This document shows, in pieces, positions 1-53,828 of a stretch of 53,828 nt of DNA. A model generated the notes under the pieces. That model did no database searches and was not told the origin of the DNA. It saw nothing but the letters and a program-made list of their open reading frames with translations. This DNA comes from Tabrizicola thermarum (GTDB taxonomy: Bacteria; Pseudomonadota; Alphaproteobacteria; Rhodobacterales; Rhodobacteraceae): contig NZ_QMJY01000072.1 of the NCBI RefSeq assembly GCF_003574395.1, positions 1-53,828 on the forward strand, given 5' to 3'. How positions within the stretch are numbered: position 1 is the first letter of the stretch; every line of letters begins with the position of its first letter. Position numbers and translations under genes: made by a program.

Positions 1-49
1 TTTGGTTGCGGGGGCAGGATTTGAACCTGCGGCCTTCAGGTTATGAGCC
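1..49 (-). other. attL core: 3' half of tRNA-Met(CAU)
   Basis: The first 49 bases are repeated exactly at the last 49 of the window. On the minus strand they read as the 3' half of a tRNA from the anticodon loop (CTCATAA, anticodon CAU) through the T arm (GGTTCAAATCC) to the acceptor end CCCCCGCAACCA. The bases that would continue the anticodon stem here (from 50 on) do not pair, so this copy is only a fragment. The rest of the tRNA must lie beyond 53828. The type of repeat is typical of integration by a tyrosine recombinase into a tRNA 3' end. Confidence 0.9.
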
Positions 50-189
50 AAAGGTGAGCGATTCCAATATCTTAGCCAGTCCAGCCACTTAGGCGGCAAG
101 CTTTTGTTTAGGCGGGGTTTTCGCCTCCGCACTCAGCCGCGTTCGCAGGCATTGACATGCAAAACAAGTGTGCAGCCCGCAGTCGCAGG

Positions 190-207
190 TTGATGTGGTG
201 TTGATGT
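190..207 (+). promoter_or_regulatory. Putative integrase arm-type sites, left
   Basis: TTGATGTGGTGTTGATGT contains two direct copies of TTGATGT spaced 11 bp, about 140 bp inside attL. The same arrangement with one base changed occurs just inside attR (53698-53715). Paired direct repeats on both sides of a core are what arm-binding sites of lambda-type integrases look like. The role is inferred. Confidence 0.55.
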
Positions 208-258
208 AGCCCACGCGCCCGCCCCGCAGATCATAATCGCAGGCCGTCTTGTCGGCCT

Positions 259-1599
259 TCATTTCCGATGCTCCCGCAGCCCAAGCTCGACCCACATCCA
301 GCCGAAATCGTATTCGGCAATCGGACCCTCGCCATGTCCGGCGCTGCGGTTCTCCAGCATCTTCAGCCACTCGATGACCTTCTCACGCCCCGCGACGGTC
401 CGGACCGCCTGGCGCGGTGACTTGCCGCCCAATGCCGGGATCGGAGCGTCCAGCGTTTCGCGGTAATGCTTGTCCAGGTGATCCCGCATGAGCTGTCGCG
501 CGATCTCGGGCGGGATTTCATCGGCCGCCTCGCTTGGCTCGTCACGCCGTTGGTCGGCCCGCATCTGCTCGACCGTCCGGATCGTGGTCAAGGGTGCCCT
601 CAGCAGATCCCCGGCGGCGGCGCCGATCAAGGTCTGGACCTTGGCCGCGCGCTCGGCCGAGTTGACAGTCACGAGCAGCGTCTTGCCCGTCAGTTCCAGC
701 GAGCCCAGAACGGTTGCGCCTTCCATCTGCGTGTCGAGCATGATGCCGCCGCCCGCCTTGCCACCACGCCCCTTGCGCGTGGCCAGCCAGTTCCAGAACT
801 TCGGCCCCTCGGGCAGGAAGCCCTTTACGCGGTCCAACCGCTCCGCCACCGCTTTCTGCGTGACGCCGGTGGCAAACGGATACCGCAGATCGTGAAACAG
901 CACATCATCGCCGTCCGAGTTGGTGAACTGCGGCTGCACCGGGGTGAGAGCACGGTCGATCTCGATGAACAGCCAGGCGGAGGTGAAGATCGGTGCGCAG
1001 CCCATCAGTTGATCGTGCGAAAGCCGCAGCGCATCCCGCTTCTTCAGCTTCAGGGCATCGCGAAGCCCGGCGAAAAGAAAATCCACCGCCTCGGCCCGGA
1101 AGGGCAACAGCGCCCCGGAGATGACATGGTGATCGCGCTCGGGCACCACCCGCACAGCGATCCGGTCCCATTGCTTCAGCGTGCGCGTGGCGGATTTCTC
1201 TTTCACCGTGACGGGTGCGGCATCCGACAGCAGGTCGCGCAGCACCATCGACGTGCCGGGCTGGACATCGCTGACTTCGTACAGACTGACCGGCGCATCC
1301 CGCAGCGCCGCGAAATAGGCCCGGTTCAGCGCCGTTTCCTTCCAGCCGCGCCGTTTCAGATAGAGATCGACGATGTTGCCGTCCTCGTAGTGCTGGCCAA
1401 GGAAATCCTCGAACCCGCAGCCCCAAAGGACGCCTGACCACTGCTCGCCCAGCAGGTCGGCCAAGCTGTCCTGATCGATCTCGAATTCCTCCAGCGCGGG
1501 CATCAGGTGTTCGGCGACAACATCCTGCAGCCGGTCGCGCCAGTCCCCTTCCCGGCCGATGAAGGCCAGAAGGCCGGAAATGTCGTTTCGTTCAGCCAT
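259..1599 (-). CDS. Unknown protein with MbcA/ParS/Xre-like C-terminus
   Basis: 446 residues, ATG preceded by a strong GAGGGG ribosome site. I do not recognise the first 370 residues. They contain the motif PGTSMVLRDLL and a repeated pattern of predicted helices. The last 60 residues (HYRETLDAPIPALGGKSPRQAV, then GREKVIEWL) resemble the toxin-binding end of MbcA/ParS/Xre antitoxins and of SEC-C-associated proteins, where an LGGKxPREAV turn precedes a helix. It is the last gene of a minus-strand cargo operon, separated from the previous gene by 81 bp that hold a 7-bp-stem hairpin (GTTTCTG/CAGAAAC). The role is unknown; a regulatory or antitoxin-like part is possible. Confidence 0.6.
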   Translation of the reverse strand: MAERNDISGLLAFIGREGDWRDRLQDVVAEHLMPALEEFEIDQDSLADLLGEQWSGVLWGCGFEDFLGQHYEDGNIVDLYLKRRGWKETALNRAYFAALRDAPVSLYEVSDVQPGTSMVLRDLLSDAAPVTVKEKSATRTLKQWDRIAVRVVPERDHHVISGALLPFRAEAVDFLFAGLRDALKLKKRDALRLSHDQLMGCAPIFTSAWLFIEIDRALTPVQPQFTNSDGDDVLFHDLRYPFATGVTQKAVAERLDRVKGFLPEGPKFWNWLATRKGRGGKAGGGIMLDTQMEGATVLGSLELTGKTLLVTVNSAERAAKVQTLIGAAAGDLLRAPLTTIRTVEQMRADQRRDEPSEAADEIPPEIARQLMRDHLDKHYRETLDAPIPALGGKSPRQAVRTVAGREKVIEWLKMLENRSAGHGEGPIAEYDFGWMWVELGLREHRK

Positions 1600-1680
1600 T
1601 GCCCCTCACTTGTCTGATCGCGCGAAACGAAGCCGAGAGTTTCTGCCCTGGGCCAGAAACCCGCAGCTTGGCATCCATTT

Positions 1681-3285
1681 CTAGGTAAGGCGCCGCTGGA
1701 GCGCCACACGATAGCTGTACGGTGCCACTTCCTCGACCGTCACCATGTCCCCGGCACAAACGCCATGCCGTTCGAAGAACTCCCGGATCCAGCCGCGCTT
1801 GCGGAAGAACTTCTTCTGACCATCGAGGTCTGTCATGACAACGGTCGCTCCGCCCCAGTCGACGGCAATTTCGCGCTGGGCGACCGAGGCACGGTTTGAT
1901 CCGCCGATCGCATCCGCCGGGAACTTCTCAAAGAAGCTCCTGAGATAGATGTGACTGTTGTCGATGTTGCCCTGTTTGATTTCGGTCGTGCCGATGTGGC
2001 GCCGCGAGTGCTGGCGCGGGATTGTGTCTGGTGACAGCAACGGTGCGGCCGGAGCCTCCCGCATAACCATCACGGTGTTGTCGTCGTCCTCGATCAGGTC
2101 GAAATCCTCGTCGTCCACAATCACAATCTGGCCCGTCGGAACCGGAGGCTGCGTGCGAACAGGCTGAACGCCTTCGGCGCGAAGGACTACCTCCGCCGCT
2201 GCGCGGGCATCCTCGCCTGCGTCATGATGCTCGAACATGAGGCCAAGATGCTGCTTCAGGCTTGCAAGGCCATGGCCGCCATTGCCCCGCAATTCGGGCC
2301 AGGCAGCCCGGGCAACGTGAACACTGTCGCGCCAGTCCCACTGCGGGACCGTCAGGCCGCAGTTGCCACAGGCCGCGGCGACGGCGCTGCGGTCAAAGCC
2401 AGAGTGCTGATAGACCGTAGCGCCGTTCAGCGCATCCCGCAGGACCGGCAGCACCTCGGCAAAGGTCGGAGCGGCCTGCACCGTGCGGGCGCTGATCCCG
2501 TGAAGGTAGGTGAACATCCAGCGATCCACCCGCGGATCGACATAGGTCACCCAAGTCTCAATTGAATTGTTGGGGCGCACGCAGGCGACGCCGATCTGGC
2601 AGATGCTGCCACGGTCGTTGTTCGCCGTCTCGACGTCCAAAGCAAAGAAGCGGAACGGGCCCTTCGGAAACGGTGTGACATTTGCCTGCCGCATGGATGC
2701 ACGCTTCGGCGCTGGCGCCGCGACGGGACCAACCATCGCGGAAAGGAAGCGCAGGCGCTGCCGTTCGATAGCCGCCTTTTCGCGAACACCCCAGCCAAGG
2801 CGGCGCAGAGTGGCCTCGACCAGATCAACCGGTTCGTCATAGGCCTGCATCCGGCGCCGGTTCCAGGCGATGGCATGATCGGGCGCGAGGGAGAGCACCT
2901 CGGCCTCCAGCCGCGCGATGTCGGCGGTGTCGGGCAAGGGAAGCCAGACAGCGCGGCAGTGATCGACGACGAATTCGTTGCGCAGTGCCTTGGCGATGTC
3001 GCCATCGGCCTTGGTCAAAGCATCCGTCCGGTCGCGCCACATCCGGCCGGTGTTGTACATGGCAGAGAAATAGTGGCTCGTGTTCTCGGACCCGGTGCGA
3101 TGGCGCTGGTGGATCCGTTCATAAAGGGTCTGTTCCCTCGAACTGGTCGAGCCGATGTAGCGAAGATCACCATGGTGATCGACGAGGCCGTAAAGGCCAC
3201 GTGCATCGCGCGGCGCCTGAACGGTCGGGCGGGGCGCCACTTCGAGCAGCGCGGAAAGCAGGTCTTCGGCAGAGAAGCGCATCAT
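1681..3285 (-). CDS. GIY-YIG / DEDDh exonuclease / B3-like fusion protein
   Basis: About 534 residues from ATG 3285 (GGAG 4-8 bp upstream; a GTG at 3300 overlapping the previous stop is the alternative). Three parts are visible. The N-terminal GIY-YIG-like nuclease has GLYGLVD, RYIGSTS, an Arg-bearing helix (YERIHQRHR) and a downstream Glu (ARLEAE). The middle part is a DnaQ-like exonuclease with FFALDVETAN, QHSGFD and HHDAGED, giving the DEDDh residues. The C-terminal 100 residues (GNIDNSHIYL, then KKFFRKRGWIREFF) look like a B3-type DNA-binding fold. DnaQ/GIY-YIG pairs occur in Cho-like repair proteins, but normally with the exonuclease first. Here the order is reversed and a DNA-binding module is added. 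Likely a DNA-processing or defence nuclease. Confidence 0.75.
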   Translation of the reverse strand: MMRFSAEDLLSALLEVAPRPTVQAPRDARGLYGLVDHHGDLRYIGSTSSREQTLYERIHQRHRTGSENTSHYFSAMYNTGRMWRDRTDALTKADGDIAKALRNEFVVDHCRAVWLPLPDTADIARLEAEVLSLAPDHAIAWNRRRMQAYDEPVDLVEATLRRLGWGVREKAAIERQRLRFLSAMVGPVAAPAPKRASMRQANVTPFPKGPFRFFALDVETANNDRGSICQIGVACVRPNNSIETWVTYVDPRVDRWMFTYLHGISARTVQAAPTFAEVLPVLRDALNGATVYQHSGFDRSAVAAACGNCGLTVPQWDWRDSVHVARAAWPELRGNGGHGLASLKQHLGLMFEHHDAGEDARAAAEVVLRAEGVQPVRTQPPVPTGQIVIVDDEDFDLIEDDDNTVMVMREAPAAPLLSPDTIPRQHSRRHIGTTEIKQGNIDNSHIYLRSFFEKFPADAIGGSNRASVAQREIAVDWGGATVVMTDLDGQKKFFRKRGWIREFFERHGVCAGDMVTVEEVAPYSYRVALQRRLT

Positions 3286-3296
3286 CAGACTCCGGA

Positions 3297-4271
3297 TCAC
3301 ATCGACATCAGCTGGCGACGTTCGATGCGCTTCCAGTCGCGCCCCGAGACAATGCCCCAGTTGCCCGCCTCGTTCGGACGGCGCCAGCGCGGCGTGGCCA
3401 TCTTCTGCAGGGCAGCGAGCGCCTCGTTGAAGGAGGGATACGAGACCTCCTCGCCCTTCGCACCGATCATGAACTTGCCGCCGCGCGCGAGACCGGGATG
3501 GAAATGGCTGCCGTCAGCGGCGACGGGGACGAAGACCACCTCGCCCGAGAAATCCGGGCTCGGCGCCTCGGGGGCAGCTTCATCCGGCTGCTGCCAGATC
3601 GAGGCAAAGAATTCCTTCCGACCCTTCAGCCACGCGGCCGCGCTGACAGCCGTCACCCGCTGGCCGACCTTTTCCAGACCACCGTCACCGCTGGACAGGA
3701 TGTTCCGAATCCGGCCTTCCGTGACGCCGCCGAACAATGCAAGCGACTGCAGGTCGACCTCGCCCGCGCCGGTGTCGATGGCGTGGCGCGAAAGAGCAAG
3801 ATTGATGATCCGGGCAATCACGCCCTGCGGCTCCGGATTCGCAAGCTGCCGGAACTGGTCAAGCTGCTGCGCCAGCGCATCAATCCAAGCCTTGCGGGCA
3901 TCGAACGGAACTTCCGCAGGAAGCACACCGTAAAGGCCGTAGATGCCCGCGTTGTCGATCAGCTTCGTGCCGCTCCAGTGCGGGGTCAGAACCGGGTCAT
4001 AAGTCTCGAACGCCTCGCGCCAGTTCGTACCTTCCACATCGGGACCATGCAGCATCGCGAACAGATGCGGCGCCACTTCCTCTGCGCCGAGGATCATCTC
4101 GATCACGCGGAAACGGCTGGCGAGAAGTTCGAGAAGCTCGGGTCCATAGTCATAGTTCTGCCGGTAGTCGATGTTGTCAGCGCTGAAGTATCCAGCCAGT
4201 TCGCGGTGGAACCAGGTCTCGCGGCGCTGTTCGGCCGTCATGGTTTCGGGGGTCAGGGCGGGCATGTTCAT
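3297..4271 (-). CDS. Unknown protein, cargo operon gene 2
   Basis: 324 residues from ATG 4271, chosen because AAGGA lies 7 bp upstream; a TTG at 4286 would add five residues. I recognise no family. It has no signal peptide or membrane segment and looks like a soluble mixed alpha/beta protein. The C-terminus (EVVFVPVAADGSHFHP, then SFNEALAAL and RRPNEAGNWGIV) looks like a small beta-rich module of the sort that reads a ligand or nucleic acid. Its stop overlaps the alternative GTG start of the nuclease fusion gene, so the two are probably translated in fixed ratio and may act together. Confidence 0.6.
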   Translation of the reverse strand: MNMPALTPETMTAEQRRETWFHRELAGYFSADNIDYRQNYDYGPELLELLASRFRVIEMILGAEEVAPHLFAMLHGPDVEGTNWREAFETYDPVLTPHWSGTKLIDNAGIYGLYGVLPAEVPFDARKAWIDALAQQLDQFRQLANPEPQGVIARIINLALSRHAIDTGAGEVDLQSLALFGGVTEGRIRNILSSGDGGLEKVGQRVTAVSAAAWLKGRKEFFASIWQQPDEAAPEAPSPDFSGEVVFVPVAADGSHFHPGLARGGKFMIGAKGEEVSYPSFNEALAALQKMATPRWRRPNEAGNWGIVSGRDWKRIERRQLMSM

Positions 4272-4282
4272 GGTTTTGTCCT

Positions 4283-4471
4283 TCAAGCGTGCAGGCGGCG
4301 GATCATGGCGCGGAGGTTGTGGCGCGCGCGGTGATCGGAGGGGGTGGATGCCGCGATGAGGAACCCTCTCTCGAAATGAAGAGCGTAGTGACGACCGCGC
4401 GGCTCGATGCCGAGCAAGTCAACACCTTCAGCACGACACAGCTGCTGATACTCTCTGACGACCTTGCGCAT
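4283..4471 (-). CDS. Small HicA-like protein
   Basis: 62 residues, basic. The core (GRHYALHFERGFLIAAS, then TPSDHRARHNLRAMIRRL) resembles the double-stranded-RNA-binding-like fold of HicA toxins and phage relatives, in which a short beta hairpin is followed by P-x-SD and a basic helix. The usual catalytic His of HicA (GSHxxF) is not obvious, so toxin activity is not claimed. First gene of the left cargo operon, starting about 35 bp after the predicted -10 box. Its stop is followed within 12 bp by the next gene's start. Confidence 0.5.
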   Translation of the reverse strand: MRKVVREYQQLCRAEGVDLLGIEPRGRHYALHFERGFLIAASTPSDHRARHNLRAMIRRLHA

Positions 4472-4482
4472 GAGGCACTATC

Positions 4483-4551
4483 CGTGAAATCATATTTGTT
4501 GCATCATGTATATCCGCCGCTCCGCGCCTTCGTCAATCACATTATTTCACG
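4483..4551. promoter_or_regulatory. Inverted repeat flanking the cargo promoter (operator)
   Basis: CGTGAAATCAT (4483-4493) and ATTATTTCACG (4541-4551) are inverted copies matching at 10 of 11 bases, placed on both sides of the promoter. A third half-site, TTCACG, follows at about 4553. Such an arrangement suggests autoregulation by a product of the operon or by a phage repressor. Confidence 0.45.
4507..4536 (-). promoter_or_regulatory. Promoter of the left cargo operon
   Basis: On the minus strand TTGACG (4531-4536) is followed after 18 bp by TATACA (4507-4512), a close match to a sigma-70 promoter. It faces the 62-residue gene, whose ATG is at 4471. This is the clearest promoter in the window and lies in a locally AT-rich stretch. 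Confidence 0.6.
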
Positions 4552-4571
4552 ATTCACGCATTTTACCTCAG

Positions 4572-4943
4572 CAACATGATGGCGCCCAAGCGAGGCCTAT
4601 GGCGAACTGTTTTTCCACGCATTTTCATGCACAAAGCCTTGCCGCCCTCAGCGGCAGAAAGCGGTGATGCGCGGCTTCACGCACCAGCCAGCCTTATCCA
4701 CAGCGTCATTCGGACCACCCCCTTGCTCCGAATCGAAGCCCACGGCAGGTTGCATCCTTGAGGAGAGCAGCCCTCAACCATAAGCATAACAGGTCTATCA
4801 GAACGGCATTCTGGCAGGGTCGAGGCGCTTTGGCGCCCTCAACGACCTTGCTACCGATCATGTTTTCCCCCGCACCGTCGTGCTGCGGGCTGCGGGTGGT
4901 TTGAGCCAAGCCGATCCTCTGTCTGAAGGAGGATGTATCGTTC
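4572..4943. other. Non-coding gap with DnaA box and hairpin
   Basis: No convincing gene. It contains a perfect DnaA box TTATCCACA at 4694-4702 and a compound hairpin at 4818-4847 (outer stem GGTCG/CGACC, inner GGCGC/GCGCC). A perfect AAGGAGG at 4926-4932 serves the next gene. The hairpin has no U-tract, so a terminator is not claimed. Confidence 0.4.
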
Positions 4944-5543
4944 ATGGGCTTGCCGCCACGCGTCTATTTCACCGTTCACGAAGTCACTGCCCGCTGGGGC
5001 TGCAACATCGCCGATGTCGCCGGATGGGCCGATGCAGGCCGGTTCCGGATCCTGACGGGCATCCCCGCCGTCCGCTGCGGCGACGATGTCGTCGCGGGAA
5101 AGGTGGTGCTGTCCCCGATGGACCTTCTGCCGCTCTTCCGCCGCTGCGGCACCGGCCCGACCGAAGGAATGATGCGCCGTATCCAGCCGATCGGGCGACA
5201 GGACTGGCTGCTCATCACGGATCCTGCTTGCGGCATACCCGTCGCCGTTGCCGACATGCTGGTTCTGGCCGAAGAGGTTCATGCCTTCGAGGAAGAGAAC
5301 GAGATGGTGCGCCGCGTGACGAGCGGGCCGGGTGCTGCCACGCCCTACGACTGGGAGGGCATGACGGTCGCCCTGATCCATCGCATCCATGAGCGGGGCC
5401 TCCCCGCCACGCAGGCCGAGCTGGTCGCCGAGATGCAGGACTGGTTTGCGGATCAGACGGACGGCCGGAAGATCCCCGACAGCCGCAGCATCCGGCGCAG
5501 GGTAACCCCGGTCTGGAAGAAGCTGCGGGGAGATGGGGCGTAA
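4944..5543 (+). CDS. Small HTH-like phage protein of unknown function
   Basis: 199 residues; AAGGAGG lies 11 bp before the ATG. The first 60 residues (YFTVHEVTARWGC, then VAGWADAGRFRI) look like a MerR/excisionase-type helix-turn-helix in which a W-bearing recognition segment is followed by a short wing. The C-terminal 70 residues (GLPATQAELVAEMQDWF, then RSIRRRVTPVWKKL) look like a second helical DNA-binding motif. It converges on the integrase gene with a 22-bp gap, so it may control excision or lysogeny. No close family is recognised. Confidence 0.55.
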   Translation: MGLPPRVYFTVHEVTARWGCNIADVAGWADAGRFRILTGIPAVRCGDDVVAGKVVLSPMDLLPLFRRCGTGPTEGMMRRIQPIGRQDWLLITDPACGIPVAVADMLVLAEEVHAFEEENEMVRRVTSGPGAATPYDWEGMTVALIHRIHERGLPATQAELVAEMQDWFADQTDGRKIPDSRSIRRRVTPVWKKLRGDGA

Positions 5544-5565
5544 AGTTGCGGCGCGACTATCTGGG

Positions 5566-6831
5566 TCACGCGGACTGGCGTCCCCCCTGCTCGTCGGCGT
5601 CATGGACCAGCCGGGGCTTCGGCCGGAAGGCGCTGGCCACGGCGTCCACACCGGCGCGCAGAGGCGAGTCCATCAGGTGGGCATAGCGCAGGGTCGTCTG
5701 CATCTGGCTGTGGCCCAGAAGCTTGCCAATCATTTCCAGCGAAGCCCCGCCGCTGACCAGAAGCGACGCAAAGGTGTGGCGCAGGTCATGGATCCGGACG
5801 TCGTGCAGCCCGCACTGCTTCTGGACCTGCGCCCAGAAGCGGCGCACCTCCTGAACCGGCTGGCCGGGCGTGTCGCCGGGAAAGAGCCACGGCGATCCCT
5901 TCGGCACCAACAGCTGCCGCTGGCGTACGATGGCGGCCGTCTCGTCCGAGATCGGCACGCGGTGGGCGCGGCGCTGTTTCGTCATGGTGGGCGGCTTCGA
6001 CCAGCTCATGTGTTCGAGGTTGAACTGCTCGAACCGGGCCTGCCGCACCTCGCCCAGCCGGGCGCCGGTCAGCATGCACATGCGGATGATGTCGGCCGCG
6101 CGCCGGTCCTCGGCCGCATCCAGCGCGGCGGCAAGCTTGGCGATCTCTTCCTTGGAGAGAAAGCGTTCGCGCGGCGTCTCGGTGCGGCGATGGAAGCGCT
6201 GGGCGGGGTTGTCTTCGCACCAGCCCCACTGGACCGCCAGCGTGAACATCTTGCGCAACACCTCGCCGATCCGGTTGGCACGCACCGGCGTGGGCTTGGC
6301 ACCCTGCAGCTTGCGCGCCCGGTTGTTGGGCTTTTCCTTGTGGGGCCGCGCCCTGCCCTCGGCGATCTTCGCCAGCAGCTTGTCGACGTCGGTCGGCGTG
6401 ATTTCCGTCACCAGCTTCCGGCCCCAGACCGGTTCCACCATCTTGGCCAGCGCCGACCGCTGATCGGCCGCGCTGCGTTCGGCCAGTTTCGGCAGATGCT
6501 CGGCGCAGTAGCGGTCGATCAGGTCGGTCACGCGCGGGGCTTCGCGCTTTGCTTCGCGCTGGCCTAAGGGATCGGCCCCGGCGTCGATCTCGCGCCGCAG
6601 TTCCTTGGCCCGCTCCCGCGCCGCCGACACCGACCATTCCGGCCAGCGCCCGAAGGTCATCCGGCGCTGGCGCCCGGCATGGCGGTAATCCAGCGTGAAG
6701 GCCCGCCCGCCGCCGCGATAGATGCAGACGGCAAAGCCCCGGACGTCGGTGTCGAAAATCTGGTAGTCCCGCCCCGGCACCGGCTCGGCGTCGCGCAGCA
6801 CCTTCTCGGTCAGCTTGATGCGTTCGGGCAT
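5566..6831 (-). CDS. int: Tyrosine recombinase (phage integrase)
   Basis: 421 residues from ATG 6831 (MPERIKLTEK, the usual start for this family); ATG 6858 is an alternative. Order: N-terminal DUF4102-type arm-binding domain (ITPTDVDK is at its end), SAM-like core-binding domain, C-terminal catalytic domain. Catalytic residues are visible: Arg in TGARLGEV, His-x-x-Arg in HDLRHTFAS, His in LLGHSQ and the Tyr nucleophile in TLRYAHL. It should recombine the 49-bp tRNA core. Unusually for a prophage, it lies 5.5 kb from the nearer att site, with the cargo operon in between. Confidence 0.95.
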   Translation of the reverse strand: MPERIKLTEKVLRDAEPVPGRDYQIFDTDVRGFAVCIYRGGGRAFTLDYRHAGRQRRMTFGRWPEWSVSAARERAKELRREIDAGADPLGQREAKREAPRVTDLIDRYCAEHLPKLAERSAADQRSALAKMVEPVWGRKLVTEITPTDVDKLLAKIAEGRARPHKEKPNNRARKLQGAKPTPVRANRIGEVLRKMFTLAVQWGWCEDNPAQRFHRRTETPRERFLSKEEIAKLAAALDAAEDRRAADIIRMCMLTGARLGEVRQARFEQFNLEHMSWSKPPTMTKQRRAHRVPISDETAAIVRQRQLLVPKGSPWLFPGDTPGQPVQEVRRFWAQVQKQCGLHDVRIHDLRHTFASLLVSGGASLEMIGKLLGHSQMQTTLRYAHLMDSPLRAGVDAVASAFRPKPRLVHDADEQGGRQSA

Positions 6832-6905
6832 GGCTTCGGTCCTTCTTGCATCCGACATGAGGCGTGGTTTCGCCTGGTTATCAAGGCAAGCATGGCGCCT
6901 CGGAT

Positions 6906-6971
6906 GGCGGGGAGGCAGAGGGTGGCAGGAAGGACGCCCGAGCCGTGCCACCCCTTGTTTTCATGGGATTT
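6906..6971 (+). repeat. Left arm of a 66-bp imperfect inverted repeat
   Basis: This stretch matches the reverse complement of 7267-7332 at 53 of 66 positions, with an uninterrupted 17-base block GTGCCACCCCTTGTTTT. It lies immediately upstream of the integrase start, in the intergenic control region. Confidence 0.7.
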
Positions 6972-7266
6972 CGGCGCTGGGCGGATCGATGCGCGACTGG
7001 CGACGACAGGCGCAATGTGACGTGTGAAAGGGCAAGCACGGTCGTCGCGCTGCAGATCCGGCATTCAACGAACCGCAGAGCGACAAATCCTCAAGGAATT
7101 CAATGGGTGGCAGGGGTGCCGTGTCGGGTGCCACCCCCTCTTTGCCCATCAATGCCGGACAAACACGGTCAATCCGGCTGTTCGCTGGTGGTTGCGGCCT
7201 TGGTGTCCGTTTCGTCCATCTGGCAGGACTGGCCGTAATTTCCCCACGCCATCCGACCACCATCGC

Positions 7267-7332
7267 AAATCCCAACAAAACAAGGGGTGGCACAAAGGCG
7301 GCATCCTTTCCGCCACCCTCCGCCTCGCCGCC
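7267..7332 (-). repeat. Right arm of a 66-bp imperfect inverted repeat
   Basis: Inverted partner of 6906-6971. Between the arms (about 295 bp) there is no gene, but GGGTGGCA and TGCCACCC occur again at 7105-7135. Divergent int and early genes flank the structure, so it may be the immunity or excision control region, or a MITE-like insertion. Confidence 0.7.
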
Positions 7333-7405
7333 ACCCCGCGGGCTCTGCGCTCACTGGTCCCTGCAAGACGTCCCCGATCTTCGGGGCCAGGACCAGGAGA
7401 CCCCG

Positions 7406-7663
7406 ATGCCGCATCTCGGATCGATGCCAGACCCGAAGGACAAACCCCGCAGCCTGCTGGTCGGCTGGATCAGCCGCCTCGACCTTGCGCTGGAACTCGG
7501 CCTTTCGGTCGACACGCTGCGCCGCTGGGAGGCGATGCGGACGGGCCCACCCTGTGTTCGGGCCGGACGCAAGGTCTACTACCGTCGCGCAGCTGTCGAG
7601 GAATGGCTGGAGGAGCAGGAGCAGGCCGCCCCGCGCCGCCGTCGTGCCGGAGGGCGCCGGTAA
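7406..7663 (+). CDS. Helix-turn-helix protein, excisionase/AlpA-like
   Basis: 85 residues from ATG 7406 with AGGAGA 6 bp upstream. Residues 20-70 form a MerR/excisionase-type motif (LALELGLSVDTLRRWEAMRTGPP, then KVYYRRAAVEEWLEEQ) that ends with the typical YY-R-x-V-W-L wing. The tail is basic. First gene of the rightward early operon, opposite int, as expected for an excisionase or early regulator. It overlaps the next start by one base (TAATG). Confidence 0.8.
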   Translation: MPHLGSMPDPKDKPRSLLVGWISRLDLALELGLSVDTLRRWEAMRTGPPCVRAGRKVYYRRAAVEEWLEEQEQAAPRRRRAGGRR

Positions 7664-7902
7664 TGACGATCCAGTCCCGCACATCCGCCTGGCCCGCCGA
7701 CCGCGTGGCCGAGGCGCGCGCCGTGATCGCCGACGTTGCGCATCACAGCGATCTCCTGATCCGGCTCGCCTGCAATGTGCTCGCCCAGCATGGCGAGACC
7801 CCGGGCGAGTGCGCCGATGCCCAGCGCCTGCTGGTAGTCGTCGACGCTCGACGCCCCGTTCGGCGCGCCCAGCGCGAGGATCAGGGGAGGGCCGCACGAT
7901 GA
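7663..7902 (+). CDS. Small phage protein, unknown
   Basis: 79 residues, ATG overlapping the previous stop. Mostly helical (VAEARAVIADVAHHSDLLIRLACNVL) with a basic tail. No family recognised. It is tightly packed between the HTH gene and the VRR-NUC gene (ATGATG overlapping its stop), so it is likely expressed with the early operon. Confidence 0.6.
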   Translation: MTIQSRTSAWPADRVAEARAVIADVAHHSDLLIRLACNVLAQHGETPGECADAQRLLVVVDARRPVRRAQREDQGRAAR

Positions 7903-8294
7903 TGCGCCGTGGTACCCCCGAGGCTGATTTGCAGCGCACGGTCGTACAGGCGCTCCGCATCGCCCTGCCCCGCACTGCCATCATCCACCACTGCGCCAAC
8001 GAGGTCACCGAGGCCGGGCCCCGCGGGGCAAAGCGCCAGGCAATCCTCGTCGGCATGGGCGTCCATGCCGGGTTCGCTGACCTGATGGTGATTTGCGACG
8101 GCCGGGTCCTGTTCCTCGAGCTAAAGGCACCGAAGGGGCGGCTGCGGCCGGAGCAGGAGGCGTTCCGCGATGCGGTGCAGGCGCAGGGGTTCGGCTGGGC
8201 GCTGGTGCGCAGTCTCGACGACGCGCTGGGCGCGCTGGCGGATCACGGCTTCACCACGCGCATCGCGCCCGGCCCGCGGAGGCCCGAGCCATGA
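7899..8294 (+). CDS. VRR-NUC domain nuclease
   Basis: 131 residues. The whole protein is a VRR-NUC fold of the PD-(D/E)xK superfamily: Glu in PEADLQRTVVQAL, GMGVHAGFADLMV with the catalytic Asp, then FLELKAPKGRL with the E-x-K and QxxF in EQEAFRDAVQAQG. Small phage VRR-NUC proteins are thought to act on branched or recombining DNA in replication or packaging. Here it sits directly before the replication gene and overlaps its ATG by 4 bp. Confidence 0.9.
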   Translation: MMRRGTPEADLQRTVVQALRIALPRTAIIHHCANEVTEAGPRGAKRQAILVGMGVHAGFADLMVICDGRVLFLELKAPKGRLRPEQEAFRDAVQAQGFGWALVRSLDDALGALADHGFTTRIAPGPRRPEP

Positions 8295-9298
8295 GCCACG
8301 AGGCCACCAACTGGGCCATCAAGCAGCGCGGGTTGAAGCCCACGACCAAGATCGTGCTCTGGCACCTCTGCGACCGGTTCAACCCGGATTATGGCTGCTT
8401 TCCCTCGCAGGATCGGCTTGCGCATGACTGCGAGATCAGCCGGTCGACGCTGAACGATCACCTTGGCCAGCTCGAGGCCGTGGGCCTGCTGCGGCGCGTG
8501 CCGCGGCTCGATCCAGTGACCAGGCGCCAACTGCCCACCCGCTACATCCTGGGGTTCGAGCCCGGCTTCACACCTGTGGCTGTAGTGCCGTGTCCGGAAA
8601 TCGGACACGGGGACGACCGCGGCGCAGAAAACGTCGACGATGCCTATGGTTGTGCTGGTGACGGCATGGCCGATACGCTGCCGTGTCCGGATTTCGGACA
8701 CGGGGATGAGGCGGGAGCCGTGTCCGAATTTCCAGCCGAGCCGTGTCCGGAAAATGCCGAAAGCCGTGTCCGGATTTCGGACACTAACCCTGTAAGGGAA
8801 CCTCTAAGTAAACCAGTAAAGGAGGAGGAGGGCGCGCAAGCGCGCGAGGGCGTTTCCGATGAGGTTTTTGGGGATCTGCTCGACGCGCTGGGCCTCGATC
8901 CCGCCGCCCTGCCCGGCTGGTGGCAAGGCTGGCCACCCCGGCTGCACGTCCAGCGCTGGCGCGACGAGCTCGGGCTGACCGAGGCGGAGATCGTCGGTGC
9001 GGCCGAGGCCTCCCGCCAGGAACATCCCGAACCGCCCGATGGACCGAAAGCGCTGGACCGGGCCATGCAGCGCGCCGCCCAGCGCAAAGCCGAAGATGCA
9101 ACGCGGAAGCGCCGGAAGGCGAAGACGGCCCCGGCCCCGGCCGCGAAGCCGATCACCGACCTCCCCGCCTTCTACGCTGATCTGGTCAACTCCGACCGCT
9201 ATCTGCCGGTCAGCGCGATCAGCAACACGATGCGCGATGCCATGCTGGCCCGGGGGCTGGTCACGGCCGAACGCCTGCGCGAGCGCGGGGTGCGGTGA
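8291..9298 (+). CDS. Replication O-like HTH protein (candidate initiator)
   Basis: 335 residues. The N-terminal 100 residues are a winged helix (TNWAIKQRGL, KIVLWHLCDRF, then GCFPSQDRLAHDCEISRSTLNDHL and QLEAVGLLRRV) as in phage replication protein O and plasmid initiators. The middle (100-190) is low-complexity and encodes repeats PCPEIGHGD and PCPDFGHGD. The underlying DNA carries palindromes in three reading frames (see the origin feature). The C-terminal part (PGWWQGWPPRLHVQRW, then LPAFYADLVNSDRYLPVSAIS) is probably a partner-binding domain. In lambda the origin lies in the same place within O. Initiator function is inferred from this arrangement. Confidence 0.75.
   Translation: MSHEATNWAIKQRGLKPTTKIVLWHLCDRFNPDYGCFPSQDRLAHDCEISRSTLNDHLGQLEAVGLLRRVPRLDPVTRRQLPTRYILGFEPGFTPVAVVPCPEIGHGDDRGAENVDDAYGCAGDGMADTLPCPDFGHGDEAGAVSEFPAEPCPENAESRVRISDTNPVREPLSKPVKEEEGAQAREGVSDEVFGDLLDALGLDPAALPGWWQGWPPRLHVQRWRDELGLTEAEIVGAAEASRQEHPEPPDGPKALDRAMQRAAQRKAEDATRKRRKAKTAPAPAAKPITDLPAFYADLVNSDRYLPVSAISNTMRDAMLARGLVTAERLRERGVR
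8590..8784 (+). repeat. Iteron-like palindromes: candidate replication origin
   Basis: Five copies of GTGTCCG occur in 195 bp. Three are full palindromes with 7-bp arms and 5-bp centres: 8590-8608 (GTGTCCGGAAATCGGACAC), 8683-8701 (centre GATTT) and 8766-8784 (centre GATTT). Two are half-sites, 8720-8726 and 8743-8749. They are read in all three frames of the host gene (PCPEIG, AVSEF, SRVRIS), so it is the DNA, not the protein, that is conserved. An AT-richer stretch follows at 8784-8820. The site fits an origin bound by the gene's own product. Confidence 0.65.
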
Positions 9299-10371
9299 AT
9301 GGCATGGTGTCACGTCCCCGGCACGGACTCTCCCTCTGCGCAGGCGGCGGAGGCCTTGATCTGGGCCTCATGCTCGCCGAACCCGGCTATCACACCCGCG
9401 CCTTCGTCGAATGGGGGGACTGGCCAAGGGCGGTCCTCATCGCCGCCCAGCGCCCGGGTTACTTCGCCCCAGCCCCGATCTGGACCGATCTGCGCAGCTT
9501 CGACGCCCGTCCCTTTCGCGGCGCATTCGATGCTGTCCTCGCCGGATACCCCTGCCAGCCCTTCAGCGCGGCGGGAAAGCGCGGTGGCGCTGACGACCCT
9601 CGCCACCTCTGGCCCGACGTCGCCCGCGTCATCGGAGAATGCCGTCCCGAATGGGTCTTCCTCGAAAACGTCGCCGGGCATGTCACCCTCGGACTCGAGA
9701 CCGTCCTGCGAGAGCTTTGGGGATTGGGCTACACGCCTGCGGCGGGCCTGTTCTCGGCGGCAGAGGTCGGCGCGCCGCATGAGCGGTTGCGCATCTTCAT
9801 CCTGGCCCACACCGATGAGCCTGCATCCCGGCACCGGCCGCTACAACCCGGCCGGGAACAGCGACTTCACCCGCAAGGCCGAGGCGCTGGCGCTGGGCAT
9901 CGCGAAGGCTCTGCCGAACCACTGGCCGAGCCCGGCCGCCCAGAACTGGAAGGGCAGTTCCGAGGCCAGCATCACCCGCACCGACGGCAAGTCCCGGATG
10001 GACCTGCTGCACTACCGGGCCGAACAGGGCTTCACCCGCCCGGCCCCGGCGATCACGCCGGATGGGCTGCGGTTCTCGCATCACGCCCCGATCTCGCGCC
10101 CGCTCTGGGCTTCAATGATTGCCTCGCATGGGCGCGTCGTCTCGCGGCGGATCCTGAAGGGCCGGTCGCGGCGGCGGCTGAACCCGCTCTTCGTCGGATG
10201 GCTGATGGGCTGGCCCATCGGGCACGCGCTCTGCGCCTGCTCGGAAACGGAGTTCACCCTCTGGCAGCGGCACATGCGTGGCGCTCTCTCGCAGCTGCCC
10301 ATGGCCTCGGGCCCGTGGATCTGGCGGCCGACGGATGCAGCCCAGCGCCCGGCGCAGATGGATTTCCTTGA
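9295..10371 (+). CDS. C5-cytosine DNA methyltransferase
   Basis: 358 residues from GTG 9295, which overlaps the previous stop (GTGA). Motif I is SLCAGGGGLDLGL (13-25), motif IV is GYPCQPFS with catalytic Cys 87, motif VI is ENV at 124-126, motif VIII is HERLRIF, and motif X is GNGVHPLAAAHAW from residue 317. Residues 170-305, where the target-recognition domain should be, are unusually rich in Arg, Gly, Pro and His and look like a shadow translation. This agrees with the second gene running through the same DNA in the +1 frame. Probably protects phage DNA from restriction. Confidence 0.85.
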   Translation: MNGMVSRPRHGLSLCAGGGGLDLGLMLAEPGYHTRAFVEWGDWPRAVLIAAQRPGYFAPAPIWTDLRSFDARPFRGAFDAVLAGYPCQPFSAAGKRGGADDPRHLWPDVARVIGECRPEWVFLENVAGHVTLGLETVLRELWGLGYTPAAGLFSAAEVGAPHERLRIFILAHTDEPASRHRPLQPGREQRLHPQGRGAGAGHREGSAEPLAEPGRPELEGQFRGQHHPHRRQVPDGPAALPGRTGLHPPGPGDHAGWAAVLASRPDLAPALGFNDCLAWARRLAADPEGPVAAAAEPALRRMADGLAHRARALRLLGNGVHPLAAAHAWRSLAAAHGLGPVDLAADGCSPAPGADGFP

Positions 10372-10387
10372 AGGATTGCAGCCATGA
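9815..10387 (+). CDS. Overlapping phage DNA-methylase-like gene in the +1 frame
   Basis: 190 residues from ATG 9815 (earlier in-frame codons also read well, as WPTP at about 9803). Family signatures are TGRYNPAGNSDFTRK, NHWPSPAAQNWKGS, then LNPLFVGWLMGWPIG (residues 122-136) and TEFTLWQRHMRGALSQL. These are typical of phage proteins annotated as DNA methylase C-terminal parts. Its stop overlaps the next gene's ATG (ATGA), a sign of translational coupling. It shares its DNA with the C-terminal 180 residues of the cytosine methylase, including that protein's motif X. It carries no catalytic motifs of its own, so it may be a specificity or partner subunit. Confidence 0.65.
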   Translation: MSLHPGTGRYNPAGNSDFTRKAEALALGIAKALPNHWPSPAAQNWKGSSEASITRTDGKSRMDLLHYRAEQGFTRPAPAITPDGLRFSHHAPISRPLWASMIASHGRVVSRRILKGRSRRRLNPLFVGWLMGWPIGHALCACSETEFTLWQRHMRGALSQLPMASGPWIWRPTDAAQRPAQMDFLEGLQP

Positions 10388-11052
10388 GTTTCCACGGCCG
10401 CGTCAGCGGTACCAGGATCAAACGCGCGCTGGGCGTGCAGGCCGCGCTGGAATGGGCGTTCCGGATCGAACAGGCGCAGCTTGAACTGCCTCTGCCCCCC
10501 GACGTCACCGAGGAAGGTTTCGGCTTTGGCCTGGAATACGTCCTGCTCCAGCGCGCCGTGCTGGGCTGCAAGATCGACGGCGGCCAGCACAAGATCGGCG
10601 GCTACACCCACGAGGATGCCGAGGTCATCGCCGCCAGCGTCGCCGGGATCCCCGACAGTCTCGGCGGCAAGCGCATGGCGATCCGCGTCGCAGAACTGGC
10701 CCGCGCCGGGCTGACACCGGACTGGATGCCCGGCGCCATCCCGCGCTGCGTGCCGACCATCGTCAAGCAGAACCAGCACGGCACGCATGCGGGCGCCATC
10801 GTCGTCGGCACCGAACGCATCCGGGTGCGTGGAGCGGGCGCGCGCGCCACATGGAAGACCATCGACATCCTGGCCTGCCCGGTCACGTTCTCCCCCCACC
10901 CACAGCAGATCGAAGCCGCCCGGCGTGGCTACGACGACTGGTGGCAGGCGCTGGGCTGGGTTCGGGCCGGGCTGATCGAAGGCGGGATGCTGCGAGAGGT
11001 CGAGGTGACGGCGGCGATGCCGAAGGAGCGGCCTTGGGAAAGACCGCCCTGA
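10384..11052 (+). CDS. Phage early protein, unknown function
   Basis: 222 residues. It begins MSFHGRVSGTRIKRALG and has conserved-looking segments (GFGFGLEYVLLQRAVLG, then YTHEDAEVIAASVAG and PTIVKQNQHG). It is of a size and place common in Rhodobacteraceae prophages, after the methylase genes, but I know no function. The basic, glycine-rich surface suggests nucleic-acid contact. The start overlaps the previous stop by 4 bp. Confidence 0.6.
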   Translation: MSFHGRVSGTRIKRALGVQAALEWAFRIEQAQLELPLPPDVTEEGFGFGLEYVLLQRAVLGCKIDGGQHKIGGYTHEDAEVIAASVAGIPDSLGGKRMAIRVAELARAGLTPDWMPGAIPRCVPTIVKQNQHGTHAGAIVVGTERIRVRGAGARATWKTIDILACPVTFSPHPQQIEAARRGYDDWWQALGWVRAGLIEGGMLREVEVTAAMPKERPWERPP

Positions 11053-11181
11053 AATGGTGCCGATGAGACGAGGCTGCGCGCACAGCCGATAACGCCGTCC
11101 GCACAGCTTTGGGATGCAAAACGATCGAAACCTCTTTAGGTTAGCCGCAATCGTCGCCAACCCGAAGGTTTCCGTTTGTCC
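11053..11181. other. Leader of the restriction-modification operon
   Basis: Non-coding. It holds two small hairpins (AACCT-CTTT-AGGTT at 11129-11142 and AACC-CGAA-GGTT near 11160) and a run of lower GC. A promoter for the following operon is expected here, but I cannot fix its boxes. Confidence 0.35.
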
Positions 11182-14100
11182 ATGTCCGATTCCCTGCGTG
11201 ATCTTGTCCTTGCCCATATTCCCGAAGACGGCTCTGCCATCGGCAATGGCGCCCTGCTCGCGCGGCTGCGGGAAACCCTGCCCGATCTGACGGACGAGGA
11301 CTATGCCGCAGCCAAGGACGCGCTGGTGGACGAAGGCATCATTGGCAAGGGCAAGGGGCGCGGCGGGTCGGTGTTTCTGATCACCGACGACGCTGACGAG
11401 GACGAAGATCAGGACGACGATTTCGAACTGACACCCACCGAGGAACCCGCCCCAAGGGCCAGGCGCGCGGCGGCCAAGACCAAGGCCGCGCCGCGCAAGT
11501 CGGGGGAACCCGCGCAGGTCATCAGCTATCGCCACACCGACACGCGGGTGAACAACCCCGAGGTCGGCATGGTCCACCCCGACAACGACCCCGACCAGCC
11601 GAAAACCGTCTGGGCCTATGACCCGCACCTTGACCCGGCGCTGATGTTCGACAGCCGGCGCGCCCGGGTGGAGAGATTGATCGACGATGCGCTGGCCTCG
11701 GGTGATGCCGTCACCATGCGCGACACGCTGGAAGAACTGAAGCGGCTGCAGGCGCCCTATCTGAACTGGGCGGGCAAGGCGGAACGGACGAGTTTCGAGG
11801 TCGATACGGTATCCCTGCATGTCCACGAGCGGGTGGATCCGGCGACGATCCTGGCCAATGCGAGGAAGCGGCTGAAGGGCGAGGCGAAGGCGGCCGAGGT
11901 CTGGCGCCAGGCCGATCTGTTCGCCGCCCCGTTCGAGAACCTGCCGCTGCGGCAGGCGCTGGATTTCTACCACCACGAAAAGGGCTGGTCGAACCGGCTG
12001 ATCGCGGGCGACAGCCTGCTGGTGATGAACTCGCTGTTGCAGAAAGAGGCGATGGCGGGACGGGTGCAGATGATCTACATCGACCCGCCCTATGGCATCA
12101 AATACGGGTCGAACTTTCAGCCCTTCACCAACAAGCGCGACGTGAAGGACGGCGCGGATGACGACCTGACCCAGGAACCCGAGATGATCAAGGCGTTCCG
12201 GGATACCTGGGAACTGGGCATCCATTCCTACCTGACCTATCTGCGCGACCGGCTGTGGCTGGCCAAGGACCTGCTGCATGAGAGCGGGTCGGTGTTCGTG
12301 CAGATTTCGGATGAGAACCTGCACCATGTGCGGGAGCTGCTTGATGAGGTCTATGGCCCTAGCAATTTAGTCAGCGTGATTACGTTCAAGAAAACGACGG
12401 GCGCAGGCAGCCCAACTGGCGGCACAAATGTGCTGGCAGCAACGAACGATTATATCATCTGGTATGCGAAAGACCTTTCACGGGTCAAATATCGTCAGCT
12501 TTACCTTTCGCGGGGTGGAGAAGGCTGGGTCAATTACAACTATATCCGGGCCATAAACGGCGAATTTCGAAGGATGAGTAAAGACGAAGCCTCGGATTGG
12601 TCGGCATTGCCGAAGGAAGCTGAGGTCTATCGACGGGACAATCTCACTTCGACTTCTTCTGCCGGGGAAGCTGCAAACCCCTTCGCCTTTCAGGGAGTGA
12701 GCTACTCTCCTCATCCTGGAGGCTGGAAAACATCGGCCAACCCCGGGCTTCAACGCTTGCTGCGCTCCGAGAGAATGGAGGCGTATGGCAAAACGCTTGC
12801 GTACAGACGCTTTGCTACAGATTTCCCGTGGTTCAAGATAACGAACCTATGGGACGACACAGTTACAGGAGGCTTTGCAGAAGATCGCCACTATGTCGTC
12901 CAGACCGGCGCGAAAGTCGTTGAACGTTGCATGCTCATGACCACGGACCCCGGCGATCTGGTGCTTGATCCGACCTGCGGCTCGGGCACCACCGCTTTCG
13001 TGGCCGAGAAGTGGGGCCGTCGCTGGATCACCTGCGACACCAGCCGCGTGGCGATCACGCTGGCGAAGCAGCGCCTGATGACCGCAAGTTTCGATTACTT
13101 CCGCCTCGCCTATCCGCATGAGGGGCTGAAGGGCGGCTTCGTCTATCAGACGGCGCCGCACATCATGCTGCAGTCGATCGCCAACAACCCTGACATCGAC
13201 ACGATCTACGACGCCAAACACCCCGCCATCGTCACAGCGCTAACGGCGCTGAACGCCACCCTTTCCACCGCCCCGCCCTTCCGCCCCACCCAAGGCGCGC
13301 GCAAGGGCAAGCCCGTCACCTTCACCAAAGGCGAGCGGCTGGAGGAATGGGAGGTGCCGTTTGACCTGCCCGACGACTGGCCCGCCGCCGCCGCCGAACC
13401 CTTCGCCGCCTTCCACGCCGCGCGTCAGGCCATGCAGGCCGCGATGGATGCCTCGATCCGCGCCCATGCCGATCAGGAAACCCTCTATGACAAGCCCGAG
13501 GTGGACAAGACCCGCCTGCGCATCACCGGCCCGTTTAGCGTCGAGGCCGTGCCCGCGCCATCGGTCCTGTCGCTTGACGATGTGACCGCCCCCGACCAGG
13601 CCGATGCGACAGTCGCGCGGTCGGGCGAAACCTCGCGCCAGACGCAATGGCGCGACGAACTCGTGCGCACCGGCCTGCGCGCCAAGGGTGGCGCCGTTCT
13701 GAGGATCACCGATCTGCAGGTCGCCCCCGGCCTGTCGCATATCCATGCCACAGGATCGGTCGCCGAGACGGGCGAGACGATTGCGGTCAGCTTTGGCCCT
13801 GAACATGCCGCGCTGGAGCAACGCCAAGTCGAGCGCGCCATCGAAGATGCGCAGAAGCTGGTCCCGAAGCCGAAGTTCGTGGTGTTCTGCGCCTTCACCT
13901 TCGACCCCGAGGCCGCCAAGGACATCGACGAGATGCAATGGCCGGGCGTGACCCTGCTGAAGGCGCAGATGAACACCGACCTGCTGACCGAGGATCTGAA
14001 GAAAGCGAGATCGTCGAACCAGAGCTTCTGGCTGATGGGCCAGCCCGAGGTGGAATGCCGCAAGCGCGCCGACGGGATGTTCGAGGTCGAAGTGCTGGGT

Positions 14101-14415
14101 TTCGACTATTTCGACCCGCGAACGGGCAAGCTTGAGGGCGGCTCGACGAAGAACATCGCCATGTGGTCGCTGGACACCGACTATGACGGGCGCAGCCTGA
14201 TGCCGCATCAGGTATTCTTCCCCATGGCCGGGGCCAAGGACGGCTGGAACCGCCTGAAGAAGACGATCCGCGCCGAGCTGGACGAAGATCTGCTGGAGCA
14301 GTTCCACGGCACGGTGTCGCTGCCCTTCGAGGCGGGCGACCAGCGCCGCGTGGCGGTGAAGATCGTCGATGACCGGGGGATCGAAAGCCTCAAGATCATC
14401 GCGCTGGGGGCGTGA
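11182..14415 (+). CDS. Type III-like Mod: adenine DNA methyltransferase with N-terminal winged helix
   Basis: 1077 residues from ATG 11182 (a TTG two codons earlier is possible). Residues 1-70 are a winged-helix-like domain, followed by a strongly acidic then basic linker (DADEDEDQDDDFE, then RRAAAKTKAAPRK). The methylase core has motif IV YIDPPYG, then motif I DPTCGSGTTAFVAE, the order of the beta class to which type III Mod proteins belong. Between them lies the target-recognition part (roughly 12355-12900), which is AT-richer than the rest. The C-terminal 350 residues are needed for the Res partner in this family. The Res gene starts 3 bp after its stop. Confidence 0.9.
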   Translation: MSDSLRDLVLAHIPEDGSAIGNGALLARLRETLPDLTDEDYAAAKDALVDEGIIGKGKGRGGSVFLITDDADEDEDQDDDFELTPTEEPAPRARRAAAKTKAAPRKSGEPAQVISYRHTDTRVNNPEVGMVHPDNDPDQPKTVWAYDPHLDPALMFDSRRARVERLIDDALASGDAVTMRDTLEELKRLQAPYLNWAGKAERTSFEVDTVSLHVHERVDPATILANARKRLKGEAKAAEVWRQADLFAAPFENLPLRQALDFYHHEKGWSNRLIAGDSLLVMNSLLQKEAMAGRVQMIYIDPPYGIKYGSNFQPFTNKRDVKDGADDDLTQEPEMIKAFRDTWELGIHSYLTYLRDRLWLAKDLLHESGSVFVQISDENLHHVRELLDEVYGPSNLVSVITFKKTTGAGSPTGGTNVLAATNDYIIWYAKDLSRVKYRQLYLSRGGEGWVNYNYIRAINGEFRRMSKDEASDWSALPKEAEVYRRDNLTSTSSAGEAANPFAFQGVSYSPHPGGWKTSANPGLQRLLRSERMEAYGKTLAYRRFATDFPWFKITNLWDDTVTGGFAEDRHYVVQTGAKVVERCMLMTTDPGDLVLDPTCGSGTTAFVAEKWGRRWITCDTSRVAITLAKQRLMTASFDYFRLAYPHEGLKGGFVYQTAPHIMLQSIANNPDIDTIYDAKHPAIVTALTALNATLSTAPPFRPTQGARKGKPVTFTKGERLEEWEVPFDLPDDWPAAAAEPFAAFHAARQAMQAAMDASIRAHADQETLYDKPEVDKTRLRITGPFSVEAVPAPSVLSLDDVTAPDQADATVARSGETSRQTQWRDELVRTGLRAKGGAVLRITDLQVAPGLSHIHATGSVAETGETIAVSFGPEHAALEQRQVERAIEDAQKLVPKPKFVVFCAFTFDPEAAKDIDEMQWPGVTLLKAQMNTDLLTEDLKKARSSNQSFWLMGQPEVECRKRADGMFEVEVLGFDYFDPRTGKLEGGSTKNIAMWSLDTDYDGRSLMPHQVFFPMAGAKDGWNRLKKTIRAELDEDLLEQFHGTVSLPFEAGDQRRVAVKIVDDRGIESLKIIALGA

Positions 14416-14418
14416 GGG

Positions 14419-17250
14419 ATGGAAAGGCCGAAGTCCCTGATCATCAACTCGCCCTTCGTCTGCCCGGCCCAGCATTGGGTCGAGGGTCAGGGCGGGAAGC
14501 TGGAAATCAAGCCCGAACGCCGCCCCGCGAGTTACGAGGTGATCGACTCGCGCAACAACACCAAGCGGGTGGAAACGCTCGACCTGGTGAACACGATCCG
14601 CGGCCGGGTGGATGCCTGGCGCGCGGCAGGCTGGCCCGGCATCACCATCGTCACGCGCAGGCTGCTGGAACACTGGCACGACCGGACCGAGGGCATCCGG
14701 CCCTATCCGTTCTACTTTTGCCAATTGGAAGCGATCGAGACCCTGATCTGGTGGGTCGAAGGGGCGCAGGAATTCAAGCAGGGGATCGTCATTCCGGGCG
14801 ATGGCGGCCAGTGGGAACGGCTCTGCAACAAGATGGCGACCGGGTCGGGCAAGACCACGGTCATGTCCATGATCATCACCTGGCAGGTGCTGAACGCGCT
14901 GACCTATCCGAAGCGGAACAAGGATTTCTCGCGCGCGATCTTCATCGTGGCACCGGGGCTGACGGTGAAGGAGCGGCTGCAGGTGCTGATGCCCAGCGAG
15001 GGCAGTTATTACGACGAGTTCAATCTGTGCCCGTCTGAGGCGATGCGCCAGAAGCTGAACCAGGCCGAGGTGCGGATCGAGAACTGGCACACGCTGATGC
15101 CCGCGGCCGAGCCGAAACGGTCGGTCGTGAAGAAGGGCGCTGAGTCCGACGAGGCCTTTACCCGGCGCGTGCTGGGCAAGCTGGCGGCGCACAAGGACAT
15201 CGTGGTGATCAACGACGAAGCGCACCACGCCTATCGCAAACCCGCCGAGGTGAAGATCAGCAAGAAAGTGGCCGCGGAACAGGGGATCGACCTGGACGAG
15301 GCGACGCGCTGGATCGAGGGGCTGGATCGACTGCACAAGACCCGCCGCATCCAGCGATGCTTCGACCTGTCCGCCACCCCCTTTGCTCCGACAGGCAAGG
15401 CCAGCACCGACACCGCGCTGTTCGACTGGATCGTCTCGGATTTCGGGCTGAACGACGCGATCGAGGCCGGGCTGGTAAAGACGCCACGCGTCGTCGTCAG
15501 GGATGACGCGATGCCCGACAGCGCGACCCTCAGGTCAAAGCTCTACCACATCTACCGCGATCCCTCGGTGTCCGAGGACCTGAACCGCGCCAAGGCCGAG
15601 CCGCACGAGCCTCTGCCAAAGCTGGTGCAGGACGCCTATACCCTGCTGGGCGCCGACTGGCGAGAAACCCGGCGCCAGTGGGCCGAGGCAGGACACCACT
15701 CACCGCCCGTGATGCTGACTGTCTGCAACCGGACGGAGACCGCTGCCAGGATCGAGCACTACTTCAATCAGGGCGACGTGCATTGGCAGGAACTGTCCTC
15801 GCCCACGCAGACCCTTCGCGTCGATTCACGGGTGCTCGAGAAGGCCGAGGTCGGGGAGACCGCCACGGCCGACAAGGGCTATGAGGAGCGGTTGCAAGGG
15901 ATCGTGGACGCGGCGCGGATCCCGGAGACCCGGAAGGATCGGCTGAAGGCTCTCAAAAAAGAGGAGCTTCTGCGCGAGATTGTCGACAACGTCGGCAAGC
16001 GCGGCAGCGCCGGGCAGGACCTGCAAAAGGTGATCTCTGTCGCCATGCTTTCCGAGGGATGGGACGCGAAGAACGTCACCCACATCATGGGGCTCAGGGC
16101 GTTCACCTCACAGCTGCTCTGCGAACAGGTCATCGGGCGCGGCCTTCGGCGTGTGACCTATGACACCGACGAAAATGGTTTGTTCTGCCCTGAATACGTC
16201 AACGTCTTCGGCGTACCGCTGTCGATTTACGAACCGGCCGAGGGGGGCGAGGCACCGCCGCCACCGAAGCCATCGACCCAGATCGATGTGATCCCGGAAC
16301 GGGCGGAATTCGAACTGCGATGGCCGAACGTGCTGCGGATCGAAACCGTGGTGAAGCCAGTTCTGACAGTCGACTGGAGTACCGTCGATCTGCTGACCCT
16401 CGACCCGGCAGCCACAGCAATCTCAACAGAACTTGCGCCCGCGCTAGGCGGCGCAACGGACATTAGCAAGGTCCGAAACATCGACCTCGCTTCGCTGCCC
16501 GAGGGATTCCGGCTGCAACGGCTGACTTTCGTTGCTGCGCGAAAAGCCTTCTCGACGTTGAAGGGCAGCTTCAAGGGTAACGAGGAATACCTCCTGCTGC
16601 AGCTGATCCGTCTGGTCGAAACCTTCCTCGCCAGTGGCAAGGTAGATATCCCATCGCTGTTCCACACAGACCCGATCCGCCGCCGCGTGCTGATCGCGCT
16701 GAACATCGACAACGTGGTTCAACACCTGATGCGATTCGTCACCATCCAGAACACCACGGAACTGACACCCGTCTTCGACGAGGAAAACCCCATCGGCAGC
16801 ACCGGCCAGATGCGCCCGTGGTACACGACGAAGCCCAACTTCCCGACCATCAAGTCCCATATCAGCCACGTCGTCGGGGACTCGGCCTGGGAAGGCTATG
16901 CCGCCAACGTCTTCGAGACACGGGACGAAGTGGTTTCCTTCGCCAAGAACGATCACCTTGGCTTCCAGATCCACTACCTCTGGCAAGGGTCGCGGCGGCG
17001 CTACGTACCGGATTTCATCCTGCGCCTCAGGAACGGCGTTACGCTCGCGCTCGAGATCAAGGGGGTCGACAGCCCACAGAACAAGGCCAAACGCGCTGCA
17101 CTGGCGGAGTGGGTGAGTGCAATCAACGCTGCCAGCGGCTTCGGCACCTGGGCCTGGGACGTCGCCTTCGAGGCGGCGCAGGTGCATGATATCGTTTCGA
17201 AGCACACATCAGGGACAGGCCCGGCTGCAAAACACGAGGCATTCGCTTGA
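14419..17250 (+). CDS. Type III-like Res: DEAD/DEAH helicase-nuclease
   Basis: 943 residues. Helicase motifs are present: Walker A MATGSGKTTV, motif II NDEAHHAYR, motif III DLSATPFAPTG and motif VI QVIGRGLRRV. The C-terminus has a PD-(D/E)xK nuclease, YVPDFILRLRNG then LALEIKG. It resembles the Res subunits annotated as BPTD_3080-family restriction endonucleases. With Mod it should translocate on DNA and cut unmodified sequence. The protein ends ATTCGCTTGA, where the next gene's TTG overlaps the stop. Confidence 0.9.
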   Translation: MERPKSLIINSPFVCPAQHWVEGQGGKLEIKPERRPASYEVIDSRNNTKRVETLDLVNTIRGRVDAWRAAGWPGITIVTRRLLEHWHDRTEGIRPYPFYFCQLEAIETLIWWVEGAQEFKQGIVIPGDGGQWERLCNKMATGSGKTTVMSMIITWQVLNALTYPKRNKDFSRAIFIVAPGLTVKERLQVLMPSEGSYYDEFNLCPSEAMRQKLNQAEVRIENWHTLMPAAEPKRSVVKKGAESDEAFTRRVLGKLAAHKDIVVINDEAHHAYRKPAEVKISKKVAAEQGIDLDEATRWIEGLDRLHKTRRIQRCFDLSATPFAPTGKASTDTALFDWIVSDFGLNDAIEAGLVKTPRVVVRDDAMPDSATLRSKLYHIYRDPSVSEDLNRAKAEPHEPLPKLVQDAYTLLGADWRETRRQWAEAGHHSPPVMLTVCNRTETAARIEHYFNQGDVHWQELSSPTQTLRVDSRVLEKAEVGETATADKGYEERLQGIVDAARIPETRKDRLKALKKEELLREIVDNVGKRGSAGQDLQKVISVAMLSEGWDAKNVTHIMGLRAFTSQLLCEQVIGRGLRRVTYDTDENGLFCPEYVNVFGVPLSIYEPAEGGEAPPPPKPSTQIDVIPERAEFELRWPNVLRIETVVKPVLTVDWSTVDLLTLDPAATAISTELAPALGGATDISKVRNIDLASLPEGFRLQRLTFVAARKAFSTLKGSFKGNEEYLLLQLIRLVETFLASGKVDIPSLFHTDPIRRRVLIALNIDNVVQHLMRFVTIQNTTELTPVFDEENPIGSTGQMRPWYTTKPNFPTIKSHISHVVGDSAWEGYAANVFETRDEVVSFAKNDHLGFQIHYLWQGSRRRYVPDFILRLRNGVTLALEIKGVDSPQNKAKRAALAEWVSAINAASGFGTWAWDVAFEAAQVHDIVSKHTSGTGPAAKHEAFA

Positions 17251-18884
17251 GCCTGGAAGGTCAAATCAGGGATCAGAAGTCGCTGCGGGCCGTCGTCGGC
17301 AAGACCGCCGACTGGAAAGAACTGGCCAAGGACTGCGTTGCTTTTGCGAATTCCGTCGGTGGAAAGCTGATCATTGGCATCGAGGATGGCGCGGATCAAC
17401 CGCCCGAAGGACAGACGATACCGGCTGGCCTCACGGATGCAATCCGGAAGCGAATTGCCGAACTGACGGTCGGCGTCACCGCCTTGCCCGAGGTGTTGGT
17501 GTCGGACACGGGGGCTGAGTTCATCGAGTTGACCATCCCACGATCGACTGGCGTCGCCTCAACCAGCGATGGCAGATATTTCATTCGGGTCGGGGACGAA
17601 AGCAGACCGGTCACTGGCGATGATGTCATGCGCCTCGCCAGCGAGCGGTCAGCAGTGCCATGGGAAACGCAGACCACCCTCAGAATTGGGCGCTCTTCGG
17701 TGGACGTCCAAAAGCTCGACCGCCTTTTGGCTGATTTGCGTGCATCAGATCGTGTGAAGCCTTCGGTCAAGGAGAAGACGTCTGACGAGTTGCTCGACCA
17801 TTATCTTCTGGCCGACGGCGATTTCCTTTCGAACCTTGGGATCCTCTGCATTGGTGCGCAGTCCGCGCGTGCCAAGCTCGGCAGTGCACCAGTCGTCCAG
17901 TTCATCAAGTACGATGAAACTGGGCAGAAGGTGAACAAGATCGTATGGGACGATCATACCCTCAGCCCTATGGAGCTCGTCAGTGCCGTATGGCACGAGG
18001 TTCCTGATTTTCGGGAACGGTATGAACTGCCTGACGGGTTATTCCGTCAGCACGTTCCAGCATTCGACGAAGTCGTTGTGCGGGAACTTCTGGTTAACGC
18101 ACTGGTTCATCGCCCTTATACTCAACGGGGCGACATTTTCCTGAATCTTCACCCTGATCGGCTGGAAATCACCAATCCTGGCCAGCTGCCGTTGGGCGTG
18201 ACTCCCCAGAATGTCCTTCACACCACAGTACGTCGCAACGAGCACCTGGCGCGGCTGTTCCATGACCTGAAGCTGATGGAGCGCGAAGGCAGCGGGTTCG
18301 ACCGCGTCTACGAGGTGCTTCTCTCGCAGGGGCGCCCTGCACCGATCATTAGCGAAGGTGCGGACAGTGTCACCGTCGTCGTCCGTCGACGAATTCTCAA
18401 GCCTGAGGTCATAGACTTCATTGCCAAAGCAGATGAGACCTTCCAGCTGACCCAGCGAGAACGGATCGCACTCGGCTTGCTCGCACAAAGCGATGCCCTT
18501 ACAGCCCGGGAACTTTGCGCCACCCTCGAACTGAAGTCTCTCGACGCTCTTCAGCCATGGATCAAGCGCATCGTCGATTGGGGCCTGGTCAAGACTTCTG
18601 GCAAGACCCAAGCCACCAAGTACTTCGTCGACCCGATGTTGCTGCAAACCCTGAACTTCGCCGGTACCACGACGACCCTCAAGCGCATCGAGCCCCATCG
18701 CCTCGCGGCATTGATCGAGGAGGATGTACGGCGCTACCCTCGTTCACAGATCAGTGATATCCATGCACGTGTGGGGGCGGAGATACCTCGCACCCAGATC
18801 AAGCGCAGCATTGCGGAGTTGGTCAGATCAGGCAGGTTGCTGTCTGAAGGTATCCGGCGCGGAACGCGCTACAGCACTCCGTGA
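17247..18884 (+). CDS. AlbA_2/Schlafen-type ATP-binding protein
   Basis: 545 residues from TTG 17247, overlapping the Res stop (TTGA). Residues 15-130 form an AlbA_2 (Schlafen-like) domain (ADWKELAKDCVAFANSVGGKLIIGIEDG). Residues 265-375 form a HATPase_c_4 domain with VVRELLVNALVHRPY, the DRLEITNPG motif and GSGFDRVYE. Two C-terminal winged helices follow (TQRERIALGLLAQ, then SQISDIHARVG). Such proteins act as regulators, RNA-cleaving effectors or ATP-gated sensors. Coupling to Res makes it part of the same system. GC is lower than in neighbouring phage genes, a sign of separate origin. Confidence 0.85.
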   Translation: MSLEGQIRDQKSLRAVVGKTADWKELAKDCVAFANSVGGKLIIGIEDGADQPPEGQTIPAGLTDAIRKRIAELTVGVTALPEVLVSDTGAEFIELTIPRSTGVASTSDGRYFIRVGDESRPVTGDDVMRLASERSAVPWETQTTLRIGRSSVDVQKLDRLLADLRASDRVKPSVKEKTSDELLDHYLLADGDFLSNLGILCIGAQSARAKLGSAPVVQFIKYDETGQKVNKIVWDDHTLSPMELVSAVWHEVPDFRERYELPDGLFRQHVPAFDEVVVRELLVNALVHRPYTQRGDIFLNLHPDRLEITNPGQLPLGVTPQNVLHTTVRRNEHLARLFHDLKLMEREGSGFDRVYEVLLSQGRPAPIISEGADSVTVVVRRRILKPEVIDFIAKADETFQLTQRERIALGLLAQSDALTARELCATLELKSLDALQPWIKRIVDWGLVKTSGKTQATKYFVDPMLLQTLNFAGTTTTLKRIEPHRLAALIEEDVRRYPRSQISDIHARVGAEIPRTQIKRSIAELVRSGRLLSEGIRRGTRYSTP

Positions 18885-19181
18885 TTTGGTTCGGTTTCGC
18901 GCCTATCCACAAGCAGCGATCCAAACGGCCGGTCCAAACCTCCCTTGAAGGCTCTGCAATTCTTTGAAGACGCAAGAGATTTGATTTGGTTCACGACTTC
19001 GGATTGCTCGATCTGTGAGCCAAATGCCCGAACGCAGAAAGAGAACATATTGAAAACATTTATATTTCATCGAGCCAGACCGCGGCTTGCAACGCCGCCC
19101 CCCTCCCAATGGTTCCTCCCCGGCCCTGAACGTATGCGGGGGGGCGCAGCGCGGCGGTTCGCTAGCGTGAGGCGTTTTCAC

Positions 19182-19335
19182 CGGGGAAGCCAGGCGGAAG
19201 CCACCTTGCGACCTGATGCCGGAATTCGTGAGTCAGATCAGCGACTTGCGGAATCACGATCTGGCCGGGGTGGATTCCCGGCGGGAAGCCAGGGAAGCCA
19301 CCTTCGGGGAAGCCAGGTGGCCAGAAGCCACCACA
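19182..19335 (+). repeat. GAAGCCA repeat cluster
   Basis: GGGGAAGCCAGG and GGAAGCCACCTT occur as a pair at 19182-19206 and again at 19282-19304. Further copies follow: GGGGAAGCCAGG (about 19306) and AGAAGCCACC (about 19323). Six copies of GAAGCCA on one strand in 150 bp, with variable spacing. Function unknown. Confidence 0.55.
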
Positions 19336-19428
19336 AAAAGCCAATTCGTCAGAAGCCGTTGAATCCGCTTCACTTTTCGGGTTGACAGACCTGCCCCCAT
19401 TGACCTACCCCTTGATCATCGAAGAATT

Positions 19429-19460
19429 GCGCCCGGAGGAAACCCCTCGCGGGCGCTTTT
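19429..19460 (+). terminator. Rho-independent terminator
   Basis: GCGCCCGGAGG pairs with CCTCGCGGGCGC around an AAACC loop (one bulged G), and TTTT follows directly. It would stop rightward transcripts from the R-M operon before the methyltransferase pair. Confidence 0.7.
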
Positions 19461-19494
19461 CATTTCCCCTCCCCCACATCCCGAGCCCCATCCC

Positions 19495-20757
19495 ATGGAC
19501 CTCGTCTTCGCGCCGAGCCAGATTGAAACTTGGCCGATTGCCCGGCTGCGCCCCTATGCCCGCAATGCCAAGATGCATGGCGACGACCAAGTGGCTAAGA
19601 TCGCCGCCAGTATGGCCAAGTTCGGCTGGACCGTGCCCTGCATGGTGGCCGACGATGGCGACCTGATCGCGGGCCATGGCCGGGTGCTGGCGGCCACCAT
19701 GCTCGGGCTGACCGAGGTGCCGGTGATCCGGCTCAGCCATCTCGATGAGGCGGAACGCCGGGCCTACCGGATCGCCGACAACAAGCTGACCGAACTGGGC
19801 GAATGGGATGAGGCGATCTTGCGTGACGAGATCGCAGGGCTGCTGGCCGAGGATTTCGACCTGACGCTCTTGGGCATCAGCGACGATGACCTTGACGCCC
19901 TGCTGCAGGATCCCGAGGCGCTGGGCGGGGATGGCCCGGTCGAGGGCGAGGACGAGGTTCCGGAGCTTCCGGTCACGCCGGTGTCGGTGCCGGGCGATCT
20001 GTGGCAACTGGGCGCGCATCGGCTGATCTGCGGCGACAGCACTGCGGCCGATGTCGTGGGGCGGCTGCTCGGCGACGTGAAGCCGCTGTTGATGGTGACG
20101 GACCCGCCCTATGGCGTGGAATATGACCCCTCTTGGCGCAACCAGGCGGGGGCGGCCAAAACCAAGCGCACCGGCAAGGTGCTGAACGATGACCGGGCCG
20201 ACTGGCGCGAAGTATGGGCACTGTTCCCCGGCGACGTGGCCTATGTCTGGCACGGCGCGCTGCACTCCTCGACCGTGGCCGAGAGCCTGGTGGCCGCAGG
20301 CTTCGCGATCCGGTCGCAGATCATCTGGGCCAAGGAGCGGCTGGTGCTCAGCCGGGGCGATTATCACTGGCAGCACGAACCCTGCTGGTATGCGGTGCGC
20401 GCCAAGGGAAAGGGTCACTGGGCGGGGGACCGCAAGCAGACGACGCTGTGGCAGATCGCCAACCGGGATCAGGACGCCGACACCGTGCATGGCACGCAGA
20501 AGCCGGTCGAATGCATGCGGCGGCCGATCCTGAACAACTCGAGCCCCGGCCAGGCGATCTATGAACCGTTCATGGGATCCGGAACCACGCTGATCGCGGC
20601 CGAGACGACGGGCCGGGTCTGCTTCGGCATCGAGTTGAACCCGGCCTATGTCGATGTCGCCATCGAGCGATGGCAGTCCTTCACCGGTCAGGAGGCGGTG
20701 CTGGCGGAAACCGGCGAGACCTTCGCCGCCCTGAAGGCAAAGCGGCGCGCGGCATGA
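19495..20757 (+). CDS. ParB-like / DNA methyltransferase fusion (DPPY type)
   Basis: 420 residues. Residues 8-110 are a ParB/sulfiredoxin-like domain (IARLRPYARNAKMHGDDQVAKIAASM, then LIAGHGRVLAA). The rest is a beta-type methyltransferase with TDPPYGVEY (motif IV), then EPFMGSGTTLIAAE (motif I). DPPY favours N6-adenine. Common near terminase genes of alphaproteobacterial prophages, where it probably guards phage DNA. The stop overlaps the ATG of a paralogue. Confidence 0.9.
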   Translation: MDLVFAPSQIETWPIARLRPYARNAKMHGDDQVAKIAASMAKFGWTVPCMVADDGDLIAGHGRVLAATMLGLTEVPVIRLSHLDEAERRAYRIADNKLTELGEWDEAILRDEIAGLLAEDFDLTLLGISDDDLDALLQDPEALGGDGPVEGEDEVPELPVTPVSVPGDLWQLGAHRLICGDSTAADVVGRLLGDVKPLLMVTDPPYGVEYDPSWRNQAGAAKTKRTGKVLNDDRADWREVWALFPGDVAYVWHGALHSSTVAESLVAAGFAIRSQIIWAKERLVLSRGDYHWQHEPCWYAVRAKGKGHWAGDRKQTTLWQIANRDQDADTVHGTQKPVECMRRPILNNSSPGQAIYEPFMGSGTTLIAAETTGRVCFGIELNPAYVDVAIERWQSFTGQEAVLAETGETFAALKAKRRAA

Positions 20758-22082
20758 ACGCGCCCCTCCTGCCCGGCCGGATCGAACACTGGCCGCTGGC
20801 CCGCCTCCGGCCCTACGCCCGCAACGCCAAGACCCACGATGCCGAGCAGGTGGCGAAGATTGCTGCCAGCATGGCCGAGTTCGGCTGGACGGTTCCCTGC
20901 CTCGTCGCCGCCGACGGCGAGTTGATTGCGGGGCACGGCCGCATCCTGGCCGCGGCCCAGCTCGGGATTGCCGAGGCGCCGGTCATCATATTGGGCCATC
21001 TGACCGAGGCGCAGCGCCGGGCCTACCGGATTGCCGACAACAAGCTGACCGAACTGGGCGGGTGGGACGAGGCGCTCCTCCTCGAGGAACTGCGCGGGCT
21101 GATGGCCGAGGACTTCGACCTCGGGCTGATCGGGATCCCCGAGGATGAACTGGACACGCTGCTGAACGATACCGTTGACCGCGCGCCCATCGACGATGAC
21201 GCGGCCGACACGATCCCCGAGGCCCCGGCCGAGCCGATCACGCGCTCCGGCGACATCTGGCGGCTCGGGCATCACCGGCTGATCTGCGGCGATGCCACTG
21301 ACCCGTCCGTAGTGGCGCGGCTGATGGATGGCGCGCAGGCGGCGCTGATGTTCACCTCCCCGCCCTATGCCCAGCAGCGCGACTATGGCGCGGCGAAGGA
21401 AAAGGTCGGCGATTGGGACGCGCTCATGCACGGCGTCTTCGCCGCGGCGCCCGTCACCGCCGATGCCCAGCTGCTGGTGAACCTCGGCCTCGTGCACCGC
21501 GACAGCGAATGGATCCCGTATTGGGAAAACTGGACCCTTTGGATGCGCGCGCAGGGCTGGCGGCGGTTTGGCTGGTATGTCTGGGACCAGGGGCCCGGCC
21601 TGCCCGGCGACTGGAACGGGCGGCTGGCGCCGTCGCACGAGTTCATCTTCCACTTCAACCGCCAGCCGCGGAAGCCGAACAAGACAGTCGAGAGCAAGCA
21701 CGCGGGCGAAACCCTCGGCGGTGGTGGTCTGCGCGGTGCGGACGGCACCGTCCATCGCAAGACCGGCTTCGGCAACGCGATCCAGAGCCACCGCATTCCG
21801 GACAGCGTGTTTCGCATCATGCGCCACAAGGGCGGGCTGGGTGCCGCCGGATCGCACCCAGCCGTATTCCCCGTGGCGCTGGTGGAGGCTGTGCTGGAAG
21901 CATTCACAAGCGCGGGCGACGTGGTTTTCGAGCCGTTCTGCGGCTCCGGCACCCAACTGATCGCGGCTGAACGCACCGGACGGCACTGCTGCGCGGTCGA
22001 ACTGGATCCGGTCTACTGCGATGTGGCGGTGCGGCGGTGGGAAATGGCGACGGGGCGGACGGCCTACAGCAAATCCACCTAG
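20754..22082 (+). CDS. ParB-like / DNA methyltransferase fusion (SPPY type)
   Basis: 442 residues, start ATGA-coupled to the gene before. Same ParB-like N-terminus (LARLRPYARNAKTHDAEQVAKIAASM) at about 75% identity by eye, but the catalytic motif is TSPPYA instead of DPPY, as in N4-cytosine enzymes. Motif I is EPFCGSGTQLIAAE. The middle differs from the paralogue (GWYVWDQGPGLPGDWNGRL), so the target base and site are likely different. A tandem duplication followed by divergence or catalytic-domain replacement is likely. Confidence 0.9.
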   Translation: MNAPLLPGRIEHWPLARLRPYARNAKTHDAEQVAKIAASMAEFGWTVPCLVAADGELIAGHGRILAAAQLGIAEAPVIILGHLTEAQRRAYRIADNKLTELGGWDEALLLEELRGLMAEDFDLGLIGIPEDELDTLLNDTVDRAPIDDDAADTIPEAPAEPITRSGDIWRLGHHRLICGDATDPSVVARLMDGAQAALMFTSPPYAQQRDYGAAKEKVGDWDALMHGVFAAAPVTADAQLLVNLGLVHRDSEWIPYWENWTLWMRAQGWRRFGWYVWDQGPGLPGDWNGRLAPSHEFIFHFNRQPRKPNKTVESKHAGETLGGGGLRGADGTVHRKTGFGNAIQSHRIPDSVFRIMRHKGGLGAAGSHPAVFPVALVEAVLEAFTSAGDVVFEPFCGSGTQLIAAERTGRHCCAVELDPVYCDVAVRRWEMATGRTAYSKST

Positions 22083-22138
22083 CAGGTGGGCACACTCTTC
22101 CTTAACATCTGGCATGCAAATGCCTTTGCGAGAGTGCC

Positions 22139-23107
22139 ATGCCCAACCTGATCTGCAATGTCGTCTGGATGCCTCATTACCGCGGAGAAGCAGACGTTCA
22201 TGCAGGCGGCTTCGACTATGTGTCGATCAATGGCTACGGGCATGAATTGCTTAATTTTGATGCTCTGAACGGCAAGGTATACGGCTTCGTTCAAACAAGG
22301 AACTCGACCGTCAACATAAACAGGCTGGGTGCAAAGCCTGAAGACGACTTCATGGACGGCGTTCGCGTGATCTTCATTTCGACCCATGAAGAGCTAGGGC
22401 CCGTCGTAATCGGCTGGTACGAAAACGCCCGTGTTTGGCGCCGAAAGCAACCAGGTCTTCGGTCCGTTCCAACACACCCAGACGTCAAGATCGACTTTCA
22501 GTTCGAAGCATCTGCAGATAACGCAATGCTGCTACCTTTGTCCCAGAGGTTGCTCACCGTTCCCAATCGGAAAAAGGGCTTCCCCGGTCAAAGCCCTGTC
22601 TTCTTCCCGGACGAAAGCGACGAAATGCGCACATGGATGCGCAAGTTCGAAAAGTACTTCGACGAGAAGAAGTCCGGACAGACTTCAGGTACCAATAAGT
22701 CAAACGGGTCGGGGCGCAGCACTGACGCAGAGCATAACGCGCTGGTAGAGATCTCGGCTATTGAAGCTGTCATTGCAGCACTGGGCCCCGACTATCGTGA
22801 CCGTCAGGCAGACAACTGCGGATGGGACCTAGAGTTTGAGCGAGGCGGAAAGAAACTCTGCGTTGAGGTAAAGGGGAACTCCGGATTGACCCCTCGTGCA
22901 GAAGTATCCCCCAACGAATATCGGATCATCAAGGAAGTAATGGCGGGGCGCTTCACGGACGGCGACTATAGATTGGCGATTGTTACCGACGCCTTCGGCG
23001 GCCGAAACGTCCACTTGTTCGCATTCACAGTGAACAAGGGTTGGGTATGCGAACGCACTGGCGCGTCCGTGAATGCGACGGAGCGCATAGCGGCGGTGTT
23101 CGGCTAG
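22139..23107 (+). CDS. DUF3883 (NOV_C) nuclease-like protein
   Basis: 322 residues. The N-terminal 105 residues (CNVVWMPHYRGE, GYGHELLNFDALNGKVYGFVQ, VVIGWYENARVWRR) form a small beta-rich domain that recurs in restriction-like proteins and may read modified DNA. Residues 195-310 are DUF3883: the helix DAEHNALVEISAIEAVIAAL, then GWDLEFE and LCVEVKG, the D...E-x-K of a restriction-endonuclease fold. GC is clearly lower than in its neighbours, it has its own upstream gap, and it interrupts the usual methyltransferase-to-terminase order. It is probably an acquired defence gene, transcribed with the phage strand and converging on the next gene by 4 bp. Confidence 0.75.
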   Translation: MPNLICNVVWMPHYRGEADVHAGGFDYVSINGYGHELLNFDALNGKVYGFVQTRNSTVNINRLGAKPEDDFMDGVRVIFISTHEELGPVVIGWYENARVWRRKQPGLRSVPTHPDVKIDFQFEASADNAMLLPLSQRLLTVPNRKKGFPGQSPVFFPDESDEMRTWMRKFEKYFDEKKSGQTSGTNKSNGSGRSTDAEHNALVEISAIEAVIAALGPDYRDRQADNCGWDLEFERGGKKLCVEVKGNSGLTPRAEVSPNEYRIIKEVMAGRFTDGDYRLAIVTDAFGGRNVHLFAFTVNKGWVCERTGASVNATERIAAVFG

Positions 23108-23661
23108 ACGCGATACACGGTGCCCCTGCCCTCGACCTTCTCGGCCTTGATGGGCAGGCCCAGCTTCTTCTTGAGGGCCCCCGAGATGCAGCCGCGAACG
23201 GTATGGGCCAGCCATCCGGTGGCATCGGCCATCTCGGCGACCGTCGCCCCCTCGGGCAGCTGGAGCATGGCGATGATCTGGGCCTGCTTGGTGCCAGCGC
23301 GGATAGCGACGGGTTTTGCGGTGTCTGTCACCACCGACGTCGACGCAACCTCTGGCTTCGGCTTGGTCTTTCGCACGCTGGCGACGGCGCTGGCCACCAC
23401 CGGCTCGATCCCGATGGCTTCCAGACCGGCCTCGGTGGCGATCAGCGTGGTGCCGTGGCCGTCGCCGGTCTCGCGCCACATCGGCTCATTGCGGCGCAGG
23501 TTCGCCTCGACCTCCTCGAGCCAGCCGCGGGCGATCATCTTGCCGACGACCATCCTGGCGGCGGCGCCGACCAGCCCCTCAGGCAGCGGCAGGGCAAGGT
23601 TCCCCGGCCGGGTCGAAGCGCGGGACAGGATCAGGGACTGGGTGTCGGACGGGGTGGTCAT
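23104..23661 (-). CDS. DUF3489 protein
   Basis: 185 residues. The C-terminal 70 residues (GTKQAQIIAMLQLPEGATVAEMADATGWLAHTVRGCISGALKKKLG, then EGRGTVYRV) are the DUF3489 winged helix, widespread in alphaproteobacterial prophages. The N-terminal part has a second predicted DNA-binding region (ARMVVGKMIARGWLEEVEANL). Probably a regulator. Minus strand, tail to tail with the DUF3883 gene. Confidence 0.85.
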   Translation of the reverse strand: MTTPSDTQSLILSRASTRPGNLALPLPEGLVGAAARMVVGKMIARGWLEEVEANLRRNEPMWRETGDGHGTTLIATEAGLEAIGIEPVVASAVASVRKTKPKPEVASTSVVTDTAKPVAIRAGTKQAQIIAMLQLPEGATVAEMADATGWLAHTVRGCISGALKKKLGLPIKAEKVEGRGTVYRV

Positions 23662-23714
23662 CGGGGCCTCCGGGCGCTGTGGCGCGCGACGTGCGCGCCT
23701 TCTACGGACGTTCG

Positions 23715-23748
23715 CCCGGCTTACGCGGCCCCACCGGGGCCACGGTCC
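23715..23748 (-). repeat. Intergenic copy of a tape-measure gene segment
   Basis: On the minus strand these 34 bases match 38221-38254 (inside the tape measure gene) at 32 of 34. The core GGCCCC-ACC-GGGGCC is a perfect hairpin, and the other copy keeps the stem with a changed loop. It lies in the gap between the DUF3489 and 96-residue genes. Confidence 0.65.
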
Positions 23749-23798
23749 GGGCTCACCCCCGTCGTCGGACGGGGCGGCCGTCGCGCCGTGTGGGCGCG

Positions 23799-24089
23799 TC
23801 AGGCGGCGTGTTCGCCTTCCTTGAAGGCGCTGTCGGTGATCTGGCGCAGCAGGCCCGCGTAGTGCTGCAGCGTCCCGACATGCCCCCAGTGGATCTCGTC
23901 GGGGTGGGTCTCGAAATGGTCGTCGCTGAGGGCTTTCAGGCGCTCCAGCATGGTGTCGATCTCGGCCTTGGCGGCGATGAAGGCGTCGAGGGCTTTGTTC
24001 GACCGCTCCCTCGAACCGGTGGCGGGAGCGGTCTCACTGTCGGCGGCGCGGCGGGTCGTCATGGCGGGGCATCCTTCGGTGAGTTGCAT
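23799..24089 (-). CDS. Small acidic phage protein, unknown
   Basis: 96 residues from ATG 24089 with GGAAGG 5 bp upstream; ATG 24062 also has a GAAGGA, so a shorter form is possible. The core is helical (NKALDAFIAAKAEIDTMLERLKAL, then HWGHVGTLQHYAGLLRQI). Common beside terminase genes in Rhodobacteraceae prophages; function unknown. Divergent from the small terminase gene. Confidence 0.65.
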   Translation of the reverse strand: MQLTEGCPAMTTRRAADSETAPATGSRERSNKALDAFIAAKAEIDTMLERLKALSDDHFETHPDEIHWGHVGTLQHYAGLLRQITDSAFKEGEHAA

Positions 24090-24178
24090 CGTTTCCTTCC
24101 GATCAGATTCGCTCTGTCGCGTCCTCTAATCAACTGAATACCAAGCAATATCATCAGCTTGATCGGATTGTCCTCGCC

Positions 24179-24715
24179 ATGAAGGGCATGAGCGAACGCG
24201 AGTATGCGGCCCATTCCGGCCTCTCCCGCGGCGGGGTGCAGAAGGCTCGGAAGAACGGGCGGCTGGTGGTCCATGACGACGGGTCGATCAACGCCGCGGC
24301 CTCGGACGTGCGGCGGGCCGAGATGACGGACCCCGACCAGCAGCGCCGGTCGTTGGGCGGTGACGGGCTGGCCAGCGGCCCCGGCGACACGACATCGTAT
24401 ATCAAGGCGCGCACGGCGCTGACGGTCTACGCGGCGCAGGAACGTCAGCTGGCCGTCCAGAAAAAGAAGAGCACGCTGGTCGACCGCGCGCGGGCGGAAA
24501 CACTGGTGTTTCGTCTCGCACGGCAGGAACGGGATGTCTGGGTGACCTGGCCCGGACGGGTGGCCGCGCTGATGGCGGCGCAGATCATGGCGGAGGTGGA
24601 ACGGCATTCCGGGGCATCGGTGACGATCGAGACCGCGATCATGCAGAGGGTGCTGGAAGCCCATGTCCGCGAACAGCTCGACGCCCTCGCCGACCTCCGG
24701 GTTTCCCTCGGATGA
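24179..24715 (+). CDS. Terminase small subunit-like protein (Nu1-like)
   Basis: 178 residues. The N-terminus is a helix-turn-helix (SEREYAAHSGLSRGGVQKARKNGRL) as in Nu1, followed by a charged helical region (RARAETLVFRLARQERDVW) and a C-terminal LEAHVREQLDALADL. It would bind the packaging site and present it to the large subunit. No good ribosome site precedes ATG 24179 or ATG 24188, and the frame is open further upstream, so the start is uncertain. It overlaps the large subunit gene by 53 bp. Confidence 0.75.
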   Translation: MKGMSEREYAAHSGLSRGGVQKARKNGRLVVHDDGSINAAASDVRRAEMTDPDQQRRSLGGDGLASGPGDTTSYIKARTALTVYAAQERQLAVQKKKSTLVDRARAETLVFRLARQERDVWVTWPGRVAALMAAQIMAEVERHSGASVTIETAIMQRVLEAHVREQLDALADLRVSLG

Positions 24716-26702
24716 CGACAACGACCTGACCGCCGGTCTCGACCTCGGCTTCGATGGCGCCGAGGATCTGCTACGGGTCTGGCGGCAGGGGCTGCGGCCT
24801 GATCCGAACCTGACGGTGTCGGAATGGGCGGATCAGCATCGCTGGCTGTCGTCGCGCGGCGCGGCCGAGCCGGGGCGGTATCGCACCGCCCGCGCGCCCT
24901 ACCTGCGCGAGATCATGGATGCGCTGTCCCCAGGCCATCCGGCGCAGCGCATCACCTTCATGAAGGCCGCGCAGGTGGGCGCGACCGAGGCCGGGAACAA
25001 CTGGATCGGCTTCGTCATCCACCACGCGCCGGGGCCGATGCTGGCGGTGCTGCCGAGCCTCGAACTGGCAAAGCGCACCTCGCGGGGCCGTCTAGATCCC
25101 CTGATAGCGGACAGCCCGGCGCTGCGCGAGCGGGTCAACCCGGCCCGGTCGCGGGATGCCGGGAATTCGATGCTGTCGAAGGAGTTTCCCGGCGGCATCC
25201 TCGTGCTGACCGGCGCGAACTCGGCCACCGGCCTGCGATCGATGCCCGCGCGCTATGTCTTCCTCGACGAGGTCGACGCCTATCCAGCCTCGGCCGACGA
25301 GGAAGGCGATCCGGTCACGCTGGCCGAGGCGCGGACCACCACCTTCTCGCACCGGCGTAAGGTCTTCATGGTCTCGACGCCCACGATCCGGGGGCTGAGC
25401 CGAATCGAGCGCGAGTTCGAGGCATCGGACCAGCGACGTTACTTCGTGCCCTGCCCGCACTGCGGGGCGATGCAGTGGCTGCAGTTCGACCGACTGCGCT
25501 GGGCGAAGGGGAAGCCGGAGACCGCCGTCTACCATTGCGAGGGTTGCGAACGCCCCATCGCCGAGCACCACAAGACCGAGATGCTGGCCAAGGGTGAGTG
25601 GCGGGCGACAGCGGTTTCCAGGGATCCGAAGGCCATCGGCTTCCACCTCTCGGCGCTCTATTCACCGCTCGGGTGGAAAAGCTGGTCAGACGTGGCGCGG
25701 GAATGGCTGGCGGCCCAGGGGTCGGACGAAACGCTGCGCGTCGCGCGCAACACGCTTCTGGGCGAGACATGGGTCGAAAGCGGCGACGCGCCGGAATGGC
25801 AACGGCTGGCAGATCGGCGGGAAGCCTGGAAGCCGGGCACGGTGCCCATGGCCGGGTTGTTCCTGACCGCCGGGGCCGACGTGCAGAGGGACCGGATCGA
25901 AGTCGATATCTGGGCCTGGGGCCGGGGGCTCGAGTCCTGGCTCGTCGATCACATCGTGATCCCGGGCGGCCCTGACGATCCGGCCGCATGGGACAAGCTG
26001 ACCGCCCTGCTCGGCCGGTCGTGGCAGCATGCCAACGGTGCCTTCATGACCGTGGCGCGGCTGGGCATCGACACCGGCTATGAAGCAGCGGCCGTTTATG
26101 CCTGGTCGCGCAAGGTCGGGTTTGAGCAAGTCGCGCCGCTGAAGGGCCTCGAAGGGTTCAACCGTTCGGCCCCCGTTTCTGGACCGACCTATGTCGATGC
26201 CACCATCCGCGGGAAACGGCTGCGCCGCGGCGCGCGGCTCTGGTCGGTGGCGACCGCGACGTTCAAGGCCGAGACCTACCGCTTCCTGCGGATCGAACGC
26301 CCCTCAGACGAAGACCGCGCCACCGCGCTGCTCGACGCTCCGGGCACGATCCACCTTCCCTGCTGGGCCGACACCGAATGGCTGAAGCAGCTGGTGGCGG
26401 AACAGCTGGTCACGATCCGCAACAAGCGCGGCTATGCCCATCAGGAATGGCAGAAGATGCGCGAGCGGAACGAGGCGCTGGACTGCCGGGTATATGCCCG
26501 CGCCGCGGCTTGGATCCTCGGTGCCGACCGATGGGACGAGGCCACGTGGCGGCGGCTCGAGGCCCAGGCGGGCGTGGAAACGCGCATGACCGCGGCCGTG
26601 GCGGCCGAAACCACAAACGACCCGGCCCAGCCCAAGGCCGGAACACTGACCACGCCACGCCGGAAACGGCGGGCCTACACCCCGAACTTCATGAGGGACT
26701 GA
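24663..26702 (+). CDS. terL: Terminase large subunit (GpA family)
   Basis: 679 residues. A Walker A-like segment KAAQVGATEAGNNWI, ATPase Walker B VFLDEVDAYP and the coupling motif VSTPTIRG lie in the first 250 residues. A zinc-binding motif CPHCGAMQW...CEGCERPI follows, then the nuclease part with GADVQRDRIEVDIW and GIDTGYEA. This is the lambda gpA family, which cuts cos ends and pumps DNA into the prohead. Confidence 0.95.
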   Translation: MSANSSTPSPTSGFPSDDDNDLTAGLDLGFDGAEDLLRVWRQGLRPDPNLTVSEWADQHRWLSSRGAAEPGRYRTARAPYLREIMDALSPGHPAQRITFMKAAQVGATEAGNNWIGFVIHHAPGPMLAVLPSLELAKRTSRGRLDPLIADSPALRERVNPARSRDAGNSMLSKEFPGGILVLTGANSATGLRSMPARYVFLDEVDAYPASADEEGDPVTLAEARTTTFSHRRKVFMVSTPTIRGLSRIEREFEASDQRRYFVPCPHCGAMQWLQFDRLRWAKGKPETAVYHCEGCERPIAEHHKTEMLAKGEWRATAVSRDPKAIGFHLSALYSPLGWKSWSDVAREWLAAQGSDETLRVARNTLLGETWVESGDAPEWQRLADRREAWKPGTVPMAGLFLTAGADVQRDRIEVDIWAWGRGLESWLVDHIVIPGGPDDPAAWDKLTALLGRSWQHANGAFMTVARLGIDTGYEAAAVYAWSRKVGFEQVAPLKGLEGFNRSAPVSGPTYVDATIRGKRLRRGARLWSVATATFKAETYRFLRIERPSDEDRATALLDAPGTIHLPCWADTEWLKQLVAEQLVTIRNKRGYAHQEWQKMRERNEALDCRVYARAAAWILGADRWDEATWRRLEAQAGVETRMTAAVAAETTNDPAQPKAGTLTTPRRKRRAYTPNFMRD

Positions 26703-26914
26703 TGGACCTGGAACGCATGCAGGCCCTGCTCACGGCACTGCAGGAAGCCCGCTTCGCCGGGCTGCGCAGCGTCAGCTATGACGGCAAGACGGTGACCTAT
26801 GGCTCGGACGCCGAACTGGCGACGGCGATCAGGGATCTGGAAGGCCGGATCGCGACCGCCTCTGCCACGCCGCGTCGCCGCCGCTGGGGTACTGTGGCCA
26901 CGAAGGGTCTGTGA
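26702..26914 (+). CDS. gpW-like head-tail joining protein
   Basis: 70 residues, ATG overlapping the terminase stop (TGATG). Sequence MQALLTALQEARFAGLRSVSYDGKTVTYGSDAELATAIRDLE has the helix-hairpin-helix layout of gpW, which seals the connector and provides the tail docking site. Position between terminase and portal is as in lambda. Confidence 0.85.
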   Translation: MDLERMQALLTALQEARFAGLRSVSYDGKTVTYGSDAELATAIRDLEGRIATASATPRRRRWGTVATKGL

Positions 26915-26916
26915 CC

Positions 26917-28422
26917 ATGGTCTTCGACGCCTTCCGCGCGCGGCTCGGGTCCATCATCGGCGGGTTCGACGCCGCGCAGTCGCACCGCCGCATGCGCGGC
27001 TTCCGCGCCACCCGGGCGCATGTGAACACGCTGATCGCCGCCTCCGGCGAGACCATCACGGCCCGCGCCCGCTGGCTGGTCAGGAACAACGGCTATGCGG
27101 CGAACGCTGTCGATGCCTTTGCGAATCATGTCGTCGGCGACGGCATCAAGCCCTCGTCGAAGATCGTGGATGGAGCAAAGAAGGAGGAATTGCAGAAGCT
27201 CTGGCTTGCCTGGACCGACGAAGCCGATGCCGAGGGGCTGACCGACTTCTTCGGCCTGCAGCGCCGGGCTGCGCGGGAGGTGTTTCTGGCGGGTGAGGTC
27301 TTCCTGCGCATCCGCGCACGGCGTGCCGAAGATGGTCTGACGGTGCCGATGCAGCTGCAGATGCTGCCCTCGGAAATGCTGCCAAAGGACATGACCCGCG
27401 TCCTGCCCGGCGCGGGATCGATCCGGCAGGGCATCGAGTTCGACGGGATCGGCCGCCGCGTGGCCTATCACTTCCTGCGCCGCCATCCGGGCGACATGAC
27501 CGATCCGGGGATGGCCGGGGAAACCGTCCGGGTTCCGGCCTCGGAGGTGATCCACATCCTTGACCCGGTCGAGGCGGGCCAGCTGCGCGGCGTGTCGCGC
27601 TTTGCCGCGGCCGTGGTGAAGCTGTTCACGCTGGACCTCTACGACGACGCCGAACTGGAGCGGAAAAAGACAGCGGCGATGTTCGCCATGTTCATCACCT
27701 CGCCCGCCCCGGAAACCGCCCTCGATCCGGCCGAAGAGGATCTGGAGGTCGAACCCGGCCAGGTGGTGCGGCTGGATCCCGGCGAAGACGTGACCACGCC
27801 TTCGACGCCGGACTCTGGCAGCACCTACGAGCCGTTCCAGTACCGGACTCTCTTGCAGATCGGCGCGGCGCTGGGCGTGCCCTATGGCTATCTGACGGGC
27901 GATACCGCGAAGGGGAACTTCTCGAACACCCGGATCGCCCTCGTCGACTTCCGCCGCCGCATCTCGGCCTTCCAGTATTCCGTGATGGTCTATCAGCTCT
28001 GCCGCGCCGTCTGGGCGCGCTGGATGGACATGGCGGTGCTGGCGGATGCAATGGACTTGCCGGGCTATGCCACCGACCGGCGCCAATACCTCGCCTGCGA
28101 CTGGCTCCCCACGAAATGGGACTGGATCGACCCGGCCAAGGATGCCGCGGCCGAGATCCTGCAGATCGAGGCGGGCCTGAAATCCCGCACGCAAGCCATC
28201 GCCGAACGCGGCTACGACGCCGAGCAGGTCGACCGCGAAATCGCCGCAGAACGCAGACGCGAGGCCGAACTGGGTCTCGACTTCCGGCGGCCGGGATCGC
28301 CCGCGCAGGCGGCAGGCCGCGGCAGCGAGGATCAGGGCGGCGAAACGGACCCTGACGATGAGGACCAGCGCGAGAATGACGATGTCGAGGACCGGGAACC
28401 CCGGCCTGCGGAGGAAGGATGA
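26917..28422 (+). CDS. Phage portal protein (lambda gpB family)
   Basis: About 501 residues from ATG 26917 (GAAGG 10 bp upstream); GTG 26911, which overlaps the previous stop, would add two. Typical lambda-portal segments are TITARARWLVRNNGYAANAVDAF, VLPGAGSIRQGIEFD, VIHILDPVEAGQLRGVSRF, then GVPYGYLTGDTAKGNFSNTR. It forms the dodecameric ring through which DNA enters. Confidence 0.95.
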   Translation: MVFDAFRARLGSIIGGFDAAQSHRRMRGFRATRAHVNTLIAASGETITARARWLVRNNGYAANAVDAFANHVVGDGIKPSSKIVDGAKKEELQKLWLAWTDEADAEGLTDFFGLQRRAAREVFLAGEVFLRIRARRAEDGLTVPMQLQMLPSEMLPKDMTRVLPGAGSIRQGIEFDGIGRRVAYHFLRRHPGDMTDPGMAGETVRVPASEVIHILDPVEAGQLRGVSRFAAAVVKLFTLDLYDDAELERKKTAAMFAMFITSPAPETALDPAEEDLEVEPGQVVRLDPGEDVTTPSTPDSGSTYEPFQYRTLLQIGAALGVPYGYLTGDTAKGNFSNTRIALVDFRRRISAFQYSVMVYQLCRAVWARWMDMAVLADAMDLPGYATDRRQYLACDWLPTKWDWIDPAKDAAAEILQIEAGLKSRTQAIAERGYDAEQVDREIAAERRREAELGLDFRRPGSPAQAAGRGSEDQGGETDPDDEDQRENDDVEDREPRPAEEG

Positions 28423-29732
28423 TGCACCACACCCAGATCGCCCAGCGCGTCTTCAACACGCCCCTGATGGTCGATCCCGCCAAAGCGCTGGCCTTCCTGA
28501 CCGGGCTTGGCCCTCGGATCGTTGGGCGGGAAGTCAGCATCGAAGGTTTGGAAATCTCGGCCGAAGATCGGGATGCCGCCAACCTCCCTTCCCGCGGCTC
28601 TCTCTTCGGCGACGACCTGACCAAACGCCAGGCGCGAAACGGTGGCCTGCCCTTCGCCGTCGTGGACGGCATCGCTGTCATCGAGATCGCGGGCACGCTC
28701 GTCCATCGCGGGGCGTGGATCGGGCAATCCTCCGGCCTGACCTCCTATGAGAGGATCGCGGCGCAGTTGCAGGCGGCGCTGGCCGACCCCGCCATCCGCG
28801 GCATCGCGCTCGACATCGACAGCTTCGGTGGCGAGGTGGCCGGTGCCTTCGACCTGGCTGACCGCATCCGCGCGGCGCGTCAGGTCAAACCCGTGCAGGC
28901 TTTCGTCGCCGATCACGCCCTCTCGGCCGCCTATGCGCTGGCCTCCCAGGCCGACCGGATCATCCTGCCCCGCACCGGCGCCGTTGGCAGCATCGGCGTC
29001 GTGGCCATGCACAGCGACATGAGCGGGGCGCTCGACCAGAAGGGCATCGCAGTGACGCTGATCCACGCAGGCGCCCGCAAGGTCGATGCGAACCCTTACC
29101 AGCCCCTGCCCGAGGCGGTCCGCGACCGGATCGAGGGCGAATTGGAAGACCTGCGCCAGCTCTTCGCCGAGACCGTCGCCGAAGGGCGCGGCCGCCGCCT
29201 CGACACAAGCCAGGCACTGGGCACCGAGGCCGCCGTGTTCCGCGGGGAGGCGGCGGTCTTCGCCGGTCTTGCCGACGAGGTGGCCGATCCGGTCACCGCC
29301 TTCCGCGCTTTCGCCGCCGCACCCCGCGGCACATCCACCCCCAGAGGAAAGGGCCCGATGATGACCACCGCCCCCGAAGATCATGCGCAGCCCTCGGCCG
29401 CGCCTGCCATCAGTCCTGCGCCGGAACCGGCCGCGCCCACGGCAATCGCACCGCCGCAAACCACGGCGGCCGCCATGTCGCCCGAAGCGATCCGGGCCGA
29501 GGCGGCTGAGGTCGCGCAGGTCTGCGCGCAGGCCGCGCGCCTCGGCATCCAGATCGACGCCGCCGATGCGGTCGCCAAGGGCGTGAAGCCGGAAGCGCTG
29601 CGCGCCAAGGTCCTGGCCGATCTAGCTGCCCGAAGCGACGCCGCGGGCATCATCGCCACCGCCCCGGCCGTGGGCGCGAAGGAAAGCCACATCGTGGCAG
29701 CCGCGAAGAAATCGGCCGCCGCCTCGCGCTGA
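28419..29732 (+). CDS. S49-type head maturation protease with scaffold tail
   Basis: 437 residues. The first 320 are a SppA-like serine protease (IALDIDSFGGEVAGAF, nucleophile in ADHALSAAYALAS near residue 168, GSIGVVAMHSDMS). Residues 310-437 are Ala/Pro-rich and helical, as in lambda gpC, whose C-terminal part doubles as the scaffold Nu3. A good internal start is present at 29358. GAGGAAGG lies directly before the gene's ATG. Confidence 0.9.
   Translation: MMHHTQIAQRVFNTPLMVDPAKALAFLTGLGPRIVGREVSIEGLEISAEDRDAANLPSRGSLFGDDLTKRQARNGGLPFAVVDGIAVIEIAGTLVHRGAWIGQSSGLTSYERIAAQLQAALADPAIRGIALDIDSFGGEVAGAFDLADRIRAARQVKPVQAFVADHALSAAYALASQADRIILPRTGAVGSIGVVAMHSDMSGALDQKGIAVTLIHAGARKVDANPYQPLPEAVRDRIEGELEDLRQLFAETVAEGRGRRLDTSQALGTEAAVFRGEAAVFAGLADEVADPVTAFRAFAAAPRGTSTPRGKGPMMTTAPEDHAQPSAAPAISPAPEPAAPTAIAPPQTTAAAMSPEAIRAEAAEVAQVCAQAARLGIQIDAADAVAKGVKPEALRAKVLADLAARSDAAGIIATAPAVGAKESHIVAAAKKSAAASR
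29358..29732 (+). CDS. Internal start for the scaffolding protein (Nu3-like)
   Basis: Within the protease gene and in the same frame, ATGATG at 29358 follows AGGAAAGGG by 4-5 bp, a better ribosome site than most genes here have. The 124-residue product (EDHAQPSAAP, then helical EAIRAEAAEVAQVCAQAARLG and GVKPEALRAKVLADLAARSD) matches the place and character of lambda Nu3. Expression from this site is inferred. Confidence 0.65.
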   Translation: MMTTAPEDHAQPSAAPAISPAPEPAAPTAIAPPQTTAAAMSPEAIRAEAAEVAQVCAQAARLGIQIDAADAVAKGVKPEALRAKVLADLAARSDAAGIIATAPAVGAKESHIVAAAKKSAAASR

Positions 29733-29806
29733 TCCCGGCACCGATCACTGCCGCGCGCGCCATCGAACAGCGCACCCCATCCCCCGAACACCGTGGAGAC
29801 TGAACC

Positions 29807-30187
29807 ATGCCCGTCCTGACGGAACCGCCCAGCATGGGCGATGTCCTCAAATATGAGGTCAACCCGAACTACACCCGCGAGGTGGTGACGCTGCTCGCGG
29901 GCACGCCCTATCCCGTCGGCGCCGTCCTTGGCCGCATCACGGCCAGCGGCAAATACAAGCTCGCGACCAGCAGCGGCACCGATGGCGCACAGATCGCCTC
30001 GGCCGTCCTGCTCTATGCCGTCGATGCGACGTTGGCCGATGCCACCGGCATCGTCGTGGCCCGCGGCCCGGTCATCGTCTCGCGCGCGGGTCTCGCCTAC
30101 GACGCCACTGTCGATGACGGGGCAAAGATCACCACCAAGATCGGCCAGCTGGCCGCCGCAGGCATCGTCGCGCGCGACAGCGTCTGA
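29807..30187 (+). CDS. Head decoration protein (gpD-like)
   Basis: 126 residues; GGAG 9 bp before the ATG. Sequence YEVNPNYTREVVTLLAGTPYPVGAVLGRIT...YKLATSSGTDG...AVDATLADATGIVVARGPVIVSR is characteristic of the lambda-D-like HDPD family, trimers that stabilise the expanded capsid. Lies between protease and major capsid genes as in lambda. Confidence 0.92.
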   Translation: MPVLTEPPSMGDVLKYEVNPNYTREVVTLLAGTPYPVGAVLGRITASGKYKLATSSGTDGAQIASAVLLYAVDATLADATGIVVARGPVIVSRAGLAYDATVDDGAKITTKIGQLAAAGIVARDSV

Positions 30188-30215
30188 TCCCCCTCATTCC
30201 CCCGGAGCATCCCCC

Positions 30216-31241
30216 ATGACCCTCGTCCGCAATCCCTTCGACGCTGGCGGCTATTCGCTGGCCGAGATGACGCAGGCCATCAACATCCTGCCCAACCTCT
30301 ACACCCGCCTCGCCCAGATCGGCCTCTTCCGCTTCGAAGGGGTCAGCCAGCGCTCGGTCATCATCGAGCAATACGAGGGCGTCCTCAGCCTCCTGCCCTC
30401 CGTCCCCCTCGGCGGCCCCGCCACCGTCGGCACCCGTGAAGGCCGGTCCATGCGCAGCTTCGCCCTGCCGTGGATCCCGCATGACGACGTGGTCCTGCCT
30501 GCCGACATCCAGGGACAGCCCGCGCTGGGCGGCGCGTTCGATGCGGCCGATCCCCTCGTCGAGGTGATGAACCGCAAGCTCCTCCTCATGCGGCGCAAAC
30601 ATGCCCAGACCCGGGAATACATGGAGATGAACGCGCTCCGCGGCATCGTGAAGGATGGCGCGGGCACGACGCTCTACAACTACTTCACCGAGTTCGGCCT
30701 GGCGCAAATCTCCGTCGACTTCGTCCTCGGCACCGCAGGCACGAACGTGCAGGGCAAGGTCCGTGAGGTGCTGCGCGCCATCGAGGACAACCTGCTGGGC
30801 GAGGCCATGACCAGCGTCCATGCCCTCGTCAGCCGCGAGTTCTTCGACAAGCTGATCGCCCATCCCAAGACGGAAGAGGCCTACAAGTTCTATGCCTCTA
30901 CCGGCGCCCAGCCCCTGCGCGAGGATGTGCGGCGGAACTTCCCCTTCGGCGGGATCCTGTTCGAGGAATACTCCGGTACCGTCACCCTCTCGACCAAGGC
31001 CACCGAACGGCTGGTTCCGGCGAACGAGGGCATCGCCTTCCCGCTCGGCACGATGGACACCTTCACAACCTATGGCGGCCCGGCGAACCTGCTGGAAACC
31101 GCCAACACCATCGGCCTGCCTCTCTACGCCCGCCAGCATCTGGACGAGAAAGGCCGCTGGATCGACGTCATGACCGAGGCCTCGATCCTGCCGGTGAACA
31201 AGCGGCCGCGGCTGGCGATCCGCCTGCACACGTCGAACTGA
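30216..31241 (+). CDS. Major capsid protein (gpE family)
   Basis: 341 residues from ATG 30216 with GGAG upstream. MTLVRNPFDAGGYSLAEMTQAINILPNLY, RSMRSFALPWIPHDDVVLPADIQG and the C-terminal IGLPLYARQHLDEKGRWI mark the lambda gpE family. It makes the icosahedral shell together with the decoration protein. Length is as usual for the family. Confidence 0.95.
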   Translation: MTLVRNPFDAGGYSLAEMTQAINILPNLYTRLAQIGLFRFEGVSQRSVIIEQYEGVLSLLPSVPLGGPATVGTREGRSMRSFALPWIPHDDVVLPADIQGQPALGGAFDAADPLVEVMNRKLLLMRRKHAQTREYMEMNALRGIVKDGAGTTLYNYFTEFGLAQISVDFVLGTAGTNVQGKVREVLRAIEDNLLGEAMTSVHALVSREFFDKLIAHPKTEEAYKFYASTGAQPLREDVRRNFPFGGILFEEYSGTVTLSTKATERLVPANEGIAFPLGTMDTFTTYGGPANLLETANTIGLPLYARQHLDEKGRWIDVMTEASILPVNKRPRLAIRLHTSN

Positions 31242-31252
31242 CGGACGCACCC

Positions 31253-31567
31253 ATGTCCGTCTTTGCTGCCGCCATGGACCGCATCTTCACCGATGCCTCC
31301 ATGGCGGCCCCGGCCCTCTGGATCTCGGCCACCACATCCGAGGAACGCCCGATCCGCATCATCCGCCACGCCCCGGATCGCGTGACCGACTTCGACGCGG
31401 GGCGCTTCGTTAGCGACACGACGGTGGTGGATGTGCGCGTCGCCGACCTGCCCACCCCGCGCCCGGGCGACGTGATCGTCATCGGCGCGGACAGCCATGT
31501 CATCCAGGGGGAACCGCTGCGCGACCGGGAACGGCTGATCTGGACGCTGGACCTGAGGCCCGCATGA
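31253..31567 (+). CDS. Head-tail joining protein (gpFII-like)
   Basis: 104 residues: AAAMDRIFTDASMAAPALW, VRVADLPTPRPGDVIVIG, then VIQGEPLRDRERLIWTLDLRPA. It is the right size and place for the tail-terminus connector protein gpFII and ends with the usual L-D-x-RP. Its stop overlaps the next ATG by 4 bp. Confidence 0.85.
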   Translation: MSVFAAAMDRIFTDASMAAPALWISATTSEERPIRIIRHAPDRVTDFDAGRFVSDTTVVDVRVADLPTPRPGDVIVIGADSHVIQGEPLRDRERLIWTLDLRPA

Positions 31568-32208
31568 GGCTGAAGCTGGAAATCAGCCCCGACCTTGCAG
31601 CCCTGCTGCAGGCCGAAATCGCCGCGGGCGAGAAGGCCGTCACCACCGCCATGCGCGAGGCGGGCATGGGCCTCAAATCTGCCTGGCGCGGCCAGATCAC
31701 CGGCGCGAGCCTTGGCACCCGGCTTGGAAACTCGATCCGCCTCGCAACCTATCCCAAGGGCAGTGAGAGCCTGAACGCCGCGGCGCTGGTCTGGTCGAAC
31801 GCCCCGGTGATCGTCGGCGCGCATGACGCGGGGCCGATGATCCGGTCGCGCAACGGGTTCTGGCTGGCCATCCCCACCCCGGCCGCGGGCAAATCCACCC
31901 GCGGCGGGCGTATCACCCCCGGCGACTGGGAACGCCGTACAGGGCTGCGGCTGCGCTTCATCTACCGCCGCCGCGGTCCGAGCTTGCTGGTGGCCGAGGG
32001 GCGGCTGAACAGCAAGGGACATGCGGTTGCGTCACGAGCTAAAACCGGTCGCGGGCTGACCACAGCGCCGATCTTCCTGCTGGTACCGCAGGTCAAGCTG
32101 CGCAAGCGGCTCGATCTTGCGCGGGATGCGGAGCGGGCCATCGACGGCGTGCCGGGGCGGATCGTGGCGGGGTGGGTAGAGGAGAAAGGAAGCGGACTTC
32201 TGCGATAG
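31564..32208 (+). CDS. DUF6441 tail completion-type protein
   Basis: 214 residues (MRLKLEISPDLAALLQAEIAAGEKAVTTAMREAG, then SWRGQI-like AWRGQITGASLGTRLGNSIR and LRFIYRRRGPSLLVAEGRLN). Matches my memory of DUF6441, found between head-joining and tail-terminator genes in alphaproteobacterial phages. Probably a Z-like tail completion protein. The gene that should follow it directly now lies beyond an inserted block (32209-33947). Confidence 0.75.
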   Translation: MRLKLEISPDLAALLQAEIAAGEKAVTTAMREAGMGLKSAWRGQITGASLGTRLGNSIRLATYPKGSESLNAAALVWSNAPVIVGAHDAGPMIRSRNGFWLAIPTPAAGKSTRGGRITPGDWERRTGLRLRFIYRRRGPSLLVAEGRLNSKGHAVASRAKTGRGLTTAPIFLLVPQVKLRKRLDLARDAERAIDGVPGRIVAGWVEEKGSGLLR

Positions 32209-32633
32209 GGACGGATACAACATCGATATCGCGGCGGCAGCACGAGCCAGACAACCAAGTTACAGCGGTAGTTCGGGGGCGTATCAGTCCCAACGATCAA
32301 CCCAACTGTATTGCGGAGGGATAGTTGCGTTCTGGATCAGATCAGGATTGACGATCTCCTGCCCATCGCAGATCAGCACGGCTGGGCCAACGCAACGATG
32401 CTGATACCTTGAGGCTATTTGGTCGGAGAAACTCATCACCTTCTTAGACAATTGCATCGGCGACGTGCTGGACGGATATGGCAGCTTTGGAGACGGGAAC
32501 ACAACCAGATGATCATAGATCAGCGCAATAGGAAAATAATCGGTCCTAAAGCGCATTAACCCAATGCAAGGATTGGCAATCTCTCTTGTCGGCACCTCAA
32601 TAAGATAATTCCAATACATGAGCTCAGTATCTG

Positions 32634-33843
32634 GGGAAAGTCTGATCAACGCGGTGGGCTGCGCCGAGATTGTTGCTTGATCGCTTCGGAGACCCGGGCA
32701 CGGGTCGTTGGCGGTCCATTTCGCGGTTTCTCGGCCACCGTATCGGCGGTTTGGCAAATTCCGGACAGACTCGTCCTCATGCCAGCAGCCGCCTTCGGAC
32801 CAGGAACAGGTTGCCGAGGGCGAACAGCGTGAAGAGCTGGGCGCGGTTCTTGGCCAGTCCCCGGTAGCGGGTCTTCACGTAGCCGAACTGCCGCTTGAGG
32901 ATGCGGAACGGGTGCTCGACGCGGGCTCTGACCATGGCGATGATGCGGTTGATCTTCTCGTCCTCGGGGTGGAGCTTGCCGCCCTTCGGCGCCTTGCGCA
33001 TCACGCCCCAGACCTTGCCATCGTCGCTGAACGCGGCCTCCCGCTCGGCGTTGACATAGCCCTTGTCGGCCCAGACCGAGGTCTCCTCTCCATGCAGCAG
33101 CTCGTCCCAAATCCGACTGTCATGGACCCTGGCGGTCGAGGTCTCGAGACTGTGGGTCACGCCGCTTTCGGCATCGACGCCGACATGCGCCTTCATGCCG
33201 AAGTACCACGTGTTGCCCTTCTTCGTGGACGACATCTCCGGATCGCGGGCGCCCGCCTTGTTCTTGGTCGACGACGGCGCGTCGATGATCTTGCGCGGGC
33301 TCTCTCGGACCGATGGCGTTCGCCCGCTCACATCCACCAGGGTGCCCGAGCGCAGGGTGATGCCCTTGTCGGCCAGATGCGCGTTCACGTCCGCAAAGAT
33401 CGCCTCGGTCAGCCCGTGCCGCTCCAGCAGGTGGCGGAAGTTCAGGATGGTGGTCTCGTCCGGGATCCGGTCATCGCCCAACTCGATCCCGGCAAAGCGG
33501 CGCATTGCTTCGCTGTCATACAGGGTCTCTTCTGCCATCGGGTCGCTCAGCGCATACCAGTTCTGCAGGAAGTAGACCCGCAGCATCGTCTCCAGCGGCA
33601 TCGGCGGGCGGCCACCCTTCGGCCCAGCCTTGGGATAATGCGGCGCGATCAGCGCCAGAAGCCGACCCCAGGGAACCACCGCATCCATCTCCGACAGGAA
33701 CAGCTCGCGCCGCGTCTGCTTCTTCTTCATCGCGTCCCGAAGACCGGGAAAGGCGGGCTGTTTCGGCATCTGGTGGGGCTCCTTGAAAGGATGCCCAAGT
33801 CTATCAGATCAGGCGGAAACAGGGAGGTTTTTCAGACGCTCCC
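32634..33843 (-). mobile_element. IS5-family insertion sequence
   Basis: About 1210 bp. Left end GGGAAAGTCTGATCAACG (32634-32651) and, inverted, right end GGGAGCGTCTGAAAAACC (33826-33843) match at 13 of 18 bases. I see no target duplication (TCTG before, TAAG after). Removing exactly this segment rejoins the interrupted gene in frame, which supports the boundaries. It contains one transposase gene. Confidence 0.7.
32777..33769 (-). CDS. IS5-family transposase
   Basis: 330 residues: RRELFLSEMDAVVPWGRLLALIAPHYPKAG, LETMLRVYFLQNWYALSD, IPDETTILNFRHLLE, then GTLVD, GMKAHVGVD (second Asp region), ADKGYVN and RARVEHPFRILKRQFGY (the E of the DDE triad). Directly after the first catalytic Asp there is an extra segment of about 13 residues (SGRTPSVRESPRK) before IIDAPSSTKNK, where IS5 as I recall it reads straight on. 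The frame is intact; whether it is active is uncertain. Confidence 0.92.
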   Translation of the reverse strand: MPKQPAFPGLRDAMKKKQTRRELFLSEMDAVVPWGRLLALIAPHYPKAGPKGGRPPMPLETMLRVYFLQNWYALSDPMAEETLYDSEAMRRFAGIELGDDRIPDETTILNFRHLLERHGLTEAIFADVNAHLADKGITLRSGTLVDVSGRTPSVRESPRKIIDAPSSTKNKAGARDPEMSSTKKGNTWYFGMKAHVGVDAESGVTHSLETSTARVHDSRIWDELLHGEETSVWADKGYVNAEREAAFSDDGKVWGVMRKAPKGGKLHPEDEKINRIIAMVRARVEHPFRILKRQFGYVKTRYRGLAKNRAQLFTLFALGNLFLVRRRLLA

Positions 33844-33947
33844 TAAGTCTTGCATCCCTTCCTTGCAACGTGGCCTTCACGCGGCGAGCGTAAACGGACT
33901 TCTTGTCCGCAAAGACCTCAATCCACCAAACGCCCATTGGACATCAA

Positions 33948-34370
33948 ATGCCCACCACCCGCGAAACCGTCCTCGCCGCGCTGCACGCGCGGCTGCAGCC
34001 GCTTGCCGCCCTCACCCTGCGTGACGAGGTGCTGCCAGAGCGGATCCCGGCGGCCGGGCTGATCATCCTGCGCGATGGCCAGCCGGGCGAGCCGGAGGTG
34101 ACGCTGTCGCCGCTGCGCTATCATTTCCAGCACCGGGCCGAACTGGAGGTCGTCGTCCAGGCGGGTACCGGCCGGGCAAGCGCCTTCGATGACCTGGTCG
34201 CCGCCATCGGCACGGCGCTGGAAACCGACCGGACGCTGGGCGGCCTCTGCGACTGGGTCGAAGCCGAGGCCCCGGCCTCGGTCGACCTGCCCGTCGAGGG
34301 CGGGGCGGCCTTGAAGGCAGCGGTGATCACCGTCGCCCTGCACTACACCACCACCGGCCCCTTGGCCTGA
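33948..34370 (+). CDS. Tail terminator / minor tail protein U-like
   Basis: 140 residues from ATG 33948. RETVLAALHARLQPL, EVTLSPLRYHFQHRAELEVVVQ, AFDDLVAAIGTALETDRTLGGLCDWVEAEAP are typical of the small tail terminator proteins (gpU/DUF3168 type) that cap the tail tube. It should follow the DUF6441 gene directly; the IS and split gene now intervene. Confidence 0.75.
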   Translation: MPTTRETVLAALHARLQPLAALTLRDEVLPERIPAAGLIILRDGQPGEPEVTLSPLRYHFQHRAELEVVVQAGTGRASAFDDLVAAIGTALETDRTLGGLCDWVEAEAPASVDLPVEGGAALKAAVITVALHYTTTGPLA

Positions 34371-34392
34371 CAACCCCATATAGGAGACCCCC

Positions 34393-35331
34393 ATGGCACG
34401 CGCACACGGCGCGCGGGCGCAGATGGCGCTTGCGTTCGAGACGGTTTACGGAATCCCGCCCGCCAGCGGCTATCGGCTGATGCCCTTCGCCCGGACCACG
34501 CTCGGCGCGGAACAGCCGCTGCTGAATTCGGAGCTTCTCGGTTACGGCCGCGATCCCCTGGTACCCATCAAGGACGCTGTCACCGCCGATGGCGAGGTGG
34601 TGGTGCCGATCGACGTCGAGGCCTTCGGTTTTTGGCTCAAGGCCGCCTTCGGTGCCCCCACAACGACAGGCACCACGCCCAAGACCCATACCTTCCAATC
34701 GGGGAACTGGACCCTGCCCTCGATGGCCATCGAAGTGGCCATGCCCGAGGTGCCGCGGTTCGCGATGTATGCAGGCTGCGTGATGGACCAACTGTCCTGG
34801 CAGATGAACCGCTCCGGCCTGCTGACCGCCACCGCCCGGCTGATCGCGCAAGGTGAGGCCATCGCTGCCACCACGGCCGCGGGCACGCCGACCGCGCTGG
34901 GCCTGCAGCGCTTCGGCCATTTCAACGGGGTGGTCAAACGCAACGGCACGGCCTTGGGGAACGTCGTCTCGGCCGAGATCACCTATGCCAACGGCCTCGA
35001 CCGGATCGAGACCATCCGCAATGACGGCAAGATCGAGGGTGCCGATCCCGGCATGGCGGCGCTGACCGGCCGGATCGAAGTCCGTTTCGCGGACTCTGCC
35101 CTCGTCACCCAAGCCATCGACGGTACGCCCTGCGAGCTTGAGTTCGCCTACAGCCTCGGGGCGAATGCCAGCTTCACCTTCACCGCCCATGCCGTCTACC
35201 TGCCCGTCCCGCGGATCGAGATCCCCGGGCCCCAAGGCATTCAGGCTACCTTCGACTGGCAGGCCGCCAAGGCCACCAGCCCCGCCCGCATGTGCACCGC
35301 CGTCCTCGTCAACACTGTCACGGGATACTGA
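34393..35331 (+). CDS. Major tail tube protein
   Basis: 312 residues; GGAG 6 bp before the ATG. QMALAFETVYGIPPASGYRLMPFART, IKDAVTADGEVVVPIDVEAFGFWLKAAFG, then SAEITYANGLDRIETIRNDGKIEGADPGMAALTGRIEVRF are features of the phage tail tube family. Forms stacked hexameric rings. A C-terminal Ig-like extension (YLPVPRIEIPGPQGIQATFDWQAA) is probable. Confidence 0.88.
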   Translation: MARAHGARAQMALAFETVYGIPPASGYRLMPFARTTLGAEQPLLNSELLGYGRDPLVPIKDAVTADGEVVVPIDVEAFGFWLKAAFGAPTTTGTTPKTHTFQSGNWTLPSMAIEVAMPEVPRFAMYAGCVMDQLSWQMNRSGLLTATARLIAQGEAIAATTAAGTPTALGLQRFGHFNGVVKRNGTALGNVVSAEITYANGLDRIETIRNDGKIEGADPGMAALTGRIEVRFADSALVTQAIDGTPCELEFAYSLGANASFTFTAHAVYLPVPRIEIPGPQGIQATFDWQAAKATSPARMCTAVLVNTVTGY

Positions 35332-35333
35332 TC

Positions 35334-35771
35334 ATGATCCGACTGAACCTGTCGAACCGGCCCGAATGGCTGGACCTGCTGCCCGGCCTGCGCGTTCTGG
35401 TGGCCCCTCTGACCACCGCCCTGATGGTCTCGGCCCGCGCCGACCCGGCCATCGACGGCCTGTCGGAAACCTCCAGCCAGGAGGACATGGCCCTCGCGAT
35501 GGCCAAGGCAGTCGCGCGCCGCGCGGTGCTGGAATGGGAGGGGGTCGGTGACGAGGCAGGCAACCTCGTGCCGGTCAGCCCGGCCGGGATCGATGCCCTC
35601 CTCGAAATCTGGCCCGTCTTCGAAGCCTTCCAGGCACAATACGTCGCCCGCGGCCTGATGCTGGACGCGGAAAAAAACGCCTCCGCGCCCTTGCCGACTG
35701 GTCCTTCGGCGGGGGCGACGGCTACTGCGCGGCCTGCACGGGCCCCTGCCCCGACTGCCCCGCAAGACTGA
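35334..35771 (+). CDS. Tail assembly chaperone, short form (gpG analogue)
   Basis: 145 residues from ATG 35334. Sequence LNLSNRPEWLDLLPGLRVLVAPLTTALMVSAR, then SQEDMALAMAKAVARRAVLEWEGV and VSPAGIDALLEIWPVFEAFQAQYV. After residue 113 the frame turns Ala/Pro-rich and ends, while the -1 frame continues as a good protein. Position between tail tube and tape measure is that of lambda G. It should coat the tape measure during tail assembly. Confidence 0.85.
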   Translation: MIRLNLSNRPEWLDLLPGLRVLVAPLTTALMVSARADPAIDGLSETSSQEDMALAMAKAVARRAVLEWEGVGDEAGNLVPVSPAGIDALLEIWPVFEAFQAQYVARGLMLDAEKNASAPLPTGPSAGATATARPARAPAPTAPQD

Positions 35772-36001
35772 ACCGGCCGCAGACAGTCGAAGGCTGGCAG
35801 GTCTGGGACCTCACCCAGCGTCTTGGCGGCCAACTGCGCATCGCGCCGGGGGCGGTGATCGGATGGGACATGGGGGCCGCCCTCGCGCTGGCGCAGGCGC
35901 TGGGCATTGCGCCGTTGATCGCCGCCGAACTGCTGCCCGAGATCGAGGAAGTGATGGTGCGCAAACTGAACGAGCAGATGGAAGGACGCCGGAATGGGTG
36001 A
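35334..36001 (+). CDS. Tail assembly chaperone, -1 frameshift form (gpGT analogue)
   Basis: A canonical -1 slippery heptamer A-AAA-AAC lies at 35672-35678 in the correct phase. Slippage there joins residues 1-115 to a 107-residue extension (codons from 35678): RLRALADWSFGGGDG, a cysteine cluster CAACTGPCPDC, then QVWDLTQRLGGQLR and LPEIEEVMVRKLNEQM, ending at TGA 35999-36001, 8 bp inside the tape measure gene. The total is 222 residues. The T-like end probably recruits tail tube subunits. Confidence 0.8.
35672..35678 (+). promoter_or_regulatory. Programmed -1 frameshift site AAAAAAC
   Basis: Seven As followed by C, read gaA-AAA-AAC in frame 0, as required for tandem slippage. It is the longest A-run in this GC-rich segment. 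The two chaperone forms depend on it. Confidence 0.8.
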
Positions 36002-38477
36002 GAAGAAGGTCTCCGTCCGCCTCGTGGCGGAGGGCGGACGTCGCGTGCGCGCTGAACTGGAGGGGGTAGGTGATGCCGGGGCCCGTGGCTTCGGCCGCCT
36101 GTCCTCGGAGATGGAACTGGCCAACACGCGCCTCGCCAGTTTCGCGCACCGGGCCGGGATCGCGCTGGCGGCGGTCTCGGCGGCTGCGGCGGCGGCCGGG
36201 GTGACGATGGTGCGCTCGGGCCTCGCGAACATCGACGCGCAGGCGAAGCTCGCGCAGTCGATGCGCACCACTGTCGAGAGCATCCAGACCCTGACCTGGG
36301 CTGGAGAGCTTGCGGGCGTTTCGATGGGCGAGATCGAGCAGGCGACGAAGAAGCTGACGACACGCCTGTCGGAGGCCGCCAGCGGTTCGGGCGCGGCGGT
36401 CGGCGCGCTCCGGCGGCTGAACCTGACGGCGGCGGAACTGCAGGCGCTGCCGCTCGACCAGCGCATCGTCGCGATCCAGGACGCGCTGAACCGCCTCGTG
36501 CCCGAGGCGGAACGTGCCGCAGTTGCCTCCGACCTCTTCGGCGACCGCGCGGCGCTGGCCTTCCTGCGGATCGACAGCGCCACGCTGCGCGATGCTGCCC
36601 GCGATGTGCAGGACTTCGGGGTGGCGGTCAGCGCTGCGGATGCGGCGCAGATCGAGCGGACGGGCGACGCCATCGCGAGGCTCAGCCTGATCTGGACCGG
36701 CCTCGTGAACCGCCTGACCGTGGCCGTCGCCCCGGCGCTGGAAACCATCGCCACGAAGCTCGCCGACATGGCACGCGCGACCGGCCCCATCGGGCAGGCG
36801 ATCACCGCGCTCTTCGACAACCTCGGGCGGATGGCCACCTATGCCGCAACCTTCGCCACCGTCATGGTCGGGCGCTGGGTGGCGGGAATGGCGGCCGCAG
36901 CCTTGTCGGTGCGCGGCCTCGCGACGGCGCTGGTCTTCCTCCGCGGTGCCCTGATCCGCACCGGCATCGGCGCGCTGATCGTCGGGGCGGGCGAGCTGGT
37001 CTATCAGTTCTCGCAACTCGTCACCCGGGTCGGCGGGGTGGGCGAGGCCTTCCGCCTGCTGGGCGATCTGGCCCGCGAGGTCTGGTCCCGCATCGGTCTT
37101 GCGCTTGACGCGGCCCTCGCCCGCATGGCGGCCGGATGGGAGGGGCTGAAGGCGGCCGGTCTCTCGGCTCTCGAGGGCACCATCGCGGGGGTGGTCAGCT
37201 TCGGTGATCGGACGGCGGCGATCTTCCAGGGGGCGTATGACGCGGCGGTCGCAATCTGGGGCAGCCTGCCCGGTGCCATCGGCAATTTCGCCTTCCAGGC
37301 CGCGAACGGTCTGATCTCCGGCGTCGAGGCGATGCTGAACGGCGTCGTCACCCGGATCAACAGCTTCATCGAGACGCTGAACGCCGCCCTCGCGCTGCTG
37401 CCCGAATGGGCGACCGGCGAAGGCGGGGTGCGGATCGGTATCCTCGACCCGGTGGAACTCGGCCGCATCGGCAACCCCTTCGAGGGTGCCGCGACCGCTG
37501 CCGGTGCTGCCGCGGCGAATGCCTTTTCGGCTGCGCTGTCCCGCACCTACCTCGACCCGCCCGATCTCGGTCTCGGCGCGATGGCCGATGACGCCCTCGC
37601 TCGGGCCGACGGGTACCGCGGAGCGGCAGGCATGCTCGCAGATGCGGCCGGTCGGCCACTCGCCAGCTGGCAGGCCCTGAAGGATGCCGTCACCGGCACG
37701 GGGACCGAGGCAGAGACCGCGCTGGCAGATGCCGCCGCCTCGGCCGATGCCTTGACCACGGGGCTGAACGACACCGCCACCGCCGCCGAGGGCGCAGGCG
37801 GTGCCGCGCGCGACGCCGGGGCGGCTGCCGCCGAAGGCGCGGACACGGCCCTCTCCGGCTGGCAAGCCGTCACCGCCGCACTCGCCGACTACGCCGCGAA
37901 GGCGCGCGACATCGGCGGGGACATTGGCAGCGCACTCGTGGGCGCCTTCCAGAGCGCCGAGAACGCCATCGGTGACTTCGTGAAGACCGGCAAACTCGAC
38001 TTCCGCGACCTGGTCACGTCGATGATCGCCGATCTGGCGAAGCTCGCCGCCCGTCGTTTCATCCTTGGCCCCATCGCCAATGCCCTTTCCGGCGCGCTGG
38101 GCGGCGCGGGTGGGATTCTCGCCAACATCCTGCACTCGGGCGGGATGGTTGGCGCCCCTGGTCCCGGCCGGATGGTCCCGGCGCTGGCCTTCGCCAATGC
38201 CCCGCTCATGCATTCCGGAGGGACCGTGGCCCCAGTGGGGCCGCGTAAGCCCGGAGGAAGCGGCTGGGCCGGGCTGCGCCCGGACGAGGTGCCCGCGATC
38301 CTCCAGCGCGGCGAGCGGGTCCTCTCCCGGCGCGAGGCAGCAGGGTACGGCCAGGCGGGCGCCTCGACCGTCAATGTCACGATCAACGCCCGCGACGCCG
38401 AAAGCTTTCGCCAGTCGCGGACGCAGGTCGCGAGCGACATCGCCCGCGCTGTCTCGCTGGGTCAAAGGGGCATGTAA
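35994..38477 (+). CDS. Tail tape measure protein
   Basis: 827 residues. N-terminal coiled region (VSVRLVAEGGRRVRAELEGVGDAG), a hydrophobic middle with several predicted membrane-like helices (VGRWVAGMAAAALSVRGLATALVFL), Ala-rich helices, and a C-terminal block GGMVGAPGPGRMVPALAF, GGTVAPVGPRKPGG, then DEVPAILQRGERVLSRREA that is typical of lambda-like tape measures. At about 0.15 nm per residue it predicts a tail near 120 nm. A 34-bp piece of the gene recurs at 23715-23748. Confidence 0.93.
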   Translation: MGEKKVSVRLVAEGGRRVRAELEGVGDAGARGFGRLSSEMELANTRLASFAHRAGIALAAVSAAAAAAGVTMVRSGLANIDAQAKLAQSMRTTVESIQTLTWAGELAGVSMGEIEQATKKLTTRLSEAASGSGAAVGALRRLNLTAAELQALPLDQRIVAIQDALNRLVPEAERAAVASDLFGDRAALAFLRIDSATLRDAARDVQDFGVAVSAADAAQIERTGDAIARLSLIWTGLVNRLTVAVAPALETIATKLADMARATGPIGQAITALFDNLGRMATYAATFATVMVGRWVAGMAAAALSVRGLATALVFLRGALIRTGIGALIVGAGELVYQFSQLVTRVGGVGEAFRLLGDLAREVWSRIGLALDAALARMAAGWEGLKAAGLSALEGTIAGVVSFGDRTAAIFQGAYDAAVAIWGSLPGAIGNFAFQAANGLISGVEAMLNGVVTRINSFIETLNAALALLPEWATGEGGVRIGILDPVELGRIGNPFEGAATAAGAAAANAFSAALSRTYLDPPDLGLGAMADDALARADGYRGAAGMLADAAGRPLASWQALKDAVTGTGTEAETALADAAASADALTTGLNDTATAAEGAGGAARDAGAAAAEGADTALSGWQAVTAALADYAAKARDIGGDIGSALVGAFQSAENAIGDFVKTGKLDFRDLVTSMIADLAKLAARRFILGPIANALSGALGGAGGILANILHSGGMVGAPGPGRMVPALAFANAPLMHSGGTVAPVGPRKPGGSGWAGLRPDEVPAILQRGERVLSRREAAGYGQAGASTVNVTINARDAESFRQSRTQVASDIARAVSLGQRGM

Positions 38478-39103
38478 TGGCCTTCCACGAGGTCCGGTTT
38501 CCGGACAACATCAGCCGCGGAGCGCGGGGCGGCCCCGAGCGGCGCACCCAGATCGTCGAACTGGCAAGCGGGGCCGAAGAACGCAACGCCAGCTGGGCCA
38601 ACTCCCGCCGCCGCTACGAAGTCGCCTACGGCATCCGCCGCGCCGACGATCTGGCGGCGGTCGTGGCGTTCTTCGAGGCGAGGAACGGCCGCCTGCATGG
38701 CTTCCGCTTCAAGGACTGGGCAGACTTCAAGTCCTGCCTGCCATCGCAGACGCCGGGCCCGACCGATCAGCCCATCGGCACCGGCAACGGCTCGGCCACC
38801 CTGTTCCAGCTGACCAAGCGCTACACCTCGAGTGCGCAGTCCTGGACGCGAACCATCACCAAGCCCGTCGCCGGTTCCGTCACCATCGCCCTGAACGGCG
38901 CGCCGCAGCCCTCCGGCTGGTCCGTTGCCGCCACTACCGGCCTCGTCACCTTCGCCACGGCCCCGGCCGCTGGCGTGGCCATCACCGCAGGCTTCGAATT
39001 CGACGTCCCTGTCCGCTTCGACACTGACACCCTCGACGTCACCCTCGATCTCGAACGACTCGGGTCAATCACCTCGATCCCCCTCCTGGAAATCCGCACA
39101 TGA
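38477..39103 (+). CDS. DUF2460 distal tail protein (GTA gp12-like)
   Basis: 208 residues, ATG overlapping the tape measure stop. FHEVRFPDNISRGARGGPERRTQIVELASGAEERNASWANSRRRYEVAYGIR, VVAFFEARNGRLHGFRFKDWADFK and the C-terminal VPVRFDTDTLDVTLDLERL are the DUF2460 signatures. In the Rhodobacter gene transfer agent this is the distal tail ring. From here to the J-like gene the order is that of the GTA. Confidence 0.95.
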   Translation: MAFHEVRFPDNISRGARGGPERRTQIVELASGAEERNASWANSRRRYEVAYGIRRADDLAAVVAFFEARNGRLHGFRFKDWADFKSCLPSQTPGPTDQPIGTGNGSATLFQLTKRYTSSAQSWTRTITKPVAGSVTIALNGAPQPSGWSVAATTGLVTFATAPAAGVAITAGFEFDVPVRFDTDTLDVTLDLERLGSITSIPLLEIRT

Positions 39104-39984
39104 AGTCCCTGAACCCCGCGCTGCAGGCGCACCTCGACGAGGGCACGACGACCCTCGCATGGTGCTGGCGGATCGCCCGCGCCGATGGGGTCAGTTTCGG
39201 CTTCACCGACCACGACCGGACACTCACCTTCGATGGCACCGAGTTCGAGCCGGAAAGCGGGCTGACAGCGTCCGAGGTGCGCTCGGGCTCCGACCTGTCC
39301 GTCGACGCGCAGGACGCGCAAGGCGTGCTGTCATCAGACCGGATCACCGAGACAGACATCCTCGATGGTCGCTGGGACAACGCGGCGGTCGAGGTCTGGC
39401 GGGTGAACTGGGCGAGCCCGTCACAACGCGTTCTCCTGCGCCGCGGGGCCATCGGCCAGATCCGGCGCGGGCGGCAGGCCTTCGTGGCGGAGGTCCGGTC
39501 GTTGGCCCATGTCCTTGGCCAGACGGTCGGGCGCACGTTCCAGGCCAGTTGCGATGCTGCGCTGGGCGATCCGCGCTGCGGGGTGAACCTCGAGGCCCCG
39601 GCATTCAAGGGCACCGGCGCGGTGGTCGATGTACTGCGCGACCGGGCCTTCACGGCCTCCGGACTCGCCAGCTTCGCGGCGGGCTGGTTCGCCTTCGGCC
39701 TCGTCGAATGGTCGACCGGTGCGAACGCCGGGCGGCGTGTCGAGGTGCTGTCGCATGACCTCGTCGACGGCGTCGCCATCCTGACCCTGCTGGAGGCGCC
39801 AGTACGACCAATCACGGCGGCGGATGCTTTCGTGGTCCGGGCGGGCTGCGACAAGCGGATCGCGACTTGCGGTGCGAAGTTCGCCAATGTCGCCAACTTC
39901 CGGGGCTTCCCGCACATCCCTGGTCAGGATGCGGTGCTGCGCTATGCCACCAGAGATGGCGGCCACGAGGGGGCGGTGCTGTGA
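39100..39984 (+). CDS. DUF2163 tail hub protein (GTA gp13-like)
   Basis: 294 residues, ATGA overlap. LAWCWRIARADGVSFGFTDHDRTLTFDGTEFEPESG starts the DUF2163 domain. The C-terminal domain has the cysteines seen in this family (SCDAALGDPRCGVN, then AGCDKRIATCGAKFANVANFRGFPHIPGQDA), which in GTA hubs bind a metal cluster. Forms the hub at the tail tip. Confidence 0.95.
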   Translation: MKSLNPALQAHLDEGTTTLAWCWRIARADGVSFGFTDHDRTLTFDGTEFEPESGLTASEVRSGSDLSVDAQDAQGVLSSDRITETDILDGRWDNAAVEVWRVNWASPSQRVLLRRGAIGQIRRGRQAFVAEVRSLAHVLGQTVGRTFQASCDAALGDPRCGVNLEAPAFKGTGAVVDVLRDRAFTASGLASFAAGWFAFGLVEWSTGANAGRRVEVLSHDLVDGVAILTLLEAPVRPITAADAFVVRAGCDKRIATCGAKFANVANFRGFPHIPGQDAVLRYATRDGGHEGAVL

Positions 39985-40415
39985 AGACCGCGGATCCCGC
40001 GCGCGTCATCGCCGTTGCGCGGTCCTGGCTAGGCACGCCCTACCACGACCAGGCGAGCCTGCGCGGGGGCGGCTGCGATTGCCTCGGTCTCGCGCGAGGC
40101 GTCTGGCGCGAGGTCGTGGGCCCGGAACTATTCCCGATCCCGCCCTACAGCCGGGACTGGGGTGAGACCGGCCCGCGCGAAGTTCTGGCTGACGGGGCGC
40201 GGGCGGTGATGCCGGAAATCGCACCCGCCGATGCCCGACCCGGCGCGCTGGTCCTCTTCCGCATGATGCCGCGCGCCATCGCGAAGCATGTGGGCATCCT
40301 CACCGGACCTGACACCTTCCTCCATGCCTATGAACGCCTCGGCGTGATCGAGGAACCGCTGACGACCGCATGGCGACGCCGCATCGCCTTCGCCTTCCTG
40401 TTCCCCGCACGCTGA
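39981..40415 (+). CDS. NlpC/P60 cell-wall peptidase (GTA gp14-like)
   Basis: 144 residues from GTG 39981 overlapping the previous stop (GTGA). Catalytic Cys in GGGCDCLGLARG, His in AKHVGILTG, with polar partner in FLHAYER. Opens peptidoglycan during DNA entry, in the tail tip. The next tail gene should start a few bases after its stop, but the IS110 element intervenes. Confidence 0.93.
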   Translation: MKTADPARVIAVARSWLGTPYHDQASLRGGGCDCLGLARGVWREVVGPELFPIPPYSRDWGETGPREVLADGARAVMPEIAPADARPGALVLFRMMPRAIAKHVGILTGPDTFLHAYERLGVIEEPLTTAWRRRIAFAFLFPAR

Positions 40416-40515
40416 GATTTTCCCATGATGGTGTGGATGGCTCCTCCCCCCAACGGCATCGCAATGTGCCATGCTGGTAGTGTCATCGACCAACAAAGGA
40501 ACGGGAGCCATCCAC

Positions 40516-41535
40516 ATGGAGATTACAACACTCGGGATTGATCTGGCCAAGTCGGTATTTCAGCTGCATGGCACCGATGCTGGCGGCAGGGTCGTCCTGC
40601 GCAAGCGGCTGCGGCGCAACCAGGTGCTGGAGTTCATGGCCAGTTTGCCGCGCTGCCTGGTAGGCATGGAAGCCTGCGGCACCTCGCATTACTGGGCGCG
40701 GGAAATCCTGGCGCTCGGGCATGATGTGCGGCTCATCCCTCCCGCCTATGTGAAGCCCTACGTGAAACGCCAGAAGAACGACATGGCCGATGCGGCGGCG
40801 ATTTGCGAGGCGGTCACGCGGCCCAGCATGCATTTCGTGCCGGTGAAATCCGCCGAACAACAAGGCGTGCTGGTGCTTCATCGAACCCGCAAGCTGTTGT
40901 CGCGTCAACGCACGATGATGCTGAACGCGCTTCGCAGCCATCTGGCGGAATTCGGCATCATCGCCCCCAAGGGGCCATTCCACCTGGCCCAACTTGCCAT
41001 TGCGCTGCGGAACGGAGAGCATGATCTGCCCGAGGTGGCGCGCGTTGCCCTTCTGGGCTTTGCCGATCAGCTGGCCGCGCTGAGCGAGGAGATCAAGTCG
41101 CTGGAAGCCCAGCTTCTGGCCTGGCACCGCCAGAGCGCGCTGAGCCAGCGGCTGCAGACCATTCCCGGTGTCGGGGTGCTGACCGCCACGGCCATGGCGG
41201 CGTCGATCCCCGATGCAACGCTGTTCCGCTCGGGTCGGCAGTTTGCAGCTTTCCTCGGGCTCGTGCCGAAACAGAACTCGTCGGGCGGCAAGGAGCGGCT
41301 GGGCCGCATCTCGAAGATGGGCGATCCCTACCTGCGAACGCTGCTGGTGAACGGGGCGACCTCCGTGATCCGGCGCATCACGAATGCCGCGGGGCCGACC
41401 GCGATCTGGATCCGCAGATTGCTGGAGAAAAAGCCGACCCGCCTTGTCACGGTGGCGATCGCCAACAAGACCGCCCGCATCGCCTGGGCCGTCATGGCGC
41501 GCGGCGAAGACTATCGCAGGCCCGCTATGGGCTGA
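40516..41535 (+). CDS. IS110-family transposase (DEDD/serine type)
   Basis: 339 residues from ATG 40516 (an upstream ATG at 40471 is less likely). RuvC-like DEDD part: GIDLAKSVFQLHG, MEACGTSHYWAREI, KNDMADAAAICEAV. C-terminal Transposase_20 part: LQTIPGVGVLTATAMAA, GLVPKQNSSGGKERLGRISKMGDPYLRTLL with the catalytic Ser. All key residues are present. The ATG context GGAGCCATCCACATGG repeats the right-end inverted repeat in direct orientation. Confidence 0.93.
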   Translation: MEITTLGIDLAKSVFQLHGTDAGGRVVLRKRLRRNQVLEFMASLPRCLVGMEACGTSHYWAREILALGHDVRLIPPAYVKPYVKRQKNDMADAAAICEAVTRPSMHFVPVKSAEQQGVLVLHRTRKLLSRQRTMMLNALRSHLAEFGIIAPKGPFHLAQLAIALRNGEHDLPEVARVALLGFADQLAALSEEIKSLEAQLLAWHRQSALSQRLQTIPGVGVLTATAMAASIPDATLFRSGRQFAAFLGLVPKQNSSGGKERLGRISKMGDPYLRTLLVNGATSVIRRITNAAGPTAIWIRRLLEKKPTRLVTVAIANKTARIAWAVMARGEDYRRPAMG

Positions 41536-41783
41536 GCCGGTTTGCGGCCTGAAGACGGGCCGCTTGATTTGCGAGGGCAATGAAGGTGATGATGATCCAG
41601 AGGACCCGCCGCAAGGACACCCCGCAGTCGTAGCCCGGGCGTTACAGCTCGATTCCATGATTGGGACCTTCGCGTCGCGGACTTCATCAGGGCCAGCGGT
41701 CATGCAGCACCGCGCCAACAGGCCGAACACATGACCGCAATCCGCAGCGATCACGGTCACCCGAAAATCACCCTTGCAAAAAC
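41536..41783 (+). ncRNA. Candidate guide RNA region of the IS1111-group element
   Basis: 248 bp of non-coding DNA between transposase stop and right end. It starts with a hairpin GCGGCC/GGCCGC (41544-41563) and has further self-complementary segments. IS110-family elements are known to encode structured RNAs (bridge RNA, seekRNA) that guide insertion; in the IS1111 group they lie downstream of the transposase, as here. I could not assign the guide loops. CACCCTTG at 41769-41776 is also in the right target flank. Confidence 0.5.
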
Positions 41784-41797
41784 GGAGCCATCCACAC

Positions 41798-44700
41798 ATG
41801 GCCACCCTTGTCCTCGGCGCCGTCGGTTCTGCCATCGGCGGGGCCTTTGGCGGCGCGATCCTCGGCTACTCCGGGGCCGCCATCGGTGGCTTCATCGGCT
41901 CGACCGTGGGGTCGGTCGTCGACAGCTGGATCGTCTCCTCGCTGGCCCCCGCGCAGAAGATCGAGGGCCAGCGTCTCGACAGTCTTCGGATCACGTCAGC
42001 GACGGAGGGAGCGATCATTCCGCGCCTCTTTGGTCGCATGCGGATCGGCGGCAACATCGTCTGGGCCACCGACTTCCGTGAACAGACCAGGACCACCACG
42101 CAGGGTGGCGGCAAGGGCGGTGGCGGACCCAAGGTCCGGACGACCGAGTATCTCTACTATGCCAGCTTCGCCGTGGCGCTGTGCGAAGGCCCGATCACCG
42201 GGATCGGGCGCATCTGGGCCGACGGCAAGCCGCTCGACATGACCGGCATCACATGGCGCTGGTATCCGGGGAACGAGGCGCAGGCGGCTGATCCGTTCAT
42301 CTCCGCGAAGATGGGGGCGGCGAACACGCCGGCCTATCGCGGGACGGCCTATGTCGTCTTTGAGGAATTGCCGCTGGCAACCTACGGCAACCGCCTGCCG
42401 CAGCTGTCTTTTGAAGTCTTCCGGCCGCTCGCGGATCCCGACACCGCTGAAGGGCTGGTCAAGGCCGTCACCATGATCCCCGCCTCTGGCGAGTTCACCT
42501 ATGCGACGGAGACGATCCGCAAGAGCGCGGGCGGCTTCGGCGGCTCGACCTCTGTCGAGAACCTGAACGCGCTGCCGGATGAGGCCGATATCGTCGTGGC
42601 CCTCGACCGGCTGCAAGCCATGGCCCCGGCCGTCGAGAGCGTCAGCCTGGTCGTCGCCTGGTTCGGCAATGACCTGCGCGCGGGGAACTGCACGATCAAG
42701 CCCGGCGTCGAGGTGGCGACGAAGGTCACGAGCCCCAAGACCTGGACGGTCAACGGGGTTGCTCGGGCCAATGCGCATCTCGTCAGCCGTGACGCCGAGG
42801 ACCGCCCGGTCTACGGCGGCACGCCTGCCGACTTCGCGGTGGTGCAGGCCATCCGCGAGATGAAGGCGCGCGGCCTGCGGGTGACCTTCTATCCCTTTCT
42901 GCTGATGGACGTGCCGCCCGGCAACACGCTGCCGAACCCCTATTCGAACAACGCCGCTACTCCCGGCCAGCCCAGCTTCCCCTGGCGCGGGCGGATCACC
43001 TGTTCGCCTGCGCCGTGTTATACCGGGACAACGGAAAAGACCGCCGCAGCGGCGACGCAGGTCTCCAGCTTCTTCGGCGCGGCCACTCCGGCGCAGTTCT
43101 CGGTGTCGGGCGACAGCGTCAGCTGGACCGGCCCCTCGGGCGACTGGGGCCTGCGCCGGATGATCCTGCACTACGCCCATCTCTGCGCGGTGGCGGGCGG
43201 GGTCGATGCCTTCCTGATCGGGACCGAGATGCGCGGGCTGACCACGATCCGCTCCAGCGCCAGTTCCTATCCGGCCGTGACCGCGTTCAAGGCGCTGGCG
43301 GCGGATGTGAAGTCGATCCTCGGGCCGGGCACCAAGGTCGGTTACGCCTCGGACTGGTCGGAATATTTCGGCCACCAGCCCGGCGACGGCAGTGGCGACG
43401 TGTTCTTTCACCTCGACCCGCTCTGGTCGGACGCCAACTTCGACTTCATCGGCATCGACAATTACATGCCGCTGTCGGACTGGCGCGACGGTTTCGACCA
43501 TGCCGATGCCCTCGAGGGCTGGCCCGGCATCCATGACCGGGCCTACCTGCAGGCCAACATCGCAGGCGGCGAGGGCTTCGATTGGTTCTATGCCAGCGCT
43601 GCCGACCGGTCGGCGCAACTGCGCACCCCGATCACCGATGGCAGCGCGGGTAAACCATGGGTCTTCCGCTACAAGGATCTGCGGGCTTGGTGGTCGAACC
43701 CGCATTTCAACCGGCCGGGCGGGGTCGAGAGCGGCACGCCCACCGCATGGGTGCCGCAGTCGAAGCCGGTCTGGTTCACGGAACTCGGCTGCCCCGCCAT
43801 CGATAGGGGCACGAACCAGCCGAACGTCTTCTTCGACCCGAAGTCGTCCGAAAGCTTCACGCCCTGGTTCTCCCGCGGCTGGCGCGATGACGCGATCCAG
43901 CGTGCCTACCTCGAGGCCAGCTATCTCTGGTGGGGCGATGCCGCGAACAACCCGACGTCGTCCGTCTACGGCGGCCGGATGGTCCACGTCCCCGAATGCG
44001 CCGCCTGGACCTGGGATGCTCGGCCCTATCCGTTCTTTCCCGAACTGACCGGGGTCTGGACGGATGGTCCGAACTGGCGGCTCGGGCACTGGCTGACCGG
44101 ACGGCTGGGTGCGGTATCGCTCGCCGCGCTGGTGCGTCACCTCTGCCTGCGCGCCGGGCTGGCGGAAAGCCTGATCGACGTCTCAGGCCTCTGGGGCGCG
44201 GTCGAGGGCTATGTGATCGGCGCGCTGGAAAGCCCCCGCGCGTCGATTTCCACGCTGGCACGGCATTTCGGGTTCGATGCCATAGAGACCGAGGGCATGA
44301 TCCGCTTCGTCATGCGCGGGCGGGCATCGAGCCTCACACTTACGGTGGATGATCTGGTCTCCAGCCGGGAAGGCGAGGCGTTCGAGCTGACCCGGGCGCA
44401 GGAGACCGAGCTGCCGCAGGCGCTGAAGTGGCAGGTCGCGCGGGCGGATGAGGATTACGACGCGGCCCTCGTCGAAGCCCGCCGCATCACCGTCGACGCG
44501 ACGCGCATCGCCTCGGAAAGCTTCCCGATGGCGATCCCACCCGAGGAAGCCGAACGCCGGTGCCGCCGCGCGCTGATGGAGGCGTGGATCGGACGCGAGA
44601 GCGCGACCTTCCGTCTGCCGCCCTCGCGCCTTGCCCTCGATCCAGCCGACGTGATCCGGCTGGCGCATGACAGCCGCGAGGTAGAATTCCGTCTCGTCTC

Positions 44701-45772
44701 GGTGGCCGATGCAGAAGCGCGCGGGATCGAGGCGGTGCGTCAGGACCGCGCCGCCTACGACCTGCCGCCTGGCGATCCTCGACCGGCCTCGCTCGCGAGC
44801 CCCGTCGTCTTCGGCACCCCCGAGGTGGTGATGCTGGACCTGCCGCAGATCAGCGAGGACCAGCCCGCCCATCGCCCCCTGATCGCCGCCCATGCCAGCC
44901 CCTGGCCGGGCGAGATCGCCGTCTTCCGCAGCGCGTCCACGGATGGGTTCAGCCTTCTGACCACCTTCGGCAGTCGGGCGCGGATCGGCACGCTGACGTT
45001 CGACTTCTTTCCGGGGCCGACCTCGCGCTTCGATCTGGGTAACGCGCTGGTGGTCGATCTGCTGTCCGGAACGATGGAAAGCGTGACGGACGTCGCGCTG
45101 TTCAGCGGGGCCAATGCACTGGCTGTCGAGTCCGGGGCCGGGGTCTGGGAGATCGTCCAGGCGGGCGCGGCCGAACTGATCGGACCCGGCCGATACCGGC
45201 TGACCCGCCTCCTGCGCGGCCAGCGCGGAACGGAACATGCCATGGGCAATCCGGCCCCTGCTGGTGCGCGGGTCGTTGTACTGGATACGACGTTGGCCTC
45301 ACTGCCAATCGCCGAGGCCGACCTCGGCCTGCCGTGGAACTGGCGGGTCGGCCCGGCCGCGCGGGCGGTCAGTGACGCAAGCTATGCCGCGCTGGGCTTC
45401 GTCCCGACCGGGCGGGGCCTTGTCCCCTTCGCGCCGGTCCATGTCGAACAGCCATGGCGAACGGCACGCAGTCCCGGCGATCTCGCCATCCGCTGGACGC
45501 GGCGTTCCCGCGCGCTGGTCGCGGATGCCTGGGAGCAGGTCGAGGTGCCGCTGGCAGAAGATGTCGAGGCCTACGAGGTGCGGATCCTCGACGGCGCTGC
45601 GATCAAGCGCACACTGACCAGCAGCACGACCTCCGTTCTCTACACCGCCGCACAGCAGACCGCTGATTGGGGCGCTCTGCTCGGACCCGCCCAGACGCTG
45701 GCCATCCGCATCTACCAGCTTTCGAACCGCCTCGGCCGCGGCACGCCCGCTTCCGTGACCCTCCAGTTCTGA
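41798..45772 (+). CDS. Tail-tip host-specificity protein J / GTA megatron
   Basis: 1324 residues from ATG 41798. Begins with a glycine-rich hydrophobic stretch (LGAVGSAIGGAFGGAILGYSGAAIGGFIG), then the GTA TIM-barrel-like domain (residues about 430-730, with LIGTEMRGLT, VGYASDWSEYFGHQ and FDFIGIDNYMPLSDWRDG), then gpJ-type domains (EAERRCRRALMEAWIGRESATFRLPPSRLAL, RLTRLLRGQRGTEHAMG) and a C-terminal FN3-like end. Forms the central spike and carries receptor specificity. Because of the IS at its start codon, its only nearby ribosome site (GGAG, 10 bp upstream) comes from the IS end. Confidence 0.95.
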   Translation: MATLVLGAVGSAIGGAFGGAILGYSGAAIGGFIGSTVGSVVDSWIVSSLAPAQKIEGQRLDSLRITSATEGAIIPRLFGRMRIGGNIVWATDFREQTRTTTQGGGKGGGGPKVRTTEYLYYASFAVALCEGPITGIGRIWADGKPLDMTGITWRWYPGNEAQAADPFISAKMGAANTPAYRGTAYVVFEELPLATYGNRLPQLSFEVFRPLADPDTAEGLVKAVTMIPASGEFTYATETIRKSAGGFGGSTSVENLNALPDEADIVVALDRLQAMAPAVESVSLVVAWFGNDLRAGNCTIKPGVEVATKVTSPKTWTVNGVARANAHLVSRDAEDRPVYGGTPADFAVVQAIREMKARGLRVTFYPFLLMDVPPGNTLPNPYSNNAATPGQPSFPWRGRITCSPAPCYTGTTEKTAAAATQVSSFFGAATPAQFSVSGDSVSWTGPSGDWGLRRMILHYAHLCAVAGGVDAFLIGTEMRGLTTIRSSASSYPAVTAFKALAADVKSILGPGTKVGYASDWSEYFGHQPGDGSGDVFFHLDPLWSDANFDFIGIDNYMPLSDWRDGFDHADALEGWPGIHDRAYLQANIAGGEGFDWFYASAADRSAQLRTPITDGSAGKPWVFRYKDLRAWWSNPHFNRPGGVESGTPTAWVPQSKPVWFTELGCPAIDRGTNQPNVFFDPKSSESFTPWFSRGWRDDAIQRAYLEASYLWWGDAANNPTSSVYGGRMVHVPECAAWTWDARPYPFFPELTGVWTDGPNWRLGHWLTGRLGAVSLAALVRHLCLRAGLAESLIDVSGLWGAVEGYVIGALESPRASISTLARHFGFDAIETEGMIRFVMRGRASSLTLTVDDLVSSREGEAFELTRAQETELPQALKWQVARADEDYDAALVEARRITVDATRIASESFPMAIPPEEAERRCRRALMEAWIGRESATFRLPPSRLALDPADVIRLAHDSREVEFRLVSVADAEARGIEAVRQDRAAYDLPPGDPRPASLASPVVFGTPEVVMLDLPQISEDQPAHRPLIAAHASPWPGEIAVFRSASTDGFSLLTTFGSRARIGTLTFDFFPGPTSRFDLGNALVVDLLSGTMESVTDVALFSGANALAVESGAGVWEIVQAGAAELIGPGRYRLTRLLRGQRGTEHAMGNPAPAGARVVVLDTTLASLPIAEADLGLPWNWRVGPAARAVSDASYAALGFVPTGRGLVPFAPVHVEQPWRTARSPGDLAIRWTRRSRALVADAWEQVEVPLAEDVEAYEVRILDGAAIKRTLTSSTTSVLYTAAQQTADWGALLGPAQTLAIRIYQLSNRLGRGTPASVTLQF

Positions 45773-45783
45773 CGGGATTTCCG

Positions 45784-47706
45784 ATGTCCGACACCACGAC
45801 CCACCTGGGCCTGCCTTACCTCCTGGCTGCCCAAGCCCAGAAGCATGTCACGCACAACGAGGCGCTGCGCCTGCTCGATGCCATGGTGCAGCTCTCGGTC
45901 CTGGACCGCACGCGCACCGCGCCCCCGGCCAGCCCCACCGACGGCAACCGCCTTCTTGTGGCCACCGGCGCGAGCGGACTCTGGGCCGGGTGGGATCTGA
46001 ACATCGCCTTCTGGGTCGACGGCGCGTGGATCCGGCTGGTTCCCCGGACCGGCTGGCTGGTGTGGGTCGCGGCGGAGGGCATCTTCCTCGTCTGGACCGG
46101 TTCGGCCTGGGAGGTCGTGGGCGAGCCGCGCGACGTCTCGGACGCCGTGTTCAGCCTGGTGAACGATGCAGACCCGACGAAGAAGGCCACTTTCTCGCTG
46201 GCAGGCATCAGCGCCGGGACCACGCGCAGCTTCACCCTGCCCAATACCTCCTCCGAACTGGCAATCCTCGCAGGCACCCAGACCTTCACCGGCAACAAGA
46301 CCTTCTCCGGCACGCTAACCGCCTCGGGAACGGTGACGACGTCCGGGGCCACAGCGACCATCGGGACGGCAACCGGGACCGCCACCTATGGCATGGGGAC
46401 CGGGGCCACGACGACGGGCGTGACCAAGACGGTGAACATCGGCACCGGCGGCGCGTCCGGATCGACCACCGTCGTGAACATCGGCTCGGCCACCGCCGGG
46501 GCGGGCGGCACGACCGTCATCAATACGCCCACCGTCACCTTCGCCAATGCCGTCACACAGGTCGGCATGCCGCAGGCGAACCTGACGGCGCAACTCCTGG
46601 GCCTCGGCGGGGCCACGGCCGACAGCTACAACCGTCTGTCGGTGAACACACCGGCAGTTCTGCTGAACAACGCCGGGGCCGGGATCGAAGCCACAGTAAA
46701 CAAGGCCGCTGCCGGGAACGACGCGGCCTTCGCCTTCAAGACCGGCTTCTCGGCCCGCGCCCTTATCGGGTTGCTCGGGAATGACGATTTCAGCTTCAAG
46801 GTCAGCCCGGATGGCTCGGCCTTTTTCGACGCGATCAGGATCGACCGCACCAGCGGTCAGGTAGAACTGCCGCAGCCCACGGTCTTGCCAGGTCTGGCCG
46901 CAGCGCCATCGCCGCCGCCCGCAGGCAAGGCCGCCCTCTATGCGCGCAACCGCGCAGGCGCACCGTGGATCGACGTCATGCGCCCCTCTGGACGGGATTT
47001 CCCGCTCCAACCCCATTTCGGGGTGAACCGCATCGCCAACTGGTCTCCCTCCGTCAGCACCACGATCACGACCGAGGGCCTGCCGATCACTTCGGTCGGG
47101 ACCGTGTCGCACCCCACCCTGGCCGCGACGAACCTTGCCGCCTCGATGCGCCGCTGGCGCCTGACCTCGGCGGCCGTCGTGGACTCGGTCGCCGACCAGC
47201 GATCCGCAGGCTGGGCCTGTTGGCGCGGCAACGCGGCGAGCCTCGGCGGCTGGACCTTCGTCACGCGGATTTCGCTGACAACGCTGCAGGCGACCGGGAT
47301 GGGGTTCTTCGGCCTCTATGGCTCGACCGCCGCGCTGGCCACCACCCTGACGCTGGCCGCAGCCATCAACTGCATCGGCATCGGTTTCCAGCGCGGGACG
47401 CACACCCGCTGGCAACTGGTCGCGAACGACGGGACCGGCGCACCGACCCTGACCGACATGGGGGCGAGCTTTGCCATCGCGACGGGCGGCGTGCTGACCC
47501 TGTTCATCGCCGCCCCACCGAACGGCAGTTCCGTCTGGGTGCGCGTCGTTGACGAGGTGTCTGCCGCGGTCTTCGAGCAGGAGATCACCGCAGACCTGCC
47601 CGCCGCGACGCAATTCCTGTCGCCGCGGCTGTTCCTGAACACCGGCGCGACCGCCGCCGCCGTCGCCTACGACTGCGCCGGTGTCTACCTCGAAACTGAT
47701 TTCTGA
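45784..47706 (+). CDS. DUF2793 tail fibre-like protein
   Basis: 640 residues. Residues 1-110 are DUF2793 (THLGLPYLLAAQAQKHVTHNEALRLLDAMVQL, then GLWAGWDLNIAFWVDGAWIRLVPRTGWLVWV). The middle is Gly/Thr/Ser-rich with repeating GTATGTATYG-type segments, likely a beta-helical fibre. The C-terminal 200 residues are an Ig- or lectin-like domain that may bind the cell surface. Follows the J-like gene by 11 bp. Confidence 0.9.
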   Translation: MSDTTTHLGLPYLLAAQAQKHVTHNEALRLLDAMVQLSVLDRTRTAPPASPTDGNRLLVATGASGLWAGWDLNIAFWVDGAWIRLVPRTGWLVWVAAEGIFLVWTGSAWEVVGEPRDVSDAVFSLVNDADPTKKATFSLAGISAGTTRSFTLPNTSSELAILAGTQTFTGNKTFSGTLTASGTVTTSGATATIGTATGTATYGMGTGATTTGVTKTVNIGTGGASGSTTVVNIGSATAGAGGTTVINTPTVTFANAVTQVGMPQANLTAQLLGLGGATADSYNRLSVNTPAVLLNNAGAGIEATVNKAAAGNDAAFAFKTGFSARALIGLLGNDDFSFKVSPDGSAFFDAIRIDRTSGQVELPQPTVLPGLAAAPSPPPAGKAALYARNRAGAPWIDVMRPSGRDFPLQPHFGVNRIANWSPSVSTTITTEGLPITSVGTVSHPTLAATNLAASMRRWRLTSAAVVDSVADQRSAGWACWRGNAASLGGWTFVTRISLTTLQATGMGFFGLYGSTAALATTLTLAAAINCIGIGFQRGTHTRWQLVANDGTGAPTLTDMGASFAIATGGVLTLFIAAPPNGSSVWVRVVDEVSAAVFEQEITADLPAATQFLSPRLFLNTGATAAAVAYDCAGVYLETDF

Positions 47707-47739
47707 CCAACCGCAGCCTGCGGCAATGAAAGGACCGTC

Positions 47740-48048
47740 ATGAACGACCAGACCACTCTTGCCGGGGAGGTCGCGCGGGCCTTTCGGGACCACGGGATCA
47801 CCGCCGCGCTGACCGCCCTGATCGGCGGCACCATGACCCTGATCGCGGCGATCACGAGGAAGGCCTTCACCAACGAGGCCCTGCTGGATCGCCTCGACCG
47901 GGAACTGATCGCCGACCGGGACCGGATCGACCGTCAGCGCAGCGAGGATCGCAAGGCCGATGGCGACCGCCTCGACCGGATCGAGACGGACATCCGCTCG
48001 ATGCGCGACATGCTCTTCGACGCCTTCCAGCGCGGCCGATCCGACTGA
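47740..48048 (+). CDS. Small membrane protein, possible holin
   Basis: 102 residues. One membrane helix (HGITAALTALIGGTMTLIAAIT) is followed by a long charged helix with heptad pattern (DRLDRELIADRDRIDRQRSEDRKADGDRLDRIETDIRSM). This topology and the place before the endolysin fit a holin or holin partner in Rhodobacteraceae phages. No sequence family is recognised. Confidence 0.6.
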   Translation: MNDQTTLAGEVARAFRDHGITAALTALIGGTMTLIAAITRKAFTNEALLDRLDRELIADRDRIDRQRSEDRKADGDRLDRIETDIRSMRDMLFDAFQRGRSD

Positions 48049-48077
48049 ATTTCCTGACCCTTGGCAACCGACACCCT

Positions 48078-48101
48078 ACCCGCCCCAGAGGCGGGTTTTT
48101 T
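48078..48101 (+). terminator. Rho-independent terminator before the endolysin gene
   Basis: ACCCGCC-CCAGA-GGCGGGT is followed by five more Ts, a textbook terminator, only 18 bp before the endolysin ATG and 6 bp before its GGAGGA. It would cut most late transcripts before the lysis genes. Confidence 0.75.
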
Positions 48102-48118
48102 CATCTGGAGGATCCACC

Positions 48119-48793
48119 ATGCCGACCCTGTCCTACCCCCACTGGCGCGATGTGCCCGCCAACACATGGCGCTGGCCGAACTTCTCGGCCGCCGAGATCG
48201 CTTGCCGCGGCACCGGCGCGATAAAGATCAACACGGAAGCCATGGACAAGCTGCAAGCCCTGCGCGACCGGCTGGGCAAGCCGCTGATCATCCGCTCAGC
48301 CTACCGCAGCCCGGAACACAACCGTGCCGTGGGCGGGGCCCCTGCCTCGAAACACATGCAGGCCACCGCTTTCGACATAGCCATGGCGAACCACGATCCA
48401 GCGGCCTTCGAGGCGGCGGCGCGGGCAGTCGGGTTCCTCGGCTTCGGCTATTACACCCGGTCGGGCTTCATGCACATCGACCTCGGGCCTGCCCGATCCT
48501 GGGGCGATCCCTTCCCGGCGCGGGCCGTACCCTTCGCGCCGGAACTGCCGCCCGCGCGCGAAGTCCTGTCGGAAAGCCGCACCCTGCGCGGTGGCGGCGC
48601 GGCTGGGGCAGCCACCGTGGGCGCGGCCGGGGTGGAAGTGCTGCGGGACGTTCTTGCGGAAACCCAGTCCACGATCCAGCCGCTGGTGCCATACCTCGAC
48701 AGCCTGCGCTGGGTTCTGATCGCCATCGCGCTGATCGGCATCGCGGTCACCATCCACGCCCGGCTCGATGACTGGGAACGGGGCCAGCGGTGA
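48119..48793 (+). CDS. Peptidase M15 endolysin with C-terminal membrane anchor
   Basis: 224 residues; GGAGGA 6 bp before the ATG. Residues 15-135 are an M15_3 (D-Ala-D-Ala carboxypeptidase-like) domain: RSAYRSPEHNRAVGGAPASKHMQATAFDIA (zinc His and Asp), then FMHIDLGP with the last His. The C-terminus has a Gly/Ala-rich linker and one membrane helix (LRWVLIAIALIGIAVTIHA). A tethered endolysin that also spans the membrane could combine lysis functions. Confidence 0.9.
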   Translation: MPTLSYPHWRDVPANTWRWPNFSAAEIACRGTGAIKINTEAMDKLQALRDRLGKPLIIRSAYRSPEHNRAVGGAPASKHMQATAFDIAMANHDPAAFEAAARAVGFLGFGYYTRSGFMHIDLGPARSWGDPFPARAVPFAPELPPAREVLSESRTLRGGGAAGAATVGAAGVEVLRDVLAETQSTIQPLVPYLDSLRWVLIAIALIGIAVTIHARLDDWERGQR

Positions 48794-49035
48794 TCAGCTG
48801 GCTTCTGACCCATGGCCCGGCGCGAAAAGCGCTGGGCCTCATCCTCACCGCAGCAGCGATCCTGCTGTTCCTGATGAACCTGCGCTGTGCCGGTGAACGC
48901 GCTGGGCGCGCGGCCGAACGGCTTGATGCCAGTGAGAGAAATGATGCCATCCACCGCCAGATGCTCGACGCCGCCGCCCGCCGCCCTCATGATCGCCATG
49001 CTCTGGCTGAGCGGCTGCGCGATGGACGCTTCTGA
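48790..49035 (+). CDS. Rz-like inner-membrane spanin
   Basis: 81 residues from GTG 48790 overlapping the endolysin stop (GTGA). N-terminal membrane helix (ALGLILTAAAILLFLMNLRC) and a charged helical periplasmic part (RAAERLDASERNDAIHRQMLDAAARR). Gene order and the nested partner in another frame identify it as an i-spanin. Confidence 0.7.
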   Translation: MISWLLTHGPARKALGLILTAAAILLFLMNLRCAGERAGRAAERLDASERNDAIHRQMLDAAARRPHDRHALAERLRDGRF

Positions 49036-49189
49036 GACCCGCGCACCTTGCCCGTCTGTGGTGGAGTACTCCAGCGCCGAGCAGGCCCGCGCGGCCGACG
49101 AGGTCGAGGCGTTACCGGAAGGGGCCGTCGTCGTCCGGATGCTCAGCGACTACGCCGTGTTGCGCGATCAAGCGCGGGCGTGCAGTTGA
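48941..49189 (+). CDS. Rz1-like outer-membrane spanin lipoprotein, nested
   Basis: 82 residues from ATG 48941 (GAGAGA upstream), starting inside the Rz-like gene in another frame. Signal peptide with lipobox MIAMLWLSGC, then a short proximal region with APCPSVVEYSSAEQARAADEVEAL. With its partner it would fuse inner and outer membranes in the last lysis step. Confidence 0.72.
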   Translation: MMPSTARCSTPPPAALMIAMLWLSGCAMDASETRAPCPSVVEYSSAEQARAADEVEALPEGAVVVRMLSDYAVLRDQARACS

Positions 49190-49387
49190 AATCCGGGCCG
49201 GACAAGGCCCCCCACGCGACAAGCGCCAGACGCCTCGACCGCAGCGCATTGCCCGGCCCGGACGATAAATTCACGGTGTCAACGAGCGGCAGGGGGGCGC
49301 TGCTGGTCGATGATGGCAGATGCGGTCATTCCAGTCCGGTGCCGCGATGGGCACAATTGTGCACCTGCGAGGGTGTGCCATTCGCCG
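49190..49387. other. Gap between lysis genes and McrC
   Basis: No gene seen. It contains a 12-bp perfect palindrome GCACAATTGTGC at 49351-49362 and ends at the McrC stop. This is the border between phage late genes and right-end cargo. Confidence 0.4.
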
Positions 49388-50704
49388 TTACGGCAGTGCG
49401 GGGGACATTTCTCCGATGGCAGTCAGGATCCGGCCACGAATGCGGTCCATCAGGTCGGTACCGGTGGAGATGTCAAAGCTCGCCGTTTCCAGCAGCGTTT
49501 CCTGACCCGTCACCCGGAACCGCGCACGGATCCCTTCCTCGTCGCCGAGGCCAGCGTGGTGGGGATAAAGCAGCGTCAGCCGCGGGGCCTTGTAGAGGTG
49601 GGCATAGGCCATCATCTGATAGACATCCGCCTGGGAGACCCCTTGCTTCGGATCGTCGATCCGGTCGGAAATCCGTTTCCACTTGGTGTCGATCACATGG
49701 GCGACCTGACCAGCGCGCCAGATCAGGATGTCGGGCTTGGTCTGGAACACCGCCCGATCATCCTCAATCGACGTCAGACAGAACAGGCGGCCACCCTGCA
49801 GCGTCACTCGGAATTCGGACCCTGCAAGTGCTCGCGTCACCAGACGGCCGATGTACTCCTCGAACAGGGCGTTCATCTCGAACAGCAGTGCCGATCCCTG
49901 CCCCGATCCGGCGCTGGTGGTCTGGTATCGGTTGCGCAGGAACAGCTGAGCCATTCCAAAGAGTTCCTGCCACGCGCTGTTCGTGCGGTCGATGACGACG
50001 TCGTCCCACCGCAGGGCGGGCACCTGCACCTCCGCCACATCGGCATAGACGAAGGCCAGCTCCCGCAACCGCTGCACGTTCGCCGCGTTGCGCGACATGC
50101 CCGCCAGATGCGAGATGGTCGCCTTCATGATGCGGTTAAGGGCGATATCCTCGGACAGCTCGTCATAGCGGCACGCGAGGCGGCCCGGGTTTGCGAGATG
50201 GCGGGTGAACTGGCGCGGGATATCCAGCGATCCGCGCAAGGTTGGCAGATCGTCGTCGTGGAGGGTATAGCGCCGCGGCATGCCCCGGCGAACCGCCTCG
50301 GTCAGCTTGTCGCAAAAAATGCGGATCAGGATTTCCAGCAGCGTTTCGCGCTGCCAGTCGAGATCGGTCATGCGCCCGGTCTGGATTTTCAGGTCCAGGG
50401 CCACCGCGAGCATGTGGACAAGACGCTTGCGGATCTCGCGCGTCTCTTGCGCTGAGCCCTCTTTTTCACCTACGTCGATCTTCGGCAGGATTTCCAGCGT
50501 GCAGCCCGGCACCGCCAACACGCCAACCACGCCACGCGCTCGCAGGTCATGGCGCCGATCCTCCAGCACGCCACCGCCGCCACGCCCGGCGAAAGGGGAA
50601 GCCTTGGCAAGTGCCACAAGGCGCTGGGCAAGATGCGGCGGAATGCATCCTTCCCCATCGCCGTGCGGCACAGCCTCCCATTCGCGGACAGAGTAGGCGG
50701 GCAT
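49388..50704 (-). CDS. mcrC: McrC-like subunit of 5-methylcytosine restriction system
   Basis: 438 residues from ATG 50704, overlapping the McrB stop. N-terminal DUF2357-like part (GVVGVLAVPGCTLEILPKI, then DLPTLRGSLDIPRQFTRHLANPGRLACRYDELSEDIALNRIMKA). C-terminal PD-(D/E)xK nuclease: Glu in NALFEEYIGRLV, TKPDILIW, VIDTKWKRI and QADVYQMMAYAH. Provides cleavage and stimulates the McrB GTPase. Its stop leaves only 200 bp to the phage lysis genes, with which it converges. Confidence 0.93.
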   Translation of the reverse strand: MPAYSVREWEAVPHGDGEGCIPPHLAQRLVALAKASPFAGRGGGGVLEDRRHDLRARGVVGVLAVPGCTLEILPKIDVGEKEGSAQETREIRKRLVHMLAVALDLKIQTGRMTDLDWQRETLLEILIRIFCDKLTEAVRRGMPRRYTLHDDDLPTLRGSLDIPRQFTRHLANPGRLACRYDELSEDIALNRIMKATISHLAGMSRNAANVQRLRELAFVYADVAEVQVPALRWDDVVIDRTNSAWQELFGMAQLFLRNRYQTTSAGSGQGSALLFEMNALFEEYIGRLVTRALAGSEFRVTLQGGRLFCLTSIEDDRAVFQTKPDILIWRAGQVAHVIDTKWKRISDRIDDPKQGVSQADVYQMMAYAHLYKAPRLTLLYPHHAGLGDEEGIRARFRVTGQETLLETASFDISTGTDLMDRIRGRILTAIGEMSPALP

Positions 50705-53514
50705 CAGGCCACGAACTCGGAAAAGTCGAACTGGTCCTTCACCCGCCAGCGCAGTTTTTCGTCGAGGACATGTTCGGCAGCAAGCCCAGGGGGCGCGTTC
50801 AGGCGGCGTGCCTCCAGAAACCGGGACGGGCCTTGCGGGCCATCGCCCAAAACGGCGGCGACCTTGGACCAATCCTCGTAGAAATACTCGGACAGGAGCG
50901 GAATGACCTTGTGCCGCATGACATCCTCGACGGCCTCGGGCGATGCGCAGCCGGTGAAATAGGCGTGCCCGATCTGGTGTTCGCGGTCGAAGAGATACTC
51001 GATGCGGTCGTTGATCGTCGCCAGCAGCTTTTGCAGATTGATCCCACCAATATTTGGAGGCAGGAGATCGGGGTTCGGCATCAGTTCCTTGAAGGTGAAG
51101 CGGCGGCGCAGGGCGGTGTCCAGAAGCGCAATCGAGCGGTCGGCCGTGTTCATGGTGCCGATGATGTGAAGGTTGGGCGGCACCCCGAAGCGCTTTTTCG
51201 AATAGGGCAAGGTCAGCTGGATTTCGTCGCGCCGCCCGAGGCGCTTGTCCGGCTCAAGGAGCGTGATCAGTTCACCGAAGACTTTCGAGATGTTGGCGCG
51301 GTTGATTTCGTCGATGATCAGGACGAAGGGCCGCGCCACGTCAAGTTGCGGTACAGCCTTCGGGCCGAAAATCACCACGTCCAGCGCTTCCCAGTCCAGT
51401 TGATCTTCAAGCAATGGATAGGCGGTATGGAACGAGGTGAAGTCCTTGCCGTAGATCCCGGCCCGGTTCACGCCTTCGATGCTGTGCCAAAGCCAATCCA
51501 CCTTGCGCAGATGTCGCGTCGGCTGGTCAGAAGCGCGTGGCATGAACTCGTAGTCGCCCTTTAATTTTCCGACGGCGACGATCTTGCCCTTTCCAACGGT
51601 GAGCGCCACGTAATCACCTACTTCTGCCCCACGAAACAACCAGGTCCCGTAGACAGTCGGATGGGCGCCGAATATCGCGGGCTCCTCTTCCTGGCGCTTC
51701 GCCTTGATCGCGTCCCAACTGTCGAACTCTGGCGGCGACCAGTCTACGTCGCCGCCATGCGGCCATTCGACGGCTTCTTCGCGAATGGCGCGTTCGAATT
51801 TTTCGCGCCAATTTGCTCCGGTAAGCCCAAGTCGTATGATCCGGTGCGACCGATCAAGCCGGTTGGCGTCAGATGTCTCTCCGGAGTCGCGTTCCGCCCG
51901 AGCACAGATGGTCCTGAATATCCCGGGCTCGTCTTTCAAACGAAAACCATTTGCGTGGGCTATGTCGTCTGGCGGAGCGTCCGGCTGCCGAGAGCCGGTC
52001 TCCGGCCTCAATCCCTCGACAAATTCCTCATACGACATCGACTGGTGGAAGGTCACGAACTCGATCCGGCCCTCGGACATCAAGCGCCGGTATTCCGCCA
52101 TCAACCGATCACGTTTGCTATCGCCGGAGAGATCAGCGGCGACGTCCTCGCCCAGACAGAGGCGAACCGCCTCCCACGCCGTCTGGTAAGTCTTGCCGGT
52201 GCCGGGAGGTCCGTAGAGGATCAGGTTGGTCGTCTTGACCGCCGTCGAGGCAAGCTGGTCCTGCGAGCCGGTTTCTGAGTCTGCCATCGCGTTACCCTCT
52301 TTGTTCCCGGTATCGAGGGTGAATGTGAAAGTCGTCGTGCTGGACGGATTGGGCGTGGTCGACTGAAGCGTTGAGTAGCCCGCCATGTCTTTGAACTTCT
52401 TGCCACCCAAGGCGCTGCAAATTGTCGGAAAGGCATCTTGCTCGGAAATGTCGCGAGCTACGTCCCGCGCACGGATGGCCACTGAAGACATGTCAGCTTC
52501 GCGGGCCGGTGCGATGTAGTAATTGAGTGCGACCAAACGCACGCGGTCTGCCCCGCGCATCAGGTGGGTGTATTGTTCCGGCAGCGGCAAAGGCTCGTCG
52601 TCTTGATCGACAATAATGTAGCCTGCCGCGTGGAGACGTGCGGCCGCATCATGTGGCTGACTCCATCCGCCAGTGAGTGCATTTGACGCTTTGGCCAGCA
52701 GGTATCCGACAATCGGCTTTGTCGGAAAGCGCCTGTCCTGGCGTGGGCGGGTCGACCGCACCCAATACTCGGATGGCGTGCCGAAGCTTGAGATCGCATC
52801 GGCATGGGCACCAGACGTGCGGAACTGGTCGTAGGCGTCCATCGCACCCTCGATCCGGTCGCGAGAGAAGGCGTCATCTCCGCCATTGGCACCCTTGCGA
52901 AGGATCTCATACCCAAGAGCCTCGAGTTTGGCGAAGGATTGCGCCTCTCCGAAGCCGTTGAAAAACTCCTTCGCTGCGAGGGCGCGGCCATCGGGAAGAT
53001 GCCCCAAGGCTGCTGCGACCGTCGCTTTCGCCGGATAGGACTGCTCTTTGGCATCATCGCTGACCCAGACCTGTGGGCTGGCAAAGCCACCGCGGGCGAG
53101 GAAGGCCTTCAGGCCCAACCGATCGCACTCCTGCATCGCCGCGTCGATTTCCTTGCGGGTGAGGCGGTCGACCAATGCCTTGTGTTCTGACTTGTCGGGC
53201 ACATTGCATTGTTCGGTCAGGAAGGAATGGTACAGTTTCAGGGCTTGTTGGAGGCTGGCAAGACCCGTGCGCAAGACACCGTCGATGGGAACAGGCGAGG
53301 GATTGGGGCGTTCCGCGCGTTCATCCTCGGCCGTATAGGCAAACCGGTTGAGGATGCTGTCCCGATCCTCCTGCGCGAACAACTCATCCAGATCGCCCAG
53401 ATACTGCTCCACGCGCTTGGCACTGCTCACGCGCGACGAAGCGGTCGCATCCGTTTGCCCCTGCGCAACCAACCACTTCCGGAACTCGTCCTGCTTCATC
53501 GTATGCCCGTCCAT
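50704..53514 (-). CDS. mcrB: McrB-like AAA+ GTPase with DNA-reading additions
   Basis: 936 residues. Residues 1-400 are a long N-terminal part with no known McrB recognition domain that I can name (KRVEQYLGDLDELF, then FPTKPIVGYLLAKASN, perhaps ScoMcrA-like). AAA+ motifs: Walker A LYGPPGTGKT at about 435-442, the McrB motif FVTFHQSMSYEEFVEG, Walker B VLIIDEINRANISKVFGEL at about 730 and the signature GTMNTADRS. Between residues 545 and 725, where McrB normally runs straight to Walker B, about 180 extra residues contain an EVE/PUA-like segment (YGTWLFRGAEVGDYVALTVGKGKIVAVGKLKGDY, then VDWLWHS). Confidence 0.92.
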   Translation of the reverse strand: MDGHTMKQDEFRKWLVAQGQTDATASSRVSSAKRVEQYLGDLDELFAQEDRDSILNRFAYTAEDERAERPNPSPVPIDGVLRTGLASLQQALKLYHSFLTEQCNVPDKSEHKALVDRLTRKEIDAAMQECDRLGLKAFLARGGFASPQVWVSDDAKEQSYPAKATVAAALGHLPDGRALAAKEFFNGFGEAQSFAKLEALGYEILRKGANGGDDAFSRDRIEGAMDAYDQFRTSGAHADAISSFGTPSEYWVRSTRPRQDRRFPTKPIVGYLLAKASNALTGGWSQPHDAAARLHAAGYIIVDQDDEPLPLPEQYTHLMRGADRVRLVALNYYIAPAREADMSSVAIRARDVARDISEQDAFPTICSALGGKKFKDMAGYSTLQSTTPNPSSTTTFTFTLDTGNKEGNAMADSETGSQDQLASTAVKTTNLILYGPPGTGKTYQTAWEAVRLCLGEDVAADLSGDSKRDRLMAEYRRLMSEGRIEFVTFHQSMSYEEFVEGLRPETGSRQPDAPPDDIAHANGFRLKDEPGIFRTICARAERDSGETSDANRLDRSHRIIRLGLTGANWREKFERAIREEAVEWPHGGDVDWSPPEFDSWDAIKAKRQEEEPAIFGAHPTVYGTWLFRGAEVGDYVALTVGKGKIVAVGKLKGDYEFMPRASDQPTRHLRKVDWLWHSIEGVNRAGIYGKDFTSFHTAYPLLEDQLDWEALDVVIFGPKAVPQLDVARPFVLIIDEINRANISKVFGELITLLEPDKRLGRRDEIQLTLPYSKKRFGVPPNLHIIGTMNTADRSIALLDTALRRRFTFKELMPNPDLLPPNIGGINLQKLLATINDRIEYLFDREHQIGHAYFTGCASPEAVEDVMRHKVIPLLSEYFYEDWSKVAAVLGDGPQGPSRFLEARRLNAPPGLAAEHVLDEKLRWRVKDQFDFSEFVA

Positions 53515-53697
53515 CTGCCTGAGAGGTGCTGATCCGAGGTCAGGAAGCCGAGGGCAAAATCCTTCGTCGTCAATTCACCGTCCAGAGAACCACGGGTGGA
53601 TGATGGCGGGAACCGGAATCGCGCGCAACTGCGAGTTGCCCGCCGTTGCCTGCCAATGCGGGCTTATGCGCGCCGCTGCGGTTTTTCTGGTGCGGTG

Positions 53698-53715
53698 TTG
53701 ATGTGGCGTTGATGT
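53698..53715 (+). promoter_or_regulatory. Putative integrase arm-type sites, right
   Basis: TTGATGTGGCGTTGATGT: two TTGATGT copies spaced 11 bp, same strand as the left pair (190-207), from which it differs at one base. Lies 65 bp inside attR. Confidence 0.55.
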
Positions 53716-53730
53716 CGACTGCAAACGACG

Positions 53731-53755
53731 AAAGCCGAGCGTTATGCTCGGCTTT
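53731..53755. terminator. Bidirectional terminator near attR
   Basis: AAAGCCGAGC-GTTAT-GCTCGGCTTT is a perfect 10-bp stem with A and T tails on the two sides, able to stop transcripts in either direction, insulating the cargo from the host tRNA. Confidence 0.7.
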
Positions 53756-53779
53756 GAAGTCTTTGATAGGACTGGTATT

Positions 53780-53828
53780 TTTGGTTGCGGGGGCAGGATT
53801 TGAACCTGCGGCCTTCAGGTTATGAGCC
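53780..53828 (-). tRNA. attR: 3' half of tRNA-Met(CAU), gene continues beyond the window
   Basis: Identical to bases 1-49. On the minus strand the tRNA's 5' half must lie to the right of the window, so this is the copy that belongs to the functional gene. C-rich acceptor end CCCCCGCAACCA and anticodon loop CTCATAA suggest initiator tRNA-Met; the missing 5' half would confirm it. Confidence 0.85.

What the first reader, a model, noticed from the sequence alone, without database searches (positions are those of the whole stretch)
1681..4471. Left-end cargo operon around a GIY-YIG/DEDDh/B3-like fusion nuclease
Four genes read as one unit from a strong promoter, lie between attL and int, and include a three-domain protein whose order (GIY-YIG first, exonuclease second, DNA-binding last) differs from Cho-like proteins, plus two unknown proteins and a HicA-like one. 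Position at a prophage end and tight coupling are marks of a defence or anti-competitor system. I know of no described system with this set. Basis: motifs are seen; system role is inferred.
Basis: partly seen in the sequence, partly recalled or inferred. Interest (0 to 1): 0.72.

Follow-up and report, generated by a model that had tools for sequence, protein, structure and literature searches.

The report
Swappable prophage defence cassette with nuclease
Three linked bacterial genes at the end of a dormant virus, one of them a nuclease with two cutting domains and a DNA-recognition domain, look like an undescribed immunity cassette, because sister viruses carry a retron-type gene pair or other cargo in the same slot.

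Summary
The three-domain protein is real: GIY-YIG, then DEDDh exonuclease, then a B3-like domain, with key residues kept in 30 or 31 of 31 aligned sequences. The unit is three genes, not four: HicA-like P0004, helical/HTH protein P0003 and nuclease P0002, tightly packed, under purifying selection, and kept in this order in 20 of 44 loci, P0003 at 39-96% identity. P0001 is a neighbouring anchor gene. In three sister prophages window 1-1599 and 4695 onward align at 81-94%, while 1600-4694 is replaced by a retron-type RT plus XRE gene (two) or an unrelated gene pair (one): the layout of known phage-borne anti-phage hotspots. At least 9 of 28 other P0002 loci have defence-model matches within five genes, but a small control makes this only suggestive (p 0.07 to 0.19). 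The prophage also carries McrBC-like and Mod-like genes. Best reading: an undescribed restriction-like anti-phage cassette whose recognition domains move between nuclease and partner. No activity has been shown; trigger and self-protection are unknown. No PADLOC 2023 system matches the set.

The parts
1..49 (-). att copy, 3' end of tRNA-Met (direct repeat with 53780-53828)
259..1599 (-). P0001, 446 aa, weak MbcA/ParS-type C-terminus (below Pfam cut-off); att-proximal anchor gene, not part of the cassette
1600..4694 (.). replaceable cassette slot between P0001 and P0005
   Evidence: blastn against L178, L184 and L186: 1-1599 and about 4695 onward align, the interval does not
1681..3300 (-). P0002, 539 aa, GIY-YIG + DEDDh + B3-like nuclease
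2791..3276 (-). GIY-YIG domain of P0002 (residues 9-170)
   Evidence: tblastn match of residues 9-187 to an annotated GIY-YIG protein, E 4e-25
2167..2658 (-). DEDDh 3'-5' exonuclease domain of P0002 (residues 215-378)
1684..2007 (-). B3-like DNA-binding domain of P0002 (residues 432-539), called D2 here
   Evidence: Foldseek E 1.6e-3 to the NGA1 B3 domain; stand-alone copy in L049
3297..4286 (-). P0003, 329 aa, helical N-terminus + HTH + C-terminal domain D1
3591..3839 (-). HTH region of P0003 (residues 150-232)
3312..3539 (-). D1 domain of P0003 (residues 250-325), found in place of B3 in P0002 of 4 loci and fused to XRE on E. coli plasmids
4283..4471 (-). P0004, 62 aa, HicA-like, His28 invariant in 16 rows
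4472..4694 (.). non-coding region upstream of P0004, inside the cassette; 52.9% G+C against 65.7% for the window
4944..5543 (+). P0005, phrog_13283; inner anchor gene of the slot
5566..6951 (-). P0006, tyrosine integrase
53780..53828 (-). second att copy

Best explanation
P0004-P0003-P0002 is one cargo of a prophage anti-phage hotspot and works like a methyltransferase-free restriction system. P0002 is the effector: its B3 domain (in other copies D1) binds the target DNA, the GIY-YIG domain nicks or cuts it, and the DEDDh domain degrades from the new 3' ends. P0003 is the DNA-binding partner: its HTH autoregulates the operon, and its D1 domain recognises the same kind of target, which is why D1 can stand in for B3 in P0002. 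P0004 is a HicA-like ribonuclease held in check by P0003 and serves as a fail-safe or second arm. Shown: domains, catalytic residues, gene order, selection, slot replacement. Inferred: DNA as target, autoregulation, the toxin-antitoxin relation, phage as trigger, and how self DNA is spared. My estimates: defence cargo 0.8; DNA-cleaving restriction-like action 0.45; toxin-antitoxin-like P0004/P0003 pair 0.35.
For: Replacement of 1600-4694 in three sister prophages whose flanks align at 81-94%, twice by the same gene pair: an RT similar to retron Ec86/Ec67 RTs (E 3e-9 to 2e-8) and an XRE gene, 98% and 100% alike between L178 and L186. Catalytic residues in 31 of 31 rows, E132 in 30 of 31. dN/dS 0.04-0.18 in 17 pairwise comparisons of the three genes. 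In the family sample all five genomes with a strong P0003 match (E below 1e-100, of 394 searched, the window's own included) have P0002 beside it and P0004 at least in part. Defence-model matches (E 1e-50 or better) within five genes of P0002 in at least 9 of 28 loci. B3-like folds occur in restriction enzymes (LlaJI.R1; EcoRII and BfiI recalled). In 4 of 5 plasmid regions that I opened, a P0003-type gene lies beside a DUF4258-like gene, and in one also next to a gene annotated as GIY-YIG nuclease. DUF4258 is listed among BECR-fold toxin families, activity unknown (PMC11980606, passages).
Against: No activity shown. The control for defence neighbours is small, and its listing shows at least one such region of 14 (p 0.07; 0.19 if two). 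Several P0002 copies stand without P0003, some with only a D1 piece, so P0003 is not always needed or those copies are decaying. Six loci in five genomes hold a more distant P0003-like protein without P0002 or P0004 in the DNA fetched. The HicA match is weak (hhalign probability 24%, E 8e-4 for a single comparison). GIY-YIG is below Pfam's cut-off (E 0.32). The B3 matches do not reach E 0.001. No self-protection gene is in the operon.
Confidence: 0.55

Rival explanations
1. Abortive infection by a toxin-antitoxin pair: P0004 is the main effector (an RNase), P0003 its antitoxin and sensor, and P0002 only clears DNA or is an added module.
For: P0004-type or DUF4258-like small genes lie beside many P0003-type genes; P0004 has His28 in 16 of 16 rows and dN/dS 0.04-0.16.
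Against: P0002 persists where P0003 is missing or reduced to a piece (L027, L028, L039, L046) and in L128 where P0004 has an internal stop. By eye, the six distant P0003-like loci show no small toxin-like neighbour.
Confidence: 0.18
2. A phage-serving operon: regulation of lysogeny, DNA repair or recombination, or exclusion of related phages without nuclease action on invaders.
Against: Sister prophages do without it and carry other cargo in the slot. Full-length P0002 was found in viral contigs only in this prophage, plus one fragment. P0003 matched 1 of 50,697 phage records, and only in D1. Only 8 of the 44 genome loci have a P0005 relative in the DNA fetched; whether the others lie in other prophages was not tested.
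Confidence: 0.1
3. A selfish, homing-like cassette that uses its GIY-YIG nuclease to spread and gives the host nothing.
For: GIY-YIG is common in homing enzymes (recalled; also PMC1564403, search listing); distribution is patchy (both nuclease domains in 9 of 394 genomes).
Against: By eye the neighbours differ from locus to locus, though no shared target was searched for; the slot is shared with unrelated cargo; homing does not explain P0003 and P0004.
Confidence: 0.07

Closest known systems
[quoted passage not shown] 2022, PMC9122126, passages)
   Same: A small locus (about 1-5 kb) of high turnover between two conserved phage genes; here about 3.1 kb between P0001 and P0005, with a retron-type RT pair as one alternative.
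   Different: A different prophage lineage, mostly in Rhodobacterales, integrated at tRNA-Met. Among the 18 IMG/VR loci gene-called (several from one contig) only the window's own holds this cassette; 8 of 44 genome loci also hold it with P0005.
GIY-YIG type IV restriction enzymes: CMoRE (PMC12923530, abstract) and wH-GIY-YIG (PMC11037411, passages)
   Same: A GIY-YIG nuclease joined to a DNA-sensing domain.
   Different: CMoRE is single-component and the wH-GIY-YIG enzymes are fusions of those two domains; here a DEDDh exonuclease is added, the third domain is B3-like or D1, and two partner genes are present.
SNIPE (PMC13190303, passages)
   Same: Anti-phage protein with a GIY-YIG nuclease domain.
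   Different: Membrane-anchored with DUF4041; P0002 has DEDDh and B3 instead.
Cho/UvrC-type and PRK07883 DEDD-GIY-YIG proteins (arrangement recalled; PRK07883 matched only in the exonuclease)
   Same: Contain GIY-YIG and/or DEDD domains.
   Different: Order reversed (from recall), and the match is confined to DEDD, far below the family cut-off (51.9 against 454 bits).
HicAB toxin-antitoxin
   Same: P0004 residues 6-56 align with a HicA profile, conserved His on His.
   Different: No HicB match; the partner P0003 is a 329-aa HTH/D1 protein.

Membership tests
Prophage anti-phage hotspot cargo | Variable cargo between the same two conserved phage genes | tested here: met
   L178, L184 and L186 align on both sides of 1600-4694 but not inside
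Prophage anti-phage hotspot cargo | Alternative cargo includes a known kind of defence gene | tested here: met
   RT similar to retron Ec86/Ec67 with an XRE gene in L178 and L186; the ncRNA was not sought
Anti-phage defence system | Protects cells from phage | not testable with these tools
   needs plaque assays
Known PADLOC 2.0 system | Full-length match of each protein to one system's models | tested here: not met
   P0002 matched only in the DEDDh region, P0004 a HicA-like model, P0001, P0003 and P0005 nothing at E 1
Type II restriction-modification | Cognate methyltransferase in the operon | tested here: not met
   none of the three cassette genes matches a methyltransferase
Type IV (modification-dependent) restriction | Cuts only modified DNA | not testable with these tools
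   needs biochemistry
GIY-YIG nuclease superfamily | GIY and YIG tyrosines, conserved Arg, Glu, Asn | tested here: met
   Y37, Y48, R62, N147 in 31 of 31, E132 in 30 of 31; UvrC match E 0.022; Pfam below cut-off
DEDDh exonucleases | Five catalytic residues and DnaQ fold | tested here: met
B3 / EcoRII-N-like DNA-binding domain | Fold match | tested here: met
   several B3 structures in Foldseek, E 1.6e-3 to 1.1e-2, prob 1.00, TM by target 0.54-0.65; none at 0.001 or better, and none among the 50 VIA-align rows, which the exonuclease fills
HicAB toxin-antitoxin | HicA fold with active His | tested here: inconclusive
   hhalign probability 24%, E 8e-4, His aligned; no Pfam hit
HicAB toxin-antitoxin | Adjacent HicB antitoxin | tested here: not met
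   P0003 has no HicB match in Pfam, PADLOC, PHROGs or NCBIfam at the limits used

The most novel reading that the evidence does not exclude
A new immune family in which a nuclease with endo- and exonuclease active sites and its regulator carry interchangeable target-recognition domains (B3, D1), so that one recognition module sets both expression and cutting, with a HicA-like toxin wired in as a fail-safe: a fusion of restriction and toxin-antitoxin logic spread by prophages of Rhodobacterales and relatives.
Probability: 0.28. Interest if true: 0.78.

Novelty: new variant of a known kind. Interest (0 to 1): 0.6.

Why it matters
It adds a testable candidate immune system with an unusual nuclease layout, and a prophage hotspot with anchors (P0001 and P0005/int, at tRNA-Met) that can be mined for further systems. 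The movement of D1 between P0003 and P0002 makes it possible to ask how such systems exchange target recognition.

Tried and rejected
Four-gene operon: rejected, because P0001 is present without the other three in L178, L184, L186 and L188, and P0001 relatives occur on 148 plasmid records.

Phage-gene reading: searching viral contigs with P0003 gave only this prophage; A1 gave 22 loci: full length only here, one fragment, and 20 with matches in the exonuclease range; P0004 gave no phage record at E 0.01.

A third shared C-terminal domain (P0002 of L034, P0003-like of L022): suggested by eye; BLASTP E 0.009 over 38 residues, so only a lead.

Toxin pairing for all P0003-like proteins: not general. 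Six loci of a distant subfamily (L120-L125) show no small toxin-like gene next to P0003 by eye, and of five plasmid regions opened one has none.

Defence enrichment: 225 of 231 called neighbour genes from 28 loci (6 small ones dropped) against 113 of 140 control genes (27 not given; 14 of the 16 fetched regions covered, L153 only in part). The first Fisher test used 16 regions by mistake (p 0.05); corrected to 14 it is 0.07, and 0.19 if the control holds two such regions. The control positions were round numbers picked by hand, in genomes that had matched A4. The bulk scans do not say which protein carries a hit; that is known only for 25 proteins I chose to scan singly, so 9 of 28 is a minimum and the two sides were not counted alike.

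Literature: no paper on this gene set in nine searches; the library lacks most subscription papers.
Full report
What is there. The window is a whole contig (G000:C65) ending on both sides in the same 49-base repeat, the 3' end of tRNA-Met; the complete tRNA gene sits at the end of contig C53. IMG/VR lists a contig of the same length, 53828 bases, as a viral genome, with a 100% match to P0003. On the minus strand lie P0004 (4471-4283, 62 aa), P0003 (4286-3297, 329 aa), P0002 (3300-1681, 539 aa) and, after an 81-base gap, P0001 (1599-259, 446 aa). P0005 (phrog_13283) and a tyrosine integrase follow on the other side.

P0003 and P0004. P0003 has a helical N-terminus, an HTH and a C-terminal domain of about 75 residues, D1 (model pLDDT 80.6; no usable PDB match). 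D1 stands in place of B3 in P0002 of L033, L036, L037 and L046 (4 of the 31 rows of A1). In L036 the D1 of P0002 is closest to the D1 of its own P0003 (77%), as if copied within the operon; in L033 and L037 it is closer to other P0002 D1 domains. D1 is also fused to an XRE domain on E. coli plasmids, and B3 of this type occurs alone in a Bradyrhizobium operon with helicase, WYL, ATPase and DUF1156 genes. P0004 is HicA-like (PADLOC E 9.3e-7; hhalign 24%, E 8e-4), with His28 in 16 of 16 rows.

Conservation. One genome scan with P0002 gave 44 loci. P0003 with all three parts lies directly upstream in 22 of 44 (L018 cut by the contig end), and P0004 before it in 20 of those 22; in L018 the contig ends first, in L015 about 400 bases are visible without it, and in L017 it is split over two frames. 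Most of these loci are from Rhodobacterales by their record titles; L015 is Asticcacaulis. Of 19 loci without full P0003 that I examined (17 genome loci and plasmid loci L046 and L048), 2 have an HTH relative with another C-terminus and 5 a D1 piece just before P0002, one of them (L016) at a contig end and so undecided. In the reverse direction, 12 of 394 family genomes match P0003 at E 1e-10; the five strong ones, the window's own included, have P0002 beside it and P0004 at least in part, P0002 being interrupted in G070 and G303; five genomes hold six distant P0003-like loci with neither; two match only in D1. All three genes show dN/dS 0.04-0.18 (17 comparisons). P0002 with both nuclease domains occurs in 9 of 394 genomes. 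The P0002 tree does not group orders cleanly, which agrees with transfer but does not prove it.

The slot. With P0005 and P0006 as queries I fetched prophage relatives from IMG/VR. In L178 the window's 1-1599 and 4695-8000 align at 94%, in L184 at 89% and 88%, in L186 1-1599 at 88% and 4695-6069 (to the end of the locus) at 81%; the interval 1600-4694 aligns in none of them. L178 carries a 303-aa RT, similar to retron Ec86 and Ec67 RTs (E 3e-9 to 2e-8), and a 102-aa XRE-like protein. L186 carries the same pair (98% and 100% protein identity) although its flanks have diverged more from the window's. L184 and L188 carry a 533-aa plus 318-aa pair (95% and 91% alike). L179 has P0001 (58%) and P0005 with no called gene between. 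L182 lacks P0001 and has a 522-aa AAA protein weakly like retron PtuA. Conversely L003 shares 1673-8000 but not P0001, so the P0001 place varies too. The cassette is thus a self-contained, replaceable unit of three genes plus 223 upstream bases. This matches the description of phage hotspots (about 1-5 kb between two conserved genes; PMC9122126, passages).

Defence context. Within five genes of P0002 in other genomes single scans gave, at E 1e-50 or better, PD-Lambda-2_B (L007), type I MTase (L014), MzaB and MzaC (L017), ZacC (L018), E1-E2 (L019), a DpdF-like helicase match (L023), PDC-S37 (L027), type II MTase (L036) and a type I REase (L043). The gene before P0002 in L034 matches an HNH model (E 1.8e-18), and its relative lies next to P0002 in L023 (cluster c51). 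Eleven of the 25 singly scanned proteins gave no match at the limits used. Bulk scans of 225 neighbour genes matched 316 and 166 PADLOC families at E 1e-10; 113 control genes matched 56, including a cytosine methylase; one protein can match many families. By locus this is at least 9 of 28 against 1 or 2 of 14, p 0.07 to 0.19: supportive, not decisive. A match to one component is not a complete system. The prophage itself bears McrB- and McrC-like genes at its other end and a Mod-like methyltransferase.

Toxin lead. On plasmids of Azospirillum TSA2s, Roseomonas, Skermanella and Rhizobium, P0003-type genes lie beside a small gene resembling DUF4258. Pfam's cut-off is passed only in Rhizobium; Azospirillum and Roseomonas are weaker, and Skermanella is linked only by similarity to the others. 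The fifth region, Azospirillum TSH58, shows no such gene. In Azospirillum TSA2s the next gene is annotated as a GIY-YIG nuclease (no Pfam match at 0.1), near DUF4007 and cysteine desulfurase genes. DUF4258 is listed among BECR-fold toxin families, activity unknown (PMC11980606, passages). I read this as P0003-type proteins pairing with small RNase-like proteins, and with a GIY-YIG nuclease, in more than one lineage.

Verdict. The evidence for defence cargo is good; the mechanism is inferred. I find no described system with this set in PADLOC 2023 or in nine paper searches. I place it as a new variant of a known kind: a restriction-like immune cassette of a prophage hotspot.

Noticed in passing
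window 49388-53514, minus strand: McrC-like (49388-50872) and McrB-like (50704-53514) genes at the other end of the same prophage.
   Followed up: partly
window 11176-18884, plus strand: Mod-like adenine methyltransferase, then a 943-aa protein that looks by eye like a DEAD-type helicase (no PDB match at 0.001) and a 545-aa protein: possibly a type III-like restriction cassette.
   Followed up: partly
L178 2721-3937 and L186 5960-7176: The same retron-type RT plus XRE pair (98% and 100% protein identity) in the slot of two prophages with more diverged flanks, as expected of exchanged cargo; its ncRNA was not looked for.
   Followed up: partly
L184 2217-4761 and L188 3743-6287: A 533-aa plus 318-aa gene pair of unknown function in the same slot; the 318-aa protein looks nuclease-like by eye.
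   Followed up: no
L050 5764-7276: E. coli plasmid XRE-D1 protein followed by a 292-aa protein that looks like a PD-(D/E)XK nuclease by eye; all 26 Escherichia rows listed (of 73 Escherichia records) are annotated as helix-turn-helix regulators.
   Followed up: partly
L049 5911-6339: Stand-alone B3 domain like P0002's, in a Bradyrhizobium plasmid operon with helicase, WYL, ATPase and DUF1156 genes.
   Followed up: partly
L131 3206-4541: A DEDDh-only relative with D1 in an adjoining frame (G226), a further case of D1 next to this exonuclease type.
   Followed up: no
L122, L123, L124: Distant P0003-like genes on stretches that share a 427-446-aa gene and a 142-146-aa gene that looks XRE-like by eye.
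   Followed up: no
L128 7303-9084: P0004 relative with an internal stop directly before an open P0002, P0003 missing.
   Followed up: yes
L004: Record titled Exiguobacterium profundum (MAG) holds a Paracoccus-like copy of the locus (91% for P0002); probably a mislabelled MAG.
   Followed up: no
window 32777-33769 (minus) and 40471-41535 (plus): Two ORFs that look by eye like IS5- and IS110-type transposases inside the prophage.
   Followed up: no
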